From an uncultured Roseicyclus sp. (GTDB taxonomy: Bacteria > Pseudomonadota > Alphaproteobacteria > Rhodobacterales > Rhodobacteraceae), in contig CANLEH010000003.1 in NCBI GenBank assembly GCA_947489665.1, positions 248,001 to 312,000 on the forward strand: a stretch of 64,000 nt of DNA, in the 5' to 3' direction. Made by a program: the position numbers and the translations under genes. Shown here piece by piece: positions 1 to 64,000 of the stretch. Numbering within the stretch: position 1 is the stretch's first letter; the number at the start of each line of letters is the position of its first letter. The notes beneath the pieces were generated by a model that was given only the letters and a program-made list of their open reading frames with translations, searched no databases and was not told the origin of the DNA.

Positions 1-52
1 CGGCTCTGGGCTGCGCCATACTTCCGTCAAACGACACGGCTAGGCGATTGCT

Positions 53-1219
53 ATGGGCATCCTTCGATCAATCATCTCGCATCTTGAAACCCCACGCGAA
101 GACCGTCCTCTGGGTTCCGGCTGGCTCAGCGGATCCCTCGCGCTCTTGGCCGGCCTTGCGGGCCTTCTGATCGTGCTGCTGCGCTGGTACCCCGAAACGT
201 TCAGCTACCCCGAAATCGCCTTCATCCACCAAAACGGGATCATGACCGTCGTGATGCGCTTCCTGCTCTTGTCAGGCTACGCGCTGGCGCTTCTGTCGCT
301 GATCATCGGGCGACGCAAATCGCTGGGATGGGCCGCTTTGGCCGTCACGGTTGTTGCCAGCCTCATGGCCACGACGCAGCCCGATACCGCAGGCGCGCCA
401 CCCCAAAGCCTCTACTTCGGGCTGGACTATTTCATCATCAACGTGTTGGTCGTGGGCTTCCTCTTCGTGCCCCTTGAACGCTTCTTCCCGGCAAGGTCCG
501 AGCAAACCGTCTTCCGCCCCGAATGGCAGGAAGACATGTTTTACTACCTCATCTCGTCGATGTTCGTGCAGGTCCTAGGTTTCATAACGCTGGCCCCCGC
601 CAACTACGTGAACGCCAACATCGACCTCGATGCCACCCGCGCGTGGATCGCCTCCATGCCCTTCTGGGTGCAGGTGCTGGTCATCATGGCCGCCACGGAT
701 TTTGTGCAATACTGGGTCCACCGCGCCTTTCACACGTTCCCGTTTCTGTGGAATTTCCACGCCATCCACCATTCCACGAAAAAGATGGATTGGTTGGCCG
801 GCGCACGGATGCATTTCATCGAAATCGCAATTCTGCGCAGCCTGACCGCCGTGCCGATGTTCACCCTCGGCTTCATGCCCGAGGCGATCCAGGCCTATCT
901 GCTGATCGTCTATTTCTCGTCCAGCTTCATCCACGCCAATATCGGTTGGAAGATGGGTTTTCTGGAACGCTTCATTGTGACCCCACGATTTCACCACTGG
1001 CACCACGGCTCCGACCGCGCGGCCATCGACATCAACTATTCCAGCCATTTCCCGATCTACGATTGGCTCTTCGGCACGCACCATCTGCCCGACAAAGGCG
1101 AATGGCCCGAGCAATACGGCGTCGTTGGTGATACCGTTCCCCGCGGGTACTGGAAGCAATTCATGTATCCCTTCTCCTCCAAATTCCGGCGCGAACCCAC
1201 ACCGCCGCCCGGCGAATAA
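53..1219 (+). CDS. Sterol desaturase / fatty acid hydroxylase family membrane protein
   Basis: This 388-residue integral membrane protein belongs to the fatty acid hydroxylase superfamily of di-iron enzymes that hydroxylate or desaturate lipids. Hydrophobic segments near residues 27-45, 65-82, 90-105 and 120-137 precede the catalytic domain. The three histidine clusters that bind the two irons are visible: HRAFH near residue 222, HAIHH near 236 and HHWHH near 314. The ATG follows a short leader with no strong Shine-Dalgarno sequence. radC follows 35 bp downstream on the same strand. The substrate cannot be told from sequence; carotenoid, sterol and ornithine-lipid hydroxylases share this fold. 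The family call is firm and the substrate is unknown. Confidence 0.88.
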   Translation: MGILRSIISHLETPREDRPLGSGWLSGSLALLAGLAGLLIVLLRWYPETFSYPEIAFIHQNGIMTVVMRFLLLSGYALALLSLIIGRRKSLGWAALAVTVVASLMATTQPDTAGAPPQSLYFGLDYFIINVLVVGFLFVPLERFFPARSEQTVFRPEWQEDMFYYLISSMFVQVLGFITLAPANYVNANIDLDATRAWIASMPFWVQVLVIMAATDFVQYWVHRAFHTFPFLWNFHAIHHSTKKMDWLAGARMHFIEIAILRSLTAVPMFTLGFMPEAIQAYLLIVYFSSSFIHANIGWKMGFLERFIVTPRFHHWHHGSDRAAIDINYSSHFPIYDWLFGTHHLPDKGEWPEQYGVVGDTVPRGYWKQFMYPFSSKFRREPTPPPGE

Positions 1220-1254
1220 CGCTTCGTTAACCAATTCGCGGCAGGCTGCGCAGC

Positions 1255-2022
1255 ATGTCTGACCAATCCGCCTTTTCCTTTGAAGAAGCCTCGCCCCAAT
1301 TCATGAAGGCCATGCCTGTGCGCAAGGCGGCTGGCCCGTCCAAGGGGGCCGAAGATCACCGCCTCAAACATCGCGACCGTCTGCGTGCCCGCTTCACCGA
1401 AGGTGGGCCCGATGCCGTGCCGGATTATGAGCTCCTGGAAATGGTCCTCTACGGCGCGATCCTGCGCGGCGACACCAAGCCGCTCGCCAAACGCCTCATC
1501 GCCCATTTCGGCGATCTGAACCGCGTCCTCGCCGCCGCGCCCTCCCGCTTGAAAGAGGTGGACGGTGTCGGCGACAAGGTCGTTTTCCAGCTGAAGCTGA
1601 TCGAAGCCGTGGGTCACCGCATGGCCCGCGCCAAGGTCATGCAAAAGCCGATCCTCAGCTCATGGGACGCGCTGCTGGAATATTGTCAAACGGCCATGGC
1701 CCATCGCGATATCGAACAATTCCGCGTCCTCTACCTCGACCGCAAGAATGTCCTGATCGCGGATGAGGCGCAGGCCGAAGGCACCGTTGATCACGTGCCG
1801 GTCTACCCGCGCGAGGTCGTCAAACGTGCGCTGGAGCTCAACGCCACCGCGCTCATCCTTGTCCACAACCATCCCTCCGGCGACCCGACCCCGAGCCAGT
1901 CGGATATCGAGATGACATTTGCCATTCGCGACGCAGCTGAGATCTTCAACATCACAATTCACGACCACCTGGTCATCGGCAAAGCGCGCGAGCTCAGCTT
2001 CCGGTCGGAAGGTTATCTTTGA
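1255..2022 (+). CDS. radC: RadC family JAB-domain protein
   Basis: This 255-residue protein has the RadC (UPF0758) layout: a basic N-terminus, a helix-hairpin-helix-like stretch (KEVDGVGDKV, about residues 101-110) and a C-terminal MPN+/JAMM metalloprotease-like domain. The zinc-binding signature HNHPSGDPTPSQSD lies near residue 203. RadC was named for DNA repair, but no repair role has been firmly shown, and other proposals include competence and a JAMM peptidase activity. It follows the hydroxylase gene by 35 bp and converges on the OmpA-type gene. The gap after it holds a hairpin and a repeated 24-bp element. Confidence 0.93.
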   Translation: MSDQSAFSFEEASPQFMKAMPVRKAAGPSKGAEDHRLKHRDRLRARFTEGGPDAVPDYELLEMVLYGAILRGDTKPLAKRLIAHFGDLNRVLAAAPSRLKEVDGVGDKVVFQLKLIEAVGHRMARAKVMQKPILSSWDALLEYCQTAMAHRDIEQFRVLYLDRKNVLIADEAQAEGTVDHVPVYPREVVKRALELNATALILVHNHPSGDPTPSQSDIEMTFAIRDAAEIFNITIHDHLVIGKARELSFRSEGYL

Positions 2023-2072
2023 CCTGACGCCGTCACCCGCGCCCCCAAAGGTCCAGATTATGCGCGTCCTGC

Positions 2073-2096
2073 CCATCTTTGTTCCATGAAAATGCA
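2073..2096. repeat. 24-bp intergenic repeat, copy 1
   Basis: The sequence CCATCTTTGTTCCATGAAAATGCA starts with CCATCTTTGTTCC and ends with GAAAATGCA. It recurs base for base at 10743-10766. It lies about 50 bp past the radC stop in non-coding sequence. The function is unknown. An exact 24-bp match in two intergenic places of a 64 kb window is not expected by chance. Confidence 0.75.
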
Positions 2097-2173
2097 TTTT
2101 TTGGACCGGCTGATCACAAACAGGGCAACGCTCGCTATCCGATTGTAGTGGTTCAACCTTCCCAAGTGGGCGC

Positions 2174-2195
2174 GCGAGGGGGCTTGCCCCCTCGC
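2174..2195. terminator. Bidirectional hairpin between radC and the OmpA-type gene
   Basis: A perfect 10-bp inverted repeat, GCGAGGGGGC and GCCCCCTCGC, is separated by TT. It sits in the gap between convergent genes, about 30 bp from the stop of the minus-strand gene. There is no T-run on either side, so it could be a structural repeat rather than an intrinsic terminator. A similar G/C hairpin lies at 14416-14432, also between convergent genes. Confidence 0.5.
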
Positions 2196-2224
2196 CCCCG
2201 GCGACCGCGAAGCGGGCGCAACCT

Positions 2225-3772
2225 CTAGTCCAGCCACACCTCGACCCGTCGGTTCACGGCTCGCCCCCAATCCGTGTCATCACAGGCCATTGGCATCGCC
2301 TCGCCAAAGCCGTGGGTCACAAGCTCCACCCTGTCAGGTGCCGCAGCACCAGAGGCTGCCAGAAACGTATCGCGCACCACCCCCGCCCGTCGCAGCGACA
2401 GGCGCGCGTTGACATTCGCCGGTCCGTCCCCGTCCGAGAACCCGGCAAAGATCAATCGCCTCCCATCGAAGACCCCGCGTTCCACCGCCATGGCCAGCCG
2501 CGCAACCGATGCCCGCGATTGGATGTCGAGCGCCGTCCCGCCCGGATTGAAGCGCAGCGTGGTCGACAGCCGTTCCGCCGTACCAAGCACCTCGATCATC
2601 TGCTGCAAATCCTCCAGCGCCACATCCTCGCCCCCCGCGCGGATCGCACTGGCCAGGCGTTCGCCCTGCAAGGCCAGGGGCGTGCGCGTCAGCAGCTGGT
2701 CAACGAAGCCCGCATCGCGCACGCGACGCTCGGCCTCCTCCGTCTCCGTGAAGGCCAGGAACTGCCGCACCAAAAGCGGAAGGCGTTGGGGCGCAAGATA
2801 CATGTAGACCGGCGCGGTCAGCGGATAATCCTCTGCCTTTACTGCATCGCCGGTGGCGCTTTGGGCAAAACCGCAAGCGCCGGACAAGGGCAGGGCGCGG
2901 GCAGGCCCAATCCCGGATCGCGCCGTAACGCCCACCGCATAGGCGTCACCCGCCACAGCCTCCGCCAAAGCGGCCGCACTTTCGTGGCGCACGATGTTGG
3001 CCGACAGCCCCGCATCCGAGGGCAACAAGACGCGCGCGGAAAAGGCCTGCGCAAGCCCGAGCCCGGGCGCCAACAGGTGCAAGGCGACCGGCGCGTCTGG
3101 CCCACCAAGGTCCTGCCAATTCACCACCTCGCCCGAGAAGAGCTGCGCGATCTGTGGCAGGGTCAGGCTGTCCAACGGGTTCTCGGGCGACACCACGGGC
3201 ACCAGCGCGTCCAGCGCCAAAACGCGCACGCGGTCGTCCAATGGCGGGTCGTCAGGGCTCGCGGCCTCAGCCGCGCGTAGTTCCGCGGCGGAGGGTTCGC
3301 GTAAGGCCAGCGCAATGTCCGCCTCCCCGTTCAGCAAGGCCAGAAATCCATCGTCGGTGGTGCCCGGAACAACCGTGAAGCGCGCCGCCGGGGATCCGTC
3401 CTCGCGGCGCAAGACGTAGGTGGGGCCGAAATCTCCGGCCAGTTCAATGGTCATCCCCTGCGCGTCCGCGAAGGCCTCCAACAACGCCGGCAACAAGCCC
3501 TCTGCGACCGTTGCCGCCCCCGCAATCCGTGCCTCCGCCACGAAGGTTCCTAGATCAGGGCATCCCGGCCCGGCGCACGAGACACCCTCCGCCGCAACTG
3601 TCAGCGCGCCGTAGACTGTCTCCAGCCGGTAGAACGCCCCGTCATAGGAAATCAGGTTGCCCTCAAGTTCCACGGTCCCGTCGAGCGAGCGCAATTCGAC
3701 GTCCTGCGCCGCCGCGATACAGCCGAAAAAGGAAAGGGCGGCCCCGATGGCCGCCCCGATCCGGTATCCCAT
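2225..3772 (-). CDS. Periplasmic substrate-binding protein fused to an OmpA-like domain
   Basis: The product is 515 residues. An N-terminal signal peptide (cleavage likely after CIAAA, about residue 22) is followed by a short domain, then a phosphate-binding-protein-like (PBP) domain at about residues 75-345, and a C-terminal OmpA/peptidoglycan-binding domain at about 395-515 with the typical FAGFSDGDG and NRRVEV segments. This combines a soluble ligand-binding fold with a module that usually anchors proteins to peptidoglycan. It is the second gene of a minus-strand pair, 21 bp after the hypothetical gene at 3794-4786. Envelope ligand sensing or capture is a plausible role. The true ligand is not evident, and no ABC permease or ATPase lies beside it. 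Confidence 0.8.
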   Translation of the reverse strand: MGYRIGAAIGAALSFFGCIAAAQDVELRSLDGTVELEGNLISYDGAFYRLETVYGALTVAAEGVSCAGPGCPDLGTFVAEARIAGAATVAEGLLPALLEAFADAQGMTIELAGDFGPTYVLRREDGSPAARFTVVPGTTDDGFLALLNGEADIALALREPSAAELRAAEAASPDDPPLDDRVRVLALDALVPVVSPENPLDSLTLPQIAQLFSGEVVNWQDLGGPDAPVALHLLAPGLGLAQAFSARVLLPSDAGLSANIVRHESAAALAEAVAGDAYAVGVTARSGIGPARALPLSGACGFAQSATGDAVKAEDYPLTAPVYMYLAPQRLPLLVRQFLAFTETEEAERRVRDAGFVDQLLTRTPLALQGERLASAIRAGGEDVALEDLQQMIEVLGTAERLSTTLRFNPGGTALDIQSRASVARLAMAVERGVFDGRRLIFAGFSDGDGPANVNARLSLRRAGVVRDTFLAASGAAAPDRVELVTHGFGEAMPMACDDTDWGRAVNRRVEVWLD

Positions 3773-3793
3773 GGGACATCCCGCAAACTGACC

Positions 3794-4786
3794 TCAATTC
3801 GAGGCGAGTCTCAGGTCGTCGAGAAGGTTTTGCAAGACCAGAACGTCGCCAATCGCGTCGCAGCCCGGCACCGTGAAGGTCAGCTCGGTGATATCCACCG
3901 GGCCTGCGCCTTCCGTGCGTAAGGTTCGCGCCAGAACACTGGCCGCACAATTGTTCGCCGTGATCGGTGCATCAATCGACAGGCGCACCGAGTCGCCCTC
4001 GCGCAGCGTCGCGCGGGGCAAGGTGTAGACTTGGGCAAAGCTGTCGCCGACGATCACCTGGGTCAGGAACCCACCATCACCCGCCACGGCGGCTTCGGCA
4101 TTGGCTGGGGCGTCTTGCCAGACATGGCCGTCGCCCCCGAATTCCGCCCCAAATTCCATGGCGTGAAGTTCAAGGCCCATATCGCCCCGCCAAGTCAGGC
4201 CGATCCGGTCGAATTCCAACAGGTCAGGCAGGCCGACCAGCACAGTTTCCTCTACCCCATCGTCAAATGTGGCCGAGAAAAAGGCGGGTGTCTCGAAAGC
4301 GAGGATATCCAGCGTCAAAAGGCCAAGCGCGTCGGTTTCCGCTTCAAACATCATGCCGGAATGCATGACCTGAACCACTGCTTCTGTCCGGCACGGGGCC
4401 ATGAGATCCAGGGCAACCATCGCCGCCGGCATGGCCGTTGCACTCAACGAGATATCGCAGGGCAGGCCGAGGTCGCTCACCTCGGTGGGTGCGGCAACAA
4501 CGAGCGCCTCTGGCGCATTGTCAAATGTCGCGGGAACCACCATGGCTTCGGGCGCGACCGGCTCTGCCGCCATGGGCAAACGCACATCCGCATGGGTCGC
4601 AATAACGGGAAGTTCCGGCGTCAGCGAATGCACCGCTCGCGAATCCGACGTCAGCGTCTGCTCTTCACCGATGTCGGCACCCGATCCACTGGCGTTGCCG
4701 ATCAATCCGCTGTCCATCGCATAAAGAACGCCGCCCGACGCAAGCACGCAAATTGCGGCGCCTCGGATGACCAATGTATTCAACAT
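3794..4786 (-). CDS. Hypothetical secreted or membrane-anchored protein
   Basis: This 330-residue protein has a hydrophobic N-terminus (about residues 5-23) that could be an uncleaved anchor or a signal peptide. A low-complexity Ala/Pro/Val-rich stretch follows, then a beta-rich, acidic C-terminal region with several cysteines. I do not recognise the family. The ATG at 4786 is preferred because GGAG lies 9 bases upstream; a GTG at 4795 is possible. It precedes the PBP-OmpA gene by 21 bp and so probably shares its transcript and acts in the envelope. It lies downstream of secA on the same strand, about 125 bp away. Confidence 0.6.
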   Translation of the reverse strand: MLNTLVIRGAAICVLASGGVLYAMDSGLIGNASGSGADIGEEQTLTSDSRAVHSLTPELPVIATHADVRLPMAAEPVAPEAMVVPATFDNAPEALVVAAPTEVSDLGLPCDISLSATAMPAAMVALDLMAPCRTEAVVQVMHSGMMFEAETDALGLLTLDILAFETPAFFSATFDDGVEETVLVGLPDLLEFDRIGLTWRGDMGLELHAMEFGAEFGGDGHVWQDAPANAEAAVAGDGGFLTQVIVGDSFAQVYTLPRATLREGDSVRLSIDAPITANNCAASVLARTLRTEGAGPVDITELTFTVPGCDAIGDVLVLQNLLDDLRLASN

Positions 4787-4910
4787 ATCCCACACTCCAC
4801 ATAGTCTTACCCGCGGGCACGATGGGGTGGGATTCGGGCCGCATTAAGCCTCAAAACGTGGGAAATAAGGGCGAGATCGCGTCACGTTCCGCAATTTCGC
4901 CCCAATCGGT

Positions 4911-7682
<2,772 letters not shown>

Positions 7683-7901
7683 ATCTCAACCTCTTCTCGG
7701 ACCACGCTTCGGCGGCCCATCGCATCTGAACATATCGTGTGGGTGTCGTGGGTTGTTCGGCCCATCGCGGCGGTCTACATCTTCCGCCAACGGCCAAGGC
7801 CCCGAGATGAACCCATCAGCGAGATAAGGGTCGGCCCGATGATAGTCAACGTAAGGCGATCCCGCGGTTTCGCGGCTTTGCCCCCAACAAGGATTTTCCC
7901 G

Positions 7902-8744
7902 ATGAAACGCTTTCTGATGTCCGGCGCCATGGCGCTCGCCCTGGCCGCCCCTGCTTTTGCCGACGGCCATGTGAATGGGGAGACCGTGCTGGCGACCGTC
8001 AATGGTGAGGCGATCACCGTCGGCCACCTGATCGCGATGCGCCAGATGCTGCCCGCCGAATACCAGACCCTGCCCGATGAGGTGCTCTTTGACGGCATGC
8101 TGGAGCAGTTGATCCAGCAACAGGTTCTCGCCGAAGCGGCCGAGGCGTCCGAAATCAGCCGCGAGATGCAGTTGGGCCTCGAGAATGAGCGACGCGCCTT
8201 CCTCGCCGCCATGTACATGGACGATGTCGCCATGGCCGAACTGACCGAAGAAGAGCTTCAGGCAGAATATGACGCCATCTACGGCTCGGCCGAGCCGACC
8301 GTTGAATACAATGCCGCCCACATCCTTCTGGAAACCGAGGAAGAGGCGCAGGCCATTATCGACCAACTCGCCGAAGGTGCGGATTTCGCGGAACTCGCCG
8401 CCGAGAACTCCATCGGGCCGTCCGGCCCCAATGGTGGCGCGCTGGGTTGGTTCGGTGCTGGCATGATGGTGCCCGAGTTTGAAGAAGCCGTGTTCGCGCT
8501 TGAGGTTGGTGGCGTCTCTGCCCCGGTACAGACGCAATTCGGCTGGCACGTTGTTCTCCTGAACGAGACCCGCGAACAGCCGCTGCCGACCCTCGAAGAG
8601 GTCGCGCCCGAGCTTGAGGAAACGCTCCGCCGTGCCCGCGTCGACACCCGCCTGCAGGAGTTGACCGAAGCCGCCGAGATCGACCGACCCGAGGTGGAGA
8701 TTGACCCCGCCGTGATCCGTGACCAAGCTCTGATCGCGGAGTAA
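7902..8744 (+). CDS. Periplasmic parvulin-type peptidyl-prolyl cis-trans isomerase
   Basis: This 280-residue protein starts with a clear Sec signal peptide (cleavage after APAFA, about residue 20). A SurA/PrsA-like N-terminal helical chaperone region follows, and then a parvulin (PpiC) domain at about residues 125-225, with HILLETEEEA and GALGWFGAGMMVPEFEEA as the family hallmarks. It folds or chaperones exported proteins. The reading frame stays open far upstream through antisense secA, so the start was set by the signal peptide at the ATG at 7902. argJ begins 21 bp after its stop. The divergent position beside secA supports a secretion role. Confidence 0.93.
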   Translation: MKRFLMSGAMALALAAPAFADGHVNGETVLATVNGEAITVGHLIAMRQMLPAEYQTLPDEVLFDGMLEQLIQQQVLAEAAEASEISREMQLGLENERRAFLAAMYMDDVAMAELTEEELQAEYDAIYGSAEPTVEYNAAHILLETEEEAQAIIDQLAEGADFAELAAENSIGPSGPNGGALGWFGAGMMVPEFEEAVFALEVGGVSAPVQTQFGWHVVLLNETREQPLPTLEEVAPELEETLRRARVDTRLQELTEAAEIDRPEVEIDPAVIRDQALIAE

Positions 8745-8765
8745 TCACGGGCGGAAGGGGCCACC

Positions 8766-10037
8766 ATGTCGGAAACACCAAGCAAGGTGGCCGTCGCCAC
8801 CGGCGGCAGCAAATACGCGGTCTCACCGCTCGCTCCCGCCGCCTTCCCCGACCTGCCCGCCATTGACGGCGTCCGCCTTGCTGCGGGCGCCGTTGGCGTC
8901 AAATACAAAGACCGCGTCGATGTGATGCTGGCCGAAATTGCGCCGGGCTCCACCCTCGCGGGGGTCTTCACCCGCTCCGCGACGCGCTCTGCCGCGGTGC
9001 TCGATTGCCAAGCCAAACTGCCGAATGTTTCCGCTGACCACGGACTCGCCATCGTCGTGAATTCGGGCAACGCCAACACCTTCACCGGCAAGCGTGGCGT
9101 CACCGACGTCGCCCTGATCGCCGAAGCCGCTGCGCAGGCTCTGAGCCTGCCGCAGGGCCACATCTTCACTTCGTCGACCGGTGTCATCGGTGAGCCTCTT
9201 CCAGCCCAAAAGATCACCGACGCGCTGCCCTCCATCGCCCAATCCCTCAGCGCCGACGCGTCTGATGTCGCCGCCCGCGCCATCATGACGACCGACACTT
9301 TCCCCAAGGGCGCAGTCACCACCTGCCAGGTCGACGGCAAGACGGTCACGATCATGGGCTTCGCCAAGGGTTCTGGCATGATCGCGCCCGATATGGCCAC
9401 AATGCTCGGCTACGTCTTCACCGACGCCGCCGTGACGCAAAGCGCGCTGCAACAGATGCTCAGCGCCACGAACGAGGTCAGCTTCAACGCCGTTACCGTC
9501 GACAGCGACACCTCCACTTCCGACACCGTCCTGCTCGCCGCCACGGGCCGCGCCGGGAACGCACCCCTCACGGCACCCGACGCCACCTTCCAGTCGGCAC
9601 TCGATGCCGTCATGCAAGACCTCGCCCACCAGATCGTGCGCGACGGCGAAGGCGCCACCAAATTCGTTGAAGTCCGCGTCACCGGCGCCGCGTCAGAGGC
9701 CGATGCCCGCAAGGTCGCTCGCGCCATCGCCAATTCCCCCCTCGTCAAAACCGCCATCGCGGGTGAGGACCCCAATTGGGGCCGCATTGTCATGGCCGTC
9801 GGCAAGTCCGGGGCCGAGGCCGACCGCGATACACTCACGATCCGTTTCGGAGACATTCTCGTGGCGGAAAACGGCTGGGTCGCCGACAGCTACTCCGAAG
9901 ATGCAGGCGCCGCTTACATGAAAAACCCTGAGCTTCTGATCGACGTCGACCTCGGCCTGGGCCAAGGAACCTCAACGATGTGGACCTGTGATCTGACCCA
10001 CGGCTACATCCAGATCAACGCGGATTACCGCTCGTGA
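8766..10037 (+). CDS. argJ: Bifunctional glutamate N-acetyltransferase / N-acetylglutamate synthase ArgJ
   Basis: This 423-residue protein catalyses the first and fifth steps of arginine biosynthesis by recycling the acetyl group from N-acetylornithine to glutamate. The autocatalytic cleavage motif is visible as KGSGMIAPDMATML near residue 200; cleavage before that Thr produces the alpha and beta chains and exposes the nucleophile. The conserved GEDPNWGRI segment lies near residue 335. GGAAGGGG just upstream of the ATG is a good ribosome site. The stop overlaps the GTG of mutT by 4 bp, so the two are translationally coupled. Confidence 0.96.
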   Translation: MSETPSKVAVATGGSKYAVSPLAPAAFPDLPAIDGVRLAAGAVGVKYKDRVDVMLAEIAPGSTLAGVFTRSATRSAAVLDCQAKLPNVSADHGLAIVVNSGNANTFTGKRGVTDVALIAEAAAQALSLPQGHIFTSSTGVIGEPLPAQKITDALPSIAQSLSADASDVAARAIMTTDTFPKGAVTTCQVDGKTVTIMGFAKGSGMIAPDMATMLGYVFTDAAVTQSALQQMLSATNEVSFNAVTVDSDTSTSDTVLLAATGRAGNAPLTAPDATFQSALDAVMQDLAHQIVRDGEGATKFVEVRVTGAASEADARKVARAIANSPLVKTAIAGEDPNWGRIVMAVGKSGAEADRDTLTIRFGDILVAENGWVADSYSEDAGAAYMKNPELLIDVDLGLGQGTSTMWTCDLTHGYIQINADYRS

Positions 10038-10432
10038 AGACCGTTCTGGTGTCCGCCGTCGCCCTGATCGACGCCGATGGCCGCATCCTCCTGGCCCAAC
10101 GGCCCGAGGGGAAATCCATGGCCGGTCTCTGGGAATTCCCCGGCGGCAAGGTCGAGCCGGGCGAAACCCCCGAACTGGCCCTGATCCGCGAGCTGCAAGA
10201 GGAACTCGGTATCGACACCTGGACGTCGTGTCTCGCACCACTCACCTTTGCCAGCCACAGCTACGATGATTTTCACCTGCTCATGCCCCTCTTCGCGTGC
10301 CGCAAGTGGGAGGGGATCCCGCAATCCCGCGAGGGGCAGACGTTGAAATGGGCCCGCGCGAACGAACTCCGCGACTACCCCATGCCAGCAGCCGACATTC
10401 CCCTCATCCCGATTCTCCGCGACTGGCTCTGA
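10034..10432 (+). CDS. mutT: 8-oxo-dGTP diphosphatase MutT (Nudix)
   Basis: This 132-residue Nudix hydrolase shows the full Nudix box, GGKVEPGETPELALIRELQEELGI in outline: G-x5-E-x7-RE-x2-EE-x-G, about residues 37-59. MutT removes oxidised dGTP from the nucleotide pool to prevent A:T to C:G changes. It starts with GTG overlapping the argJ stop in a GTGA junction. The length and the WEFPGGK lead-in match canonical MutT rather than other Nudix enzymes, so the call is fairly firm. Confidence 0.9.
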   Translation: MKTVLVSAVALIDADGRILLAQRPEGKSMAGLWEFPGGKVEPGETPELALIRELQEELGIDTWTSCLAPLTFASHSYDDFHLLMPLFACRKWEGIPQSREGQTLKWARANELRDYPMPAADIPLIPILRDWL

Positions 10433-10474
10433 ACACGCGGATCACGCCACATCCGGGCAGGATTACCCGCAAAT

Positions 10475-10483
10475 TTATCCACA
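10475..10483. promoter_or_regulatory. Isolated consensus DnaA box
   Basis: TTATCCACA matches the consensus DnaA-binding nonamer exactly. It lies in the 149-bp gap between mutT and the small gene at 10582, in an AT-rich stretch. Only one copy is seen, so it is not an origin. It could regulate the small gene or be a chance match. Confidence 0.35.
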
Positions 10484-10581
10484 AAGCGCATAAAAACTTC
10501 AGAAAGTTGCGCTCAGGCGTAATTTTGTAAGTGATTTCTTAACCAAACCGGCTAACATTTGGGCACACGTCTATGGGGGAT

Positions 10582-10728
10582 ATGACTGTGTTGACCACCG
10601 TGATCATCGGGACCTGTGTGTCCATTCAAGGCAATTTTGTCCGCAAGCTGGCCAATGGCATGGTGACAGTGCGCGTGGGCGACAAGCAATTTACCGGCCA
10701 CCCCGTCGTCTCGGCCCTCGCCGCCTGA
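10582..10728 (+). CDS. Small conserved protein of 48 residues
   Basis: The frame encodes MTVLTTVIIGTCVSIQG and ends in HPVVSALAA; an in-frame ATG at 10573 would add three residues. The composition is protein-like: a hydrophobic start, then a basic/polar beta-type segment, with the GNFVRKL and RVGDKQFTG patches. I recall similar tiny proteins in Rhodobacterales but no known function. GGGGA just before the ATG is a possible, very close ribosome site. It stands alone between mutT and the convergent hemH. The function is unknown. Confidence 0.6.
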   Translation: MTVLTTVIIGTCVSIQGNFVRKLANGMVTVRVGDKQFTGHPVVSALAA

Positions 10729-10742
10729 CAGGGCAATCCCGT

Positions 10743-10766
10743 CCATCTTTGTTCCATGAAAATGCA
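10743..10766. repeat. 24-bp intergenic repeat, copy 2
   Basis: This is an exact, same-orientation copy of the element at 2073-2096, starting 15 bp after the stop of the small gene. It is followed by an imperfect GC-rich hairpin (about 10766-10797) running into CCTTTT. This copy may therefore sit at the front of a terminator. Confidence 0.75.
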
Positions 10767-10860
10767 AAAGCGGCGCCCGCCAAACGCGCTGCCTTTTCTG
10801 TTCGATCACCCGCGGATCAAAGCGGCGAGGCGGGGCTGAGGACCCCCACCCAAAGGTCGC

Positions 10861-11925
10861 TCAGCCAAGCCACCCTTTCAGGTTCTCTTCCACCACTGTC
10901 GCCAGCGCATGCATGTGCGCGTCATCGTCGTTCAGGCACGGGATATAAGTGAATTCCTCACCCCCCGCTTCCTCAAAGCTTTCCCGGATCTCTTCGTTGA
11001 TCTCTTCCAGCGTCTCGATGCAATCGGCGCTGAACGCAGGCGCGCACACGGCGATCTTCTTCTTCCCCTGCTCCGCCAGATTGGCCACTTCCTCAACCGT
11101 GTATGGCTTCAGCCATTCCTCCGGCCCAAACCGGCTCTGGAACGTCGTCACGATATCCGTGTCGCCCCAGCCCAGCCGTTCCTTCAAAAGGCGCGTCGTC
11201 TTCTGACACTGGCAGTGATACGGGTCGCCTTCCATCAGGTACCGCTTCGGCACACCATGATAGCTGCAGACCAGCACGTCAGGGCGGTTCTCCAACTCGC
11301 CGTAGGCGCGCTCGATGCTCTGCGCGAGCGACTCAATGTAAAGCGGATGCTCGTAGTACGGCTCCACCGTGCGCACCTGCGGCTGCCATTTGATGTTCTC
11401 CAGCGACCGGAAGAACTGGTCACAGGCCGTGGCCGAGGTCGCGCCCGCATATTGCGGATAGAGCGGGAAAAACAGGATCTTGGTGCAGCCCTGCGCCACC
11501 AGCTCATCCACCTTCGACTTCGTCGATGGATTGCCGTAGCGCATGCAGAAATCGACAATGACATCATTACCGTAGCGATCCGCCATCAACGTCTTCATTT
11601 TGGCGGTCTGATCCTTGGTGATCGTCATCAGCGGGCTTTCCCCGGCCTCTTCATTCCAGATTGACTTATACGCCGCGCCCGAGCTGAAGGGCCGCTTCGT
11701 CAGGATCACCAACTGCAACAACGGTTGCCAGATCCATGGGCTATAGTCGATCACCCGCTTGTCGCTCAGGAACTCGTTCAGGTACCGGCGCATCGACCAG
11801 TAATCGTAATTGTCCGGCGTGCCGAGATTGGCCAACAGGATGCCAACCTTGCCCATCTTCACCCTTGGGTGGTCGGCAGGGGCATGTTCGAGCGCTGGCG
11901 CGGGGCTGGCTTGCATCATGTTCAT
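10861..11925 (-). CDS. hemH: Ferrochelatase HemH
   Basis: This 354-residue enzyme inserts Fe2+ into protoporphyrin IX, the last step of heme synthesis. Family landmarks include GILLANLGTPD near residue 29, the catalytic histidine in CSYHGVPKRY near residue 220 and the acidic metal-path segment in the ECxETLEEI-like region (DCIETLEEINEEI). It overlaps the upstream methyltransferase stop by 4 bp (ATGA), so the two are translationally coupled. Heme supply fits the c- and b-type cytochromes encoded elsewhere in the window. Confidence 0.96.
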   Translation of the reverse strand: MNMMQASPAPALEHAPADHPRVKMGKVGILLANLGTPDNYDYWSMRRYLNEFLSDKRVIDYSPWIWQPLLQLVILTKRPFSSGAAYKSIWNEEAGESPLMTITKDQTAKMKTLMADRYGNDVIVDFCMRYGNPSTKSKVDELVAQGCTKILFFPLYPQYAGATSATACDQFFRSLENIKWQPQVRTVEPYYEHPLYIESLAQSIERAYGELENRPDVLVCSYHGVPKRYLMEGDPYHCQCQKTTRLLKERLGWGDTDIVTTFQSRFGPEEWLKPYTVEEVANLAEQGKKKIAVCAPAFSADCIETLEEINEEIRESFEEAGGEEFTYIPCLNDDDAHMHALATVVEENLKGWLG

Positions 11926-12791
11926 CGGCTTTTCGGGCTCTCAACGTCGGGCCGGTCATGGACCGGTTTTGCGGTTTCGTCAAACTCGTCGACGCCCAGA
12001 GCATCGGCAAGCCGGTGGGTGGCAGCGCCTGGGCGCAATGGCTGTTGCTGGCTATCGTGTGGCGCCCAACCTGTAAGGAATACGAGCTCGAACGTCGCTT
12101 GGATGCGATTTTCTTCCGCCGGGTGCGATTCCGCGTAAATCGCGGCGACCGTCGGAAACAACGCCCGCGGCACAATAGCCCTGTGTCGCGCGGCCAGCGC
12201 GTTACTTTCCCCCATCGCGCGCAGGTCATGCATCAACGCAATCGCGTTGGAATAGGTCACCCGCTTGCGCAAGCTGTCGGCCACCGGCAGGGCCAGCCCC
12301 GCTCTTTGCAGCAGGCTGCCCATATCCCGCACCTCGGCCATCGGCGCGACCCGTGGGCTGATCCCACCCATCACCTGCGCCTCCGCCTCGCCCATCGCCG
12401 CGCGCAACTCGGAGAGTGTGGCGCCCCCAAAGGCCACGCCAAGGAACAATCCGTCCGGCTTCAATGCGCGCCTGCATTGCACGATCTGCCCCACCGGGTC
12501 GTCCGCCCAATGCAGCGACATGGCGTGGATCACCAGATCATGCGCGCCTTCGTCCAGCGCAAGCGTGTCCTCCATGCTCACAATTTGTGCGCCCTCGGCA
12601 AATTCACGCCAAATTTTCGGAAAATCCGTCACAATTGCCGTCGACGTAAACCTCCTGTTAACGTCCATGAGTCTTTCCTGAAGCTCCAGCATGGCTTCGT
12701 CATGCAAAAAGCGCGCGGGGTCACGCGCCGCGCGGGCACGGTGCGCAGCAAGCGCTTTGGCGTCAGTCAGGCGAGGGTTTGTATTGTGCAA
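11922..12791 (-). CDS. SAM-dependent methyltransferase, BioC/NDUFAF5-like
   Basis: The product is about 289 residues. The N-terminal part (LQERLMDVNRRF) and the later MSLHWADDPVGQI motif are typical of the alphaproteobacterial class I methyltransferases related to BioC and mitochondrial NDUFAF5. The first SAM loop is degenerate. The start is uncertain: a TTG at 12791 keeps it clear of the divergent comF gene, while an ATG at 12857 would overlap the comF start by 17 bp. It is followed by hemH with a 4-bp overlap. The substrate is unknown. A role in complex I assembly or pimeloyl synthesis would be a guess. Confidence 0.8.
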   Translation of the reverse strand: MHNTNPRLTDAKALAAHRARAARDPARFLHDEAMLELQERLMDVNRRFTSTAIVTDFPKIWREFAEGAQIVSMEDTLALDEGAHDLVIHAMSLHWADDPVGQIVQCRRALKPDGLFLGVAFGGATLSELRAAMGEAEAQVMGGISPRVAPMAEVRDMGSLLQRAGLALPVADSLRKRVTYSNAIALMHDLRAMGESNALAARHRAIVPRALFPTVAAIYAESHPAEENRIQATFELVFLTGWAPHDSQQQPLRPGAATHRLADALGVDEFDETAKPVHDRPDVESPKSR

Positions 12792-12840
12792 GAGGCTCTG
12801 TTCCGGCGTCCGGTCTACCGGCGCAAAATAGGGGGCACAA

Positions 12841-13575
12841 ATGAGATTGCAAACCATGCTCCACACGGTGTTTCCGCCCGAATGCCTGAGCTGTGCGGAG
12901 CGGGTCGAAGACCCGTTTGCAATCTGCGGCGCCTGCTGGTCCGACACGCCGTTCATCCTCGGGGCTGCCTGCGACCTTTGCGGCACCGGTCTTCCCGGCC
13001 AAAACGGCGCCGTGGATGAGGTTCTTGTTTGCAGCGAGTGCGAAACGACGCACCGCCCATGGGACAAAGGGCGCGCCGTCTTCGGGTATGAAGGCGTGGG
13101 CCGCAAACTCGTTCTCGCCCTGAAACATGGCGACCGGGCCGATATCGCGCGCGCGGCGGGCCCCTGGCTCGCCCGTGCCGGTGCCGACATGCTGCAAGAC
13201 ACCCCACTGATTGTTCCCGTTCCCCTACACTGGACCCGTATTGCCCGCCGCCGGTTCAACCAGGCGGCTTTGTTGGCCTGGTCCATGGCCCGCAACACGC
13301 CGGTGCCGCTCGATGTGGAGCCAATGGCGCTTTTGCGCCTGCGCCCAACCCCGTCTCAGGAAGGCAAAGACAGGGAGGCGCGTCATCAGAACGTTGATGA
13401 GGCCATCGTCGCCCATCCCAGACGCGGCGATGTTCTGAGCGACCGCAATGTCATTCTGGTGGACGATGTCATGACCTCCGGCGCCACCTTTGCGGCCGCC
13501 ACGCAAGCCTGTCTGGCGGCCGGTGCCAAAAAAGTGTCTGTCCTGGCACTGGCGCGCGTGGGCCGGGATACCTAG
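12841..13575 (+). CDS. comF: ComF family phosphoribosyltransferase-like protein
   Basis: This 244-residue protein has an N-terminal double zinc ribbon (CLSC, CGAC, then CDLC and CSEC pairs within the first 65 residues) followed by a phosphoribosyltransferase domain. The PRPP loop is VILVDDVMTSGAT near residue 204. In competent bacteria ComF takes part in DNA uptake and recombination; in Rhodobacterales its role is untested. The ATG start is supported by the MLHTVFPPECL beginning typical of this family. It is divergent from the methyltransferase and 39 bp ahead of grxC. Confidence 0.9.
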   Translation: MRLQTMLHTVFPPECLSCAERVEDPFAICGACWSDTPFILGAACDLCGTGLPGQNGAVDEVLVCSECETTHRPWDKGRAVFGYEGVGRKLVLALKHGDRADIARAAGPWLARAGADMLQDTPLIVPVPLHWTRIARRRFNQAALLAWSMARNTPVPLDVEPMALLRLRPTPSQEGKDREARHQNVDEAIVAHPRRGDVLSDRNVILVDDVMTSGATFAAATQACLAAGAKKVSVLALARVGRDT

Positions 13576-13614
13576 GTTAGCGTCGCAACGCAGACGGATC
13601 ACGGGGACCACATC

Positions 13615-13875
13615 ATGTCGCACGTCGAAATCTACACCTCGCCGCTTTGCGGCTTTTGCCACGCGGCAAAACGGATGCTCACCGAAAAAGGCATCAGCTA
13701 TGCCGAGATTGACGTGGCCGCCGATCCCGCCAAACGGCAGGAGATGATGGGCCGCGCCAATGGGCGCCATACCGTCCCGCAGATTTTTATCGGCGATCAG
13801 CATATCGGCGGCTATGACGACATGGCCTCGCTGGAACGCACCGGCAAACTGGACCCGCTTCTCGCGGCTGAGTGA
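13615..13875 (+). CDS. grxC: Glutaredoxin 3
   Basis: This 86-residue thioredoxin-fold reductant has the active site SPLCGFC near residues 9-14, a variant of the usual CPYC, and the cis-proline TVPQIFI and GGYDD glutathione-binding segments. It uses glutathione to reduce disulfides in the cytoplasm. The length is normal for GrxC. It follows comF and precedes the MarR gene on the same strand. Confidence 0.95.
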   Translation: MSHVEIYTSPLCGFCHAAKRMLTEKGISYAEIDVAADPAKRQEMMGRANGRHTVPQIFIGDQHIGGYDDMASLERTGKLDPLLAAE

Positions 13876-13931
13876 CCCTGCGGCACCGTTAACTCTTGCG
13901 TCATGCCGCGCCGCGGCGTTTAGTCCGGCCC

Positions 13932-14375
13932 ATGTCGCAGGCCGATGATCCTCTCTCTGTTGCGCTCTTTAGCGAGGTCTTCATGGTGGACCAGCTGGCG
14001 CGCGCGCGCCTGTCCAAAGCCCTGCCTAAAGGCATGGAACTCAGCCATTTTTCCGTGCTCAACCACCTTACCCGAAGCAATGATGAGAAATCGCCAGCCC
14101 AACTCGCCCGTGCCTTCCATCTGACGCGTGGCGCGATGACCAACACGCTCAATCGCCTGGAATGGGCGGGCCATATCCATGTCCGCCCCGATTGGGATGA
14201 TGCCCGCCGCAAGATGATCTCCATCAGCCCCGCCGGCCGCCGCGCGCGCGATGCCGCGATCTCCGCCATCGCGCCCATCCTGTCCGAGGCCGTCTCGGAA
14301 ATCGGGGCCGAAAAAGTCCGCGCCACCCTTCCGATCCTGCGAGAGATGCGGATCAAGCTGGAAGGCGAAGGCTAG
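13932..14375 (+). CDS. MarR family transcriptional regulator
   Basis: This 147-residue winged-helix protein has the MarR core: SHFSVLNHLTR, the recognition segment AFHLTRGAMTNTLNRLEWAG near residues 60-79, and the wing DWDDARRKMISISPAGR. MarR proteins usually respond to small aromatic ligands and repress nearby genes. The ATG at 13932 was chosen because upstream codons show no family similarity. No obvious target lies beside it. A conserved role in Rhodobacterales is likely but unknown to me. Confidence 0.88.
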   Translation: MSQADDPLSVALFSEVFMVDQLARARLSKALPKGMELSHFSVLNHLTRSNDEKSPAQLARAFHLTRGAMTNTLNRLEWAGHIHVRPDWDDARRKMISISPAGRRARDAAISAIAPILSEAVSEIGAEKVRATLPILREMRIKLEGEG

Positions 14376-14415
14376 GCGCGCTCGTCTTCCTTGTTTCAAA
14401 AATACCTTGGGGGTT

Positions 14416-14432
14416 CGGGGGCAAGGCCCCCG
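14416..14432. terminator. GC hairpin between marR and ubiG
   Basis: CGGGGGC and GCCCCCG pair around AAG, directly between two convergent stops. The preceding AAATACCTTGGGGGTT text belongs to a repeat type I remember as common in Rhodobacterales intergenic regions. It may act as a bidirectional terminator. Confidence 0.5.
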
Positions 14433-14437
14433 GCGCG

Positions 14438-15184
14438 TCAGCGCTTCACCGACGCGGTCACGTAATTCACGCTCAAATCCCGGTCGCTCAACCCCCAGGT
14501 CCACAGTACGGGGTTGAACACGAACCCCTTACGGTCCACCGGGTCCAACCCCGCCTCTTCAATCAACCCGAACAACTCATCCGGCGTGATGAACTTCGAC
14601 CATTCATGGGTGCCCTTGGGCAACCAACGCATCACATGTTCCGCCCCGATGATCGCCATCAAGTAGCTTTTCGGATTCCGGTTCAGCGTCGAGCACACCA
14701 TCAAGCCGCCCGGCTTCAACAACTGCTGACACGCCGTCAGATAGGCCAGCGGGTCAGCCACGTGCTCGACGACTTCCATGTTCAGGACGACGTCGAATTG
14801 CTCGCCGTCCGCGGCCATCGCCTCTGCCGTCGTGTGGCGATAGTCGATCTCCAACCCTGACTGCTCTGCATGCACCCGCGCCACCGGAATGTTCCGTTCC
14901 GCGGCGTCGGCGCCCACCACATCCGCCCCCAGCCGCGCCATCGGCTCGGCCAGCAAGCCCCCACCGCAGCCTATGTCCAATATCCGCAGCCCCGCAAACG
15001 GGGCCTCGTCCTTAAGATCCCGCCCGAACTCCGCCGCGATCTGGGCGCAGATGTAGTCCAGCCGCGTCGGATTCAGCATATGGAGCGGCTTGAATTTGCC
15101 CTCCGTGTCCCACCATTCGGCGGCCATTGCCTCAAATTTAGCGATTTCACCGTCATCTACAGTGGTTTGCGGCGCAGCGTTCAT
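14438..15184 (-). CDS. ubiG: Bifunctional ubiquinone O-methyltransferase UbiG
   Basis: This 248-residue class I methyltransferase performs the two O-methylations of ubiquinone biosynthesis. The motifs include [10 protein letters not shown] near the start, the SAM loop [16 protein letters not shown] near residue 70, VEHVADP near 140 and the KGTHEW segment. The ATG at 15184 has AAGAGA a few bases upstream; ATGs at 15190 and 15199 are alternatives. It is divergent from the iminopeptidase, with a 58-bp shared promoter gap. Quinone supply links it to petABC. Confidence 0.95.
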
Positions 15185-15242
15185 GGACATCTCTTGCAAC
15201 TTTAGTCAGTCTTAATAGCGTCACGCTCTATATAGGACGAGT

Positions 15243-16232
15243 ATGGACAAGTTCTCCGGCCAAAAGCGCGCAGCCGCGCATTTGTTTCCGCCCATCGACC
15301 CGTTTGATCAACGGATGCTCGATGTGGGCGATGGCCATCACATCTATGTCGAACAATGCGGCAACCCGCGCGGGGCGCCTGTTGTGGTGCTCCATGGCGG
15401 GCCCGGCGGCGGGTGCAGCCCCGCAATGCGGCGCTATTTCGATCCGACCGTTTGGCGCATCATCCTGTTCGATCAACGCGGCTGCGGCCGCTCGCGCCCC
15501 CATGCCTCGACCAATGACAACACCACCTGGCACCTCGTCGCCGATATCGAACGCATTCGAAACACCCTCGGGATTGAGCGTTGGGCCGTTTTCGGCGGCT
15601 CCTGGGGGGCTACGCTTGGCTTGATCTACGCCGAGGCGCATCCCGAAAACGTCGCCTACCTCGCCCTGCGCGGCGTGTTCCTGTCCATGCAGCGAGAGCT
15701 TGATTGGTTCTACGGCGGTGGTGCAGGCCAGTTCTGGCCCGACCAATGGGCGCGGTTCGCGAACCTCGTGCCGGTGGAGGAGCAGGGCGACCTGATTGCC
15801 GCCTATAACCGCCGCCTCTTCTCCGGTGATCTGATGATCGAGACCCGCTTCGCCCGCGCCTGGGCTGCATGGGAGAACGCGTTGGCCAGCATGGAAAGCG
15901 ACGGCCATGGCGGCGAAAGCCCCGCCGATTACGCCCGCGCCTTCGCCCGTCTCGAAAACCACTACTTCGTCAACAGAGGCTTCCTGGAGGAGGACGGCCA
16001 GATCCTGCGCGACGCCCACCGCATCGCCCAGATCCCCGGCGTCATCGTCCAGGGCCGCTACGACATGATATGCCCCCCCGCCTCGGCCCACGCCCTGGAC
16101 CGGGTCTGGTCCGCAGGCCGCCTCCACATGATCCGCGGCGCCGGCCACGCGCTGAGCGAGCCGGGCATCAGCCAGGAACTCGTCCGCGTGATGAAATCCG
16201 TGGGTGAGAAGCGGCCGAAATACGGGTTGTAG
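15243..16232 (+). CDS. pip: Proline iminopeptidase
   Basis: This 329-residue alpha/beta hydrolase of peptidase family S33 releases N-terminal proline from peptides. HGGPGGG near residue 55 forms the oxyanion region, the nucleophile elbow is GGSWGA near residue 119, and the late GAGHALSEPG carries the catalytic histidine. The length is typical of bacterial Pip. TATATAGG about 10 bp upstream could be a -10 element. It is divergent from ubiG. Confidence 0.93.
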   Translation: MDKFSGQKRAAAHLFPPIDPFDQRMLDVGDGHHIYVEQCGNPRGAPVVVLHGGPGGGCSPAMRRYFDPTVWRIILFDQRGCGRSRPHASTNDNTTWHLVADIERIRNTLGIERWAVFGGSWGATLGLIYAEAHPENVAYLALRGVFLSMQRELDWFYGGGAGQFWPDQWARFANLVPVEEQGDLIAAYNRRLFSGDLMIETRFARAWAAWENALASMESDGHGGESPADYARAFARLENHYFVNRGFLEEDGQILRDAHRIAQIPGVIVQGRYDMICPPASAHALDRVWSAGRLHMIRGAGHALSEPGISQELVRVMKSVGEKRPKYGL

Positions 16233-16484
16233 CAGACGCGCAAAGGTGCCCCTGACCGGGCGGCGATGGCGCCGCAGCGAAGATCGGGTTTGAGCCAAGA
16301 CCTCCAAGATGCTTCATACTTAAATGCGTGCGGAGCACCGAAGCCGGCATCGGCGACACTAGGACCGGCCTAAACCTGCCACTCGCCAAATAGAGAATGT
16401 CGCGGCGCAGTGAGGTGAGCAGTCGTTCGGCTGAAAGGATTTAGGGTCTGGCTTTCGATCGGCTGCATGGCAGTCGGAGGTCTT

Positions 16485-17531
16485 TCATTTGGCGGTGTGC
16501 AACGCACTCTCGATCATTCGAGCGGACTTTCGGTTTATCAATGTCGGCGCGCAGTGAAGGCTGCGTTGCACCTGCGGGTCTTCATCGACAATCGCGCTGA
16601 CGAGCGCGGTTGCTGCTTCCTGTCCAATGCGTTTCGCCGGAAGGCGAACGGTGGTTAAGGGCGGTTCGATGTCGGCCGATCCTTTGAAATCCCCGATACC
16701 AACAATCGAAATGTCTTCTGGAACGGAAAACTGAGCAGCCTTCGCACCATAGAGGGCCCCGGTGGCGAGGATATCGTTACCGCAGATCAGGGCCGTGGGA
16801 ACATCGGGCCGCGATAGCAGGGTCTCGGTGTCTCTTTTCGATGCGGATATGCTGTAGACGGTGGTCAGGGACCAGTTCGTAGGGACGTCGACTCCCGCTC
16901 GTGACAAGGTTTCCAGGATAACGGTCCGACGCGCTTGCGCGCGGTCATTTCCCTCTGTCGGTGGGAACATGCACGCAATGCGCCGATGGCCAAGCGACAG
17001 CACGTGTTCGGCAATCAGCTGCCCGGCAAGTTCGTTGTCCGCTCCGATCGACGGATAACGAGATCCGACGGCGTAGTTCCACATCAGGACACAAGGAACC
17101 GATTGCTGATCGATCAGCTGAAACACTGCGTCATCGTGGTCCAGGCCGGTCAGCACTACGCCGTCCACGCGATGCTCAAGAAATTTCCGGAGGATCTCAT
17201 ACTCCTTTTGTTGGTCGTAACCATGCGAGGCAAGCAGAATGGTAAACCCCTTGTCTGCGACACTGTCCGAAAACGCTTGGACGACTTCGGCGAATATTGC
17301 GTGGTCGAGCGTCGGGATCAGAACGCCGATTGTGCCGGACCTGATCCCATGGATGGTCTGGGCGGCCCGGTTGCGAATGTATCCCGTGCGCCGGATCGCA
17401 GAATCGATGCGTCGACGGGTCGTGGGCTTCAGCAGCTCAGGATGATTGAAAAAGCGCGACACCGTCGAAGCAGACACTTTCGCGGATTTTGCGACTGAAA
17501 AAATGTCCACTTTCTTACTCTTATCAGTCAT
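16485..17531 (-). CDS. LacI family transcriptional regulator of the tct operon
   Basis: This 348-residue regulator has an N-terminal LacI helix-turn-helix (VAKSAKVSASTVSRFFNH, about residues 13-30), the hinge region, and a periplasmic-binding-protein-like effector domain starting at SGTIGVLIPTLDHAIF. It is divergent from tctA with about 100 bp between starts. That gap holds the dyad at 17557-17584. The arrangement makes it the likely regulator of the transporter and the downstream enzymes. The ligand is unknown. The 250 bp downstream of it (16233-16484) show no gene I can support. Confidence 0.9.
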   Translation of the reverse strand: MTDKSKKVDIFSVAKSAKVSASTVSRFFNHPELLKPTTRRRIDSAIRRTGYIRNRAAQTIHGIRSGTIGVLIPTLDHAIFAEVVQAFSDSVADKGFTILLASHGYDQQKEYEILRKFLEHRVDGVVLTGLDHDDAVFQLIDQQSVPCVLMWNYAVGSRYPSIGADNELAGQLIAEHVLSLGHRRIACMFPPTEGNDRAQARRTVILETLSRAGVDVPTNWSLTTVYSISASKRDTETLLSRPDVPTALICGNDILATGALYGAKAAQFSVPEDISIVGIGDFKGSADIEPPLTTVRLPAKRIGQEAATALVSAIVDEDPQVQRSLHCAPTLINRKSARMIESALHTAK

Positions 17532-17556
17532 TTAGAGACGGTTCTCGGTGCGATTT

Positions 17557-17584
17557 ATGAAAACATTTGCAAAACTATTTTCAT
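17557..17584. promoter_or_regulatory. Candidate LacI-type operator upstream of tctA
   Basis: ATGAAAA and TTTTCAT form 7-bp arms around a 14-bp centre that contains the 8-bp palindrome TTTGCAAA (17566-17573). It lies in the divergent gap between the LacI gene and tctA, where an operator is expected. The A/T-rich arms could also hold promoter elements. Confidence 0.5.
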
Positions 17585-17633
17585 GACATAGCCTGCTTGG
17601 TCAACCGCTGAGTGTTTGGGAGGGCCGAGGCGC

Positions 17634-19163
17634 GTGGACTTTATTTTCTACATGGGTGACGTCTTCACGCCGGTGAACTTCGCGCTGCTTTTGCTTGGCA
17701 CTGTCGGAGGGCTGATCCTCGGCGCGACGCCTGGCTTGTCGCCCACGATGGCCGTGGCGCTTCTGATCCCGTTCACGTTCCAATTGGAGCCACAGCAAGG
17801 ACTGATCCTGTTGGGGGCCGCCTATACATCGACCGTGGCGGGAGGTGCGGTTTCAGCCATCTTGCTGAAGATACCAGGGGCGCCTGCAAATATCGCCACC
17901 ACACTCGATGGACATACGATGGCGTTGAATGGGCAAGGGGCCAAAGCGCTCCAGGTTTCGTTCCTGGCCTCGGCTGTCGGCGGCATCTTCGGCGTGTTGC
18001 TCTTGATCTTCCTGACGCCGGTTTTGGCTCAATGGGCGCTGGCGTTTGGTCCATCGCACCTGTTCTGGCTGGCGATCCTTGGCGTGACGGTGATCGGCAC
18101 GCTTGACTCCTCATCCGTCGTCAAAGGGTTGCTGTCGGGCTGTATTGGTTTGTGGCTCGCCACCATTGGATTCGACGACATCATGGGCGCGCAGCGCTTC
18201 ATTTTCCATTCTTCGCTGAGCGGCGGGATCAACGTGATCCCCGCGCTGATCGGCCTCTTCGCGATCCCGCAGGTCATCACCATGCTGACCAAAGGCCGCA
18301 AGGACAGTGGGGCGGAGGTGATCACCGTGCAGCGCCACCCGATCGGGGCGGCCTTCCGCGAGGTGTTCAGCCGCCTGCGCGCGTTGAGCATCGGCACCGC
18401 TGTCGGATCGATCATCGGCCTGATTCCGGGTGTCGGCGGCCAAATTGCGGGGCTGGTGGCTTATGACCAGTCGAAGAAATTCTCCAGCGAAAGCGAGAAA
18501 TTCGGCAAAGGCCATCCTGAGGGTGTGATCGCCGCCGAAAGTGCCAACAACGCCATGGTCGGCCCGTCGCTGGTGCCGCTTCTGACCCTGTCCATCCCCG
18601 GCTCCCCCACGGCGGCCGTGTTGCTTGGCGGGCTTCTGATCCACGGCATCTTCCCTGGCCCGGACCTCTTCATGAACTACCCCGCCGTGGCGTGGACCTT
18701 CATCGACTCGATGCTGATCGGACAGATCCTGATGTGCATCTTCGGGCTGTTCATCGCGGGCCTCGCCGCCAAAGTCGCGCGGGTGCCGCACGCCGTGATG
18801 GCTGCCATCGTCCTCGCGCTGGCCGTTTTCGGCAGCTACTCGGTCCAGAACTCCATGGGTGATGTCTACGTCATGGCGACGCTGGGGCTGGCGATGTATT
18901 TCCTGGAACGCTTTGGCTTTTCCGCGGCACCTCTCGTCCTCGGCCTGATCCTCGGCCCGATTGCCGAGGCGAACTTCATCCAAGGCTCAATGATCGCAAA
19001 TGCCACCGTGGGCCTCGGCCCCTACTTCTTCACCGGCGCACTGAACTGGCTGCTGATTGCCATCGTGGTCGTCTCCATCGGCTACTCCGTCTGGATGGAA
19101 CTGCGCCAGCGTCGCTACACAACCAAGGATGATGCCGTCGCCAAGGAGGAGAGCCTTACATGA
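17634..19163 (+). CDS. tctA: Tripartite tricarboxylate transporter, large permease TctA
   Basis: This 509-residue inner-membrane permease has about 11-12 hydrophobic segments. The DUF112/TctA hallmarks are ILGATPGLSPTMAVALLIPF near residue 22 and GLIPGVGGQIAGLVAYDQSK near 263. It forms the channel of a sodium- or proton-coupled carboxylate importer together with TctB and the binding protein TctC. GTG at 17634 is preferred because GAGG lies just upstream; TTG at 17616 and ATG at 17652 are alternatives. Its stop overlaps tctB by 4 bp. Confidence 0.93.
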   Translation: MDFIFYMGDVFTPVNFALLLLGTVGGLILGATPGLSPTMAVALLIPFTFQLEPQQGLILLGAAYTSTVAGGAVSAILLKIPGAPANIATTLDGHTMALNGQGAKALQVSFLASAVGGIFGVLLLIFLTPVLAQWALAFGPSHLFWLAILGVTVIGTLDSSSVVKGLLSGCIGLWLATIGFDDIMGAQRFIFHSSLSGGINVIPALIGLFAIPQVITMLTKGRKDSGAEVITVQRHPIGAAFREVFSRLRALSIGTAVGSIIGLIPGVGGQIAGLVAYDQSKKFSSESEKFGKGHPEGVIAAESANNAMVGPSLVPLLTLSIPGSPTAAVLLGGLLIHGIFPGPDLFMNYPAVAWTFIDSMLIGQILMCIFGLFIAGLAAKVARVPHAVMAAIVLALAVFGSYSVQNSMGDVYVMATLGLAMYFLERFGFSAAPLVLGLILGPIAEANFIQGSMIANATVGLGPYFFTGALNWLLIAIVVVSIGYSVWMELRQRRYTTKDDAVAKEESLT

Positions 19164-19624
19164 CCGATCTCCCCCGTACTCAGCACATTATTGCGTCGGG
19201 CCTGATTGCAGCTGTTGGCGTGACGGTCGCCTATATCAGCTTCACGCAAGAGCCCGCCCAAGCCTATCTTTTCCCGCGCATGATCTCGTCGGTCTTCGCG
19301 GTCCTTGCGATCTGGACCTTTGGCAAGGCGCTTCTGGGCCGCACCAAGGTCGGCAATGGCCTGTCTGCCGAGGCGATGAAGAACATGTTGCCCGGCCTGA
19401 TCGTTATGCTCGTCTACGTGTTCTGGGCCGCCAAGGCCCTCGGCTTTTATACCGCCACGACCATCGCCGTTTTCATCGTGATCTCACTCTATGATCCCGC
19501 CCCGCACGGTGCGGCCAAGACGTGGATCAAACGCATCGCAATCACCGCCGGGTTCATGGCGGTCATGTATGGCCTTTTCGCGCTGTTGTTGAACGTGTTC
19601 ACACCGCGAGAGGTCTTTTTCTGA
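19160..19624 (+). CDS. tctB: Tripartite tricarboxylate transporter, small permease TctB
   Basis: This 154-residue protein has four predicted membrane helices: about residues 8-25, 42-58, 78-96 and 125-145. That is the usual TctB size and topology. It starts inside the tctA stop (ATGA) and is followed by tctC after 41 bp with a strong AGGGAGG site. It is the small membrane subunit of the importer. Confidence 0.9.
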   Translation: MTDLPRTQHIIASGLIAAVGVTVAYISFTQEPAQAYLFPRMISSVFAVLAIWTFGKALLGRTKVGNGLSAEAMKNMLPGLIVMLVYVFWAAKALGFYTATTIAVFIVISLYDPAPHGAAKTWIKRIAITAGFMAVMYGLFALLLNVFTPREVFF

Positions 19625-19665
19625 ACCGCATGAGCGGCAGAGCCAACCTTAGGGAGGAAAGTGAA

Positions 19666-20640
19666 ATGAAAAAGTGGATTGCAGGGGCCGCCATGGCCCT
19701 GACCGCGATGTCCGGGGCGGCGTTTGCCGATGGGCACGGGGACTATCCGGAACGCCCGCTTCTGCTGATGGTCAGCTACGGCGCAGGTGGGGCCACCGAC
19801 TTTCAGGCGCGCATCGTGACGATGACGGCGGGCAACGAGGACGCGCTGGGAATGCCCATCGCCATCCTGAACCGCCCCGGTGCGGGTGGCCGCGTTGGCT
19901 GGAACTGGTTCGCGACCGAGGCTGAGGCCGACGGCTACACGCTTGGCGCCTACAACATCCCGCACTTCATCGCACAGTCCATCGAAGGCGGCGTTGAGTA
20001 TTCCACTGAAAGCTTCGAGCCCATCGCCAACTGGGGCGCTGACCCGGCCGTGTTCGTTGTCCCCACCGACAGCGGGTTCCAGTCCATGGCCGACGTTGTG
20101 GCCTATGCCACCGAAAACCCCGGCGGGCTGACCTTCTCGGGCGCAGGCCTCTTTGTGGGCCACCACATTGCTGCGCTGCAGTTGGAGCAGGCGGCAGGTG
20201 TTGAGCTTGCCTATATTCCCAACAATGCGGGCGGTGCCGGGGCCATGCGCGCCGTGATTGCGGGCGAGGTTCTGGGCGGCGTCAACAACCTCTCCGATGC
20301 CTTCCGCGCGCAGGAAGCGGGCAATGTCCGTATCCTTGGCGTGTTTGATCTGGAACGGAACGACTTCCTGCCGGACGTCCCCACGATGATCGAACAGGGC
20401 TATGACATCGACAACGCATCGGTGAACTTCCGCGGTGTCATGGTGCCCGCAGGCACCCCGCAGGAGGTCATCGACCACCTCGCGGCAATCGTGCCAACGA
20501 TGTTCGAGAATGGCCGCGTCGCATCCCGCATGGAGGCCGGTGGCTCACCTATGCACATCATGACCCGTGACGAGGTGCTAGAGATGTGGGCCGCGCGTCA
20601 GGAAACGCTTGAGGCGCTTCTGGCCGACCTCGACAACTGA
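19666..20640 (+). CDS. tctC: Tripartite tricarboxylate transporter substrate-binding protein TctC
   Basis: This 324-residue periplasmic protein has a signal peptide ending at GAAFA (about residue 21). The Bug/TctC family core follows: PERPLLLMVSYGAGGATD, then NRPGAGGRVGW near residue 68. The family binds carboxylates through backbone contacts. AGGGAGGAAA precedes the ATG by about 6 bases. It delivers substrate to TctAB. The aldehyde dehydrogenase follows after 59 bp, so the cargo is probably the substrate of the CoA ligase two genes later. Confidence 0.93.
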   Translation: MKKWIAGAAMALTAMSGAAFADGHGDYPERPLLLMVSYGAGGATDFQARIVTMTAGNEDALGMPIAILNRPGAGGRVGWNWFATEAEADGYTLGAYNIPHFIAQSIEGGVEYSTESFEPIANWGADPAVFVVPTDSGFQSMADVVAYATENPGGLTFSGAGLFVGHHIAALQLEQAAGVELAYIPNNAGGAGAMRAVIAGEVLGGVNNLSDAFRAQEAGNVRILGVFDLERNDFLPDVPTMIEQGYDIDNASVNFRGVMVPAGTPQEVIDHLAAIVPTMFENGRVASRMEAGGSPMHIMTRDEVLEMWAARQETLEALLADLDN

Positions 20641-20658
20641 GCCAATCCCGGGGTGGGC

Positions 20659-20668
20659 CAAGCGCTTG
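20659..20668. promoter_or_regulatory. CAAGCGCTTG palindrome ahead of the aldehyde dehydrogenase
   Basis: This 10-bp palindrome lies in the 59-bp gap between tctC and the dehydrogenase and is flanked by GGC/GCC. It is the same core as the 16-bp palindrome at 30060-30075. That core resembles LacI-family operators. It could be an internal operator or chance. Confidence 0.3.
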
Positions 20669-20699
20669 CCCCGGACCCCTTCGATAAGGATGCACGCAC

Positions 20700-22103
20700 T
20701 TGTCCGACCTTGATCCCATCGCCGAAGTGGACGCCATCGTCGCGCGCTCCCGCGCCGCGCAGGCCGCCTATGAGCGGGGCGGCAGCCAAGCGCTCTACGA
20801 CCGCGCAGCCCAAGCCGCCGCATGGGCCATCATGGAGCCCACGCGCAACCGGCATCTGGCGGAGCTCGCCGTTGAGACCACGGGCCTCGGCAACGTCCCC
20901 GACAAGATTACCAAGAACCACCGCAAGACCCTGGGTCTGATGCGCGATATCGCTGACGTCAAAACCCATGGCGTCATCAACGACGACCCGTCCACCGGCA
21001 TCACCGAAATCGCCCGCCCAATTGGTGTGATCGGCGCAGTCGTCCCTTCCACCAACCCCGGCGCGACCCCTGCCAACAATATCATCAACGCACTGAAATG
21101 CGGGAATTCCATCGTGGTCTCGCCATCGCCCAAGGGCGTGCCGACCTGCGAGGCGCTGCTTGGCTACATTTACGCAGAATTCGACAAGGCCGGGATCGAC
21201 CGCGACCTTGTGCTGATGATCCCCGGGCGCGGGTCGAAAGAGAAAACCCAACGCCTGTTAGAGACCTCCGACCTGATCGTCGTGACCGGCAGCCAAAACA
21301 ACGTCAAACGCGCCTATACCTCCGGCACGCCTGCGCTGGCCGTGGGCGCAGGCAATGTCTGCGTAATCGTCGATGAAACCGCCGACCTCACCGCCGCCGC
21401 CCAGAAAATCGCGGCCTCCAAGTGTTTCGACAACGCCACCTCCTGCTCGTCCGAGAACGCCATCGTCGTGGTCGACGCCATCTACGACACCTTCGTCGCG
21501 GAAATGGCTAAAACTGGCGGCGCGCTCATCGCGGACGAGACGAAAGTCACCGACAAGCTCTGGGTCAAAGGCACCCTCAACCCCCGCGCTATCGCCCAAG
21601 ACGCGAGCGACATGATCGAGGCGCTCGGGCTGACGGGCGAAGTGCCGGAAGACACCCAATACATCGCCGTGGAGACCAAGGGCATCGGCCCCGGCCATCC
21701 GCTCTCAGGCGAAAAACTCTCCCGCGTCCTCACCGTCTACCGCGCCGCTGATTTCAACGAAGCCGTTGCCACGACCCGGCAAATCCAACTGCACCAGGGC
21801 GCGGGCCATTCCGTCGGCATCCACACCGCCGACCCCGACCGCCCCATGACTCTCGCACGCGCCATCCCGACCAGCCGCGTCATCGTCAATCAGGCCCATA
21901 CCTTCGCCACCGGCGGCAGCTTTACCAATGGGATGCCCTTTTCGCTGTCCATGGGCTGCGGATCGTGGGGCGGCAATTCCATCAATGAGAACCTGCACTG
22001 GAAGCACTTCCTGCAATCCACCAAAGTCGTCCGCGAAATCCCGTCCCGCGAGCCCGCGCTCGACGACATCTTCGGCACCTATTGGGCGGAGGTCGGAAAG
22101 TGA
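20700..22103 (+). CDS. Acylating aldehyde dehydrogenase, SauS-like
   Basis: This 467-residue member of the aldehyde dehydrogenase superfamily is of the CoA-acylating type (EutE/BphJ/SauS group). The catalytic cysteine lies in NATSCSSEN near residue 246, and the nucleotide-binding region contains VVPSTNPGATP near 116. Such enzymes convert an acyl-CoA and NAD(P)H to an aldehyde, or the reverse. The TTG start has AAGGA about 9 bases upstream. The stop overlaps the following CoA ligase by 4 bp (GTGA). Together they fit SauS and SauT of sulfoacetate breakdown, with sulfoacetaldehyde as product, but the substrate is inferred. No Xsc is present in the window. Confidence 0.8.
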   Translation: MSDLDPIAEVDAIVARSRAAQAAYERGGSQALYDRAAQAAAWAIMEPTRNRHLAELAVETTGLGNVPDKITKNHRKTLGLMRDIADVKTHGVINDDPSTGITEIARPIGVIGAVVPSTNPGATPANNIINALKCGNSIVVSPSPKGVPTCEALLGYIYAEFDKAGIDRDLVLMIPGRGSKEKTQRLLETSDLIVVTGSQNNVKRAYTSGTPALAVGAGNVCVIVDETADLTAAAQKIAASKCFDNATSCSSENAIVVVDAIYDTFVAEMAKTGGALIADETKVTDKLWVKGTLNPRAIAQDASDMIEALGLTGEVPEDTQYIAVETKGIGPGHPLSGEKLSRVLTVYRAADFNEAVATTRQIQLHQGAGHSVGIHTADPDRPMTLARAIPTSRVIVNQAHTFATGGSFTNGMPFSLSMGCGSWGGNSINENLHWKHFLQSTKVVREIPSREPALDDIFGTYWAEVGK

Positions 22104-23590
22104 TCTTCGATCCGACCATGCCACCTGCGGGTACCGTGCGCGATTGGCTGGATGCCCGCGCAGAAGATGGCGGCACCGCCTTTGTCTTTCCCGAAGGCGA
22201 TGCCACGCTGAGTTGGCGTGAGGTGCGTGACGTGGTGCGCCAGATGGCGCAAGGGATCGTCTCCAAAGGGGCGCAGAAAGGCGAAAGCCTGGCCATTGTG
22301 CAGCCCAACGGCCGTGAAGGGGTCCTCGCGCTCTACGCCACGCTTTATGCCGGTTGCCGTGCCACGATGATCAACCTCGCCGCCGGTCCGTCCGCGATCG
22401 GCTACGCATTGGAGCATTCCGGCGCACGCTTCGCATTCGTTCACCACAGCCAGGCAGAGACGATCGAAGAAATCGCACCTGCGGATCTACGCGTCATTAC
22501 GGCAGCGGATCTCCCGGATGGGGATGCGACGCTCCCTGACCTCGGTCCCGAGGACCATGCATTGCTCATGTACACGTCCGGGACAACCGGCACACCGAAA
22601 GGCGTTGTGCACAGCCATGCAAGCCTGCTTGCCGGTGGCTGGACCACTGCTGTCGCACATGAACTGACGCCGCAAGACCGCGCCTTCTGTGTACTGCCGA
22701 TCTACCATATCAATGGACTTTGCGTGACGTTGATGGGGCCCTTGGTATCCGGCGGATCCACCGCCATCGTCTCGCGCTTTTCGGCTCGGAAGTTCTGGGA
22801 TCAGATCGACCACGCGGATGCCACTTGGTTCTCTGTCGTGCCGACAATCATCAGCCACCTTTTGCATGGCAAGACCGTTCCTGCATCTGATGTGACCAGC
22901 CGGCTCAGGTTCGGGCGCTCCGCGTCTTCGGCCCTGGCGAAGGAGACACAATCAGCCTTCGAGGAACGGTTTGGCGTGCCGATCATCGAGACGATGGGCC
23001 TGACCGAAACGGCGGCACAGGTCTTGTCTAATCCATTGCCGCCTCGCATTCGCAAGATTGGATCGCCCGGCATCGCATTCGGCAACGACGTCTGCATCCT
23101 GACCGCGGATTTGCAAACGGCGCCACCAATGCAGGAAGGGGAAATCGCAATCCGCGGGCCGAACGTCATGGTCGAGTATCTGCACAACCCAGACGCAACC
23201 GCGAACACCTTCTACGGCGATTGGCTTCGCACGGGCGACCTCGGTCACATAGATGAAGACGGCTATGTTTTCGTCACCGGCCGCCTGAAGGAGCTTATCA
23301 TCAAAGGTGGAGAGAATATTGCCCCGCGAGAGATCGACGAAGTGCTCTATTCCGAGCCCGATATTATCGAAGCGGCCGCCTTCGCGCGTCCTTGCAGCAG
23401 CTATGGCGAAAGGGTTGAAGCCGCTGTCAGCATCAAGCCGGGCTCAGCCATCACAGAAGCCGCATTGATCGACGTGTGCCGGAAGCAGCTAGGGGATTTC
23501 AAAGCACCTGAACGGGTTTATTTTCTAGATGAGTTGCCAAAGGGACCTTCCGGCAAGATCCAACGGTTGAAGCTAGCGGAGCTCCTCTAG
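22100..23590 (+). CDS. Acyl-CoA synthetase (AMP-forming), SauT-like
   Basis: This 496-residue ANL-family ligase shows the P-loop-like YTSGTTGTPKGV near residue 159, the adenylate motif TMGLTET near 299, WLRTGDLG near 375 and the C-terminal lysine motif KGPSGKIQR near 482. It activates a carboxylate with ATP and CoA. GTG at 22100 overlaps the dehydrogenase stop, so the two are coupled. Placed after tctABC and an acylating aldehyde dehydrogenase, it probably activates the imported acid. Sulfoacetate is the leading candidate; other short carboxylates are possible. Confidence 0.85.
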   Translation: MIFDPTMPPAGTVRDWLDARAEDGGTAFVFPEGDATLSWREVRDVVRQMAQGIVSKGAQKGESLAIVQPNGREGVLALYATLYAGCRATMINLAAGPSAIGYALEHSGARFAFVHHSQAETIEEIAPADLRVITAADLPDGDATLPDLGPEDHALLMYTSGTTGTPKGVVHSHASLLAGGWTTAVAHELTPQDRAFCVLPIYHINGLCVTLMGPLVSGGSTAIVSRFSARKFWDQIDHADATWFSVVPTIISHLLHGKTVPASDVTSRLRFGRSASSALAKETQSAFEERFGVPIIETMGLTETAAQVLSNPLPPRIRKIGSPGIAFGNDVCILTADLQTAPPMQEGEIAIRGPNVMVEYLHNPDATANTFYGDWLRTGDLGHIDEDGYVFVTGRLKELIIKGGENIAPREIDEVLYSEPDIIEAAAFARPCSSYGERVEAAVSIKPGSAITEAALIDVCRKQLGDFKAPERVYFLDELPKGPSGKIQRLKLAELL

Positions 23591-23921
23591 CATCGTTTTC
23601 CTATTGGTGCATGGTTTCCCCATCTACGAGTGACGTCAGAGAAAACGAAATTCATATGTCAATGACCGGCACGCCGTTCTTTCAGAGCGCGCACCTCATA
23701 CGCTTATGGTTTTCTCAAACCCCGCATAAGCAAGTGAAGCGACAGGACCAACCGACTCTGAACGAGTGTCTTTCAGTTGCAGCGAAAGCCTGCTTTTGGC
23801 CCTACGCAAACAAGACGGCCTAAACAGACAAGCTGGGTTTGCCACAACGTCTGCACAAGCGATCATGGGTCATTTTCGCGGGCTCGGTGACACCTGGAGA
23901 GCAGAAGTGAGACCCTGTTGA
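23591..23921. other. Gene-poor, lower-GC gap after the CoA ligase
   Basis: These 331 bp hold no coding region I can support. A 70-codon frame on the plus strand (23611-23823) has no recognisable features. The base composition is visibly less GC-rich than the operon before it, and this continues to about 25440, suggesting acquired or decaying DNA. Confidence 0.5.
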
Positions 23922-24560
23922 TCAGGGCTGATTACCTATGAATTCGAAGCTCAAACGATCGCGCCTGTATTGCCCAAGGTTACAAGCGTCATCGCGGGTT
24001 TGGTACTGTCCTTCGAGGGTCACCTGTGTTCCGACGGCAGCGCCTGCGACGTCATATGCGAGCGTGCCGCATTGGTTTGAAAATCGGCGTGCTTGCCCGG
24101 AAAGCTGACCATTTGTCAGGGTGCCGGAGAATAGCAAGGTACCTGGCGTAACGCCGGCTGCAACAATTCCAGGACGAGGTCGGTAGTACCAGACCCATCG
24201 TTGATCGCCTCTACTTTCCCACGCCATGCCTGAGCCATTGTGGTTCCAGAATGAGACCTGGTCGCCACCAAATCTTGGCCCCCACGGCACAGGCGTGCCA
24301 TCCGAGGGAAGCAATACTTCTTCACCCGGTTGTTGAGGCACAACATCTCCATCCGACAACATGGACAACGGTGTCGCGGGGTCATAGCGCGCAAGAACAG
24401 TGCTGTTTCCATACACGCCGGTCACCCGGACCGGAGAAAAGGAAAGGCGACCGCTTTCCCGAACTGAAATTGTGCAGTCGATCCCGGTCATCTCGTCGAT
24501 ATTGTAGTACATGTGACGTATTTCCGTGTCGTATTGGAAATTGCGGACCGGGCGCTCCAT
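23922..24560 (-). CDS. Hypothetical protein, probably truncated at its N-terminus
   Basis: This 212-residue protein comes from the first available ATG. The frame stays open and protein-like for 26 more codons upstream (reading EEWEYSAF just before the ATG) until a TAG at about 24636-24638, with no start codon. The natural N-terminus, perhaps a signal peptide, therefore seems lost. The visible part is rich in Gly, Tyr, Trp and Arg with few cysteines, as in secreted proteins. I do not recognise the family. It lies head to head with another poorly formed gene at 24657. Confidence 0.5.
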   Translation of the reverse strand: MERPVRNFQYDTEIRHMYYNIDEMTGIDCTISVRESGRLSFSPVRVTGVYGNSTVLARYDPATPLSMLSDGDVVPQQPGEEVLLPSDGTPVPWGPRFGGDQVSFWNHNGSGMAWESRGDQRWVWYYRPRPGIVAAGVTPGTLLFSGTLTNGQLSGQARRFSNQCGTLAYDVAGAAVGTQVTLEGQYQTRDDACNLGQYRRDRLSFEFIGNQP

Positions 24561-24656
24561 GAAGGCGCTGTATTCCCACTCCTCCGGTGTCGAAGACGGG
24601 CGTGCATCCTGCCAGTCTGCGAAATCGACTACGCTGCCCTACGCATTGTTCGGGGA

Positions 24657-25112
24657 GTGTGTAGCGACAATACCGTCTGGAACGCTGGATGGAGCGGACC
24701 GGCGACACAGGATGACGCAGGCAATTACCACCCAATGGAGAACTTTAGCGGTGCGACCAACAGCTATGCTGCGTTAAGCGGTTGCGGGGGCGGTCTTGGT
24801 CCATTCGGCATCATTTGCGAACACGGTCGCGGACAATTGAGGCTGCAATTTGCCCGCGTTTCAGATCACGTGCCGGGAACCGAAGGTTCCGTCGATATTG
24901 TGGTCGGGGTGGAGACGTTTACCGTGCCGGGCAGCCACTACGATTTGCATGGCACCGCTATGTTCGAAGCATACGTCGAACGTGATCATTCGCTGCTCGA
25001 TGCGCTCCAACGTGGTGCGGATTTCACGATAGTTGAGAATGGAAATAGTCGCAATTTCCACCTTTCAGGTTCTGCTCGCGCAATTGAAGTGATGGAGTTG
25101 GCATGCCGATAG
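24657..25112 (+). CDS. Hypothetical protein with uncertain start
   Basis: The frame is open from 24513, but the early part overlaps the minus-strand gene. From GTG at 24657 (GGGGA immediately upstream) it encodes about 151 residues with four cysteines and a beta-rich C-terminal half that reads like a real protein (QLRLQFARVSD, then HLSGSARAIEVMELACR). There is no signal peptide, although the composition suggests an exported protein. It may be a 5'-truncated partner of the gene at 23922. The function is unknown. Confidence 0.4.
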   Translation: MCSDNTVWNAGWSGPATQDDAGNYHPMENFSGATNSYAALSGCGGGLGPFGIICEHGRGQLRLQFARVSDHVPGTEGSVDIVVGVETFTVPGSHYDLHGTAMFEAYVERDHSLLDALQRGADFTIVENGNSRNFHLSGSARAIEVMELACR

Positions 25113-25139
25113 CGCTTTGGAACGCTTGTCACTATGCGG

Positions 25140-25412
25140 CTACAAAAATTTGACCGAGTAATTGTCGTGGCCTCGGATCTTCACGGTGGAAACAGAAAAA
25201 TAGCGGCCATCTACCGGATATGAACCATAATCATTTGCGCTATGACCGCGAGTGTTTAGAGCCAACTGGAACGAGGCCTCTACATGATTTGATTTATAGT
25301 TGGCAGATTGATCGCTTCGAGAGCGCAACTGTCCTAGCCCTCTTGGCACTATGATGTGGTCATTGGGGAAAGCCGCCCCGTAGTGCAATGGCGCAGGCAC
25401 ACCTCTTTCCAT
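25140..25412 (-). CDS. Hypothetical short protein or gene remnant
   Basis: This 90-codon frame has a convincing-looking C-terminal half (ASFQLALNTRGHSANDYG) but no family I can name. It lies in the lower-GC patch between two odd hypothetical genes and dnaE2, with no clear ribosome site. It may be a fragment of a longer lost gene. Confidence 0.3.
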   Translation of the reverse strand: MERGVPAPLHYGAAFPNDHIIVPRGLGQLRSRSDQSANYKSNHVEASFQLALNTRGHSANDYGSYPVDGRYFSVSTVKIRGHDNYSVKFL

Positions 25413-25442
25413 GCGGACCGGCGGAAATCCAGCGCATCCCTC

Positions 25443-28400
25443 TCACCCCTTCCCACTCCCCCAGCTTTCCACCCGACCCAGCGGAAACTTCTCGCCAATG
25501 GCCTCCACCGGAACCGGCGGCAATGTGCTTTGGGGCCTTGGAAAATCGTGCCGGGCCGGGGCCTTCACGACGTCCGGCTTCACCAGCAGACGCGGATCGA
25601 TCCGCGGGCTCAGCCGATCCCGGATCAGCGCCACGGGATGCGTCCTGAGCGTCAGCCGCATCGACACATAATCCTCCACCACCTCTTCACCCTCACTCAT
25701 CTGCGGCAGCAGCACCGCAGGCTCCACGATCCCCTCACCATCCAGATCGCCCGCAAACAGCGGCAGCTCCTTTTTCGGCGTCAAAGCCCGCGCGGCCCAC
25801 AACGCCTCCCGCCGGCTCATCCCCAAAGCCGCGAAGGCATCCGCCTCGGCCAGCACCGTCAGCATCCGCGCCTCCACGCCTGCGCGCCGCCAGACATCTT
25901 CCACCGCGCGATACCCGTTCCCCCGCGCGGCGACGATCCAATCGGCCTCTTCCGCGCGCATCGACTTGATCTGCCGGAACCCCAGCCGCAGCGCCAGATC
26001 GCCACTCTCCGTCCGCTCCATCGTATTGTCCCAGTGTGAGCTGTTCACGCAGACCGGTCGCACCTCCACCCCATGTTCCCGGGCATCGCGGACAATCTGG
26101 GCGGGCGCGTAGAAGCCCATCGGCTGCGCATTCAACAACGCACAGGCAAAGATGCCGGGGTGGTGGCATTTCAACCAAGACGACGCATAGACCAGCAGCG
26201 CGAACGAGGCCGCATGGCTCTCTGGGAAGCCATACGACCCGAACCCTTCGATCTGGGAAAAACACCGCTCCGCGAAATCGCGATCATACCCTTTGTCGCC
26301 CATCCCCTTCAGGAACCGCGTGCGGAAATCAGATACATTCCCGTGCTTCTTGAATGTCGCCAGCGACCGCCGCAAACGATCCGCCTCATCCGGCGTAAAC
26401 CCCGCCCCGGTGATGGCAATCTGCATCGCCTGTTCCTGGAACAGCGGCACGCCAAGCGTCTTGCCCAACACCCGCCCCAACTCGTCGGAGGGGAACTCAA
26501 CCGGCTCCTCCCCATTCCGCCGCCTTATGAACGGATGCACCATATCGCCCTGGATCGGCCCGGGCCGGATGATCGCCACCTGGATCACCAGATCATAGAA
26601 ACAGCGCGGCCGCATCCGGGGCAGAAAGTTCATCTGCGCCCGACTTTCCACCTGGAACACCCCAAGCGAGTCCGCCGCACACAGCATGTCATACGTCGCC
26701 GGATCCTCCGGCGGCAGGGTCGCCAGCGTGTAATCAATCTGATGGTGCATCTGCAGCAGGTCGAACGCCTTGCGCACGCAGGTCAGCATCCCCAGCGCCA
26801 GCACATCCACCTTCAGGATGCCCAACGCATCGATGTCATCCTTGTCCCAGCAGATGACCGTGCGGTCCTCCATTGTGGCATTCTCGATCGGCACCAACTC
26901 ATCCAGGCGGCCTTCCGTAATCACGAAGCCGCCCACATGCTGGCTCAGGTGGCGCGGAAACCCGATGATCTCGCTGATCAACCGAATGGTCTGCTGCAAG
27001 CGGGGTGAGGTCGGGTCGAGCCCGATCTCCGCCAACCGTTCAAACTCCGGCGCGGTCTTCGACCACGACCCCCAGATCTGACTACTCAACGCCGACAGCA
27101 CGTCCTCGCTCAGCCCCATGGCCTTGCCTACCTCGCGCACCGCCCGCTTGCCGCGATAATGGATCACCGTGGCGCACAGCCCCGCGCGGTGCCGCCCATA
27201 GCGCTCATAGATGTGCTGGATCACCTCCTCGCGCCGCTCATGCTCGAAATCGACGTCGATATCGGGCGGCTCATTGCGGGCCTCGCTCACGAACCGCTCG
27301 AACACCATCGTCCCGATCTCGGGCGAAACGCTCGTCACCCCCAAAGCAAAACAGGTGATCGAATTGGCCGCCGATCCGCGCCCCTGGCACAGAATGTTCC
27401 GCGACCGGGCGAATTTCACGATGTCATGGACCGTCAGGAAATACGGCTCGTAGCCGAGCTTCCCGATCAGGGTCAGCTCATGCTCCATCTGCTTTTGCGC
27501 ATAGTCGGGAATGCCCCCCGGATAGCGCCATTCAAGCCCCGCGCGGGCAAGCCGGGCGAGGCGTTCGCTGGCGGTCTCATCCTCGGTGATCTCGCTGGGA
27601 TATTCGTAACGCAGGCTTTGAATGTCGAACTGGCAGCGCTCCGCCACTTCGATGGATCGCACCACGGCGTCTTCATGACCCTCGAAGATCCGCGCCATCT
27701 CTGCCGGGCTGCGCAACCGCTGCTCCGCATTGGCCTGCGCGGCGGTGCCAAGTTCCTCCACGCGGATACCCAACCGCACACAGGTCAGAATATCGGTCAA
27801 CCGCCGGCGCGATCCATGATGCATCAAGGGCCGGGCCGAGGCGATGGTTTGCAACCCAAGGCTGTCGGCCAGCCGCGCGTGGCTGGCAAAGCGGTCCGCG
27901 TCCTGCCCATCATAAAGCGGCGACAGGCAGAGCGCGGGCGCCAGCTTTGCCACCTGCTCCGCCGCCGTCAGCCAGCGCTTCGTGATCCGCGCAGGCGCGT
28001 GCAGCAGCAACTCCAACCCCTCATGCCGCTCCAGCAGATCGCTCAGGCGCAGATCGCAATCGCCCTTCACCGCCCTCAGCCGCCCCGTCGACAACAAGCG
28101 GCACAGGCTGGCCCATCCCACCCGGTTGCGGGGCAGGGCGGTGATCTCGACCCCGTCGGTAAACACCAACCGGCTGGCGGGCAGCAGGCGCGGGATATGG
28201 TCAATCGGCGCCCGGGGCGCGGGTGGAATATGGTTGGGCCGGGGTGGCCCAATCGGATCCTTGGCGGCCTCTTTCGCGTCTTCGATCTCCTCCCCGATCT
28301 TGCGCAACTCCGCCCAGGCGCGGACAACACCGGCGACCGAGTTCTCATCGGCAATCGCAATCGCCTCCACCCCAAGCAAGGCCGCCCGCCGGGCATACTC

Positions 28401-28466
28401 CTCAGGATGAGAGCCCCCGGTCAGGAAGGTGAAATTTGAGGTGATGGAGAGTTCCGCGAATCCCAT
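25443..28466 (-). CDS. dnaE2: Error-prone DNA polymerase DnaE2
   Basis: This 1007-residue C-family polymerase is of the DnaE2/ImuC type used in damage-tolerant synthesis. It begins with the PHP domain (FAELSITSNFTFLTGGSHPEEY). The catalytic core carries PDIDVDFEHERREEV near residue 405, and GSAANSITCFALG lies upstream of it. ATG at 28466 is chosen because an ATG at 28487 would fall inside the LexA-like box and the promoter. A good -10 (TATACT) ends about 13 bases before this ATG and there is no ribosome site, suggesting a leaderless or nearly leaderless message. The usual partners imuA and imuB are not adjacent. Confidence 0.95.
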   Translation of the reverse strand: MGFAELSITSNFTFLTGGSHPEEYARRAALLGVEAIAIADENSVAGVVRAWAELRKIGEEIEDAKEAAKDPIGPPRPNHIPPAPRAPIDHIPRLLPASRLVFTDGVEITALPRNRVGWASLCRLLSTGRLRAVKGDCDLRLSDLLERHEGLELLLHAPARITKRWLTAAEQVAKLAPALCLSPLYDGQDADRFASHARLADSLGLQTIASARPLMHHGSRRRLTDILTCVRLGIRVEELGTAAQANAEQRLRSPAEMARIFEGHEDAVVRSIEVAERCQFDIQSLRYEYPSEITEDETASERLARLARAGLEWRYPGGIPDYAQKQMEHELTLIGKLGYEPYFLTVHDIVKFARSRNILCQGRGSAANSITCFALGVTSVSPEIGTMVFERFVSEARNEPPDIDVDFEHERREEVIQHIYERYGRHRAGLCATVIHYRGKRAVREVGKAMGLSEDVLSALSSQIWGSWSKTAPEFERLAEIGLDPTSPRLQQTIRLISEIIGFPRHLSQHVGGFVITEGRLDELVPIENATMEDRTVICWDKDDIDALGILKVDVLALGMLTCVRKAFDLLQMHHQIDYTLATLPPEDPATYDMLCAADSLGVFQVESRAQMNFLPRMRPRCFYDLVIQVAIIRPGPIQGDMVHPFIRRRNGEEPVEFPSDELGRVLGKTLGVPLFQEQAMQIAITGAGFTPDEADRLRRSLATFKKHGNVSDFRTRFLKGMGDKGYDRDFAERCFSQIEGFGSYGFPESHAASFALLVYASSWLKCHHPGIFACALLNAQPMGFYAPAQIVRDAREHGVEVRPVCVNSSHWDNTMERTESGDLALRLGFRQIKSMRAEEADWIVAARGNGYRAVEDVWRRAGVEARMLTVLAEADAFAALGMSRREALWAARALTPKKELPLFAGDLDGEGIVEPAVLLPQMSEGEEVVEDYVSMRLTLRTHPVALIRDRLSPRIDPRLLVKPDVVKAPARHDFPRPQSTLPPVPVEAIGEKFPLGRVESWGSGKG

Positions 28467-28481
28467 GGTAGCGCGCAGTAT

Positions 28482-28496
28482 ATTCACGTTTTGTTC
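28482..28496. promoter_or_regulatory. LexA-like SOS box on the dnaE2 promoter
   Basis: ATTC-N7-GTTC matches the alphaproteobacterial LexA consensus GTTC-N7-GTTC with one mismatch. On the minus strand it lies immediately upstream of and next to the TATACT -10 element (about 28477-28483) of dnaE2, where LexA would block RNA polymerase. Confidence 0.7.
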
Positions 28497-28529
28497 TCAT
28501 GAGGAGTCTTTCGAAAACAGATCCAGATA

Positions 28530-28647
28530 CGACCAGATGGTCACACGTTCCAAGCCCCACTCACACGGCCTCAAACCCTGACCAAATGGACGCATTTTTC
28601 GGGAAAAAAGTGACCAGATGGACGCAACTCTGACCAGATGGTCACAG
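28530..28647. repeat. Four spaced TGACCA(G/A)ATGG repeats
   Basis: Copies lie at about 28530-28546, 28579-28594, 28611-28626 and 28631-28647. The outer two read (T/C)GACCAGATGGTCACA and are near-perfect inverted repeats (TGACCA-N2-TGGTCA). The inner two read TGACCA(A/G)ATGGACGCA. All share one orientation. They fill the gap between the FrhB-like gene stop and the dnaE2 promoter and look like an operator array, perhaps for a TetR-type protein. Confidence 0.65.
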
Positions 28648-28648
28648 T

Positions 28649-29842
28649 TCACTCACCCTCACCGCGACGCAGCCCGTATTTCTCGGCCACCCGCCAGACA
28701 TGCTCCGGCACCATATTCTTGACCCGTGCCGGGTGCGCCCGGCGCAGGTGCAGGATCGTCTCGATCGCCTTCATTTCCACCCGCGCACGGGCAAATTCCA
28801 GGCCCCGCGGCCCGATCCGCGGTTGCAGAAACGACACCACAGGGCGCAGCCAATCCGGCATCCGCCGCAACGGCATTCCGCCCGCCGCGCGTTCCGTATT
28901 TGCGAGAAAACCTTTCACCGCACCATCGCGTTTTCCCTTATCTGTCAGGGGTTTGATCTCAATCCGATCCCCCAGGGCCTCCAGCATCTCCACCCCGCGA
29001 TGGTTGCGGGTGATCACCCATTGATCGCCGTCCCCCCCCATATAGCCGACGGTGATATCGGCCAACCGGTTGGTGTAATCCACGCAGGTTTTGCAGGTCA
29101 GCGGGAAGAAATCGTCGTCCAGCTGGCTGATCGGCAGGCTCAGAAAAGGCACAACACGCGGCTTGCGCCCATCGTCAAAGCGCAATTCCACCCGGTAATC
29201 GGCGCGAAATTCAAGGTAGCTGATCGATTCCGGATGATCGTCTAACAGACTGAGAAAATGGTGAAAATTCTCGGTCGTGGTATTGTCGGAGCATGGCGTT
29301 CCGATGACATAGAGCCGGTCGATCCCCAGATCCCTTTCGATCTGCCGCAGCGCGTAAACCTGACACGGAATACCAATCACCGCGATGCGTTTATGCCCTG
29401 CCTCCATCGCCGGTTCCAACGCCGCAAGCGTCGGCCCATACCCCATCCGCATGCCCCGACACTGCGCCATTTCCTCGGGATCGGTGACAATCACGGGCAT
29501 CGGTTTCCAGCGATCCTTCGGGTCCGGCGCCACTGCCAGCACGGCCGTCACAGCCCCACTGCGCAACAGTTCCGCAGCTAATTCTGTTGTGATTCCAGTC
29601 CATTGTGCGTTCTTCGCAGGCTGCGCCATACGGGCGCGCTGCATTGAGAGGGTGACACCGAAGAACGCCTCATCACCCAAATCAGCGTCCGTCTCTCGCC
29701 CATGAACACGGTGCTCCGCCTCTGGGTAGTCCGGCTGAATGAACTGGCACGCTTTCCCGCAGGCCTTGCCATCGCCCATTCGGCTGATCCCGCAATCCGT
29801 ACACATTCCCGCGCGCGGTTCGCCCGTGAGTGCCGGGGCCAT
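28649..29842 (-). CDS. FrhB-family iron-sulfur flavoprotein, BciB/HCAR-like
   Basis: This 397-residue protein has the coenzyme F420 hydrogenase beta-subunit N- and C-domains. The N-terminal cysteine cluster is MCTDCG and CGKAC (about residues 12-35). GIPCQVYAL lies near residue 185, and CKTCVDYTNRLADITVGYMG near 265 resembles the plant 7-hydroxymethyl chlorophyll a reductase and cyanobacterial BciB (divinyl-chlorophyllide reductase). It likely carries FAD and 4Fe-4S clusters and takes electrons from ferredoxin. ATG at 29842 is chosen; TTG at 29872 is possible. No photosynthesis genes are nearby, so a bacteriochlorophyll role is only a possibility. Confidence 0.75.
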   Translation of the reverse strand: MAPALTGEPRAGMCTDCGISRMGDGKACGKACQFIQPDYPEAEHRVHGRETDADLGDEAFFGVTLSMQRARMAQPAKNAQWTGITTELAAELLRSGAVTAVLAVAPDPKDRWKPMPVIVTDPEEMAQCRGMRMGYGPTLAALEPAMEAGHKRIAVIGIPCQVYALRQIERDLGIDRLYVIGTPCSDNTTTENFHHFLSLLDDHPESISYLEFRADYRVELRFDDGRKPRVVPFLSLPISQLDDDFFPLTCKTCVDYTNRLADITVGYMGGDGDQWVITRNHRGVEMLEALGDRIEIKPLTDKGKRDGAVKGFLANTERAAGGMPLRRMPDWLRPVVSFLQPRIGPRGLEFARARVEMKAIETILHLRRAHPARVKNMVPEHVWRVAEKYGLRRGEGE

Positions 29843-29950
29843 AAAAGGAAATGATATCAGATCTTTAGGCAAGTCTACGACGCCTCAACAGGACGCTTCA
29901 GACTGCGAAATTACACCGAATATGTCAAGTAAAACTGACACTTCTGAGGC

Positions 29951-30027
29951 TGGCGACCCCGGCAGGATTCGAACCTGCAACCTGCCCCTTAGGAGGGGGC
30001 TGCTCTATCCAGTTGAGCCACGGGGCC
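29951..30027 (-). tRNA. tRNA-Arg (anticodon CCT)
   Basis: Read on the minus strand, this is a 77-nt cloverleaf: acceptor GGCCCCG pairing with CGGGGTC, a D-loop with GGCTCAACTGGATAGAGC, anticodon loop CTCCTAA between CCCC and GGGG, the T-loop GGTTCGAATCC and an encoded CCA end. The central CCT reads AGG arginine codons. Its 3' end lies about 110 bp from the FrhB-like gene start. Confidence 0.95.
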
Positions 30028-30059
30028 GATCGTTCGTTTCTCCGCGATTTAGGCCTGTG

Positions 30060-30075
30060 CCGCAAGCGCTTGCGG
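30060..30075. promoter_or_regulatory. Perfect 16-bp palindrome, likely LacI-type operator
   Basis: CCGCAAGCGCTTGCGG is a perfect palindrome lying 59 bp before the start of the LacI gene at 30135. Its symmetric form with central GC and CAAG/CTTG half-sites is typical of LacI-family operators. Autoregulation is the simplest reading. Confidence 0.6.
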
Positions 30076-30134
30076 ACGTTGGCCGGGCATGCGTATCAAG
30101 GGACAAACGGCGCACACGACCAAAGGAAGACCCC

Positions 30135-31157
30135 TTGCGCGGACGAAATCCATTTGATGGCAAGCCGCAGATGACCCTGCGCGATGTGGCCGACGCTGCC
30201 GGCGTCAGCGAAATGACGGTCAGTCGCGTGCTGCGAAACCGGGGCGATGTTTCGGTGCAGACGCGCGAACGCGTTTTCGAGGCTGCTCGAAAACTGGGAT
30301 ATGTGCCCAACAAAATTGCGGGCGCATTGGCGTCTAACCGAGTGAATTTGGTAGGCGTCGTTATCCCGTCACTGTCCAACATGGTCTTTCCAGACGTGCT
30401 GCACGGCATCGGCGCGGTGCTTGACGGCACCGAGTTGCAGCCCGTGATTGGCACGTCGCAATACGACGCCGACAAGGAAGAAAAGGTCATCTACGAGATG
30501 CTGTCCTGGCGTCCCTCCGGCCTGATCGTTGCAGGGTTGGAGCATACCGACTCGGCCCGCGCGATGATGCGTGCAGCCGGTGTTCCGGTGGTCGAGGTGA
30601 TGGATGTTGACGGTGACCCGGTCGCAGGAGTTGTGGGCATCAGTCACGAAGCGGCAGGCCGGTCTATGGCCAATGAAATCGTGGCGCGCGGGTACAAACG
30701 CATCGGCTATCTCGGGTCGAGTTCGATTGCGGATGCGCGCGCGCAGAAGCGGTATCGCGGCTTCAAGGCGGGCCTAGCAGACGCTGGCCTGGGCCTGACG
30801 GATGAGATTTTTTATGAAGGCGCGTCGGGGTTTGGCACCGGGCGTGGCATGACCCAAGCGCTGCTAGAGCGAACGCCTGACCTCGATTTTCTCTACTATA
30901 ACACAGACATGAACGCTGCCGGTGGGCTGCTCTATTGCCTCGAAAAAGGTATGCGCATTCCTGATGAGATTGGGTTGGCCGGGTTCAATTCCTTTGAAGT
31001 GTTGGACGGATTGCCCCTGCGTATCGCCACGATGGACAGCCAACGCGATGCGATTGGCCGCAAGGCGGCAGAGCTGATGGTGGCCAATGAGCTGACATCC
31101 GAAGTGATCCGACTTGAGCCGGAATTTCTGCCCGGCGACACGGTGAGACGCGCTTAA
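30135..31157 (+). CDS. LacI family transcriptional regulator (orphan)
   Basis: This 340-residue protein has the helix-turn-helix TLRDVADAAGVSEMTVSRVL near residues 13-32 and an effector domain beginning NLVGVVIPSLSNMVFPD. The TTG at 30135 is preferred because GGAAGA lies 4-5 bases upstream; ATG at 30171 would shorten it by 12 residues. It is closest in style to GntR-type gluconate/ketogluconate regulators of the LacI family. No catabolic operon is beside it: tRNA-Arg lies upstream and sdaA is convergent, 7 bp away. Its target is probably elsewhere. Confidence 0.9.
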   Translation: MRGRNPFDGKPQMTLRDVADAAGVSEMTVSRVLRNRGDVSVQTRERVFEAARKLGYVPNKIAGALASNRVNLVGVVIPSLSNMVFPDVLHGIGAVLDGTELQPVIGTSQYDADKEEKVIYEMLSWRPSGLIVAGLEHTDSARAMMRAAGVPVVEVMDVDGDPVAGVVGISHEAAGRSMANEIVARGYKRIGYLGSSSIADARAQKRYRGFKAGLADAGLGLTDEIFYEGASGFGTGRGMTQALLERTPDLDFLYYNTDMNAAGGLLYCLEKGMRIPDEIGLAGFNSFEVLDGLPLRIATMDSQRDAIGRKAAELMVANELTSEVIRLEPEFLPGDTVRRA

Positions 31158-31164
31158 CCCCGGC

Positions 31165-32577
31165 TCAACACTCAGGCAGGTTAACAGCCAGGCCGCCCTG
31201 GCTGGTTTCCTTGTACTTCGTGCTCATATCGATGCCGGTTTGGCGCATCGCCTCGATGCAATTGTCGAGTGGCATGAAATGCGTGCCGTCCCCGCGCAAG
31301 GCGAGAGAAGCGGCTGAAACGGCCTTGATCGCGCCCAATCCGTTGCGCTCGATGCAGGGGACCTGAACAAGCCCGGCAACAGGATCACATGTCATGCCAA
31401 GGTGATGTTCCAGCGCAATCTCAGCGGCGTTTTCGACCTGTTCATTCGTGCCGCCAAGCGCCGCGCATAGCCCGGCGGCGGCCATGGCGGATGCGCTGCC
31501 GACTTCACCCTGGCATCCAACCTCGGCGCCCGAGATCGATGCGTTGTGTTTGATCAGCCCGCCGATGGCGGCGGCGGTCATCAGGAAGGTGCGGCGACCT
31601 TCTTCTGTCGCGCCGATGCAATGGTCGCGGTAGTAGCGCAGGACGGCAGGCACGACACCTGCGGCGCCATTCGTAGGGGACGTCACAACGCGCCCACCGG
31701 CGGCATTCTCCTCGTTCACAGCCATGGCGTAGACGCTGAGCCAATCGTTCGCGACATGGGGTTGAGCGAGGTTTGTTCCAGCCTCAGCCTTCAATTGATC
31801 GTAGATGTTTTTCGCGCGGCGCTTCACGGCAAGGCCGCCGGGCAGTTCCCCCTCCATCCGAAGGCCCCGGTCGATGCAATCGTCCATGGCCTTCCAAACG
31901 TTGTCGAGGCGTGTCTGAACCTCGGCCCGCGGGGCGAGGGCTGCCTCATTCTCCCACTTCATCCGGGCAATGCTTTTGCCGGTTGCGCGCCCCATTTGCA
32001 GCATTTCCTGCGCAGATCCGAACGGGTGGGGGAAGCCAGCCTCTTCCTTTTCGGCGTGCAGGGCATCGGGCCCTTCGCCTTGGCCCGCAAGTTCCGTCGC
32101 TGTCAGGACAAATCCGCCGCCGATCGAATAATACGTTTCCTCAAGATACAGATGTCCCGCATCATCGAAGGCCCGCAAAATCATTCCATTGGCGTGCCCT
32201 GGTAGCGTGCGGTCATAGTCGAAGATCAAGTCCGTTGCGGGCTGAAATTTGAGCGGCGGCAGCCCGGGCGGCGTGACGGTGCCGCTTGCATTTATCTCCG
32301 CCTCCAACGCTTCGGCGCGATCCGGGTCGAGCGTGGCAGGCTCAAATCCGGCAAAGCCAAGGACAACGGCGCGGTCGGTGGCATGGCCCTTGCCGGTAAA
32401 GGCCAGCGATCCGTGCAAGGACGCGCCCAAGCCAGCCAGGGCGCCAGCACCCGGCTCCTTCTCGCGGCCGGAACGGAGATCTTCCAGAAAACGTGCTGCG
32501 GCTGTCATCGGCCCCATGGTATGAGACGAAGACGGGCCGACGCCGATTTTGAAGATGTCGAAGATCGATAGGAACAT
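31165..32577 (-). CDS. sdaA: L-serine ammonia-lyase, iron-sulfur type
   Basis: This 470-residue single-chain L-serine dehydratase deaminates serine to pyruvate using a 4Fe-4S cluster. The beta-domain start is [23 protein letters not shown]. The cluster cysteines lie in [11 protein letters not shown] and in the [15 protein letters not shown] pair, and the C-terminal tail [17 protein letters not shown] ends in the cysteine thought to occupy the active site in this family. ATG at 32577 was chosen to match that N-terminus. It converges on the orphan LacI gene. Confidence 0.95.
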
Positions 32578-32709
32578 GGGATCGCGTCTATCGTGTGGGC
32601 GCGTGATTCCCAATGGGCGAAGGCGACAGAGTGCGTCTTTTTCCGACGCTCCGCAAAGAAATGGGCAGGGGATATAGCGCGTCGGCGGTCGGCAGAAAGC
32701 CTTGTCTAG

Positions 32710-32807
32710 AGCACTTTGCGTTTGATTTGAATCCCAACCCGCTGCCTCGCGCCGATGGCGCGAACGCGGAACGCGATAAGAGTGCCTCGGGTAAAACGCA
32801 AAGTGCT
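32710..32807. repeat. Intergenic element with 14-bp perfect terminal inverted repeats
   Basis: AGCACTTTGCGTTT (32710-32723) and AAACGCAAAGTGCT (32794-32807) are exact reverse complements bounding a 98-bp unit. The interior is GC-rich with smaller internal dyads (GCGCCGATGGCGC). The right arm touches the stop codon of the aldolase gene at 32808. It could be a non-autonomous mobile or REP-like element, or a large terminator hairpin for the leftward operon. No transposase is present. Confidence 0.55.
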
Positions 32808-33473
32808 TTAGCTTGCGGCCCTCGCGTCCATCGCGGTGCCATATTGCGGCAGATCGGCCTGCGTCTTGCCGTGGGCTGCCATCAGCGTGTCGCGGACATA
32901 GGCAATATGGGCGGTCTCCTCGATGATCTCGGCCAGGTATTGCGCTGCCATCAGCGTCGGGCCTGCGCCAATTGTGCCGTGATTGGCCAGCACAGCGGCC
33001 CGGATTTTCGGGTCGCGGAAAACGGGGCTGATCTCAACTTCCGTCTGCGGGCCACCGTTCGATGACAGCGGGATCAACGGCATACGCCCGATCTTTTCGA
33101 TGGTCTGCACGGTCAGGCAGGGGATTTCGATCCCCGCGCTGGCATAGCCGGTGGCCCAAGGGCTATGGCAATGGACAATGGCGTTGATGTCGTCGCGGAT
33201 GCGGTAGAGGTCGAGGTGAAAGTCGAGGTCCTTTGACGGCTTGAGCGCGACATCGCTCGGCAGGATCGTTCCGTCGAGCATCACAACTTGCAGATTGTCG
33301 CGCGTGCACTCGTTGAACCCCACGCCCGACGGTTTGATGACAATTGCATCCCTGCTGTTCAGACGCACCGACAGATTGCCACCTGCATTGGTCTGAAGGC
33401 CCCCGTCAAAGCACCGCTTGGCGGTCGCGATAAGGGCATCCATCTGGTCGTGCAGGTCGGGGAAATCAGGCAT
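32808..33473 (-). CDS. Class II aldolase/adducin family protein
   Basis: This 221-residue member of the FucA/RhaD/AraD family has the phosphate loop NAGGNLSVR near residue 29, zinc histidines in IVHCHSPWATG near 103 and ANHGTIGAG near 163. Where FucA has SSEW with its catalytic Glu, this protein reads PSKDLDFH, that is Asp, which may alter chemistry. It probably performs a retro-aldol or epimerase/decarboxylase step on a phosphorylated sugar. It is the last gene of the leftward ABC-transporter operon and overlaps the UPF0261 gene by 8 bp. Confidence 0.88.
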   Translation of the reverse strand: MPDFPDLHDQMDALIATAKRCFDGGLQTNAGGNLSVRLNSRDAIVIKPSGVGFNECTRDNLQVVMLDGTILPSDVALKPSKDLDFHLDLYRIRDDINAIVHCHSPWATGYASAGIEIPCLTVQTIEKIGRMPLIPLSSNGGPQTEVEISPVFRDPKIRAAVLANHGTIGAGPTLMAAQYLAEIIEETAHIAYVRDTLMAAHGKTQADLPQYGTAMDARAAS

Positions 33474-34605
33474 CTTCGGTCCTTTTGCTCATGGCGTTTT
33501 GTAGCGAGTCGACCGCGGCAAGGGCCGTTTCGGTCGTGTTGATGTGATCCGGAATTCGGGAAACTGTGTATGCGCGCGCTTCGGCCTCCAGCACCTCAGC
33601 CGCAATCCCTCGCAGGTTCGGGTCTTCGATCGCGCCGCCGATCCGATCCTCGTGGCTCAGCCCACCCATGGGCACGATGACGTGGCAGGGGGCCTTGGCC
33701 TCGTTCAGCAATCCCGCCAAGGCCTGGGCTTGCGCGGCCATCTCGGACTCCGTCAGCTTGATGTGGGTGAAATAGGCGGAGTGTCGGTAATGGGGGCGTT
33801 CCAGATGTTCGGGCGAGACTGTGCTGATCTCACCCAAACCAATGAAGTTGAGGCCACCGGGCAGAACAACACGCGGCAGGTGATTGGCGCAGGAGAACCG
33901 GGTTGGCATGGGCACATGAGCCCCTGCCAGACGCAGTCGCCCCAGCTCGTGCACGTTCAGGTCGATGACACCGGCCACCGGGCTTTCCGCCACGAACCGC
34001 GCAAAGGCTGCGCCGCCATAGCCGTTGGCGTGGAAGACTGTGGGCTCGAAGTTATGGGTGCCCAAAAGTCGGGCCACTTCGGCCCCGGCGCGTCCTGTGG
34101 CACCTAGAGTGGTGACCGCCACCGCAGTCGCCCGCTCCGCTGAAGGGATGTGCGCCCGGTAAAGCCCCGCCACCATTGAAGCTGCGTTTTCGAACACCTG
34201 CCGCAGCATGGGGTTCAGACCCTCGATATCGCAAAGCGTCGGGATCAACGTGATCGCTGTGTCGGCAAGCGCCGCGCGGGGGTCGAAGGCCATCGTTGTG
34301 ATCAGCACTTTGGGATAGACCGCCGGCAAGCCCTTGAGGGCCGCCAACACAATCTCACCCCCCGTGCCGCCGCCGACGCCGAGTGCGACGTAGCATTCAT
34401 CACACATTGCCGCGATGTGGGCCGCCGCCTGCTGCGCACGCTCTTCCATGCGCTTCAGCTTTTCCGCGCCCGACAGCACCGTGCCGCCTGCGCCAAGCGA
34501 GACATCGACACGCTCGACCTCCAGCCCGTTGCGCGCAAGCGCATCGGACAGGTAGCCAAGCTCGACCCCCTTGGTTTCGAACGTTCCGATCAGCAAGACC
34601 TTCAT
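33466..34605 (-). CDS. Tm-1-like ATP-binding domain protein (UPF0261)
   Basis: This 379-residue protein starts VLLIGTFETKGVELGYL and carries GVGGGTGGEI near residue 76, both hallmarks of UPF0261 (related to the N-terminal domain of tomato Tm-1). The family binds nucleotide but its bacterial enzyme role is unclear to me. In many genomes it sits next to a PEP-hydrolase-like TIM-barrel gene; here that partner is missing and a class II aldolase follows instead. It starts 4 bp after the permease stop within the ABC operon, so it likely acts on the imported compound. Confidence 0.85.
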   Translation of the reverse strand: MKVLLIGTFETKGVELGYLSDALARNGLEVERVDVSLGAGGTVLSGAEKLKRMEERAQQAAAHIAAMCDECYVALGVGGGTGGEIVLAALKGLPAVYPKVLITTMAFDPRAALADTAITLIPTLCDIEGLNPMLRQVFENAASMVAGLYRAHIPSAERATAVAVTTLGATGRAGAEVARLLGTHNFEPTVFHANGYGGAAFARFVAESPVAGVIDLNVHELGRLRLAGAHVPMPTRFSCANHLPRVVLPGGLNFIGLGEISTVSPEHLERPHYRHSAYFTHIKLTESEMAAQAQALAGLLNEAKAPCHVIVPMGGLSHEDRIGGAIEDPNLRGIAAEVLEAEARAYTVSRIPDHINTTETALAAVDSLQNAMSKRTEDA

Positions 34606-34609
34606 TGGG

Positions 34610-35545
34610 TCAGCCTTTCACTGCACCAGCCGTCATGCCAGTGATGATCTGCCGCGACGCAAACAGTGTGAACAGGATCGGCGGAATGGCCAGCAACATG
34701 CCAGTGGCAAAGATCGTGCCAAGGCCGTCGAATTCGGATGCGTTGTTCACGATCAGGATCGGCACCGTCATGGTGTCCCGATCTGCCAGCGCCGACGCGA
34801 GCAGATACTCGTTCCAGGCGATGCGGAACGTGAAGATCGACGCCGCCGCAAGACCCGGCTTGATCAAGGGAAGCACGACCAGGAAGAAAACCTGGAATGG
34901 CCCGGCGCCATCGACACGGGCAGCTTCCTCAAGCGATTTCGGCACCTGCACGATGAAGCTCTGCAGGATCCAGATCACAAACGGCAGGTTCATTGCCACG
35001 TAAACGATGATGATGCCTGAATGCGTCCCTGCAAGGCACACATCCCCGCGCCCACCGAAGGTGTCGCGGATCCAAGCGCCAAGCCCGTAGTCATTGTCGA
35101 GGCAGAAAGCGTTGTTCCAAAGCCCAAACACCGGCACCAGTAGAACCGCAGGCGGGATCATCCGCACGGCCAGCGTAGACAGCGAGACCGTGTCGCGCCC
35201 CATGAACTTGAACCGCACCAGCGCATAGGCCGCCATGCAACCGAAAATCAGCGTGAGCGCGGTGGAGATCAGCGCAATGATGATCGAGTTGATGAAGGCC
35301 CCGCCAAACCGGATCTGACAAAACCGCAGATGTTCGGGCTCGTACCACAGGATATCGCACAACGCGGTCTCGTAGTTGCGGATCGTGGGCATGAAGATCA
35401 GCCCGCCCACGCCCGACGTAATATCCACGTCCAGCCGCATCGAATTGGCCAGCAGGATGATCACCGGCCCAACGCTCATCAGGATCAGGATCGCAATCAG
35501 AACGTAGAAGGCCGGGTTCTGGCGGTCGTAATTGGTGTCAGCCAT
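34610..35545 (-). CDS. Sugar ABC transporter permease, MalG-type
   Basis: This 311-residue inner-membrane protein has six predicted helices and the EAA loop EEAARVDGAGPFQVFFLVVLPLIKPG near residue 215 that contacts the ATPase. It has the size and layout of MalG/UgpE-type CUT1 permeases, with a longer periplasmic loop between the first helices that contains several cysteines. It starts 3 bp after the partner permease stop. Confidence 0.92.
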   Translation of the reverse strand: MADTNYDRQNPAFYVLIAILILMSVGPVIILLANSMRLDVDITSGVGGLIFMPTIRNYETALCDILWYEPEHLRFCQIRFGGAFINSIIIALISTALTLIFGCMAAYALVRFKFMGRDTVSLSTLAVRMIPPAVLLVPVFGLWNNAFCLDNDYGLGAWIRDTFGGRGDVCLAGTHSGIIIVYVAMNLPFVIWILQSFIVQVPKSLEEAARVDGAGPFQVFFLVVLPLIKPGLAAASIFTFRIAWNEYLLASALADRDTMTVPILIVNNASEFDGLGTIFATGMLLAIPPILFTLFASRQIITGMTAGAVKG

Positions 35546-35548
35546 GGC

Positions 35549-36472
35549 TCAACCTTCCTCTTCTGCGGCGAATTTCAACTTGCGCGACCGCGCCTCGGTC
35601 CAGCGGTTGAAGGCAAACATGCCAAGCGTCAGCAGCATCAGAAGCATCAGCAGGTAATTCGACATCGCCGCCGCCTCACCCAACTCGCGGAACTCCCGCG
35701 CCGTCCGCGCAATCCGCAAGGCAAGGATTTCGGTCGACAGGCCGGGTCCACCGCCGGTCATCACCAGGATCACCTCAAGCACCTTGAACGCATCAATCAA
35801 GCGCAGCAGCATGGTCACAACCAACACCGGCGCCATCAGCGGCAGTTTGATGAACCACACCTGTTGCCACCCCGTCGCGCCGTCGATGCGGGCAGCCTCC
35901 AAAGCCGAGCGCGGCAGGGATTGCAACGCGGCGAGGCTGAGAATGAAAATAAACGGCGTCCACTGCCAGATGTCGGCGAAAATGACGCTCAGAAGCGGGT
36001 TCTGCCCCAGCCAATCGACCGGGCCTATGCCCAGGAGGTTGCCCCACCACGTATCCCCGATCCAATTCAGGAACCGGTTAAACGTGCCGTAGGTCTGGTG
36101 AAACATGAAGCGCCAGACAAGACCCACAACCACCGGCGCGATCATCATCGGCAGGATAAAAAGCGTCCGCAGCACGGACATGCCGCGAATATTTCGGTCC
36201 AGCAAAAGCGCTAGCCCCACCCCGATCACCATTTCGACCACCACAACGGTGAAGGCAAAGATCAGCGTGACCGAAAAGCTTTCCCAGAAGAACGCATCGC
36301 CCCAGAGCCGTACGTAATTGGCAAAACCGACGAATTCAGTCTCCGAGATATTCTGCGTCGGGTCCCAGTCGCGGAAGCTGCCCCACATCATGTAGCCGAT
36401 TGGGTAAAACAGCGCCAAAGCCATAACGAGGGCCGCCGGAGCGATGAACAGATAAGGGGTCGAGCGGTTCAT
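35549..36472 (-). CDS. Sugar ABC transporter permease, MalF/UgpA-type
   Basis: This 307-residue permease has six helices, beginning with the TPYLFIAPAALVMALALFYP segment, and an EAA loop (LEAARIDGATGWQQVWFIKLP) near residue 200. It pairs with the following MalG-type permease to form the CUT1 channel. It is separated from the binding-protein gene by 112 bp with two strong hairpins, a gap often seen where binding protein must be made in excess. Confidence 0.92.
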   Translation of the reverse strand: MNRSTPYLFIAPAALVMALALFYPIGYMMWGSFRDWDPTQNISETEFVGFANYVRLWGDAFFWESFSVTLIFAFTVVVVEMVIGVGLALLLDRNIRGMSVLRTLFILPMMIAPVVVGLVWRFMFHQTYGTFNRFLNWIGDTWWGNLLGIGPVDWLGQNPLLSVIFADIWQWTPFIFILSLAALQSLPRSALEAARIDGATGWQQVWFIKLPLMAPVLVVTMLLRLIDAFKVLEVILVMTGGGPGLSTEILALRIARTAREFRELGEAAAMSNYLLMLLMLLTLGMFAFNRWTEARSRKLKFAAEEEG

Positions 36473-36504
36473 TGGGGTCTCTCAGCATGGGGCCCTTAAC
36501 GGAA

Positions 36505-36568
36505 CCCCCGGGCACGTGCTGGACGGTCCGGGGGCCGGGAGAAGACCCGCCGCATCACGCGCGGCGGG
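36505..36568 (-). other. Two intercistronic hairpins after the binding-protein gene
   Basis: CCCCCGG/CCGGGGG arms lie at 36505-36511 and 36528-36534, and CCCGCCGC/GCGGCGGG arms at 36546-36553 and 36561-36568. They sit between the binding protein stop and the first permease on the minus-strand transcript. Such structures usually attenuate transcription or protect the upstream message. Confidence 0.55.
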
Positions 36569-36584
36569 CCCAGAGCTCACTGGC

Positions 36585-37919
36585 TTACTGCCAGGTGTAG
36601 TAGCCTTCTTCTTCCATCAGGGCGCGGGTGCGCTCTGCGATGCCGTCCAGGGCTTCCTGCGGGTCAAGACCCTCGGTCAGAACCTGAGACATCGTGGTGC
36701 CGATATCGGCATTGATGCGGCCCCATGGCGGGATGATCGGGCGCCAATCGGGATCAGCATCGGCCAGAGCCTCACCAAAGGTCGACGACCAGGGGTACTG
36801 GGCGTTCAGCTCTTCATTGGCATAGGTCGAGAAGCGCGATGGGTTACCACCGGCCATTGCGACGGCCAGATCGCCTTCACGGCTGGTCAGCCACTGCATC
36901 AGCAGGAAAGCTGCTTCCGGGTTGGCTCCGTTGCGCGGAATGGCGATGCCGAAGCCACCGGTCTGCGACGCAGCACGGACACCCACGGGATGCGGAGCCC
37001 AACCAACATTACCTGCCACGGTCGAGCGGCTTTCGTCCTCAAACGTCGCGGCGAACGCGATGGAGTCGAGGAACATGGCCGCCTGGCCTTGGGCAAACGC
37101 ATTGGCTGCTTCTGCCGGACCAAACGCCGACGAGCCTTCCGGACCACACTCAACGATGGAGCGCAGGGCTTCCGCTGCGGCTACACCTTCGGGCGAGTTG
37201 ATGGTGGGGTCCCAACCGTCGCCAAAGACACGACCGCCAAGGGGGGCGAGGTGCAGAAGGAACGCGTGCGAGGCCTGGTGGCCCGATGCCGCGCGGGAGG
37301 CGACGCCACCCATGCCCGGAACAAGCTCAGGGATTTCACAGGCCAGAGCCAGGAAATCGTCATAGGTTTCCGGCACTTCCAGACCATGCTCTTCGAACAC
37401 GTCCGTCCGATAGTAGAGCACCGACGTCTCAGACCCGAACGGCAGGCCGTAAAGCGAACCTGTCGGACCAGGTAGATAGCCACGTTCGCCACCGGCGACG
37501 CCGATGTTCTGGACGTAGCCGTCGATCAGGTCTTCAGCGTCATAGTTCGGATCGGCCAGACGCGGGTTCATGAAGAACGGCGCAAGGTTCAGGATCTGAT
37601 CTGCGTAAACGTAATCGGCCTTAGAGAAGACCACATACGCGATCATGTCATAGGCGCCTTCGTCCAAGGCTAGCTCAAGCGTCTGACGCTCGCGCATATC
37701 GAGGTAGGGAAGCATATCCACCTCGACCTCGATGCCCGTCTGTGCAGTGAATTCCGGCAGCACTTCCATCACAGCGTTGTAATGGGGGTGTGCAGGGAAG
37801 TTCACAACAAGCGTTGTCCCTTCATATTCCGCGTACGGGTTGGAATGCCCGTCTGCGAAGGCCGCGCCGGTCATTGCGACCCCGGCGACCATAGTTGTTG
37901 CTAAGAGTCTTTTCAGCAT
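36585..37919 (-). CDS. Extracellular solute-binding protein (CUT1 ABC transporter)
   Basis: This 444-residue periplasmic protein has a signal peptide (MLKRLLATTMV to GAAFA, about residue 22) and family 1 binding-protein features, including the Trp-rich C-terminal end. GGGAGG lies 6 bases before the ATG at 37919; ATG at 37925 would have no spacing. Size and neighbours point to a sugar, polyol or glycoside ligand. It is encoded between the ATPase and the permeases in one operon. Confidence 0.92.
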   Translation of the reverse strand: MLKRLLATTMVAGVAMTGAAFADGHSNPYAEYEGTTLVVNFPAHPHYNAVMEVLPEFTAQTGIEVEVDMLPYLDMRERQTLELALDEGAYDMIAYVVFSKADYVYADQILNLAPFFMNPRLADPNYDAEDLIDGYVQNIGVAGGERGYLPGPTGSLYGLPFGSETSVLYYRTDVFEEHGLEVPETYDDFLALACEIPELVPGMGGVASRAASGHQASHAFLLHLAPLGGRVFGDGWDPTINSPEGVAAAEALRSIVECGPEGSSAFGPAEAANAFAQGQAAMFLDSIAFAATFEDESRSTVAGNVGWAPHPVGVRAASQTGGFGIAIPRNGANPEAAFLLMQWLTSREGDLAVAMAGGNPSRFSTYANEELNAQYPWSSTFGEALADADPDWRPIIPPWGRINADIGTTMSQVLTEGLDPQEALDGIAERTRALMEEEGYYTWQ

Positions 37920-37952
37920 ACTCATCCTCCCAGTTTGCTGATCGGGCACCGT

Positions 37953-39041
37953 TTACAGTGCCGTTTCCGTTGTCTTGTCGAACAGGTGCAGCCCCTCAGG
38001 CCGCACTGCAAAGCGCAGGGTTTCCCCTAACGCGATAGGTGTTTCTGATTTCAGCTCGACCGTGACCTTGGCGCCGCCGCAGTCACAGATCAGCACGGAT
38101 TGTGCGCCGATATATTCCGAGACCACGACATTCAGATCGAGGCTCTGATCGGCGGGTGCATTTGCGTCGAACTCCAGATCCGAAGGGCGAATGCCGAGGG
38201 TCGCTTGATGCACCGCTTTCTGCTTCGCGCGCGCGGCCAATGTATCTGGCAGCCGGATATCAAAGCCCTGACCCTTGGCGCGCAGGTCGCCGCCGTCTTC
38301 CACAAGGTCAGCCTCAAGGAAATTCATCGGAGGGGACCCAAGGAAGCCCGCGACGAACTTGTTGACCGGGTTCTTGAACAGCTCAGTCGGCGTGCCCTGT
38401 TGTTGAATATGGCCGCCGTGCATCACAACGATCCGATCGGCGAGGGTCATGGCCTCGATCTGGTCATGGGTGACGTAAATCATATTCTTTTTCACGTTCT
38501 GACGCATAAGCGCCAGTTCCGCCCGCATCTGCCCGCGCAGCTTCGCGTCAAGGTTCGACAGCGGCTCATCAAACAGGAACGTGCTGGCATCGCGGCATAG
38601 CGCGCGCCCCATGGCGACACGCTGACGTTGACCGCCTGACAATTCACCGGGTTTGCGCGCAAGAAAATCGGACAGGCCAAGCATCTCGGCCACTTCCTTG
38701 ACCTTCTTATCGATCACGTTCTGCGGGGTCTTCTGCAGGCGCAGGCTGAAGGACATGTTCCGCGCGACATTCATGTGCGGGTAAAGCGCATAGTCCTGGA
38801 AGACCATCGCGATGTCCCGATCCTTTGGGTCCTTCGCGCTGATCGGCTGGTCGTTCATGTAAATCTCACCGTCCGAAACGGTCTCCAGCCCCGCCAGCAT
38901 GCGAAGCGTCGTGGACTTGCCGCAGCCTGAGGGGCCCACCAACACGGTGAATTCGTGCTCGGCCATCTCAAGCTCAATGCCATGCAGGACCTCAACGGCC
39001 CCATAGCGCTTCACCAAATTCTCTAGGCGGATCGTCGGCAT
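37953..39041 (-). CDS. Sugar ABC transporter ATP-binding protein, UgpC/MalK-type
   Basis: This 362-residue ATPase has Walker A GPSGCGKST near residue 36, the signature LSGGQRQRVAMGRAL near 134, Walker B LFDEPLSNLDAK near 157 and a C-terminal regulatory OB (TOBE) domain. GGGAAGGGA precedes the ATG at 39041. The open frame extends further upstream but carries no similarity there. It is the first gene of the leftward operon, and its promoter region holds the TGTATACA operator 35 bp upstream. Confidence 0.95.
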   Translation of the reverse strand: MPTIRLENLVKRYGAVEVLHGIELEMAEHEFTVLVGPSGCGKSTTLRMLAGLETVSDGEIYMNDQPISAKDPKDRDIAMVFQDYALYPHMNVARNMSFSLRLQKTPQNVIDKKVKEVAEMLGLSDFLARKPGELSGGQRQRVAMGRALCRDASTFLFDEPLSNLDAKLRGQMRAELALMRQNVKKNMIYVTHDQIEAMTLADRIVVMHGGHIQQQGTPTELFKNPVNKFVAGFLGSPPMNFLEADLVEDGGDLRAKGQGFDIRLPDTLAARAKQKAVHQATLGIRPSDLEFDANAPADQSLDLNVVVSEYIGAQSVLICDCGGAKVTVELKSETPIALGETLRFAVRPEGLHLFDKTTETAL

Positions 39042-39075
39042 TGATTCCCTTCCCCGGACTTTCAAACAGCATTCT

Positions 39076-39090
39076 GTATACAAACTTGAT
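39076..39090. promoter_or_regulatory. GntR-type operator, copy 1
   Basis: TGTATACAAACTTGA contains the palindrome TGTATACA and is identical over 15 bp to 39883-39897. It lies between the divergent ABC-ATPase and GntR genes, 35 bp before the former. FCD-type GntR proteins often bind TTGTATACAA-like sites. Confidence 0.72.
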
Positions 39091-39169
39091 TGTAAATATC
39101 CAAAATTGCATTTTCCTCGATTGTGGGCTAAGAAGATTGCGATACACAGGCTCAACGAAAGGGGCCCAG

Positions 39170-39835
39170 ATGCCGAAAGATTCAGGAAAACAAGCGCCGA
39201 ACGGGCGCGGCTCAACAGTCCGGCGGATCGAAGCCACTTTGACTGAAGAGATTTCCGCCGGGGCGCTTTCGCCGGGCGAGCGAATTGACGAAGTGAAGCT
39301 GACCGAAAGATTTGGCGTGTCGCGCACGCCAGTGCGTGAGGCCCTGTCGCGATTGGTCGCCCAAGGCATCCTGATTCCGGGCGAAAAACGTGGAGTTCGG
39401 GTCGCCGAATATACACGAGAGCAATTGGCGCAAATATTTGAAGCCATGCATGAAATTGAAGCTGCATGTGCCCGCGTTGCGGCTCAACGACTGACCCTTT
39501 TGTCCAGAGTCGAGATTGAGGCCGCGCAGGCTGATTGCATGGCTGCGGCCGAGGCTGGGGACCGTTCCTCTTACCTTAAGGCGAACGAGGCATTTCACCT
39601 CGCCATCTACAAGGCGACCGGCAATCCTTACATGGCCGAAATCGCGTCGGAGTTCCGCAATCGCACCGGCGCTGCACGGGCCAAAAAATTTGCCAAGCCT
39701 GAGGATTTGCTGGCATCGGCGAAAAGCCACGAAAGCTTGGTTGCCCTCATTTTCTCAGAGGATTCGGACGCCGCGTCAGACGGCATGCGTGAGCATATGG
39801 CGCGCTCTTTCAAAGAAACTTTGGCGGTCAACTGA
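39170..39835 (+). CDS. GntR family regulator, FCD (FadR-like) domain
   Basis: This 221-residue protein has an N-terminal winged helix (LTERFGVSRTPVREALSRLVAQG near residues 43-65) and an all-helical FCD effector domain with metal-ligand-type residues in the ANEAFHLAIY segment. GAAAGGGG precedes the ATG. It sits between two operons whose fronts share an identical 15-bp operator, so it likely represses both and is released by a pathway acid or sugar intermediate. Confidence 0.93.
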   Translation: MPKDSGKQAPNGRGSTVRRIEATLTEEISAGALSPGERIDEVKLTERFGVSRTPVREALSRLVAQGILIPGEKRGVRVAEYTREQLAQIFEAMHEIEAACARVAAQRLTLLSRVEIEAAQADCMAAAEAGDRSSYLKANEAFHLAIYKATGNPYMAEIASEFRNRTGAARAKKFAKPEDLLASAKSHESLVALIFSEDSDAASDGMREHMARSFKETLAVN

Positions 39836-39880
39836 CGAGCTGCGCATTTTTCGACTTGCATTCGCACACATAGATGTCAG

Positions 39881-39897
39881 TTTGTATACAAACTTGA
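39881..39897. promoter_or_regulatory. GntR-type operator, copy 2
   Basis: TTTGTATACAAA (39881-39892) is a perfect 12-bp palindrome, and its 3' part extends to match copy 1 over TGTATACAAACTTGA. It lies 30 bp before the start of the metallo-hydrolase gene, where bound repressor would block the rightward promoter. Confidence 0.75.
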
Positions 39898-39921
39898 CTC
39901 GAGACGCGAAGGGATGTGCGA

Positions 39922-40857
39922 ATGGGCGTTCAGGAAACCAAAATCTACCCGATCAACACCGGCTGGCTGGAGGCCGATCTCGGCACTTACATCTTTTGGA
40001 AGGGCCCTGCGGGTAAGAAGTACTGGAACCCTGTCTACTGCCACTACGTAGATACGGGCACCCACAAGATCCTGATCGACACCGGCCTGTGTGACGCAGA
40101 ACGTGCCACCAAATATCACCACAAATGCGACAAGCGCGGCTGCCTCGAAGTGCACGATCACCTCGAACAAAAGCTTGGCGTTCATCCGGATGAGATTGAC
40201 GCGATCGTATTCACCCACCTGCACTGGGACCACGTGCAGAATATGAAGAAGTTCAAAAACGCCCGCTACATCGCCCCCAAGGCCGAGATCGAAATGGCCT
40301 ACAATCCCTTGCCCCTCTACTACCGCACCTACGAATCCGGATACCTGGGTATCGAGCCCGCGTATGCCGGTTGTGTTTTCGAGGCAGTCGAAGATGAATG
40401 TGAAGTCCTGCCCGGCATCACCATGTTCCACACTCCCGGCCACTCGGTCGGTCACATGGCTGTCACAGTCGCAACCTCAGCAGGCGATATCGTTATCGCG
40501 GGCGACGCGATTTTCGTCGAACGCAATCTGGCACCAAACCCGGCGGAAGGCTGGCGTTACTGGGTGCCTGCCCGCTTCGTGAACTCTTATGAAGGCTGGA
40601 AGTCGGTGGAAGAGCTCGACAAACGCGCCGACTACATCTTGCCGTGCCACGACGCCGAGGCAAACGGGCGTTCGGACGTCTTTCCATATAAGGGCATGCC
40701 GCTTCGCAAGCGTCGGCAGACAATCCCTGGTTTCCAGTTCTACTTCGGCGACATGCCAGACGGCGCGGTCGAAAAAGCAGCGCCCGCAATGCCGCGCGAC
40801 GAGGTCAATGGCTATCTTGCGGGCCTGAAAGACCCCAAGGACATGGCCGAAAGCTGA
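39922..40857 (+). CDS. Metallo-beta-lactamase-fold hydrolase (lactonase-like)
   Basis: This 311-residue enzyme has the dinuclear zinc motif THLHWDH near residue 94, a later histidine in TPGHSVGH near 175, the aspartate in IAGDAIF near 195 and a histidine in LPCHDAEA near 239. This pattern is typical of the N-acyl-homoserine lactonase/pyridoxolactonase branch. In this operon a sugar lactonase is more likely than quorum quenching. GAAGGGA precedes ATG 39922. Three bp separate it from the HAD gene. Confidence 0.85.
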   Translation: MGVQETKIYPINTGWLEADLGTYIFWKGPAGKKYWNPVYCHYVDTGTHKILIDTGLCDAERATKYHHKCDKRGCLEVHDHLEQKLGVHPDEIDAIVFTHLHWDHVQNMKKFKNARYIAPKAEIEMAYNPLPLYYRTYESGYLGIEPAYAGCVFEAVEDECEVLPGITMFHTPGHSVGHMAVTVATSAGDIVIAGDAIFVERNLAPNPAEGWRYWVPARFVNSYEGWKSVEELDKRADYILPCHDAEANGRSDVFPYKGMPLRKRRQTIPGFQFYFGDMPDGAVEKAAPAMPRDEVNGYLAGLKDPKDMAES

Positions 40858-40860
40858 CCC

Positions 40861-41661
40861 ATGCAGGCGCTTGATAGCCTTCTGGCGGTGGCGGACCAAT
40901 TCGACGCCGTTGTGCTGGACCAATGGGGCGTGCTGCATGACGGCACCACGCCTTATCCCGGCGCTGTAGACGCGATTCACGCATTGAGGTCATCGGGTAA
41001 GCGTCTTGCAGTCCTTTCCAATTCCGGGAAGCGCGCGGCGCCGAATGCGGACTGCATAGCGGCGATGGGCTTTCCCGGCGACATGTTTGAGATCGTGATG
41101 ACCTCGGGCGAGGCGCTTTGGCAAGACATTGCAGCGGGACGTGTGCCGCACACGCGCTTCCACCCGATCACCCGCGACGATGGCGATGCCGAAAGATGGG
41201 CCGACGGTCTCGACATCACGCTGACCTCTGATACGCCGGACGCGGTCTTGCTTATGGGTCTGCCCGATGAAGGGGCTGTGCATGTGCTGCCCGATCTACC
41301 GGTCTATTGCACCAACCCCGATCGCGCTTCTCCGCGCGCGGGTGGTAAAACGGTCGTCTCACCTGGCGCGCTCGCGCACGATCACAAAGACAAGGGCGGC
41401 GATGTGACGTTCTACGGCAAACCCCATCTGCCGATTTTTCGCGCTGTCGAGACCGCCCTAGGCACCTCTAACCTGCTGATGGTGGGCGATAGCCTGGAAC
41501 ATGACATCGCCGGTGGGCACCGGGCTGGTTGGTCCACGGCCTTCATCCGTGGGGGCCTCCACGCAAGCGCGATGGCCGGCGACGCCGAAACCGCGATCCG
41601 CACCCTTGCGGCCAAGGAAAACGCGCCTCTCCCCACATATCACCTTTCTCATCTAGGGTAG
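40861..41661 (+). CDS. HAD-IIA family phosphatase
   Basis: This 266-residue protein of the HAD class IIA (NagD/PGP-like) family has motif I VVLDQWGVLHDG near residue 18 (the nucleophile is the Asp in VLDQW, while the usual second Asp is replaced by Trp-Gly spacing typical of this subfamily), motif II VLSNSGKR near 52, and motif IV LLMVGDSLEHDIAGG near 206. It likely dephosphorylates a sugar-phosphate or clears a dead-end product of the pathway. It lies between the lactonase-like and aldolase genes with gaps of 3 and 4 bp. Confidence 0.85.
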   Translation: MQALDSLLAVADQFDAVVLDQWGVLHDGTTPYPGAVDAIHALRSSGKRLAVLSNSGKRAAPNADCIAAMGFPGDMFEIVMTSGEALWQDIAAGRVPHTRFHPITRDDGDAERWADGLDITLTSDTPDAVLLMGLPDEGAVHVLPDLPVYCTNPDRASPRAGGKTVVSPGALAHDHKDKGGDVTFYGKPHLPIFRAVETALGTSNLLMVGDSLEHDIAGGHRAGWSTAFIRGGLHASAMAGDAETAIRTLAAKENAPLPTYHLSHLG

Positions 41662-41665
41662 TTGC

Positions 41666-42601
41666 ATGTCTCAACCTGTTGAATTCGACGCGTTCCGCGC
41701 CCTCTCCGCCCGCCTCGGCCAAGACCCGCTTCGCGTGCAGGGGCCTGGCGGGAACACCTCTATCAAGGAAGGCGGGACCATGTGGATCAAGGCTTCAGGC
41801 ACCGAGTTGGCTGATGCCGAAACAAAGGACATCTTTGTCGCCGTCGACCGCGAAGCGGCCAGGGCCGAGGCCCATGGCGCAGGGGATGGGACCTGCAAGG
41901 CGACTGTTTTGGACCCTTCCCAAACCCTTCGCCCATCTATTGAGACGACCTTTCACGCTGCGCTGGACTGGCCTGTCATTGCCCACACCCATTCCATTGC
42001 CACTCTTACTCACGGTGTCAGCACCAAGGGGCGCGTCGTTGCGGCTGACAAACTGGCGGATCTGCCTTTTGTTTCAGTGCCCTATGCAAAACCGGGCCTG
42101 CCTTTGACGCGTGAAATCCTGTCTCGGGTCACTGCTCAGACCCAGGTGATTATGCTGGAAAACCATGGGCTCATTATCTGCGGCTCAAGTGTTCAGGAGG
42201 TGCACGACCTGACGGAGACGGTGGAGGAACGCCTCGCCATGGCCCCACGCGGCGAGGTGGACCAATCTGATGCTACCTATAGTTGGATCGCCCGGGACGC
42301 CCGCGCATGCGCGCTGGCTCAGGCTGGCTCCTACTACCCTGACCACGTGGTCTTTCTTGGGCCTGCTCTGCCGGTGCGAGACAGCGATGCCAAGCCGCCC
42401 GTCATTCTGCACCCCGGCAAGGGCATTGCCTTGCGCGACGATGCGACTCCAAGCCAAAAGGCCATGTTGCGGTGCCTGTCTGACCTGCTGATCCGCCTGC
42501 CTGAAGACTGGGTGCCCGAAGCCATCGGCGCCGAGGCTGAGGCGGAGCTTCTGAATTGGGACGCCGAGAAATACCGGCAGGCTCTGGCGGCTCGGCAATG
42601 A
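41666..42601 (+). CDS. Class II aldolase family protein, second copy
   Basis: This 311-residue protein is longer than the aldolase at 32808. It has QGPGGNTSIKEGGTMWIKASG near residue 24, PSIETTFHAAL with the catalytic Glu near 92, zinc histidines in IAHTHSIATLTHG near 106 and ENHGLIICG near 170. It resembles the aldolase half of bifunctional rhamnulose/fuculose aldolase-dehydrogenases, without the dehydrogenase. It overlaps the FGGY kinase by 4 bp (ATGA), so the kinase product is its likely substrate or a close relative. Confidence 0.88.
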   Translation: MSQPVEFDAFRALSARLGQDPLRVQGPGGNTSIKEGGTMWIKASGTELADAETKDIFVAVDREAARAEAHGAGDGTCKATVLDPSQTLRPSIETTFHAALDWPVIAHTHSIATLTHGVSTKGRVVAADKLADLPFVSVPYAKPGLPLTREILSRVTAQTQVIMLENHGLIICGSSVQEVHDLTETVEERLAMAPRGEVDQSDATYSWIARDARACALAQAGSYYPDHVVFLGPALPVRDSDAKPPVILHPGKGIALRDDATPSQKAMLRCLSDLLIRLPEDWVPEAIGAEAEAELLNWDAEKYRQALAARQ

Positions 42602-43860
42602 CCCTTTCGCTTGGCCTGGATTTGGGCACCTCGGGTTTGCGCTCTGCCGTGGTGGATGCGTCGGGAGCTGTCCTTGCGCAAGCGCGCGCAGCCTATCCCG
42701 GCGATGCATCCTCAGATGCGGAGGTCTGGTGGGCCGGTGCTTTGGACTGCCTCAGGTCTCAAATCGAGTGCCTACGCACCGCGGGATATGATCCGTCAGA
42801 GATCACGCGCATCGCGGTTGACGGCACCTCTGGCAGTGTCGTTCTGACCGATGCCAACCTGCGCCCAGTGACGCGGACGTTGATGTACAACGATGGCGGG
42901 TTCAGCGACGAGGCCGCCCTGATTGCAAAATTCGCGCCAGATCCGCACATCACTCGCGGTCCGGCATCTGCCTTATCCCGGGTTCTGCGGCTGCGATCCG
43001 AAGCCGCGAACGGGGTAGTCAAGCACCTCATGCATCAGGCGGATTTCATCGCAGCACGACTCAGCGGTGTCGGCGGCGTATCCGACCAAAACAATTCTCT
43101 GAAAACTGGGTTTGATCCCGAATCCGGCACTTGGCCCGATTGGTTTGCGCCCATGGGTCTGAATCGCTCGCTCCTGCCAAAAGTGCTGCCAGCAGGCACT
43201 GCGTTTGCGGAGGTGCGTACCGACCTTGCCGATCAGCTTGGCCTGTCACCACACGCAACGGTGCACACTGGCACGACAGATAGCATTGCAGCCTTCCTTG
43301 CGGCCTCGCCGTTGGAGCGCGGAGCTGCCGTCACGTCGCTTGGCACTACGTTGGCCATCAAAATCCTTAGTGAAGAACGGTTCGATGCACCGGAGATTGG
43401 GCTCTATTCCCATAAGATCGGGGATTTCTGGCTCGTTGGGGGTGCGTCGAACACGGGCGGGGGTGTGCTTGCCCACTTCTTTTCGCCCGGCCAGATGAAG
43501 TCGCTGTCTGCCCGGATTGATCCATCCGTTCCAAGCGAGCTCGATTACTACCCGCTTCTGAACCCGGGTGAGCGTTTCCCGATCAACGATCCAAATTATC
43601 CCCCTCGGATGGAGCCAAGACCGTCGGACGATGCCGCCTTTTTTGGTGGCTTGCTTGAAGGGATCGCGCGGATTGAGGCCCAATGCTACGCAGCGATCCA
43701 GGCGGGGGGAGGTCCAGTGCCAAAGACGATCTTCACGGCAGGTGGCGGTGCCCAAAATCCCGTATTCACGGCCATCCGATCGCGCGTTATCGGCGCGCCT
43801 ATCGAAAGTGCGGCAACGACAGAAGCCGCAATCGGCGTCGCAAAGCTCGCTAACCTTTAG
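42598..43860 (+). CDS. FGGY family carbohydrate kinase, D-ribulokinase-like
   Basis: This 420-residue kinase is shorter than glycerol or xylulose kinases (about 490-500). The phosphate-1 motif is LGLDLGTSGLRSAVVD at the N-terminus, AVDGTSGSVVL lies near residue 77, and the C-terminal adenosine motif is FTAGGGAQNPVF near 380. The DGTS motif and the size resemble the D-ribulokinases of cyanobacteria and plants. It probably phosphorylates a ketose, with the upstream aldolase cleaving the product. It is the last gene of the rightward operon, with tRNA-Lys just after it on the other strand. Confidence 0.85.
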   Translation: MTLSLGLDLGTSGLRSAVVDASGAVLAQARAAYPGDASSDAEVWWAGALDCLRSQIECLRTAGYDPSEITRIAVDGTSGSVVLTDANLRPVTRTLMYNDGGFSDEAALIAKFAPDPHITRGPASALSRVLRLRSEAANGVVKHLMHQADFIAARLSGVGGVSDQNNSLKTGFDPESGTWPDWFAPMGLNRSLLPKVLPAGTAFAEVRTDLADQLGLSPHATVHTGTTDSIAAFLAASPLERGAAVTSLGTTLAIKILSEERFDAPEIGLYSHKIGDFWLVGGASNTGGGVLAHFFSPGQMKSLSARIDPSVPSELDYYPLLNPGERFPINDPNYPPRMEPRPSDDAAFFGGLLEGIARIEAQCYAAIQAGGGPVPKTIFTAGGGAQNPVFTAIRSRVIGAPIESAATTEAAIGVAKLANL

Positions 43861-43881
43861 TCGCGCAATCCAGTAGAAAAA

Positions 43882-43957
43882 TGGTGAGCCCGACAGGATT
43901 CGAACCTGTGACCAATTGATTAAAAGTCAACTGCTCTACCAACTGAGCTACGGGCCC
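43882..43957 (-). tRNA. tRNA-Lys (anticodon TTT)
   Basis: Minus-strand 76-nt cloverleaf: acceptor GGGCCCG with CGGGCTC, D-arm GCTCAGTTGGTAGAGC, anticodon loop CTTTTAA with stem GTTGA/TCAAT, T-loop GGTTCGAATCC and an encoded CCA. The central TTT reads AAA/AAG lysine codons. Confidence 0.96.
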
Positions 43958-44053
43958 ACTCAGGGGCGCGTACCTAAGAGGAGGCCCGCGCGTCGTCAAG
44001 CGAAAATCCGGTAGCCCCTTTGAACTTACGTGACGCAGGCGTATATGCGCGGA

Positions 44054-44893
44054 ATGTCCAACGCAGACTCATATCCCGGCCTTCCTTTTCTCAAGATGCA
44101 TGGCCTCGGCAATGACTTCGTTGTTGTTGATGCCCGGGGCGAATCCCGGACGATTACGTCCGCTTTGGCGCAGGCGCTCGGCGACAGGCATCGTGGAGTT
44201 GGGTTTGATCAGTTGGCCGTTATTGAAACCGGTACCGACGCTGACCTGGAGCTTGCATTCTGGAATGCGGACGGCTCGACCTCCGCGGCTTGCGGGAACG
44301 CAACCCGCTGCATTGCGCGGCGCGAGATGGAGCTGACCGGCAATCATCGCATCACCTTGCGGACTGAGCGCGGTGTTCTGGAGGCCGTGGATGAAGGCAA
44401 TGGCCTGACCTCCGTGAACATGGGCCAGCCCGTGATGGCTTGGCAGGGCATTCCGCTGAAAGGCGCATGTGACACGCTGCATTTGCCCATTGATGGCGCG
44501 CCTGTTGCGACTGGCATGGGCAACCCGCACTGCACGTTCTTTGTGGACGACGCTGACGCGGTTGATCTTGAAACTTTGGGTGCGAAATTCGAACATCATC
44601 CGCTGTTTCCGGAACGAACCAATGTGCAATTTGCGCATGTGGTTGGCCCCGATCACCTCAGAATGCGGGTGTGGGAACGGGGTGTTGGTGTGACGCTTGC
44701 CTCTGGCTCGTCCTCATGTGCGGTTGCGGTGGCAGCGGCGCGACGGGGGCTGACCGGGCGCAAGGTGCGCCTGACCCTCGATGGCGGCGAAATCGCGATT
44801 GATTGGCGCGACGATGGGGTCTGGATGACTGGCCCCACGGCACATGTCTTTTCGGGCGAGCTTACGCCTGCGTTCCTGGACAGCCTTGAATGA
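44054..44893 (+). CDS. dapF: Diaminopimelate epimerase with variant active site
   Basis: This 279-residue protein interconverts LL- and meso-diaminopimelate for lysine and peptidoglycan. It has the family start FLKMHGLGNDFVV and the first catalytic cysteine in AACGNATRC near residue 77 (usually CGNGxRC). The second site, ERGVGVTLASGSSSCA near 215, has Ser where the usual ACGTG or ACGSG carries the second catalytic Cys. I recall this variant in other Rhodobacterales, so it is probably functional. ATGs at 44045 and 44054 and a GTG at 44030 are possible starts. The stop overlaps mtaB by 4 bp. Confidence 0.9.
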   Translation: MSNADSYPGLPFLKMHGLGNDFVVVDARGESRTITSALAQALGDRHRGVGFDQLAVIETGTDADLELAFWNADGSTSAACGNATRCIARREMELTGNHRITLRTERGVLEAVDEGNGLTSVNMGQPVMAWQGIPLKGACDTLHLPIDGAPVATGMGNPHCTFFVDDADAVDLETLGAKFEHHPLFPERTNVQFAHVVGPDHLRMRVWERGVGVTLASGSSSCAVAVAAARRGLTGRKVRLTLDGGEIAIDWRDDGVWMTGPTAHVFSGELTPAFLDSLE

Positions 44894-46152
44894 GCAATCC
44901 GCCCGTGTTCCACACGCTCGGTTGCCGGCTCAACGCATATGAAACCGAAGCGATGCGTGAGATGACGCAGGCCGCTGGAGTGGCGGATGCGGTGATCGTG
45001 AATACCTGCGCGGTGACGTCTGAAGCAGTGCGCAAGGCGCGGCAGGAAATTCGCAAGCTGCGCCGCGAGAACCCCAAGGCGCGATTGATCGTGACCGGCT
45101 GCGCGGCCCAGACCGAACCGCAGACTTTCGAAGCGATGGATGAGGTCGACCTTGTCTTGGGCAATACCGAAAAGATGCAGCCTGAGACCTGGGCCAATCT
45201 GCCCACTGATTTCATCGGTGAAACCGAAAAGGTCAGGGTCGATGACATCATGTCGGTGGAAGAAACGGCAGGTCACCTGATCGACGGATTTGGACGGCAT
45301 CGGGCTTATGTCCAAGTCCAAAACGGCTGCGATCATCGCTGCACGTTTTGCATCATCCCCTATGGCCGCGGAAACAGCCGCTCGGTCCCAGCCGGTGTTG
45401 TGGTCGAGCAGATCAAGCGGCTGGTGGATCGCGGGTTTAACGAAGTCGTGTTGACCGGGGTCGATCTGACGTCTTGGGGTGCTGACTTGCCGGGGGAACC
45501 TAAGCTTGGTGATCTGGTCATGCGCATCCTCAAGCTGGTGCCGGACCTGCCGCGGATGAGGATCAGCTCCATCGACTCGATTGAGGTGGATGAAAACTTG
45601 ATGCAGGCCATAGCGACGGAGCCGCGCTTGATGCCGCATCTTCACCTGTCGCTACAACACGGTGATGACCTGATCCTGAAACGAATGAAACGCCGCCACC
45701 TGCGCGACGATGCAATTGCCTTTTGTGAGGAGGCCAAACGCCTGCGCCCTGACATGACCTTTGGTGCGGACATCATCGCGGGCTTCCCGACAGAGACTGA
45801 GTCGCATTTCGAGAACTCGCTGAAACTGGTCGAAGATTGCGACCTGACTTGGCTTCACGTATTTCCCTATAGCCCTCGCCCGGGCACGCCTGCTGCCCGT
45901 ATGCCGCAGGTCAGCGGCAAGGCTATCAAAGAGCGTGCGGGCCAATTGAGGCGCAAGGGGGAAGATCGCGTGAAGTCTCACCTGTCCAAACAGATAGGGC
46001 AGAAACACAACATACTTGTCGAAAAGCCCCGCTTGGGGCGCACAGAACAATTCGCCGAGGTTGTGTTCGACCATGATCAGCCCGAGGGACAGATTGTCCA
46101 AGCCCAGATCGCTGGCGCAACGGAACGCCAACTTGTGGCGTCTCACCAGTAG
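44890..46152 (+). CDS. mtaB: tRNA t6A37 methylthiotransferase MtaB
   Basis: This 420-residue radical-SAM enzyme adds a methylthio group to t6A37 in tRNAs reading ANN codons. The N-terminal UPF0004 domain has HTLGCRLNAYE near residue 10 with further cluster cysteines in VNTCAVT and VTGCAAQ. The radical-SAM motif is CDHRCTFC near residue 145, and a TRAM-like domain ends the protein. GCRLN rather than GCQMN favours MtaB over MiaB or RimO. It is coupled to dapF through an ATGA overlap. Confidence 0.95.
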   Translation: MSNPPVFHTLGCRLNAYETEAMREMTQAAGVADAVIVNTCAVTSEAVRKARQEIRKLRRENPKARLIVTGCAAQTEPQTFEAMDEVDLVLGNTEKMQPETWANLPTDFIGETEKVRVDDIMSVEETAGHLIDGFGRHRAYVQVQNGCDHRCTFCIIPYGRGNSRSVPAGVVVEQIKRLVDRGFNEVVLTGVDLTSWGADLPGEPKLGDLVMRILKLVPDLPRMRISSIDSIEVDENLMQAIATEPRLMPHLHLSLQHGDDLILKRMKRRHLRDDAIAFCEEAKRLRPDMTFGADIIAGFPTETESHFENSLKLVEDCDLTWLHVFPYSPRPGTPAARMPQVSGKAIKERAGQLRRKGEDRVKSHLSKQIGQKHNILVEKPRLGRTEQFAEVVFDHDQPEGQIVQAQIAGATERQLVASHQ

Positions 46153-46176
46153 CGACCGCAAGTACTAAGGAAGGCC

Positions 46177-46830
46177 ATGCATCCTAATCCAGCATTCCGA
46201 GGGGAACCGAAATTCATGAACCTTGCCATGTGCCGCAAGCGCGGCTTTGGCATGTTGAGCATGAACGCCGACCCGGCCCCTTTGATCAGCCACGTGCCAT
46301 TCTTTCTGGATGACAGTGGTGAAATGGCGGAATTGCACCTTGTGCGGTCCAATCCAATCGCGCGCGCTGTTCAGACGCCAACCCCGGCGGTGATCGCCGT
46401 GTTGGGGCCCGATGGCTACGTCTCGCCAGACTGGTATGAGACGTCAGATCAAGTGCCAACATGGAACTATGTCGCCGTTCACTTGCGCGGGACGATCGAG
46501 CCCATGGACGGCGGCTTGATGCGTGAACATCTTGATCGGCTTTCGGCCCATTTCGAGGGGCGGCTTTCGCCCAAGCCTGCATGGACAACCGACAAGATGT
46601 CTAAAGACGCATTGGAACGGATGATGCGCCAGATCCTGCCGTTCAAATTCAATGTGCAGGACGTCGAAGGCACCTGGAAGCTGAACCAGAACAAAAGCGA
46701 TGAGGCCCGCCAGGGCGCTGCCGAACAGATCAAGCAAAGCCCCATCGGTCACGAGCTTGAGACATTGGGCGCGTTGATGACCGGTGGCGTCCCGTCGATA
46801 GACAAGGGCAGTTCGCTTACCTACATCTAG
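46177..46830 (+). CDS. FMN-binding PaiB family regulator
   Basis: This 217-residue protein matches the PaiB family of split-barrel FMN-binding proteins: it begins MHPNPAFRG, has PTWNYVAVHLRG near residue 94 and the family tail WKLNQNKSD near 168. In Bacillus PaiB acts as a negative regulator of sporulation and protease genes; in Gram-negative bacteria the role is untested. It follows mtaB by 24 bp and precedes a small conserved gene. Confidence 0.88.
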   Translation: MHPNPAFRGEPKFMNLAMCRKRGFGMLSMNADPAPLISHVPFFLDDSGEMAELHLVRSNPIARAVQTPTPAVIAVLGPDGYVSPDWYETSDQVPTWNYVAVHLRGTIEPMDGGLMREHLDRLSAHFEGRLSPKPAWTTDKMSKDALERMMRQILPFKFNVQDVEGTWKLNQNKSDEARQGAAEQIKQSPIGHELETLGALMTGGVPSIDKGSSLTYI

Positions 46831-46860
46831 GGGAACCAGTCCCGAGGAGGAGCGGTTCTT

Positions 46861-47142
46861 ATGGCACTACAACTGACACCATTTGCGGCGATCGCTTTGC
46901 GTTATGGCGCGGTGGCGACCGCCGGATTTGTCGCCGCACGCCTTATTCCGCGCGGACGCTTTCCCAACGTGGTCGAGGCGCAGATGGACAGGGCGCCAAA
47001 AGGGCTTCGCCTGCGTCGGGCCCATGGGCAAATCAGCGGATCGGCGCGCATCACGCGCCACACCCGGTTGTGGCGTTTTGGCCCGAGATTTCGAATTGAT
47101 GGAACGGCGCTCGCGCGTCTCAAGATAAGGCGGCTGACATGA
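46861..47142 (+). CDS. Conserved hypothetical small protein
   Basis: This 93-residue protein has one hydrophobic segment (about residues 8-25) followed by an extremely Arg-rich cytoplasmic-type tail. A ribosome site (GAGGAG) lies upstream. It overlaps the GST gene by 4 bp (ATGA), so it is probably real and co-translated. The family is not recognised. The single-anchor, basic design would suit a membrane-associated nucleic-acid or lipid contact, but that is a guess. Confidence 0.6.
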   Translation: MALQLTPFAAIALRYGAVATAGFVAARLIPRGRFPNVVEAQMDRAPKGLRLRRAHGQISGSARITRHTRLWRFGPRFRIDGTALARLKIRRLT

Positions 47143-47741
47143 TGGAACTGCTCGGATCGGGGGCGTCCCCGTTTGTGCGCAAAGCGCGGATCTTGGTGGT
47201 TGAAGCCGGGATCACAGACATTCCGTACGTCGAAGTCACCGCCTCGCCCATGGGGGGCGAAGACAAGATCAACGCGGCCAACCCGTTGGGCAAAATTCCG
47301 GCGCTGACGCGCGACAGTGGGCCGACGATCTACGATAGCAACGTGATCTGCAGATTTCTGGACGATCACGCGATGGCAGGCCTCTACCCTGAGGCGCGCT
47401 TGTGGGAAGTGCTGACGCTGGAAGCCACAGGTGACGGCGTCATGGAAGCGGCTGTAGGCATGATCTACGAACAGCGTTTCCGCCCAAAGACGAAGATCTG
47501 GACCCCGTGGTTCGAAGCCCAGTGGACCAAGATCAACCGCGCACTCGACACCATCGAACGCCAATGGATGAGCCATCTGCATGGCCCGGTGGATATGGGG
47601 CAGGTCAGTGTGGCGTGTGCGCTTGGCTATCTCGATTTCCGCTTTCCGGACGACGATTGGCGCGCCGGGCGGGAGGCGCTGGCGGCGTGGTACGCCAAGT
47701 TTGCCGAACGCCCGTCCATGGTGGCCACAGCGCCCGCATGA
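47139..47741 (+). CDS. Glutathione S-transferase family protein
   Basis: This 200-residue protein has an N-terminal thioredoxin-like GST domain (LLGSGASPFVRKARI, where the Ser or neighbouring residue would activate glutathione; NPLGKIPAL; and YDSNVICRFLD binding the gamma-glutamyl group) and an all-helical C-terminal domain. The substrate is unknown. It sits in a chain of 4-bp overlaps with the small gene before it and the GNAT gene after it. Confidence 0.9.
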   Translation: MMELLGSGASPFVRKARILVVEAGITDIPYVEVTASPMGGEDKINAANPLGKIPALTRDSGPTIYDSNVICRFLDDHAMAGLYPEARLWEVLTLEATGDGVMEAAVGMIYEQRFRPKTKIWTPWFEAQWTKINRALDTIERQWMSHLHGPVDMGQVSVACALGYLDFRFPDDDWRAGREALAAWYAKFAERPSMVATAPA

Positions 47742-48163
47742 GAATTACGCTTGCGACGACCGAGGCCGAGCGGCAGGCCTGTTTTGACGTGCGTGATGCC
47801 GTATTCACGGTCGAGCAGGGAATCACGGACCCGCCAGACATTGATGAGTTTGACGCCGACGCGCTTCACTACCTGGCGCAGGACGATACCGGTTTGGCGG
47901 GAGCGGCGCGCATTGTCGCCAAGGGCGATACGGCAAAGATTGGGCGCGTTGCTGTCTTGAAGGCCCGTCGCGGGACCGGCCTTGGCGCGCAGATCATGCG
48001 TACGCTTCTGGACGACGCAAGGACACGTGGGTTCAAATTTGCGGCGCTCGAAAGCCAGGTCCATGCCATCGCCTTTTATGAACGGCTGGGGTTTGCCGCA
48101 GAGGGGCCGGATTATGATGATGGATCCGGCATCATGCATCGTATGATGCGGGCCAAACTCTAG
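47738..48163 (+). CDS. GNAT family N-acetyltransferase
   Basis: This 141-residue GNAT enzyme of the ElaA/YjdJ-like type has VRDAVFTVEQGI near residue 19, the acetyl-CoA loop RRGTGLGAQIM near 79 and the final AIAFYERLGFAAEG near 108. It starts within the GST stop. The acceptor is unknown; the length fits small-molecule or N-terminal acetylation. Confidence 0.88.
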   Translation: MRITLATTEAERQACFDVRDAVFTVEQGITDPPDIDEFDADALHYLAQDDTGLAGAARIVAKGDTAKIGRVAVLKARRGTGLGAQIMRTLLDDARTRGFKFAALESQVHAIAFYERLGFAAEGPDYDDGSGIMHRMMRAKL

Positions 48164-48260
48164 AATTCCGATGTTGGCGGGAGCCTGACAGGAGGCTCTC
48201 AAAGGTCTGTGGTGATTGCGCCGTGTTCGTCGTATGTTCCCGCAAAAGGGGAGGCACGCG

Positions 48261-48809
48261 ATGCCAACGGGACCGAAGCTAAACCGAAGCCTGCGGGCCT
48301 TTATTGAACGCCAAAGGCTCTTCTTCGTGGCCACAGCGGCGCCAGAAGGGCGGGTGAACCTGTCGCCCAAGGGCGCAGACAGCCTGCGGATCATAAGCGA
48401 TACGCATATCCGGTGGCTCAATCTGTCTGGCAGCGGCAATGAAACGGCAGGGCATCTTCGGAAAGCTGATCGCATGACCTTGATGTTCTGCGCGTTTGAG
48501 GGCGACGCGCTGATCCTGCGGGTCTATGGCACGGCAAGCACCTTGCACCCGCGCGATGTCGGTTGGTCCGAGGCTGCCGCAGAATTTCCCGAGATGGCTG
48601 GCACGCGGCAGATCTTCGATATGCGCATAGATCTTGTACAGACATCCTGTGGTACTGGCGTCCCACTTATGCCGTTCGAGGCGGACCGCGTGCACACGGA
48701 ACTCCTGCCGTTTTACGCTGAAATGGGCGAGGATGGCGTTCAGGACTATTGGCAGCGCAAGAATACTGAAACCATTGACGGGTATCCGACAGGTCTGTTC
48801 GAGGAATAG
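48261..48809 (+). CDS. Pyridoxamine 5'-phosphate oxidase-like flavin protein
   Basis: This 182-residue split-barrel protein of the PNPOx-like superfamily has FFVATAAPEGRVNLSPKG near residue 21, the usual beginning of the flavin-binding barrel. It lacks the C-terminal substrate-binding region of true PdxH, so it is better treated as a general FMN or F420-like binding oxidoreductase. GGGGAGG precedes ATG 48261. Confidence 0.85.
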   Translation: MPTGPKLNRSLRAFIERQRLFFVATAAPEGRVNLSPKGADSLRIISDTHIRWLNLSGSGNETAGHLRKADRMTLMFCAFEGDALILRVYGTASTLHPRDVGWSEAAAEFPEMAGTRQIFDMRIDLVQTSCGTGVPLMPFEADRVHTELLPFYAEMGEDGVQDYWQRKNTETIDGYPTGLFEE

Positions 48810-49042
48810 GGTCGATTCAACCTGTAGCCGCGTGCATGCGCAGCAAAGTCGCCCGGAAATGGAAGCCACCGGAAAGAATGCGACATTTCAGCCCCCATGC
48901 GCGCGTTTGTCCGCTGGACGCCTATAACGTCAGACAGTAACAGCAGCGCAAGCTGGGTGACGGATAGATTCCGTGGCCCTCTTTGCAGTTTCCCATGGGG
49001 CGCCGGAGACGTCCGACCCCGATAGAGAGAACAGGAGAGCTC

Positions 49043-49618
49043 GTGTCACACGCAGAGGATCCTTCCGGCGAGCGCCGGGACTTTCTGTACTACGCAACCG
49101 CCGGCACCGGCGTTGTCGTGGCAGGCGCGGCCGCTTGGCCGCTTGTGAATTCCATGAACCCGTCCGCCGACACCCGCGCGGCCAGCCAGATGCGCGTTGA
49201 CGTATCGGGCGTGGCCGAAGGTTCGCAGTTGACGGTTTTGTTCCTGGGTAAACCCATCTTCATTCGTCGTCGCACCGCGGAAGAGATTGAATCGGCCCGC
49301 GCCGTGGAAGTGTCTGAGCTTCCCGACCCTGAATCGCGCAACGCCAACGACGAAGCGGCCGACGCAGCCGACGCCAACCGCACGCTGGCCCCGTTTGAGG
49401 GCGACGATACCGGCGAATGGCTCGTGATGCAGGGTGTGTGCACGCACCTGGGTTGCGTTCCGCTTGGTGACGGCGCTGGCGATTTCGGCGGCTGGTTCTG
49501 CCCGTGCCACGGGTCGCACTATGACGCTGCCGGCCGTATTCGTCGCGGGCCTGCGCCCCGGAACCTGCCCATCCCGGCGGCAGAGTTCATCGACGAAACA
49601 ACCATTTTGCTCGGTTAA
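49043..49618 (+). CDS. petA: Ubiquinol-cytochrome c reductase iron-sulfur (Rieske) subunit
   Basis: This 191-residue Rieske subunit of cytochrome bc1 has an N-terminal twin-arginine-type start ([13 protein letters not shown]) and one membrane helix. The 2Fe-2S motifs are CTHLGC near residue 133 and CPCHGSHYD near 152. The GTG start at 49043 has AGGAGA upstream and gives the usual Rhodobacterales N-terminus. It is the first gene of petABC; the 233 bp before it hold the presumed promoter. Confidence 0.97.
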
Positions 49619-49632
49619 GGGAGGAACGACAC

Positions 49633-50991
49633 ATGGGTGGTATTCCCCACGACCATTACGAACCGAATTCGCGCGGCGAAAAGTGGCTTCACCGCCGCCT
49701 GCCGATCGTCGGTTTGATGTACGACACCTTGATGATCCCCACGCCCAAGAACCTCAATTGGATGTGGATCTGGGGTATTGTTCTTGTTTTCACGCTGGTG
49801 ATGCAGATCATCACCGGCATCTTGCTGGTGATGCATTACACGCCGCATGTCGATCTGGCCTTCGCCTCTGTCGAGCACATCATGCGCAACGTGAACGGAG
49901 GGTGGGCGATCCGCTACATCCACCAGAACGGCGCATCGTTGTTCTTCATTGCCGTTTACTTGCACATCTTCCGCGGCCTCTACTACGGCTCGTACAAGGC
50001 GCCGCGTGAGGTCACGTGGATCATCGGAATGCTGATCTACGTCCTGATGATGGGCACCGCGTTCATGGGCTACGTTCTGCCCTGGGGTCAGATGTCCTTC
50101 TGGGGCGCGACCGTGATCACCGGCCTCTTCGGCGCCATTCCGTTCATCGGTGAAGGCATCCAGACCTGGCTTCTGGGCGGACCCGCCGTGGACAATGCCA
50201 CGCTGAACCGCTTCCTGTCGCTGCACTATCTGCTGCCCTTCCTGATCCTGGGCCTTGTGATCGTGCACGTCTGGGCCTTCCACACGACCGGCAACAATAA
50301 CCCCACGGGTGTTGAAGTGCGCCGCACGTCGAAGGCCGAGGCGGAAAAAGACACGCTGCCGTTCTGGCCCTATTTCGTGATCAAGGACCTTTTCGCGCTT
50401 GCCGTGATCCTCGTCGCCTTCTTCGCGGTCGTGGGCTTCATGCCGAACTACCTCGGCCACCCCGACAACTATATCGAGGCGAACCCGCTGGCGACGCCAG
50501 CGCACATCGTGCCCGAATGGTACTTCCTGCCGTTCTACGCGATCCTGCGCGCCTTCGATAACGAGGTTTGGGTTGTGATCGCCGCCAACTTCCTCACCGG
50601 TGGCATCGTTGATGCCGCGTTCTTCGGCGTGGTGGCGATGTTCGGCGCGATCGTGGTGATGGCGCTGGCCCCATGGCTCGACACGTCGTCGGTCCGCTCG
50701 GGCCGCTATCGCCCGATGTTCAAGGCGTGGTTTTGGGTCTTCATCGTGAACTTCTTCGTTCTGATGTGGGTCGGTGCCCGTCCGGCGGAAGGGATCTATC
50801 CCTACATCGCACTGATCGGTTCGACCTACTGGTTCGCCTACTTCCTGGTGATCCTGCCGCTTCTGGGCGTGATCGAGAAGCCGCTGCCGCAGCCCTCGAC
50901 CATCGAAGAGGACTTCAACGAACATGTCGGTGGCGGGTCTTCGGGCACCCCCGGCTCCGGTACGGCCGCAGCGCCGACCCCGGCAGAGTGA
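49633..50991 (+). CDS. petB: Cytochrome b of the bc1 complex
   Basis: This 452-residue eight-helix membrane subunit binds hemes bL and bH. Heme histidines lie in the [16 protein letters not shown] and [21 protein letters not shown] helices, and the quinol-site motif VPEWYFLP (PEWY) is present near residue 292. The Gly/Ser/Pro-rich tail is unremarkable. It starts 14 bp after petA with GGGAGGA upstream. The complex passes electrons from ubiquinol to cytochrome c and pumps protons. Confidence 0.98.
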
Positions 50992-51008
50992 GAGAGAGGA
51001 AACTGACG

Positions 51009-51821
51009 ATGTTCAGGAAACTTGCAATCAGCGCCACCGCGGCGCTGGCCCTCACCTCCGGCGCGGCACATGCTGCGGGTGGCGCGGGTTACGTCGAAAA
51101 CTACGCCTTCTCGTTCGAAGGTCCGTTCGGCACATTCGACCAGAACCAGCTTCAGCGTGGCCTTCAGGTCTACACTGAGATTTGCTCAGGCTGTCACGGC
51201 CTGCAGTACGTGCCGATCCGCACGCTTGCGGATGAAGGCGGCATCGGCTGGACAGAGGAAGAGGTGCTGGAATACATCGACCAGAACTTCATCGAGGTTT
51301 ACGACCCCGATCTGCAAGACTGGCGGATGGCCACTCCGAACGACAACTTCCCCGTCAATGACGGTGTTGGCGCACCGGACCTCAGCCTGATGGCTAAGGC
51401 CCGCACTGGCTTCTCCGGCCCTTACGGTTTGGGGATCAATCCCCTGATCAACGGGATCGGCGGACCCGAATATATTGCCTCGCTTTTGACCCACTATACG
51501 GGTGAAGAGGTCGAGCAATATGGCGCGATCCTTTACGAGAACGAGACGATGGAAGGCGGCCTGATCTCCATGGCGCCACCATTGTGGGAAGACGCCGTGG
51601 TATATGCCGATGGTACACCCGCCACCGTCGACCAAATGGCGCAGGACGTTGCTGCGTTCCTGATGTGGACGGCAGAGCCGCACATGATGGCACGTAAGCA
51701 GATGGGCTTCCTCGCGGTCATCATCCTCGGCATTTTCTCGGTGCTCTTGTACCTGACCAACAAGCGCCTGTGGGCGCCGGTCAAGGCAGCGGCCAAGCGC
51801 GGTACACAAGCCGCCGAGTAA
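51009..51821 (+). CDS. petC: Cytochrome c1 of the bc1 complex
   Basis: This 270-residue heme protein has a signal peptide ending at GAAHA (about residue 21). The covalent heme site is CSGCH near residue 59, and a C-terminal membrane anchor lies at about residues 238-255. It completes petABC and receives electrons from the Rieske subunit. GAGAGAGGAAA lies upstream of ATG 51009. A strong terminator follows the stop. Confidence 0.97.
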
Positions 51822-51842
51822 TTCGCTCGACGCTCTAAATTG

Positions 51843-51874
51843 AAAACGCGCTCCTCTAAGGGGCGCGTTTTTTT
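51843..51874 (+). terminator. Intrinsic terminator of petABC
   Basis: A 12-bp stem, AAAACGCGCTCC with GGGGCGCGTTTT (one G:T pair), surrounds the loop TCTAA and is followed by a continuous T-run. It begins 21 bp after the petC stop and lies between convergent petC and thiQ. It is the clearest rho-independent terminator in the window. Confidence 0.9.
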
Positions 51875-51878
51875 GTGG

Positions 51879-52568
51879 CTAGAGCCAGGGCTGCAGCGCC
51901 TCGTTCTCTTGCGCGACCAACCGTGCAAGATCACCCTCTAAAACGATCTGCCCTGCATCCAACAAGACCAGCCGATCACAGAGCCGCGTTGCATCGCGCA
52001 AGTCGTGCGTTGCCATCACAAGCGTTTGCCCGGTCTCTGCGCAAAGCGCCGCCACCAACTCCAGCATATCGCGCCGCAATCCGGGATCGAGTGCCGAGAA
52101 GGGTTCATCCAACAGAACAAGCGGGCGATCCTGCAACAGTGTTCTGGCAAGTGCGACACGGCTTTGTTGTCCACCTGAAAGCTCGGCGGGCTTGCGATGT
52201 TCAAACCCCTTCAGACCAACTTTCTCCAAGGCGTCTGAGACTCGTGCCTTGTCGTCGTCTTGCAGTTTCAAGCTCGGCTCCAAGCCAAGCGCCACGTTTT
52301 GGAACACCGAAAGGTGCGGGAACAAATTGCCATCCTGAAACAAGATCGACATCGGGTGCTGCGCAACCGTCGCGCGCGACACGTCGGTGCCGTCGATCCA
52401 CACCCGGCCCGCATCTGGCCAAGTGAAACCGGCAACGAGCGATAGGAACGTCGATTTGCCTGAGCCCGAGGCCCCCATGAGCGCGACGCGGGCACCCTTG
52501 GGAATTTCCAGCGCAAGCGACAGACTAAAATCCCCTTGCTCAACCCGAATATTTTCAAGCCGCAGCAT
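51879..52568 (-). CDS. thiQ: Thiamine ABC transporter ATP-binding protein ThiQ
   Basis: This 229-residue ATPase has Walker A GASGSGKST near residue 33, signature LSGGQQSRVALAR near 127 and Walker B VLLDEPFSALDPG near 148. The short length without a TOBE domain matches ThiQ. It overlaps thiP by 14 bp and is the last gene of thiBPQ. Confidence 0.93.
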   Translation of the reverse strand: MLRLENIRVEQGDFSLSLALEIPKGARVALMGASGSGKSTFLSLVAGFTWPDAGRVWIDGTDVSRATVAQHPMSILFQDGNLFPHLSVFQNVALGLEPSLKLQDDDKARVSDALEKVGLKGFEHRKPAELSGGQQSRVALARTLLQDRPLVLLDEPFSALDPGLRRDMLELVAALCAETGQTLVMATHDLRDATRLCDRLVLLDAGQIVLEGDLARLVAQENEALQPWL

Positions 52569-54120
52569 TCACGCGTCCTCCACGATCGAAGAGCCAGAAC
52601 AACCCCAAAGACAGCGCCATCAAAACAACTGCTGCGCCCTGCGCGTCGTCGGTGCGGTAAGACCCGAAGAGGCGGTACATTTCCAGCGGCAGTGTTTCCT
52701 GCCCGGGAGCTGAGAACAGGGCAATCACGCCAAGATCCCCCATGGAAAAGGCCGCAGCCAATCCTGCGCCAAACCCCAGAGGCCGCCGGAGGCGGGGTAG
52801 AATGGCATGGCGCAACCGGGCGGAGCCTCGCATGCCAAGAGCATCGGCCAGGCGTCCCTGTGTGGCCTCCGCGGCCGCAGCGGCGGGTATCAAAGCCCGT
52901 AGCAGGAACGGCAAGGCGACCAGCGCGTTCACAAGCCCGGTGATGGGCAGGGAAAGAGTCACTGGGTCCGCAATTGGAAAAACGATAATGAAAAGGCCTG
53001 TCCCTACGACAAGAGGGGAGACTGCAATTGACAGCAAGCCAACCCCTTCCAACCCCGCGCGCACCGCGTGGCCGGCAATCAGCAATGCCATCGGCAGGGC
53101 GAGGCCAACCGCCAGAGCGGTAGAGGCGAGTGCGAGTGCAATGGATCTCAGCGCCGCCTCCCACGTGGACAAAGGAAGGCCGAAGACCGCCCCGATCCCT
53201 TCCGCAACAACGGCCAGAAGCGGCAAAAGCAGAAAAGCGCCAGCTGCCGTCAGAACAGCCAAATCGAACCGGCGCGAAGCAGGGGTATCGTCCGGCCAGC
53301 GCATTGCAGGTCGATCCAACCCACCTCCAAACTGGGCGGCCTTTGCGAAGCGCCAGGCCAGCAGACCCGCCGCAACGCAGATCGTGACCTGGACTAGGCC
53401 CAGATATGCGGCACGACCAAGATCAAAGTCGAACCGAAACGCCTGATAGATCGCCAGTTCCACTGTCGTGGCAGCGGGCCCGCCGCCCAGGATCAGGGCA
53501 ACAGCGAAACTCGTGGTGCAGATCAGGAAGATCACCAGCAGGGCGCCGGGCAATGTCGCTGCAAGAAGCGGCCATTCGAAATGCCGCTGCATATGGCGCC
53601 TTTGGAAATTCAAAGATCGTGCCAGCCGGATGCGTTCAGACGGGATGGACAACCAGCCCTGCAACAACAGCCGTGTGGCCAATGGCAAGTTCAGAAACAC
53701 ATGTGCCAAAACGACCCCCAATAGGCCGTAGATCTCAATCGTGCCTGCGCCGATCCCTTCAAGCGCGCTGTTGATCCAGCCAGACCGGCCAAAAATGGCC
53801 AGTAAGCCCATAACCGCAACGATCACCGGAAGGATGAAGGGTGCCCCAAGAAGCGCTATGAACGCACTGCGCCCGGGAAAGCGCCTGCGCGCCAAGGCGC
53901 GTGCCACCGGGATAGCCGCAAGGCAAGAGACGACGGCCGAAAGGGCCGCCTGCAAAAGCGTGAACCTGATGGCAGCCCAATCGGCCGCGCGCAGATCTGA
54001 AAGGCCCTCGGCCCGCAAGATTACGGCAATCAGCGGCCCGAGGATGCACAAAACGACCAGCAGGGCCAAAACCCCGCCGGTCGCCTGAAGTGATGTTACT
54101 GGCTCAGCGCGTTTTGCCAT
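52555..54120 (-). CDS. thiP: Thiamine/TPP ABC transporter permease ThiP
   Basis: This 521-residue permease has about 12 helices and two EAA-type loops, reflecting the fused two-half architecture of ThiP (iron/thiamine transporter type). It imports thiamine or TPP with ThiB and ThiQ. It overlaps thiB by 25 bp and thiQ by 14 bp, an unusually tight coupling. Confidence 0.92.
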   Translation of the reverse strand: MAKRAEPVTSLQATGGVLALLVVLCILGPLIAVILRAEGLSDLRAADWAAIRFTLLQAALSAVVSCLAAIPVARALARRRFPGRSAFIALLGAPFILPVIVAVMGLLAIFGRSGWINSALEGIGAGTIEIYGLLGVVLAHVFLNLPLATRLLLQGWLSIPSERIRLARSLNFQRRHMQRHFEWPLLAATLPGALLVIFLICTTSFAVALILGGGPAATTVELAIYQAFRFDFDLGRAAYLGLVQVTICVAAGLLAWRFAKAAQFGGGLDRPAMRWPDDTPASRRFDLAVLTAAGAFLLLPLLAVVAEGIGAVFGLPLSTWEAALRSIALALASTALAVGLALPMALLIAGHAVRAGLEGVGLLSIAVSPLVVGTGLFIIVFPIADPVTLSLPITGLVNALVALPFLLRALIPAAAAAEATQGRLADALGMRGSARLRHAILPRLRRPLGFGAGLAAAFSMGDLGVIALFSAPGQETLPLEMYRLFGSYRTDDAQGAAVVLMALSLGLFWLFDRGGRVNAAA

Positions 54121-55091
54121 GTGGCCAAAGCGTCCTCTCGCACTTCGGCGGCGCCGGTGGATGAGAAGATCAGGGATTGATCTGGCTGGATCAGCGTCTC
54201 AAAGCCATCGGGCAAAGCATCCGTTGGCAAGGCGGCGGGATACATCCAGTTGGTCGTCGGGATCACCTCTTGGAACGCGGCAGAGACCATGAATTCCATG
54301 AATTGCTGCGCAAGCTCGACATTGTCGGCGGTCGCAAGGATGCCCCCCACTTCGACCTGCATGTAGTGGCCTTCGGTGAAGGGCGCGGCGGTGTAGCTGT
54401 CATCCTCTTCCGCGATCAGGTGATAGGCAGGTGATGTGGTGTAGGACAGAACCATGTCGGCCTCACCATCAAGGAACAGGCCATACGCCTCGGACCAACC
54501 GGGGGTGACTGTCACCACGTTGTCCGCCAGACCTTCCCAGATCTCAGAGGCACGCTCATCGCCATAGGCGTGCTGCACCCACATCAACAGCCCAAGGCCA
54601 GGGGTGGAGGAGCGTGGGTCCTGAATGACAATGCTCACGTCGGAGGCGGCAAGCTCTTCAAAACTGGTCGGCACGTCTTCAAGCGTCTGGCGATGGACGA
54701 ACGCGAAGTAACCCCAGTCGAACGGCATGAAATTCTCGTCGTCCCATTCGATCGGCAGGGTCAGGCCCGTTGCATCCATTCCATGGGGCTGCATCAACCC
54801 GGCCTCATCCGCCGCGGCGATCAGGTTGGTGTCGAGGCCCAGGACGATATCCGCCTCGGACCGTGATCCTTCCAAGCGCAGGCGCGACAGGAGCGCGGCC
54901 CCGTCCCCCGTGGCGGTGAATTGCAGGTCGCAACCGCAGACCTCTTCAAAGGCCAGTTCCACTTGCGGGCCGGGGCCCCAGTCGGACGCAAAGCTGTCAT
55001 AGGTATAGACTGTCAGAACAGGGGTCTGCGCCAAAGCAGCCCCCGCAATGGTGGACAATCCCGCAGCGATGATAGGTGTGGTGAGTTTCAT
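54096..55091 (-). CDS. thiB: Thiamine-binding periplasmic protein ThiB
   Basis: This 331-residue protein has a signal peptide (to GAALA, about residue 21), then PVLTVYTYDSFASDWGPG, the ThiB hallmark, and PFDWGYFAFVHR near residue 122. It captures thiamine, TMP or TPP in the periplasm. It lies 52 bp downstream of the end of a TPP riboswitch, which controls the whole thiBPQ operon. Confidence 0.95.
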   Translation of the reverse strand: MKLTTPIIAAGLSTIAGAALAQTPVLTVYTYDSFASDWGPGPQVELAFEEVCGCDLQFTATGDGAALLSRLRLEGSRSEADIVLGLDTNLIAAADEAGLMQPHGMDATGLTLPIEWDDENFMPFDWGYFAFVHRQTLEDVPTSFEELAASDVSIVIQDPRSSTPGLGLLMWVQHAYGDERASEIWEGLADNVVTVTPGWSEAYGLFLDGEADMVLSYTTSPAYHLIAEEDDSYTAAPFTEGHYMQVEVGGILATADNVELAQQFMEFMVSAAFQEVIPTTNWMYPAALPTDALPDGFETLIQPDQSLIFSSTGAAEVREDALATWQNALSQ

Positions 55092-55143
55092 GACCTCACT
55101 CCTCCAATAACTGTGGGCGAAGTGAAGTTTGGCAATGCCGTCA

Positions 55144-55240
55144 ACCTTCCCTCCGCCGGTTCTAACCGGTTCAGGTTCAACGGGTCAGCTTTCGCAATCT
55201 CAGGCCAAGGTGCCGTATGGCGCCCGAGCCCCCCCGAGGT
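55144..55240 (-). ncRNA. TPP riboswitch (THI element)
   Basis: On the minus strand the conserved blocks appear in order: CTCGGGG near the 5' end, GCCTGAGATTGCG, ACCCGTTGAACCTGAACCGGTT, then AACCGGCGGAGGGAAGG. The closing stem is ACCT with AGGT. These match the TPP aptamer consensus (CUGAGA, ACC(C/U)..UGAACCUGA, GGGAA). It precedes thiB, so TPP should switch the operon off. Confidence 0.93.
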
Positions 55241-55306
55241 ACGACAACAGCTAGGGCAAAGCTGCGGGCTTGTCCATCGGGCGTAGCATCGCTAATCCCC
55301 AAGGCC

Positions 55307-56401
55307 ATGAGCATGAATTCCTACGGCCACCTTTTCCGCGTCACCACCTGGGGCGAAAGCCATGGTCCTGCCCTGGGCGCGACTGTTGATGGCTGCCCTC
55401 CGGGTGTCCCGATTGAAGCCAGCGCAATCCAGCATTGGCTCGACCGCCGGAAGCCCGGTCAGAACAAATACACGACCCAACGGCGCGAACCGGATGAGGT
55501 TGAAGTATTGTCCGGTGTGTTTGAAGGCCAAAGCACCGGCACGCCAATACAGTTGATGATCCGCAACACGGACCAGCGGTCGAAAGACTATGGAGACATC
55601 GTCGAGAAGTTTCGCCCCGGCCACGCCGACATCACCTATTGGCAGAAATACGGGATTCGCGATTACCGCGGGGGCGGGCGGTCTTCGGCCCGTGAAACGG
55701 CAGCACGTGTTGCAGCCGGTGGTGTGGCGCGCGCGGCGCTGACGCAGATGGCACCCGACATGAAGATCATCGGCTACATGGTGCAGATGGGTGACCGGCG
55801 TGTGTCGGACATCGATCTGGCGGAGGTCGAGAATAATCCGTTCTGGGCACCGGATGCAACGGCAGCGGCGGACTGGGCCGACTACCTCGATGCACTGCGC
55901 AAGTCTGGCGATAGTGTCGGTGCCGTGATCGAAGTACGTGCCAGTGGTGTTCCCACCGGGCTTGGTGCGCCGATTTACGGCAAACTAGATACCGATCTGG
56001 CAGCAGCCATGATGAGCATCAATGCCGTGAAAGGTGTTGAGATCGGGGACGGCATGGCCGCCGCTGCCCTGACCGGTACGGCCAATGCCGACGAGATCAC
56101 GATGGGGCCGAACGGGCCCGAATATTCCTCGAACCATGCCGGTGGTATCCTTGGCGGTATTTCGACCGGGCAGGACGTGATCGTGCGGTTTGCCGTCAAG
56201 CCGACTTCTTCGATCCTGACGCCGCGCAAGACGATCACCAAATCAGGTGACGCGACCGAGATCGTCACCAAAGGTCGGCACGACCCATGCGTGGGCATCC
56301 GCGCCGTGCCCGTCGGTGAGGCGATGATGGCCTGCGTGCTGCTTGACCACATGCTGCTCCATCGCGGGCAAGTCGGGGTTAATCAGGGCCAAATCGGTTA
56401 G
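55307..56401 (+). CDS. aroC: Chorismate synthase
   Basis: This 364-residue enzyme converts EPSP to chorismate with reduced FMN, the last step of the shikimate pathway. Signatures are [18 protein letters not shown] at the start, [14 protein letters not shown] near residue 106 and [17 protein letters not shown] near 124, with a C-terminal [20 protein letters not shown] 55307 (MSMNSYG) matches the usual Rhodobacterales N-terminus; ATG 55313 is possible. Confidence 0.97.
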
Positions 56402-56562
56402 GCATTCGCTAACCTTTTTGCAAAAATTCGCCTAATTTTTCGTGGAATGGCGCATTTGTTCCGGGCTTGGAACAATGTGGCAATACTGCCTTAGCCTCGC
56501 CATTTTTCCGCCACAATTCGGAAAAAATACAGGGGGTGCTGGGGTAAGCCAATGGATGTCTC

Positions 56563-57267
56563 ATGGGGCAGAATGCTCGACCGGGCCGCGCAGAGCGTGC
56601 ACTGATTTCAATCGACGGGATGCTTCTGGCTGTCGCGTTGTTTGTGATGCTTGTCTGCATTGGCGCCTTTATCCGCATCACGGCTGAACCTCATGCCCTG
56701 CGTCAGCAGCACGGGCTTCTTGCGTTGAATTCTGCTGACAGTCTTCTGGCGTTTGAAGATTTCAGCCATGGCGGCGGTGACTGGTCGCCCGCAACGACGT
56801 CCAGTCGTTTGACCGGTTTAGGCCCGGTCCTGGGCCCCTTCACCGATGATCCGGTTGAACGGAGTTTCCGCCTTCCGATTGATACCAGTACCGTGCAAGT
56901 CAGCTTCGATATTCACCTGCTTGGCGATTGGTCGGATACAGATGAATTGCGTGTCGCTTTGGATGAAACGGAGGCTGTCACGATCACGCTTGAGACCCGC
57001 GACAGGGCCGAAGTCTTCGCCACCCACACAATCCCCGACGCAGTAGGAGTGGACGTTCTGCTTGAACAAACGATCATTTCGCCACGCGCCGCGGAACCGG
57101 CCCTTCCCACGACGACGGAAGAGGCAATTGTGACGCTGCATATCGTGCTTCAAACGGTGCCCCGCTCCGACATCCTTTCGCTTGGGTTGCAGGCACGTCC
57201 GTCTGAAGGCGCGTCGTGGACCTTGGATAACCTCGCAGTCGTGGCGACCACGGACGGTGAGGTCTAG
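56563..57267 (+). CDS. Hypothetical single-pass membrane protein
   Basis: This 234-residue protein has a basic N-terminus, one hydrophobic helix at about residues 20-40 and a large, acidic, probably periplasmic beta-rich domain (SFDIHLLGDWSDTDELRVALDE in outline) reminiscent of carbohydrate-binding jelly-roll folds. I cannot name the family. It lies alone between aroC and the convergent thioredoxin gene. The AT-rich 160 bp before it presumably hold its promoter. Confidence 0.6.
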   Translation: MGQNARPGRAERALISIDGMLLAVALFVMLVCIGAFIRITAEPHALRQQHGLLALNSADSLLAFEDFSHGGGDWSPATTSSRLTGLGPVLGPFTDDPVERSFRLPIDTSTVQVSFDIHLLGDWSDTDELRVALDETEAVTITLETRDRAEVFATHTIPDAVGVDVLLEQTIISPRAAEPALPTTTEEAIVTLHIVLQTVPRSDILSLGLQARPSEGASWTLDNLAVVATTDGEV

Positions 57268-57273
57268 GCTGGC

Positions 57274-57675
57274 CTAAAGGCCAGCGTCCATCAAGGCCCG
57301 AATGTCGGCTTCGCGTGTGCCGGCAACAATGCGGCCAACTTCGGCCCCGTCACGGAACATCACAAGGGTCGAACGACGCGGGATGTTCAGCTGGTTGACC
57401 AAGGCGCCATTGCCATAGTCGTCCCAATCCACCCGGTAGATTGTGATTGCTTCGCCGTACGCCGGGTTGGCTTCGATCAAGGCATTGATCGTGCGTTCCT
57501 GGCTGCGGCAGGTCGAACACCAATCGGCTGCGAAATCCAGCATTACGGTCTCACCCGCATTGATCGCCTGCTCGGCTGCGCCGGGCGTGTAATCGATCAT
57601 GTTTGCGTTTGCTGCCAGCGGGGCCAGTGCAAGGGCCGCAGTTGCGGCAAGAAGCGTGCGACGGTTCATGGTCAT
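57274..57675 (-). CDS. Periplasmic thioredoxin-family protein
   Basis: This 133-residue protein starts with a signal peptide (MNRRTLLAATAALALAPLAANA in outline, cleavage about residue 24). The thioredoxin fold follows with active site WCSTC near residue 52 and cis-proline IPRRST near 98. It resembles the C-terminal domain of DsbD. It lies 12 bp after a CcdA-type gene, so CcdA probably supplies its electrons across the membrane. Confidence 0.88.
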   Translation of the reverse strand: MTMNRRTLLAATAALALAPLAANANMIDYTPGAAEQAINAGETVMLDFAADWCSTCRSQERTINALIEANPAYGEAITIYRVDWDDYGNGALVNQLNIPRRSTLVMFRDGAEVGRIVAGTREADIRALMDAGL

Positions 57676-57687
57676 TCTCCGTAAGGG

Positions 57688-58401
57688 TCAGAGGGAAACG
57701 GAAAGGTCCTGCAGCCAGATCGGCATCCGATCCAGCAGCCAGATTTCAGCCATCAGATGCCAACGCATATAGATCGCAAGACCGACGAGGAAAAACACAC
57801 CCCCCAGAATGGGGCGGGAGGATTGGGCAAACCTGCGCAAGGCGCCCATACGTTTTTGCAAGGCAGCGCGGGCACCATAGCCAAGCGCAAGGATCACACT
57901 GCCGATCCCAAGCGCAAACGACACCATGATGAAGAAGGCGCGGAGCAGTTCCTCACCTTGGGACGCCAATGAGATCGCGGAGCCGAGGACCGGGCCAACG
58001 CAAGGGCTCCAGACCGCGCCCAGAAGAAGGCCGCCCAGAAACTGCCCCTGCCAGCCATCGGTGGACATGTTTCGCATGCCGTCATCGGCCCGTTCCGCAA
58101 ATCCACCCGTTGCAGTGGCAAACCGTGCGGAAAGTTGCGGCACCATAAGAACCGCGCCAAACACCATCATCAAGACAGCGCCCGCCGTGCTGACCGTTTC
58201 CTCTCGCAAACCCACCAAATGTCCCGCGGCGATGATCCCAAAGCCGAGCGTTACAAACGCTAACCCCATGCCGCCGGCCAGGGCCAAGGGCCCATAGCGG
58301 CTTGATTGCAGCGAACCGGCAAGCACGATCGGCAAGACCGGCAGGACGCACGGGTTGATAAGGGTCAGTAGACCCGCGCCATATGCGAGGATGAATTCCA
58401 T
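57688..58401 (-). CDS. CcdA/DsbD-type transmembrane electron carrier
   Basis: This 237-residue six-helix protein carries the two redox cysteines in INPCVLPVLP near residue 17 and SPCVGPVLG near 135, as in CcdA. It moves reducing power from cytoplasmic thioredoxin to the periplasm for cytochrome c maturation or disulfide repair. With the adjacent periplasmic thioredoxin it forms a split DsbD-like module. Confidence 0.9.
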   Translation of the reverse strand: MEFILAYGAGLLTLINPCVLPVLPIVLAGSLQSSRYGPLALAGGMGLAFVTLGFGIIAAGHLVGLREETVSTAGAVLMMVFGAVLMVPQLSARFATATGGFAERADDGMRNMSTDGWQGQFLGGLLLGAVWSPCVGPVLGSAISLASQGEELLRAFFIMVSFALGIGSVILALGYGARAALQKRMGALRRFAQSSRPILGGVFFLVGLAIYMRWHLMAEIWLLDRMPIWLQDLSVSL

Positions 58402-58458
58402 AGGCCGGTCATGCCGGACCGCTCTCCCTCTGTCACATGAAACGTTCGTGAGACACGC

Positions 58459-59328
58459 TCAGGTTGCGATGCGCGCGCGCTGCACAGCCAGAATGCCGCC
58501 CGCAATGATCGCCACGCCGACCGCGTCGATCCAACTGAGTTGTTCGGACAAAAGCGCATAGGCTATCGCTACGCCGAAGACCGGGTTCAGGAAGTGATAT
58601 GTCGCAGCCCGCGTCGGCCCAATCCGTCCGACCAGAAGAAACCAGATAAACGTCGCGGCGAGGCCCGGCATCAGAGTGGTGTAGAGGAACGCAAGGATGA
58701 ACGGCGTTGTCCAATCGACGGCCAACTCTTCCAATGCCATCGCCGGGAAAAGGAGCGCGACGGATCCCACCAGCATCTGCAATCCAACGATCATCAACAG
58801 ATTGCCGCCATCGCTGGAAGCGCTTTTGACTGTCAGTGTGGCCGCCGCCAACGCGACGGCCGCGATCATGCACAAAACTATGGCGAACGGGTCTGCGCCG
58901 CCGCCAAACCGTTGCGCCATGATCAGCGCAACACCGGCGAAACCGGCAACCATTCCGAAGATACCCATCACGGGCAAACGCTCCTTGAAGATGGTCCAGT
59001 TCGCCAGCGCCACCAGCAGCGGCATGGTCGAGGCGATGATGGCGGCCAGAGACGCCTCAATCGTTTGCATCGCGACGAAGTTAAGGCCCAGGTAGATCGC
59101 GTTCTGGCACAAGCCGAAGATCAACACGGCCCGCCATTGTCCGCGTGTAAGGTTGAAGCGCTGCCCCAGGGCCAGCGCGATCCCGACGCCAATCAGACCC
59201 GAAATCGCAAATCGCGCTGACAGGGAAAATAGCGGAGGCGCGGCCTCAACAATGATCCGGGCAGAGGTGAAGGCTGACGACCAGATCAGGGCAAAGGTCA
59301 GCCCCATCAAAACCGCGCGCACGTCCAT
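58459..59328 (-). CDS. EamA/DMT family exporter
   Basis: This 289-residue membrane protein has ten predicted helices in two EamA repeats (first ending in NWTIFKERLP, second in LLSEQLSWID, each with the usual Glu in the penultimate helix). DMT transporters export amino acids, metabolites or drugs, and the substrate cannot be told. It is 57 bp upstream of the CcdA gene on the same strand and downstream of the hup terminator. Confidence 0.88.
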   Translation of the reverse strand: MDVRAVLMGLTFALIWSSAFTSARIIVEAAPPLFSLSARFAISGLIGVGIALALGQRFNLTRGQWRAVLIFGLCQNAIYLGLNFVAMQTIEASLAAIIASTMPLLVALANWTIFKERLPVMGIFGMVAGFAGVALIMAQRFGGGADPFAIVLCMIAAVALAAATLTVKSASSDGGNLLMIVGLQMLVGSVALLFPAMALEELAVDWTTPFILAFLYTTLMPGLAATFIWFLLVGRIGPTRAATYHFLNPVFGVAIAYALLSEQLSWIDAVGVAIIAGGILAVQRARIAT

Positions 59329-59348
59329 TCTCTGTCCCCGTCAAAGCA

Positions 59349-59378
59349 AAAGGGCCACGCCCTTCGGCGCGACCCTTT
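59349..59378 (-). terminator. Intrinsic terminator of the HU gene
   Basis: On the minus strand AAAGGGTCGCGC pairs with GCGTGGCCCTTT (two G:T pairs) around CGAAGG and is followed by TTGCTTTG. It lies 22 bp after the HU stop. The T-run is short but the stem is long. Confidence 0.7.
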
Positions 59379-59400
59379 CACGTCTTCAGGTGGACAGCAA

Positions 59401-59691
59401 TTAGCCGTTCACGGAATCCTTGAGTGCCTTGGCAATGGTCATCTTGACCTGCTTGTCGGCTTCTTTCTTGATCTGCTCGCCCGTGGCGGGGTTGCGAACC
59501 ATACGCTCAGGACGCTCGCGGCAGTAGACTTTGCCGATGCCAGGAAGGGTCACGGCGCCGCCGTTTGCAACTTCCTTGGTGACAACGGCGGTCACTGCGT
59601 CAAGCGCTGCGCCTGCAGCTTTTTTGTCTGCGCCCATCTCTTCGGCCAGAGCAGCGACGAGTTGGGTTTTGGTCATGGGTTTGGTTGCCAT
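59401..59691 (-). CDS. hup: HU family DNA-binding protein
   Basis: This 96-residue histone-like protein has KTQLVAALAEEMGADKKAA at the start, the GGAVTLPGIGKV saddle and the RNPATGEQI beta-arm tip with the intercalating proline. It bends and compacts DNA. ATG 59691 has AGGAGA 8 bases upstream and matches the family N-terminus. It is monocistronic, with its own terminator. Confidence 0.95.
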   Translation of the reverse strand: MATKPMTKTQLVAALAEEMGADKKAAGAALDAVTAVVTKEVANGGAVTLPGIGKVYCRERPERMVRNPATGEQIKKEADKQVKMTIAKALKDSVNG

Positions 59692-59827
59692 GGTATTATT
59701 CTCCTGCATTCTTTCCCCCGAGCCCTTGGGCCGGTTGCGGCGAAGCTAACCGAATATTGTGGGCCCACACAACGCCTCGTGTGCGTTTTGGGCAGAAAAA
59801 TATGGGGAATCGGCGATTTTTGTCCTG

Positions 59828-61309
59828 TTAGAGGAAGGCAGTCTCCTGGAATGAGCGCAATTTCCGGCTGTGAAGGCGTTCCAGCGGCATCTCCCGCAGA
59901 TGCTCCATGGCGCAAATTCCGATCAACAAGTGCCGCGCGACCTGCGTTTTATAGAAGTCTGATGCCATGCCCGGCAGCTTCAATTCGCCATGGAGGGGTT
60001 TGTCGGACACACACAGAAGCGTGCCGTAGGGGACGCGAAATCGGAACCCATTGGCCGCGATGGTTGCGCTTTCCATGTCGAGGGCAACCGCCCGAGATTG
60101 GCTGAGCCGCTGCACCGGACCCGTCTGGTCCCGCAATTCCCAGTTGCGATTGTCAAAACTGGCCACCGTGCCCGTGCGCATGATGCGCTTGAGGTCAAAG
60201 CCTTCCAGCTCGGTGACGTTCGCCACAGCTGTTTCCAAGGCGACCTGCAATTCAGCCAGGGCCGGCACCGGAACCCAGACGGGCAAGTCGTCGTCCAGAA
60301 CCTTGTCCTCGCGCAGATAGGCGTGGGCGAGCACGAAATCGCCAAGCTGCTGCGAATTGCGCAGGCCCGCACAATGGCCCACCATCAGCCAGGCATGGGG
60401 GCGCAAGACGGCAATATGATCGGTCGCCGTTTTCGCGTTCGACGGCCCCACCCCGATATTGACCAATGTGATCCCGCCACCATCGGCGCGCTTTAGGTGA
60501 TACGTTGGCATCTGCGGCATCTTCGCCGGTGGCGTGATGGCCGTCTCGGCATCCGTGATTTCGACATTTCCGGTCGCGACAAAGCTGACATAGCCGCTTT
60601 CGGGATCAGCCAATTGCGCGCGCGCGTAAGCCTCGAACTCATCGACGTAGAACTGGTAGTTCGTGAACAGAACATGGTTCTGAAAGTGGCTCGGGTCCGT
60701 CGCCGTGTAGTGGGACAATCGCGCTAGCGAATAGTCGACCCGCTGCGCTGTAAACGGCCCCAGCGGATGGGCGCCATCCTCGTACGTGAAGCCTGTTCCG
60801 TTGACGATATCGTCGTTCGTCGTGGCCAAGTCTGGCACATCGAACACGTCGCGCAAGGTGAATTCGCCTGCGCCTTCCTGCGGCACGGAAATGGCGCTGT
60901 CATTGGCAACGGCAAAGTGCACCGGCATCGGCGTCATCGACGGCCCCACACTGACCGGCACGCCATGGTTTTTTAGAAGCAGTCCAATCTGCTGGATCAG
61001 GTAGTTTTCGAACAGGTCTGGACGCGAGATGGTGGCCGCATAAATCCCGGGCTCAGACACGTGACCAAAGCTCAACCGGCTATCGACACCGGCAAAGCTG
61101 GTCGTGCGAATACGGACCTCTGGGTAGTAGGCCCGATAGCGCGTGGCCTCGGGAGCGCCATCCGTCAGCGTTGCCGAGAAGCTGTCGCACAGGAATTGCG
61201 CGGCCTCTTTATAGAGTGTCTGCAAATGCGCGACCGCTGCTTTGGCGTCGGTGAAGCTGCGGGGCTCGCCCTGATCGGGGGACCGGACTTTTGGATTGTT
61301 TTGCGTCAT
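59828..61309 (-). CDS. amn: AMP nucleosidase
   Basis: This 493-residue enzyme splits AMP into adenine and ribose 5-phosphate. It has an N-terminal Amn-specific domain and a C-terminal nucleoside-phosphorylase-like catalytic domain, with VNIGVGPSNAKTATDHIAVLRP near residue 285 and DMESATIAANGFRF near 417, whose Glu/Asp positions bind ribose and base. It overlaps the SUKH-like gene by 4 bp (ATGA). With adenine deaminase two genes upstream, the operon turns AMP into hypoxanthine. Confidence 0.94.
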   Translation of the reverse strand: MTQNNPKVRSPDQGEPRSFTDAKAAVAHLQTLYKEAAQFLCDSFSATLTDGAPEATRYRAYYPEVRIRTTSFAGVDSRLSFGHVSEPGIYAATISRPDLFENYLIQQIGLLLKNHGVPVSVGPSMTPMPVHFAVANDSAISVPQEGAGEFTLRDVFDVPDLATTNDDIVNGTGFTYEDGAHPLGPFTAQRVDYSLARLSHYTATDPSHFQNHVLFTNYQFYVDEFEAYARAQLADPESGYVSFVATGNVEITDAETAITPPAKMPQMPTYHLKRADGGGITLVNIGVGPSNAKTATDHIAVLRPHAWLMVGHCAGLRNSQQLGDFVLAHAYLREDKVLDDDLPVWVPVPALAELQVALETAVANVTELEGFDLKRIMRTGTVASFDNRNWELRDQTGPVQRLSQSRAVALDMESATIAANGFRFRVPYGTLLCVSDKPLHGELKLPGMASDFYKTQVARHLLIGICAMEHLREMPLERLHSRKLRSFQETAFL

Positions 61310-62094
61310 TCTTCCTCGGAGATGTAGGGAAAGCTCTGCCGAATTGCGTCCAACTGTTCCTCTGACAGTATGTCGCGAAGTGCGGCTGAAATAACAAAGG
61401 GCTGCTCGGGGACAAGGCCGAGCATGTTGAAATCGCCTGTCGCGATGTCGGCAAGCGTATCAATCGGCATAGCCCGATCCAAGTAGTCGCGGACCTGGTC
61501 AGTTGCCTCGTCCGGCGGGACATGGATGCCCAGATCGCTCGCGCGGTCGGGGATCGTGACATGGAAGCGCTCTTCCAAGAAGGATCGAAATGCCATTGGG
61601 AGCAGGGGCGGCCCCCCACCATCCTGTTTGGCCTGTTCGTCGGCCGTCAGCTTTGGGTTGGATGCCGCAGGCTCCGGGTACCCAATCGCCAGAAATTGCA
61701 GCGCAATCACAGGATCTTGGGTCAGCACGTGGGGAATGCCGTGGTTGAACAGGACGAAATGCTGCGCCCCGTCATCGTCCAGCCAGAGGGCCAAGATACC
61801 GCCATCCCCTGCGATGGTTGCAAGTTTCACAAAGCGGTTTTTGACATCGTCGGGAGGTTGGGCCAGCGGTGGACCAGCTTCATACGAAAAAAGGACAAAA
61901 CTGCCATTCGGGTGATCCATTTGTTTTGCTGGATAGATCGAAAGGTAGTTCTGCGCGAAGCTGCCGGGATCTGGGTGGTAGGTCAGCTGTCCCCCCCATC
62001 CCTGCGCTTCCAGCCAATCAAACGTGTCGGCAAAGGCGTCTGGCAAGACCATGTTTGCCGGCATATGGGCTTTGAAGGCGCTGGAGAAACTCAT
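61306..62094 (-). CDS. SMI1/KNR4 (SUKH)-like protein of unknown role
   Basis: This 262-residue soluble protein has a SUKH-like pattern in its first two thirds: VLPDAFADTFDWLEAQGWGG near residue 16, then NYLSIYPAKQMD and GDGGILALWLDDDGAQHFVLF near residue 97, and a helical C-terminal third. SUKH proteins often serve as immunity proteins or bind partner proteins. Here it is locked between adenine deaminase and AMP nucleosidase by 4-bp overlaps on both sides, which argues for a metabolic or regulatory partner role instead. Confidence 0.65.
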   Translation of the reverse strand: MSFSSAFKAHMPANMVLPDAFADTFDWLEAQGWGGQLTYHPDPGSFAQNYLSIYPAKQMDHPNGSFVLFSYEAGPPLAQPPDDVKNRFVKLATIAGDGGILALWLDDDGAQHFVLFNHGIPHVLTQDPVIALQFLAIGYPEPAASNPKLTADEQAKQDGGGPPLLPMAFRSFLEERFHVTIPDRASDLGIHVPPDEATDQVRDYLDRAMPIDTLADIATGDFNMLGLVPEQPFVISAALRDILSEEQLDAIRQSFPYISEEE

Positions 62095-63875
62095 TGGATC
62101 ACTTCGGTCAGCTCAAAGGTGCGCACATCGACCAGACCCAGATCGGAAATCCGCAGCTCCGGGATCACGACCAACGCCAGCAACGAATGCTGCATATAGG
62201 CGTTGTTCAGCGTGCAGCCTGCTGCCTCCATTGCATCCACCAGGCGCGTGACTTTCGCCGCTACGTCGGTCGCCGGGGCATCCGACATCAGGCCTGCAAT
62301 GGGCAATTCAACTAGCGCTTGCTCCTCGCCGTCGCGCCACAATGTGACACCGCCACCAACTTCGGCCAGCCGGTTAGCGGCCTTCGCCATCATGGCTCGG
62401 TCGGTACCGACCACGATCATATGGTGGCTGTCATGGGCCACGGTTGAGGCCATTGCCATGCCCGGCCCATAGCCGAAGCCGCTGACAAAGCCATTCGTCA
62501 CGCCGCCTGTTCCACGGTGCCGCTCCACGAGGGCGATCTGCGCGATGCCGTCTGGTTCAACCACGCCGCCCCGTACGGGCAGATCCATTACTAGCGCCTT
62601 TGTCGGCGCTTGGTTTTCCACGACGCCAATCACATTTGCGCTCACCTGCGACGCGTCCGAATGGATTTCGAAATCCGCCGCCTCCAAGGTCTTGCCCAGA
62701 TGGACGGAGGCGCGGGTGTCGTCGGGCCAATCCAGATGCGGGCAATCCACCAAGACAGCGCCACCTTTCGCGACCGATACGCCGCGCGCGTAGACAACCT
62801 CAATCGGAAGGCTGTGCAGATCGCTTGTCACAATCATATCGGCCCGCCGCCCCGGTGCAATCTGGCCAATCTCACGCTCCAGCCCGAAATGCGTCGCGGT
62901 GTTGATTGTGGCCATCTGCAGCGCAATCAGCGGGTCGCATCCGCAGGCATTCGCGTGCCGCACGGCGCGGTTCATATGGCCGTCGTCCACCAGCGTCTTC
63001 GCAAAGCAATCATCGGTGCAAATGATCATGTTGCGCGGGTCGAGGCCCCGTTCCGTTATGGCCGTGATCTGGCTTTCAATGTCATACCAGGCAGAGCCCA
63101 AACGGATCATTGACCGCATGCCCTGACGCATCCGCGCGATGGCGTCGGCCTCATGGGTCCCTTCGTGATCATCGGCGGGTCCACCCGCCGCGTAGGCGTG
63201 GAAATCCGGGCCCAGATCGGGCGAGGCATAATGCCCGCCAACGGTCTTTCCGGCTTTCTGGGTTTCGGCAATTTCGGCCAGCATTTGCTGGCTTCCAGCC
63301 ACCACGCCGGGGAAGTTCATCATCTCGCCCAGACCGATGATACCGGGCCACGCCATCGCCTCGGCGACATCGTCGGGCCCGATCTCATATCCGGTCGTCT
63401 CAAGACCCGGAGCAGAGGGCGCGCAGGAGGGCATCTGCGTCCAGATATTGACCGGCTGCATCAGCGCCTCGTCATGCATCAGGCGCACGCCGCGCAGGCC
63501 GAAGACGTTGGCGATTTCGTGGGGGTCCGTGAACATTGACGTGGTGCCGTGCGGGATCACGGCGCGGGCGAATTCGGCGGGGGTCAGCATGCCCGACTCG
63601 ATATGCATATGGCCGTCGCAAAGGCCGGGGATCAGGTATTTTCCAGCGAGATCCTGAACCTCGGTCGCAGCGCCGATGCAATGGGTGGCATCAGGGCCGA
63701 CATAGGCGAAACGACCTTGTTTTACAGCGACTTGCCAGCCGTCCATGACCTCGCGGGTTTGAACAAGTACGACCTTCGCGTTGGTCAGGACAAGGTCAGC
63801 GGGCGCCCGCCCGGCAGCGGTTGCGACAAGGTCGGCGGCGACATCGGGCCATGTGGGGAAAGGGGCGTGCTCCAT
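62091..63875 (-). CDS. ade: Adenine deaminase
   Basis: This 594-residue amidohydrolase-superfamily enzyme deaminates adenine to hypoxanthine. LIPGLCDGHMHIESGML near residue 75 carries the first metal histidines, HGTTSMFTDPHEIANV follows near 112, and the second-domain GFGYGPGMAMASTVAHDSHHMIVVG near 465 is typical of Ade rather than Add. It is the first gene of the three-gene purine salvage operon. Confidence 0.95.
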   Translation of the reverse strand: MEHAPFPTWPDVAADLVATAAGRAPADLVLTNAKVVLVQTREVMDGWQVAVKQGRFAYVGPDATHCIGAATEVQDLAGKYLIPGLCDGHMHIESGMLTPAEFARAVIPHGTTSMFTDPHEIANVFGLRGVRLMHDEALMQPVNIWTQMPSCAPSAPGLETTGYEIGPDDVAEAMAWPGIIGLGEMMNFPGVVAGSQQMLAEIAETQKAGKTVGGHYASPDLGPDFHAYAAGGPADDHEGTHEADAIARMRQGMRSMIRLGSAWYDIESQITAITERGLDPRNMIICTDDCFAKTLVDDGHMNRAVRHANACGCDPLIALQMATINTATHFGLEREIGQIAPGRRADMIVTSDLHSLPIEVVYARGVSVAKGGAVLVDCPHLDWPDDTRASVHLGKTLEAADFEIHSDASQVSANVIGVVENQAPTKALVMDLPVRGGVVEPDGIAQIALVERHRGTGGVTNGFVSGFGYGPGMAMASTVAHDSHHMIVVGTDRAMMAKAANRLAEVGGGVTLWRDGEEQALVELPIAGLMSDAPATDVAAKVTRLVDAMEAAGCTLNNAYMQHSLLALVVIPELRISDLGLVDVRTFELTEVIQ

Positions 63876-63923
63876 GGCGCAGTTTTGCCGAAGCGCCGAG
63901 GGGCTGCAAGTGACGATTGGATG

Positions 63924-64000
63924 TCAGGCGGTGAGGCGCTTGCTGTGCAGTGCCTCGTAGATCGGAAGCGCCTCTGCGAGGAGGGTCTGATGCTGGGGCG
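63924..64000 (-). CDS. C-terminal end of a gene cut by the window edge
   Basis: The last 24 codons plus stop read PQHQTLLAEALPIYEALHSK near the end and finish RLTA. This resembles the helical tail of some Rhodobacterales sulfotransferase-like proteins, but too little is present to identify it. It lies 48 bp upstream of ade on the same strand. Confidence 0.4.
   Translation of the reverse strand, partial: PQHQTLLAEALPIYEALHSKRLTA

Follow-up and report, generated by a model that had tools for sequence, protein, structure and literature searches.

The locus at positions 32808-43860 of the window (the whole 64,000-nucleotide stretch analysed here) raises two questions: do its genes belong together as one system and, if so, what would that system act on? 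The locus, hereafter the block, comprises ten genes and a GntR/FCD regulator arranged as two divergent operons, and the initial annotation had presented it as one functional block. We tentatively read it as a catabolic unit under GntR control whose substrate would be a small polyhydroxylated compound of lactone or sugar-acid-like type, a reading in which we infer both the reactions and the substrate class and to which we assign a probability of about 0.3.

Gene content of the two operons

Domain searches recovered every gene of the earlier gene list, at the same coordinates and in the same families; start codons were chosen manually. The minus-strand arm carries a class II aldolase/adducin-fold gene, ald1 (32808-33473; PF00596, 1.6e-37), a UPF0261/Tm-1-like gene (33466-34605; PF06792/PF23189), two ABC permease genes, a solute-binding protein (SBP) gene and an ABC ATPase gene. 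The plus-strand arm consists of the regulator (39170-39835; PF00392 and PF07729), a metallo-beta-lactamase (MBL)-fold hydrolase, a HAD-IIA protein, a second class II aldolase, ald2, and an FGGY kinase. Within each arm, genes overlap by at most 8 bases and gaps do not exceed 112 bases. A domain-profile scan of the 11 block proteins detected no oxidoreductase family and no sugar isomerase or dehydrogenase, and these proteins also contain no DUF1537 (OtnK) kinase domain.

The transport genes have the composition of a CUT1 importer: an SBP (36585-37922; PF01547), two permeases (34610-35545; PF00528, with MalG as the top NCBIfam score at 90.9 bits against a cut-off of 261; and 35549-36472; PF00528, 9e-18, with a conserved place in the gene order) and a MalK/UgpC-type ATPase (37953-39041; UgpC subfamily, 445 bits against a cut-off of 432). 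The nearest solved relatives of the SBP are 5iai, whose ligand we take to be ribitol, and 4rya, which is titled as a sorbitol SBP and whose ligand is presumably mannitol. The predicted SBP model is of middling confidence (pLDDT 73), so its fold matches are a poor guide to the ligand. The block as a whole probably serves to take up and degrade a small compound of sugar-like type.

The eleven genes are conserved as one unit

Among 56 loci taken from genome contigs, 40 have the identical 11 genes in the identical order; of the other 16, 7 are truncated at a contig end, in 5 the ABC importer alone is missing, in 3 the HAD gene, and 1 is unrelated. The MBL gene is present in 14 of 198 sampled genomes of the family, all 14 of which also carry ald2 and 13 of which carry the block's own UPF0261 clade. 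Because the order is kept in 40 of 56 loci and the genes turn up together in the same 13-14 of the 198 family genomes, the eleven genes are one strictly conserved unit, far beyond chance. The gene-neighbourhood check and the co-conservation test proposed at the outset thus both came out in favour of a single block. Its distribution is patchy: many bacteria of roseobacter type carry it, as do some other Alphaproteobacteria.

The two operons are also predicted to be jointly switched under GntR control. Operator-like palindromes lie at 39073-39084 (TCTGTATACAAA), ahead of the divergent operons, and at 39881-39892 (TTTGTATACAAA), ahead of the MBL gene. Of 56 rows, 45 have TTTGTATACAAA with at most one mismatch ahead of the regulator and 47 have it ahead of the MBL gene, a level of conservation that shuffled gaps matched in 0 of 1120 cases. 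This common palindrome before both operons bears out the proposed co-regulation at the level of predicted operators. In the window's own genome, a search for a wider regulon returned 4 sites at no more than one mismatch, compared with 3 for a reversed control, which makes no case for operators other than the block's two sites.

The kinase, ald2 and HAD genes form an exchangeable module

The FGGY kinase (42598-43860, plus strand) belongs to the SePSK/AtXK-1 subfamily, with sequence matches to 5htr (E 4e-94) and 5htn (3e-84). It keeps D8, T11 and D228, the counterparts of SePSK D8, T11 and D221, which are invariant in three aligned rows. The available passages on these kinases describe D-ribulose kinase activity as shown for SePSK and limited for AtXK-1, with the phosphorylated position unsettled. 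Subfamily membership suggests conversion of D-ribulose to D-ribulose-5-phosphate, a route that would not need an aldolase. The adjoining ald2 (41666-42601, plus strand; PF00596), RhaD-N-like by weak scores, has the residues of a class II ketose-phosphate aldolase, namely a catalytic Glu (PSIE) and the metal ligands of HTHS and NHG motifs; Glu93, His107, His109 and His167 are invariant in eight rows.

For the HAD-IIA protein (40861-41661, plus strand), the family assignment stands (TIGR01459, 145 bits against a cut-off of 103.75), but the phosphatase label given to it is uncertain because motif I, which reads DQWG, lacks the usual second Asp of the DxD general acid/base arrangement of HAD phosphatases. 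The same pattern, D-Q-[W/F/Y]-G without a second Asp, is found in 72 of 73 distinct homologues, the remaining one being unreadable.

A kinase gene lies near ald2 in 32 of 46 ald2 loci. A HAD gene accompanies the pair in 29 of these 32 loci and a second class II aldolase in 26, of which 13 are the block itself; the notion that the module always sits next to a second aldolase was dropped, since this is true of only 26 of the 32. The kinase-ald2(-HAD) group is an exchangeable module, common to other clusters and not specific to the block, and it swaps between clusters with a common aldolase step (L086, L089).

Such a module could serve to re-assimilate an aldehyde: glycolaldehyde would be freed by ald1, or by FucA/RhaD-like enzymes where the module stands in another cluster, ald2 would join it to DHAP to give pentulose-1-phosphate, the HAD protein would dephosphorylate C1, and the kinase would act at C5 to yield D-ribulose-5-phosphate. 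This scheme would explain why a phosphatase and a kinase stand side by side, and the frequent presence of the HAD gene and a second aldolase, the swaps between clusters and the D-ribulokinase type of the kinase all speak for it. We nevertheless regard it as unlikely, as no second class II aldolase was found with the queries used in 6 of 19 kinase-bearing non-block loci (L081, L146, L148, L150, L152 and L087, the last a contig of only 6.9 kb), and in L081 and L149, which carry an EryA-like kinase and a GlpD-like gene, ald2 is the sole class II aldolase found. In addition, the HAD gene is missing from G003 (L086) as well as from the three loci noted above, and its motif I is unusual for a phosphatase.

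Features of the MBL hydrolase, ald1 and UPF0261

The MBL hydrolase (39916-40857, plus strand; PF00753) is 4-pyridoxolactonase/AHL-lactonase-like, and a lactonase role is predicted for it. It scores with the 4-pyridoxolactonase group, and 3aj3 is a structural relative; its score against NF047925 is 87.6 bits (cut-off 325), and it falls under every lactonase cut-off listed. Of 76 distinct sequences, 65 show the THLHWDH metal motif; the remaining 11 are incomplete.

We predict that ald1 is a C-C lyase or decarboxylase. In an alignment with E. coli AraD, FucA, YgbL and UlaF, its PSKD motif has the PSK[D/E] Lys in common with YgbL, the one OtnC reference used, and not with the other three; YgbL is also the nearest in identity (31%, versus 28, 27 and 22% for AraD, UlaF and FucA). 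Among 56 distinct homologues with 60% identity or more, 55 keep PSKD; ten rows of 26-33% identity were left out of this count. Despite carrying this motif of 3-oxo-tetronate-4-phosphate decarboxylase, ald1 scores under all family cut-offs, reaching 89.9 bits against the OtnC model NF043034 (cut-off 250) and its top NCBIfam score, 109.5 bits (cut-off 251), with the L-ribulose-5-phosphate 4-epimerase model.

That top score, together with an Asp as in AraD in place of FucA's Glu, would fit plain pentose or pentulose catabolism, in which the SePSK/AtXK-1-type kinase would supply D-ribulose-5-phosphate, ald1 would be an AraD-like 4-epimerase, and the MBL, HAD and UPF0261 proteins would clean up side reactions. 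This account appears doubtful: ald1 has Lys at AraD's Ser, the block has no sugar isomerase or dehydrogenase, and the MBL protein has the highest median identity in the block (87%, range 80-89), which would be odd for a clean-up enzyme.

The block's UPF0261 protein forms its own clade and its gene adjoins ald1 without the usual TBST partner gene, which is labelled next to 21 of 27 other UPF0261 genes in a class sample. Its predicted model (pLDDT 91) has Tm-1 (3wrw-3wry) and 9mpy as nearest folds; a Pfam family neighbouring that of Tm-1 is named ATP-binding. The only bacterial UPF0261 structure among the matches is 9mpy, whose title names bound acetovanillone; as an aryl ketone this ligand speaks for the lactone or sugar-acid reading, and as an aromatic compound that is not a sugar it counts against it. 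The literature found gives no enzymatic activity for UPF0261. We considered and rejected the possibility that it is the acetovanillone kinase (HpeHI/AcvAB): the passages available of PMC12167813 describe HpeH and HpeI as parts of a dikinase, homologous to rifampin phosphotransferase, and those of PMC9618137 describe the remaining Hpe proteins as a carboxylase, a phosphatase, a CoA synthetase and a hydrolase. UPF0261 does not appear in the passages available of PMC11837543 and PMC11323797.

A tentative pathway for a lactone or sugar-acid-like substrate

In the lactone or sugar-acid reading, the ABC importer would take up the substrate, and the MBL hydrolase would produce a 3-oxo (beta-keto) sugar acid by opening a lactone or ester. 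This step would account for the block's lack of an oxidoreductase. UPF0261 and ald1 would act jointly on the 3-oxo acid, with ald1 working as a decarboxylase or C-C lyase of OtnC-like type that releases a ketose (phosphate); the FGGY kinase would phosphorylate the ketose, and ald2 would split the ketose phosphate into DHAP and an aldehyde, for instance glycolaldehyde, with the HAD protein in an accessory role. Points in favour are the YgbL-like Lys of ald1, the place of the UPF0261 gene next to ald1, the kinase subfamily, the aldolase residues of ald2, the SBP relatives and the OtnC enrichment described below; points against are the ald1 and MBL scores under their cut-offs, the lack of an activity for UPF0261 in the literature found, and a kinase subfamily that suggests a route with no need for an aldolase.

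In some relatives that lack the ABC importer, a TTT importer and sulfatases would probably serve sulfated forms of the substrate. TctA, TctC and three sulfatase-family genes, without signal sequences by eye, lie next to the block in L045 and L115/L241, TctC and TctA-like genes with one sulfatase in L026, and two sulfatases at the contig end in L028/L242. These neighbours raise the alternative that the block is the core of a sulfated-sugar scavenging system whose sulfatases have been lost or are encoded elsewhere in most carriers. We think this improbable: the 40 complete loci of the 56 have the ABC importer instead, L064 has neither the ABC importer nor TTT or sulfatase genes in its flank, and in L241 the TTT-sulfatase operon comes with a GntR gene of its own and with an operator-like site only at 2 mismatches.

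Comparison with known systems

No description of the whole gene set was found in openly licensed PMC papers, and to that extent the view that the gene mix matches no known pathway is borne out. The tetronate system (LtnD, OtnK, OtnC, OtnI) is similar in placing a PSK[D/E] class II aldolase-fold enzyme next to a putative user of ATP, whereas the block lacks the dehydrogenase, OtnK and OtnI, has UPF0261 instead, and has an ald1 far under the OtnC cut-off. Two genomes (G171 and G126) have OtnK-OtnC genes in the vicinity of the block. An apparently strong proximity (2/9, computed chance 0.002) was not upheld over 61 distinct block places (70 loci minus 9 repeats), where OtnK falls within the fetched flanks at 2/61, by a rough count near the edge of chance; this lowered our confidence in the lactone or sugar-acid reading from 0.35 to 0.3. 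Canonical OtnC occurs in 9 of 14 block-bearing genomes and is missing from the other 5; among the 184 genomes without the block it occurs in 64 (post hoc one-sided Fisher test, p 0.03). The window's own genome has a true OtnC on a different contig, where no OtnK is labelled next to it.

The E. coli ula system for L-ascorbate likewise combines a lactonase with a class II AraD-like enzyme and needs no oxidoreductase, and its UlaG has the MBL fold. By domain scan, the block differs in lacking the ascorbate PTS, UlaD and UlaE; its MBL protein sides with the 4-pyridoxolactonase group, and it adds a kinase, a second aldolase and UPF0261. If L-ascorbate or a similar enediol lactone were degraded here without a PTS, the route would run from MBL opening to 3-keto-L-gulonate, through UPF0261 and ald1 to L-xylulose, through the kinase to L-xylulose-1-phosphate, and through a RhaD-like ald2 to DHAP and glycolaldehyde, with sulfatase-bearing relatives using ascorbate-2-sulfate-like esters. 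The route would need no oxidoreductase, in line with the block's gene content, and would agree with the mildly raised frequency of threonate-type (OtnC) genes among block-bearing genomes, yet we hold it to be very unlikely.

L-fucose and L-rhamnose phosphorylative pathways share with the block an FGGY kinase and a class II aldolase whose products could be DHAP and an aldehyde; the block, in contrast, has no isomerase, a kinase of the SePSK subfamily, and ald1, UPF0261 and the MBL protein in addition. Polyol-type clusters (L082-L084, L118, L120) carry an ald2-kinase-HAD module that is interchangeable with that of the block, alongside a two-ATPase importer and EryA-like kinase, D-2-hydroxyacid dehydrogenase-like, FucA-like and GlpD genes, but have no UPF0261, MBL or ald1.

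If the lactone or sugar-acid reading is right, the block would be a compact, patchily spread pathway in many roseobacter-type and some other Alphaproteobacteria, and would offer a testable catabolic role for UPF0261; the ascorbate route, if true, would give UPF0261 its first role in sugar-acid breakdown. The exchangeable kinase-ald2-HAD module poses a second, broader question that extends beyond the block.

The UPF0261 family occurs in plants and fungi too, and the passages available of PMC6867892 list one UPF0261 gene of a brown-rot fungus as late up-regulated.

A GntR-centred block conserved as one unit

In the window, a GntR/FCD gene is flanked by two divergent operons (32808-43860). The minus-strand arm encodes, outwards from the regulator, a UgpC-type ATPase, a solute-binding protein, two permeases, a UPF0261 protein and a class II aldolase-fold protein (ald1), while the plus-strand arm encodes, in order, GntR, a lactonase-like hydrolase (MBL), a HAD-IIA protein (HAD), a second class II aldolase (ald2) and an FGGY kinase. 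The closest structures to the solute-binding protein are 5iai and 4rya, the latter named for sorbitol, and family scans of the 11 proteins gave no match to oxidoreductase or isomerase families. Two genes identified by eye as dapF and mtaB come after the kinase gene (44057-46152), and a 1014-aa gene at 25443-28487 resembles, by eye, an error-prone DnaE2/ImuC polymerase.

Searching genome contigs with the MBL protein returned 56 loci, one place being counted twice (L075 and L157 of genome G736, identical DNA). All 11 genes occur in the same order and orientation in 40 of these; contig ends truncate the block in 7, only the ABC genes are missing in 5 (L026, L028, L045, L064, L067), HAD is missing in 3 (L042, L050 and L062, the last also cut by a contig end) and one, L079, is unrelated. 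Judged by record title, carriers are mostly Rhodobacteraceae or roseobacter genera; some Alphaproteobacteria MAGs are also among them, together with a single Tepidamorphaceae and a single Rhodospirillaceae MAG. Median identity across the complete loci is highest for MBL (87%) and ald1 (84%), followed by the permeases (79 and 71%), solute-binding protein (75%), ATPase (71%), GntR (68%), ald2 (67%), kinase (58%), HAD (53%) and UPF0261 (47%).

In a family set of 198 genomes, tallied as one per genus, the block is patchy: MBL is present in 14 and ald2 in 21, including all 14 MBL carriers, and the UPF0261 clade of the block (42% identity or more; next match 35%) in 13, every one an MBL carrier. In G098, the fourteenth MBL genome, the contig ends 3.2 kb from the start of MBL, and UPF0261 would lie outside it; in G139, separate contigs carry the two genes. 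Gene order in 40/56 loci and co-occurrence in the same family genomes thus bear out the initial annotation, which had treated ten genes plus a regulator as one unit.

Operator-like palindromes precede both operons

Palindromes lie before the divergent genes (TCTGTATACAAA, 39073) and before MBL (TTTGTATACAAA, 39881). By themselves the window sites are weak evidence: 9 of 100 window shuffles contain a pair of them with 2 or fewer mismatches, and the whole genome, at 1 mismatch or fewer, yields 4 sites versus 3 for the reversed pattern. The evidence is strong because the palindrome is conserved across loci. With a pattern derived from the window and compared sequences that share descent, at most 1 mismatch was found within 180 bases upstream of GntR in 45/56 rows (44/55 distinct places) and between GntR and MBL in 47/56 (46/55), a level reached by 0 of 1120 base-shuffled GntR-MBL gaps. 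L064 and L067, in which GntR has only UPF0261-ald1 beside it, keep the palindrome with 0-1 mismatches; L042, L054 and L065 have 3 or more mismatches on both sides. The proposed co-regulation of the two operons is therefore supported by predicted operator sites before both.

Kinase, ald2 and HAD as an exchangeable module

Gene context and trees indicate that the kinase-ald2-HAD part is a module exchanged between clusters. Family, class and phylum samples together supplied 46 fetched loci with ald2, and the kinase lies near ald2 in 32; HAD is also present in 29 of these and a second class II aldolase in 26, 13 of which are the block itself (13/19 for kinase-bearing loci other than the block). 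Of the 14 loci lacking the kinase, 10 lack both HAD and a second aldolase; several of these appear by eye to have polysaccharide or sugar-nucleotide surroundings. For distant ald2 homologues (L124, L126, L129, L130, L153, L154) the setting is again, by eye, of polysaccharide or sugar-nucleotide type; a HAD nucleotidase-like gene is present and the module kinase absent.

The remaining contexts are of three kinds: polyol-type clusters with a two-ATPase importer, an EryA-like kinase, GlpD and mostly a FucA-like aldolase; clusters combining an SDR with a FucA-like gene; and clusters that pair an FGGY kinase with an aldolase-SDR fusion resembling RhaD. Locus L086 (G003) combines block upstream genes with an ald2-kinase pair that groups with polyol-type L082 (kinase tree, 100/97), its ald2 grouping with L082 and L083 (100/99), while in L089 (G090) an ald2-kinase pair nested in the block clade is located in a RhaD-like cluster. 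HAD phosphatases use a second Asp in motif I; this residue is absent from the module HAD proteins (TIGR01459; 40861-41661 in the window, with homologues at many loci), of which 72/73 distinct sequences read D-Q-[W/F/Y]-G.

Several further arrangements were observed. In L086 (1-1900), dapF and mtaB lie beyond ald1, at the opposite block end to the window. L123 (G227, an alphaproteobacterium with a 1.4 Mb genome) has HAD-kinase-ald2-FucA-like genes adjoining GlpD and, by eye, a glycerol-kinase-like gene. The polyol-type cluster of L149 (G823) has an EryA-like kinase, a D-2-hydroxyacid dehydrogenase and GlpD without the module kinase and HAD, ald2 being the sole class II aldolase found. In L122 (G483) and L125 (G390), UPF0261 is accompanied by a TBST gene and stands next to the kinase-HAD-ald2 module and a gene resembling RhaD; a second FGGY-like kinase and a gene resembling GlpD are nearby.

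ald1, UPF0261 and a candidate pathway

Of the four E. coli proteins aligned with ald1, only YgbL (OtnC) shares its PSK[D/E] Lys. Among close homologues, 55/56 distinct sequences keep PSKD once ten rows at 26-33% identity are left out. ald1 scores 89.9 bits against the OtnC model (cut-off 250) and higher, 109.5 bits, against a ribulose-phosphate epimerase model. The predicted UPF0261 fold resembles Tm-1 and 9mpy, a Novosphingobium protein with acetovanillone bound according to the structure title. A TBST gene (PEP_hydrolase family) is labelled beside UPF0261 in 21/27 fetched class-sample loci, in line with co-evolution reported in PMC5028733, whereas the block UPF0261 adjoins ald1. The available parts of PMC5028733 and PMC6867892 give no activity for UPF0261.

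The lack of oxidoreductases, the lactonase-like MBL, the OtnC-like ald1 motif, the ketose-type kinase and the aldolase would fit a substrate that is already a 3-oxo acid in lactone or enol form, from which decarboxylation would yield a ketose, with DHAP and an aldehyde as the cleavage products. We infer all of these reactions from family and motif; an ascorbate-like substrate would be the boldest form of the proposal. Against it stand the D-ribulokinase kinship of the kinase, the weak family scores and a HAD without the acid residue.

A link to tetronate genes is suggestive at most. Canonical OtnC scores above cut-off in 73/198 family genomes, 9/14 block-bearing versus 64/184 block-less (one-sided p 0.03, post hoc). 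In G171 the opposite strand carries LtnD, OtnK, OtnC and OtnI genes past the kinase, and in G126 a second GntR gene and one further gene separate ald1 from OtnK and OtnC, which lie ~3 kb beyond it; these are the only 2 of 61 distinct block places with OtnK in the fetched flanks.

Transport variants

Neither TctA/TctC or TRAP genes nor sulfatases were seen beside the block in L064. L045 and L115/L241, which form one group with sulfatases of 89-93% identity, have TctA, TctC and three sulfatase-family genes next to it. L026 has one sulfatase there along with TctC and a TctA-like gene, L028/L242 two sulfatases at a contig end, and L067 TRAP and TctA genes. Given these variants, anionic and perhaps sulfated substrate forms are probably handled by the same core as well. 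In another lineage, the TctC/TctA and three-sulfatase run (L241 1600-9600, also L045 1-7300) converges on the block ald1 and has its own GntR gene.
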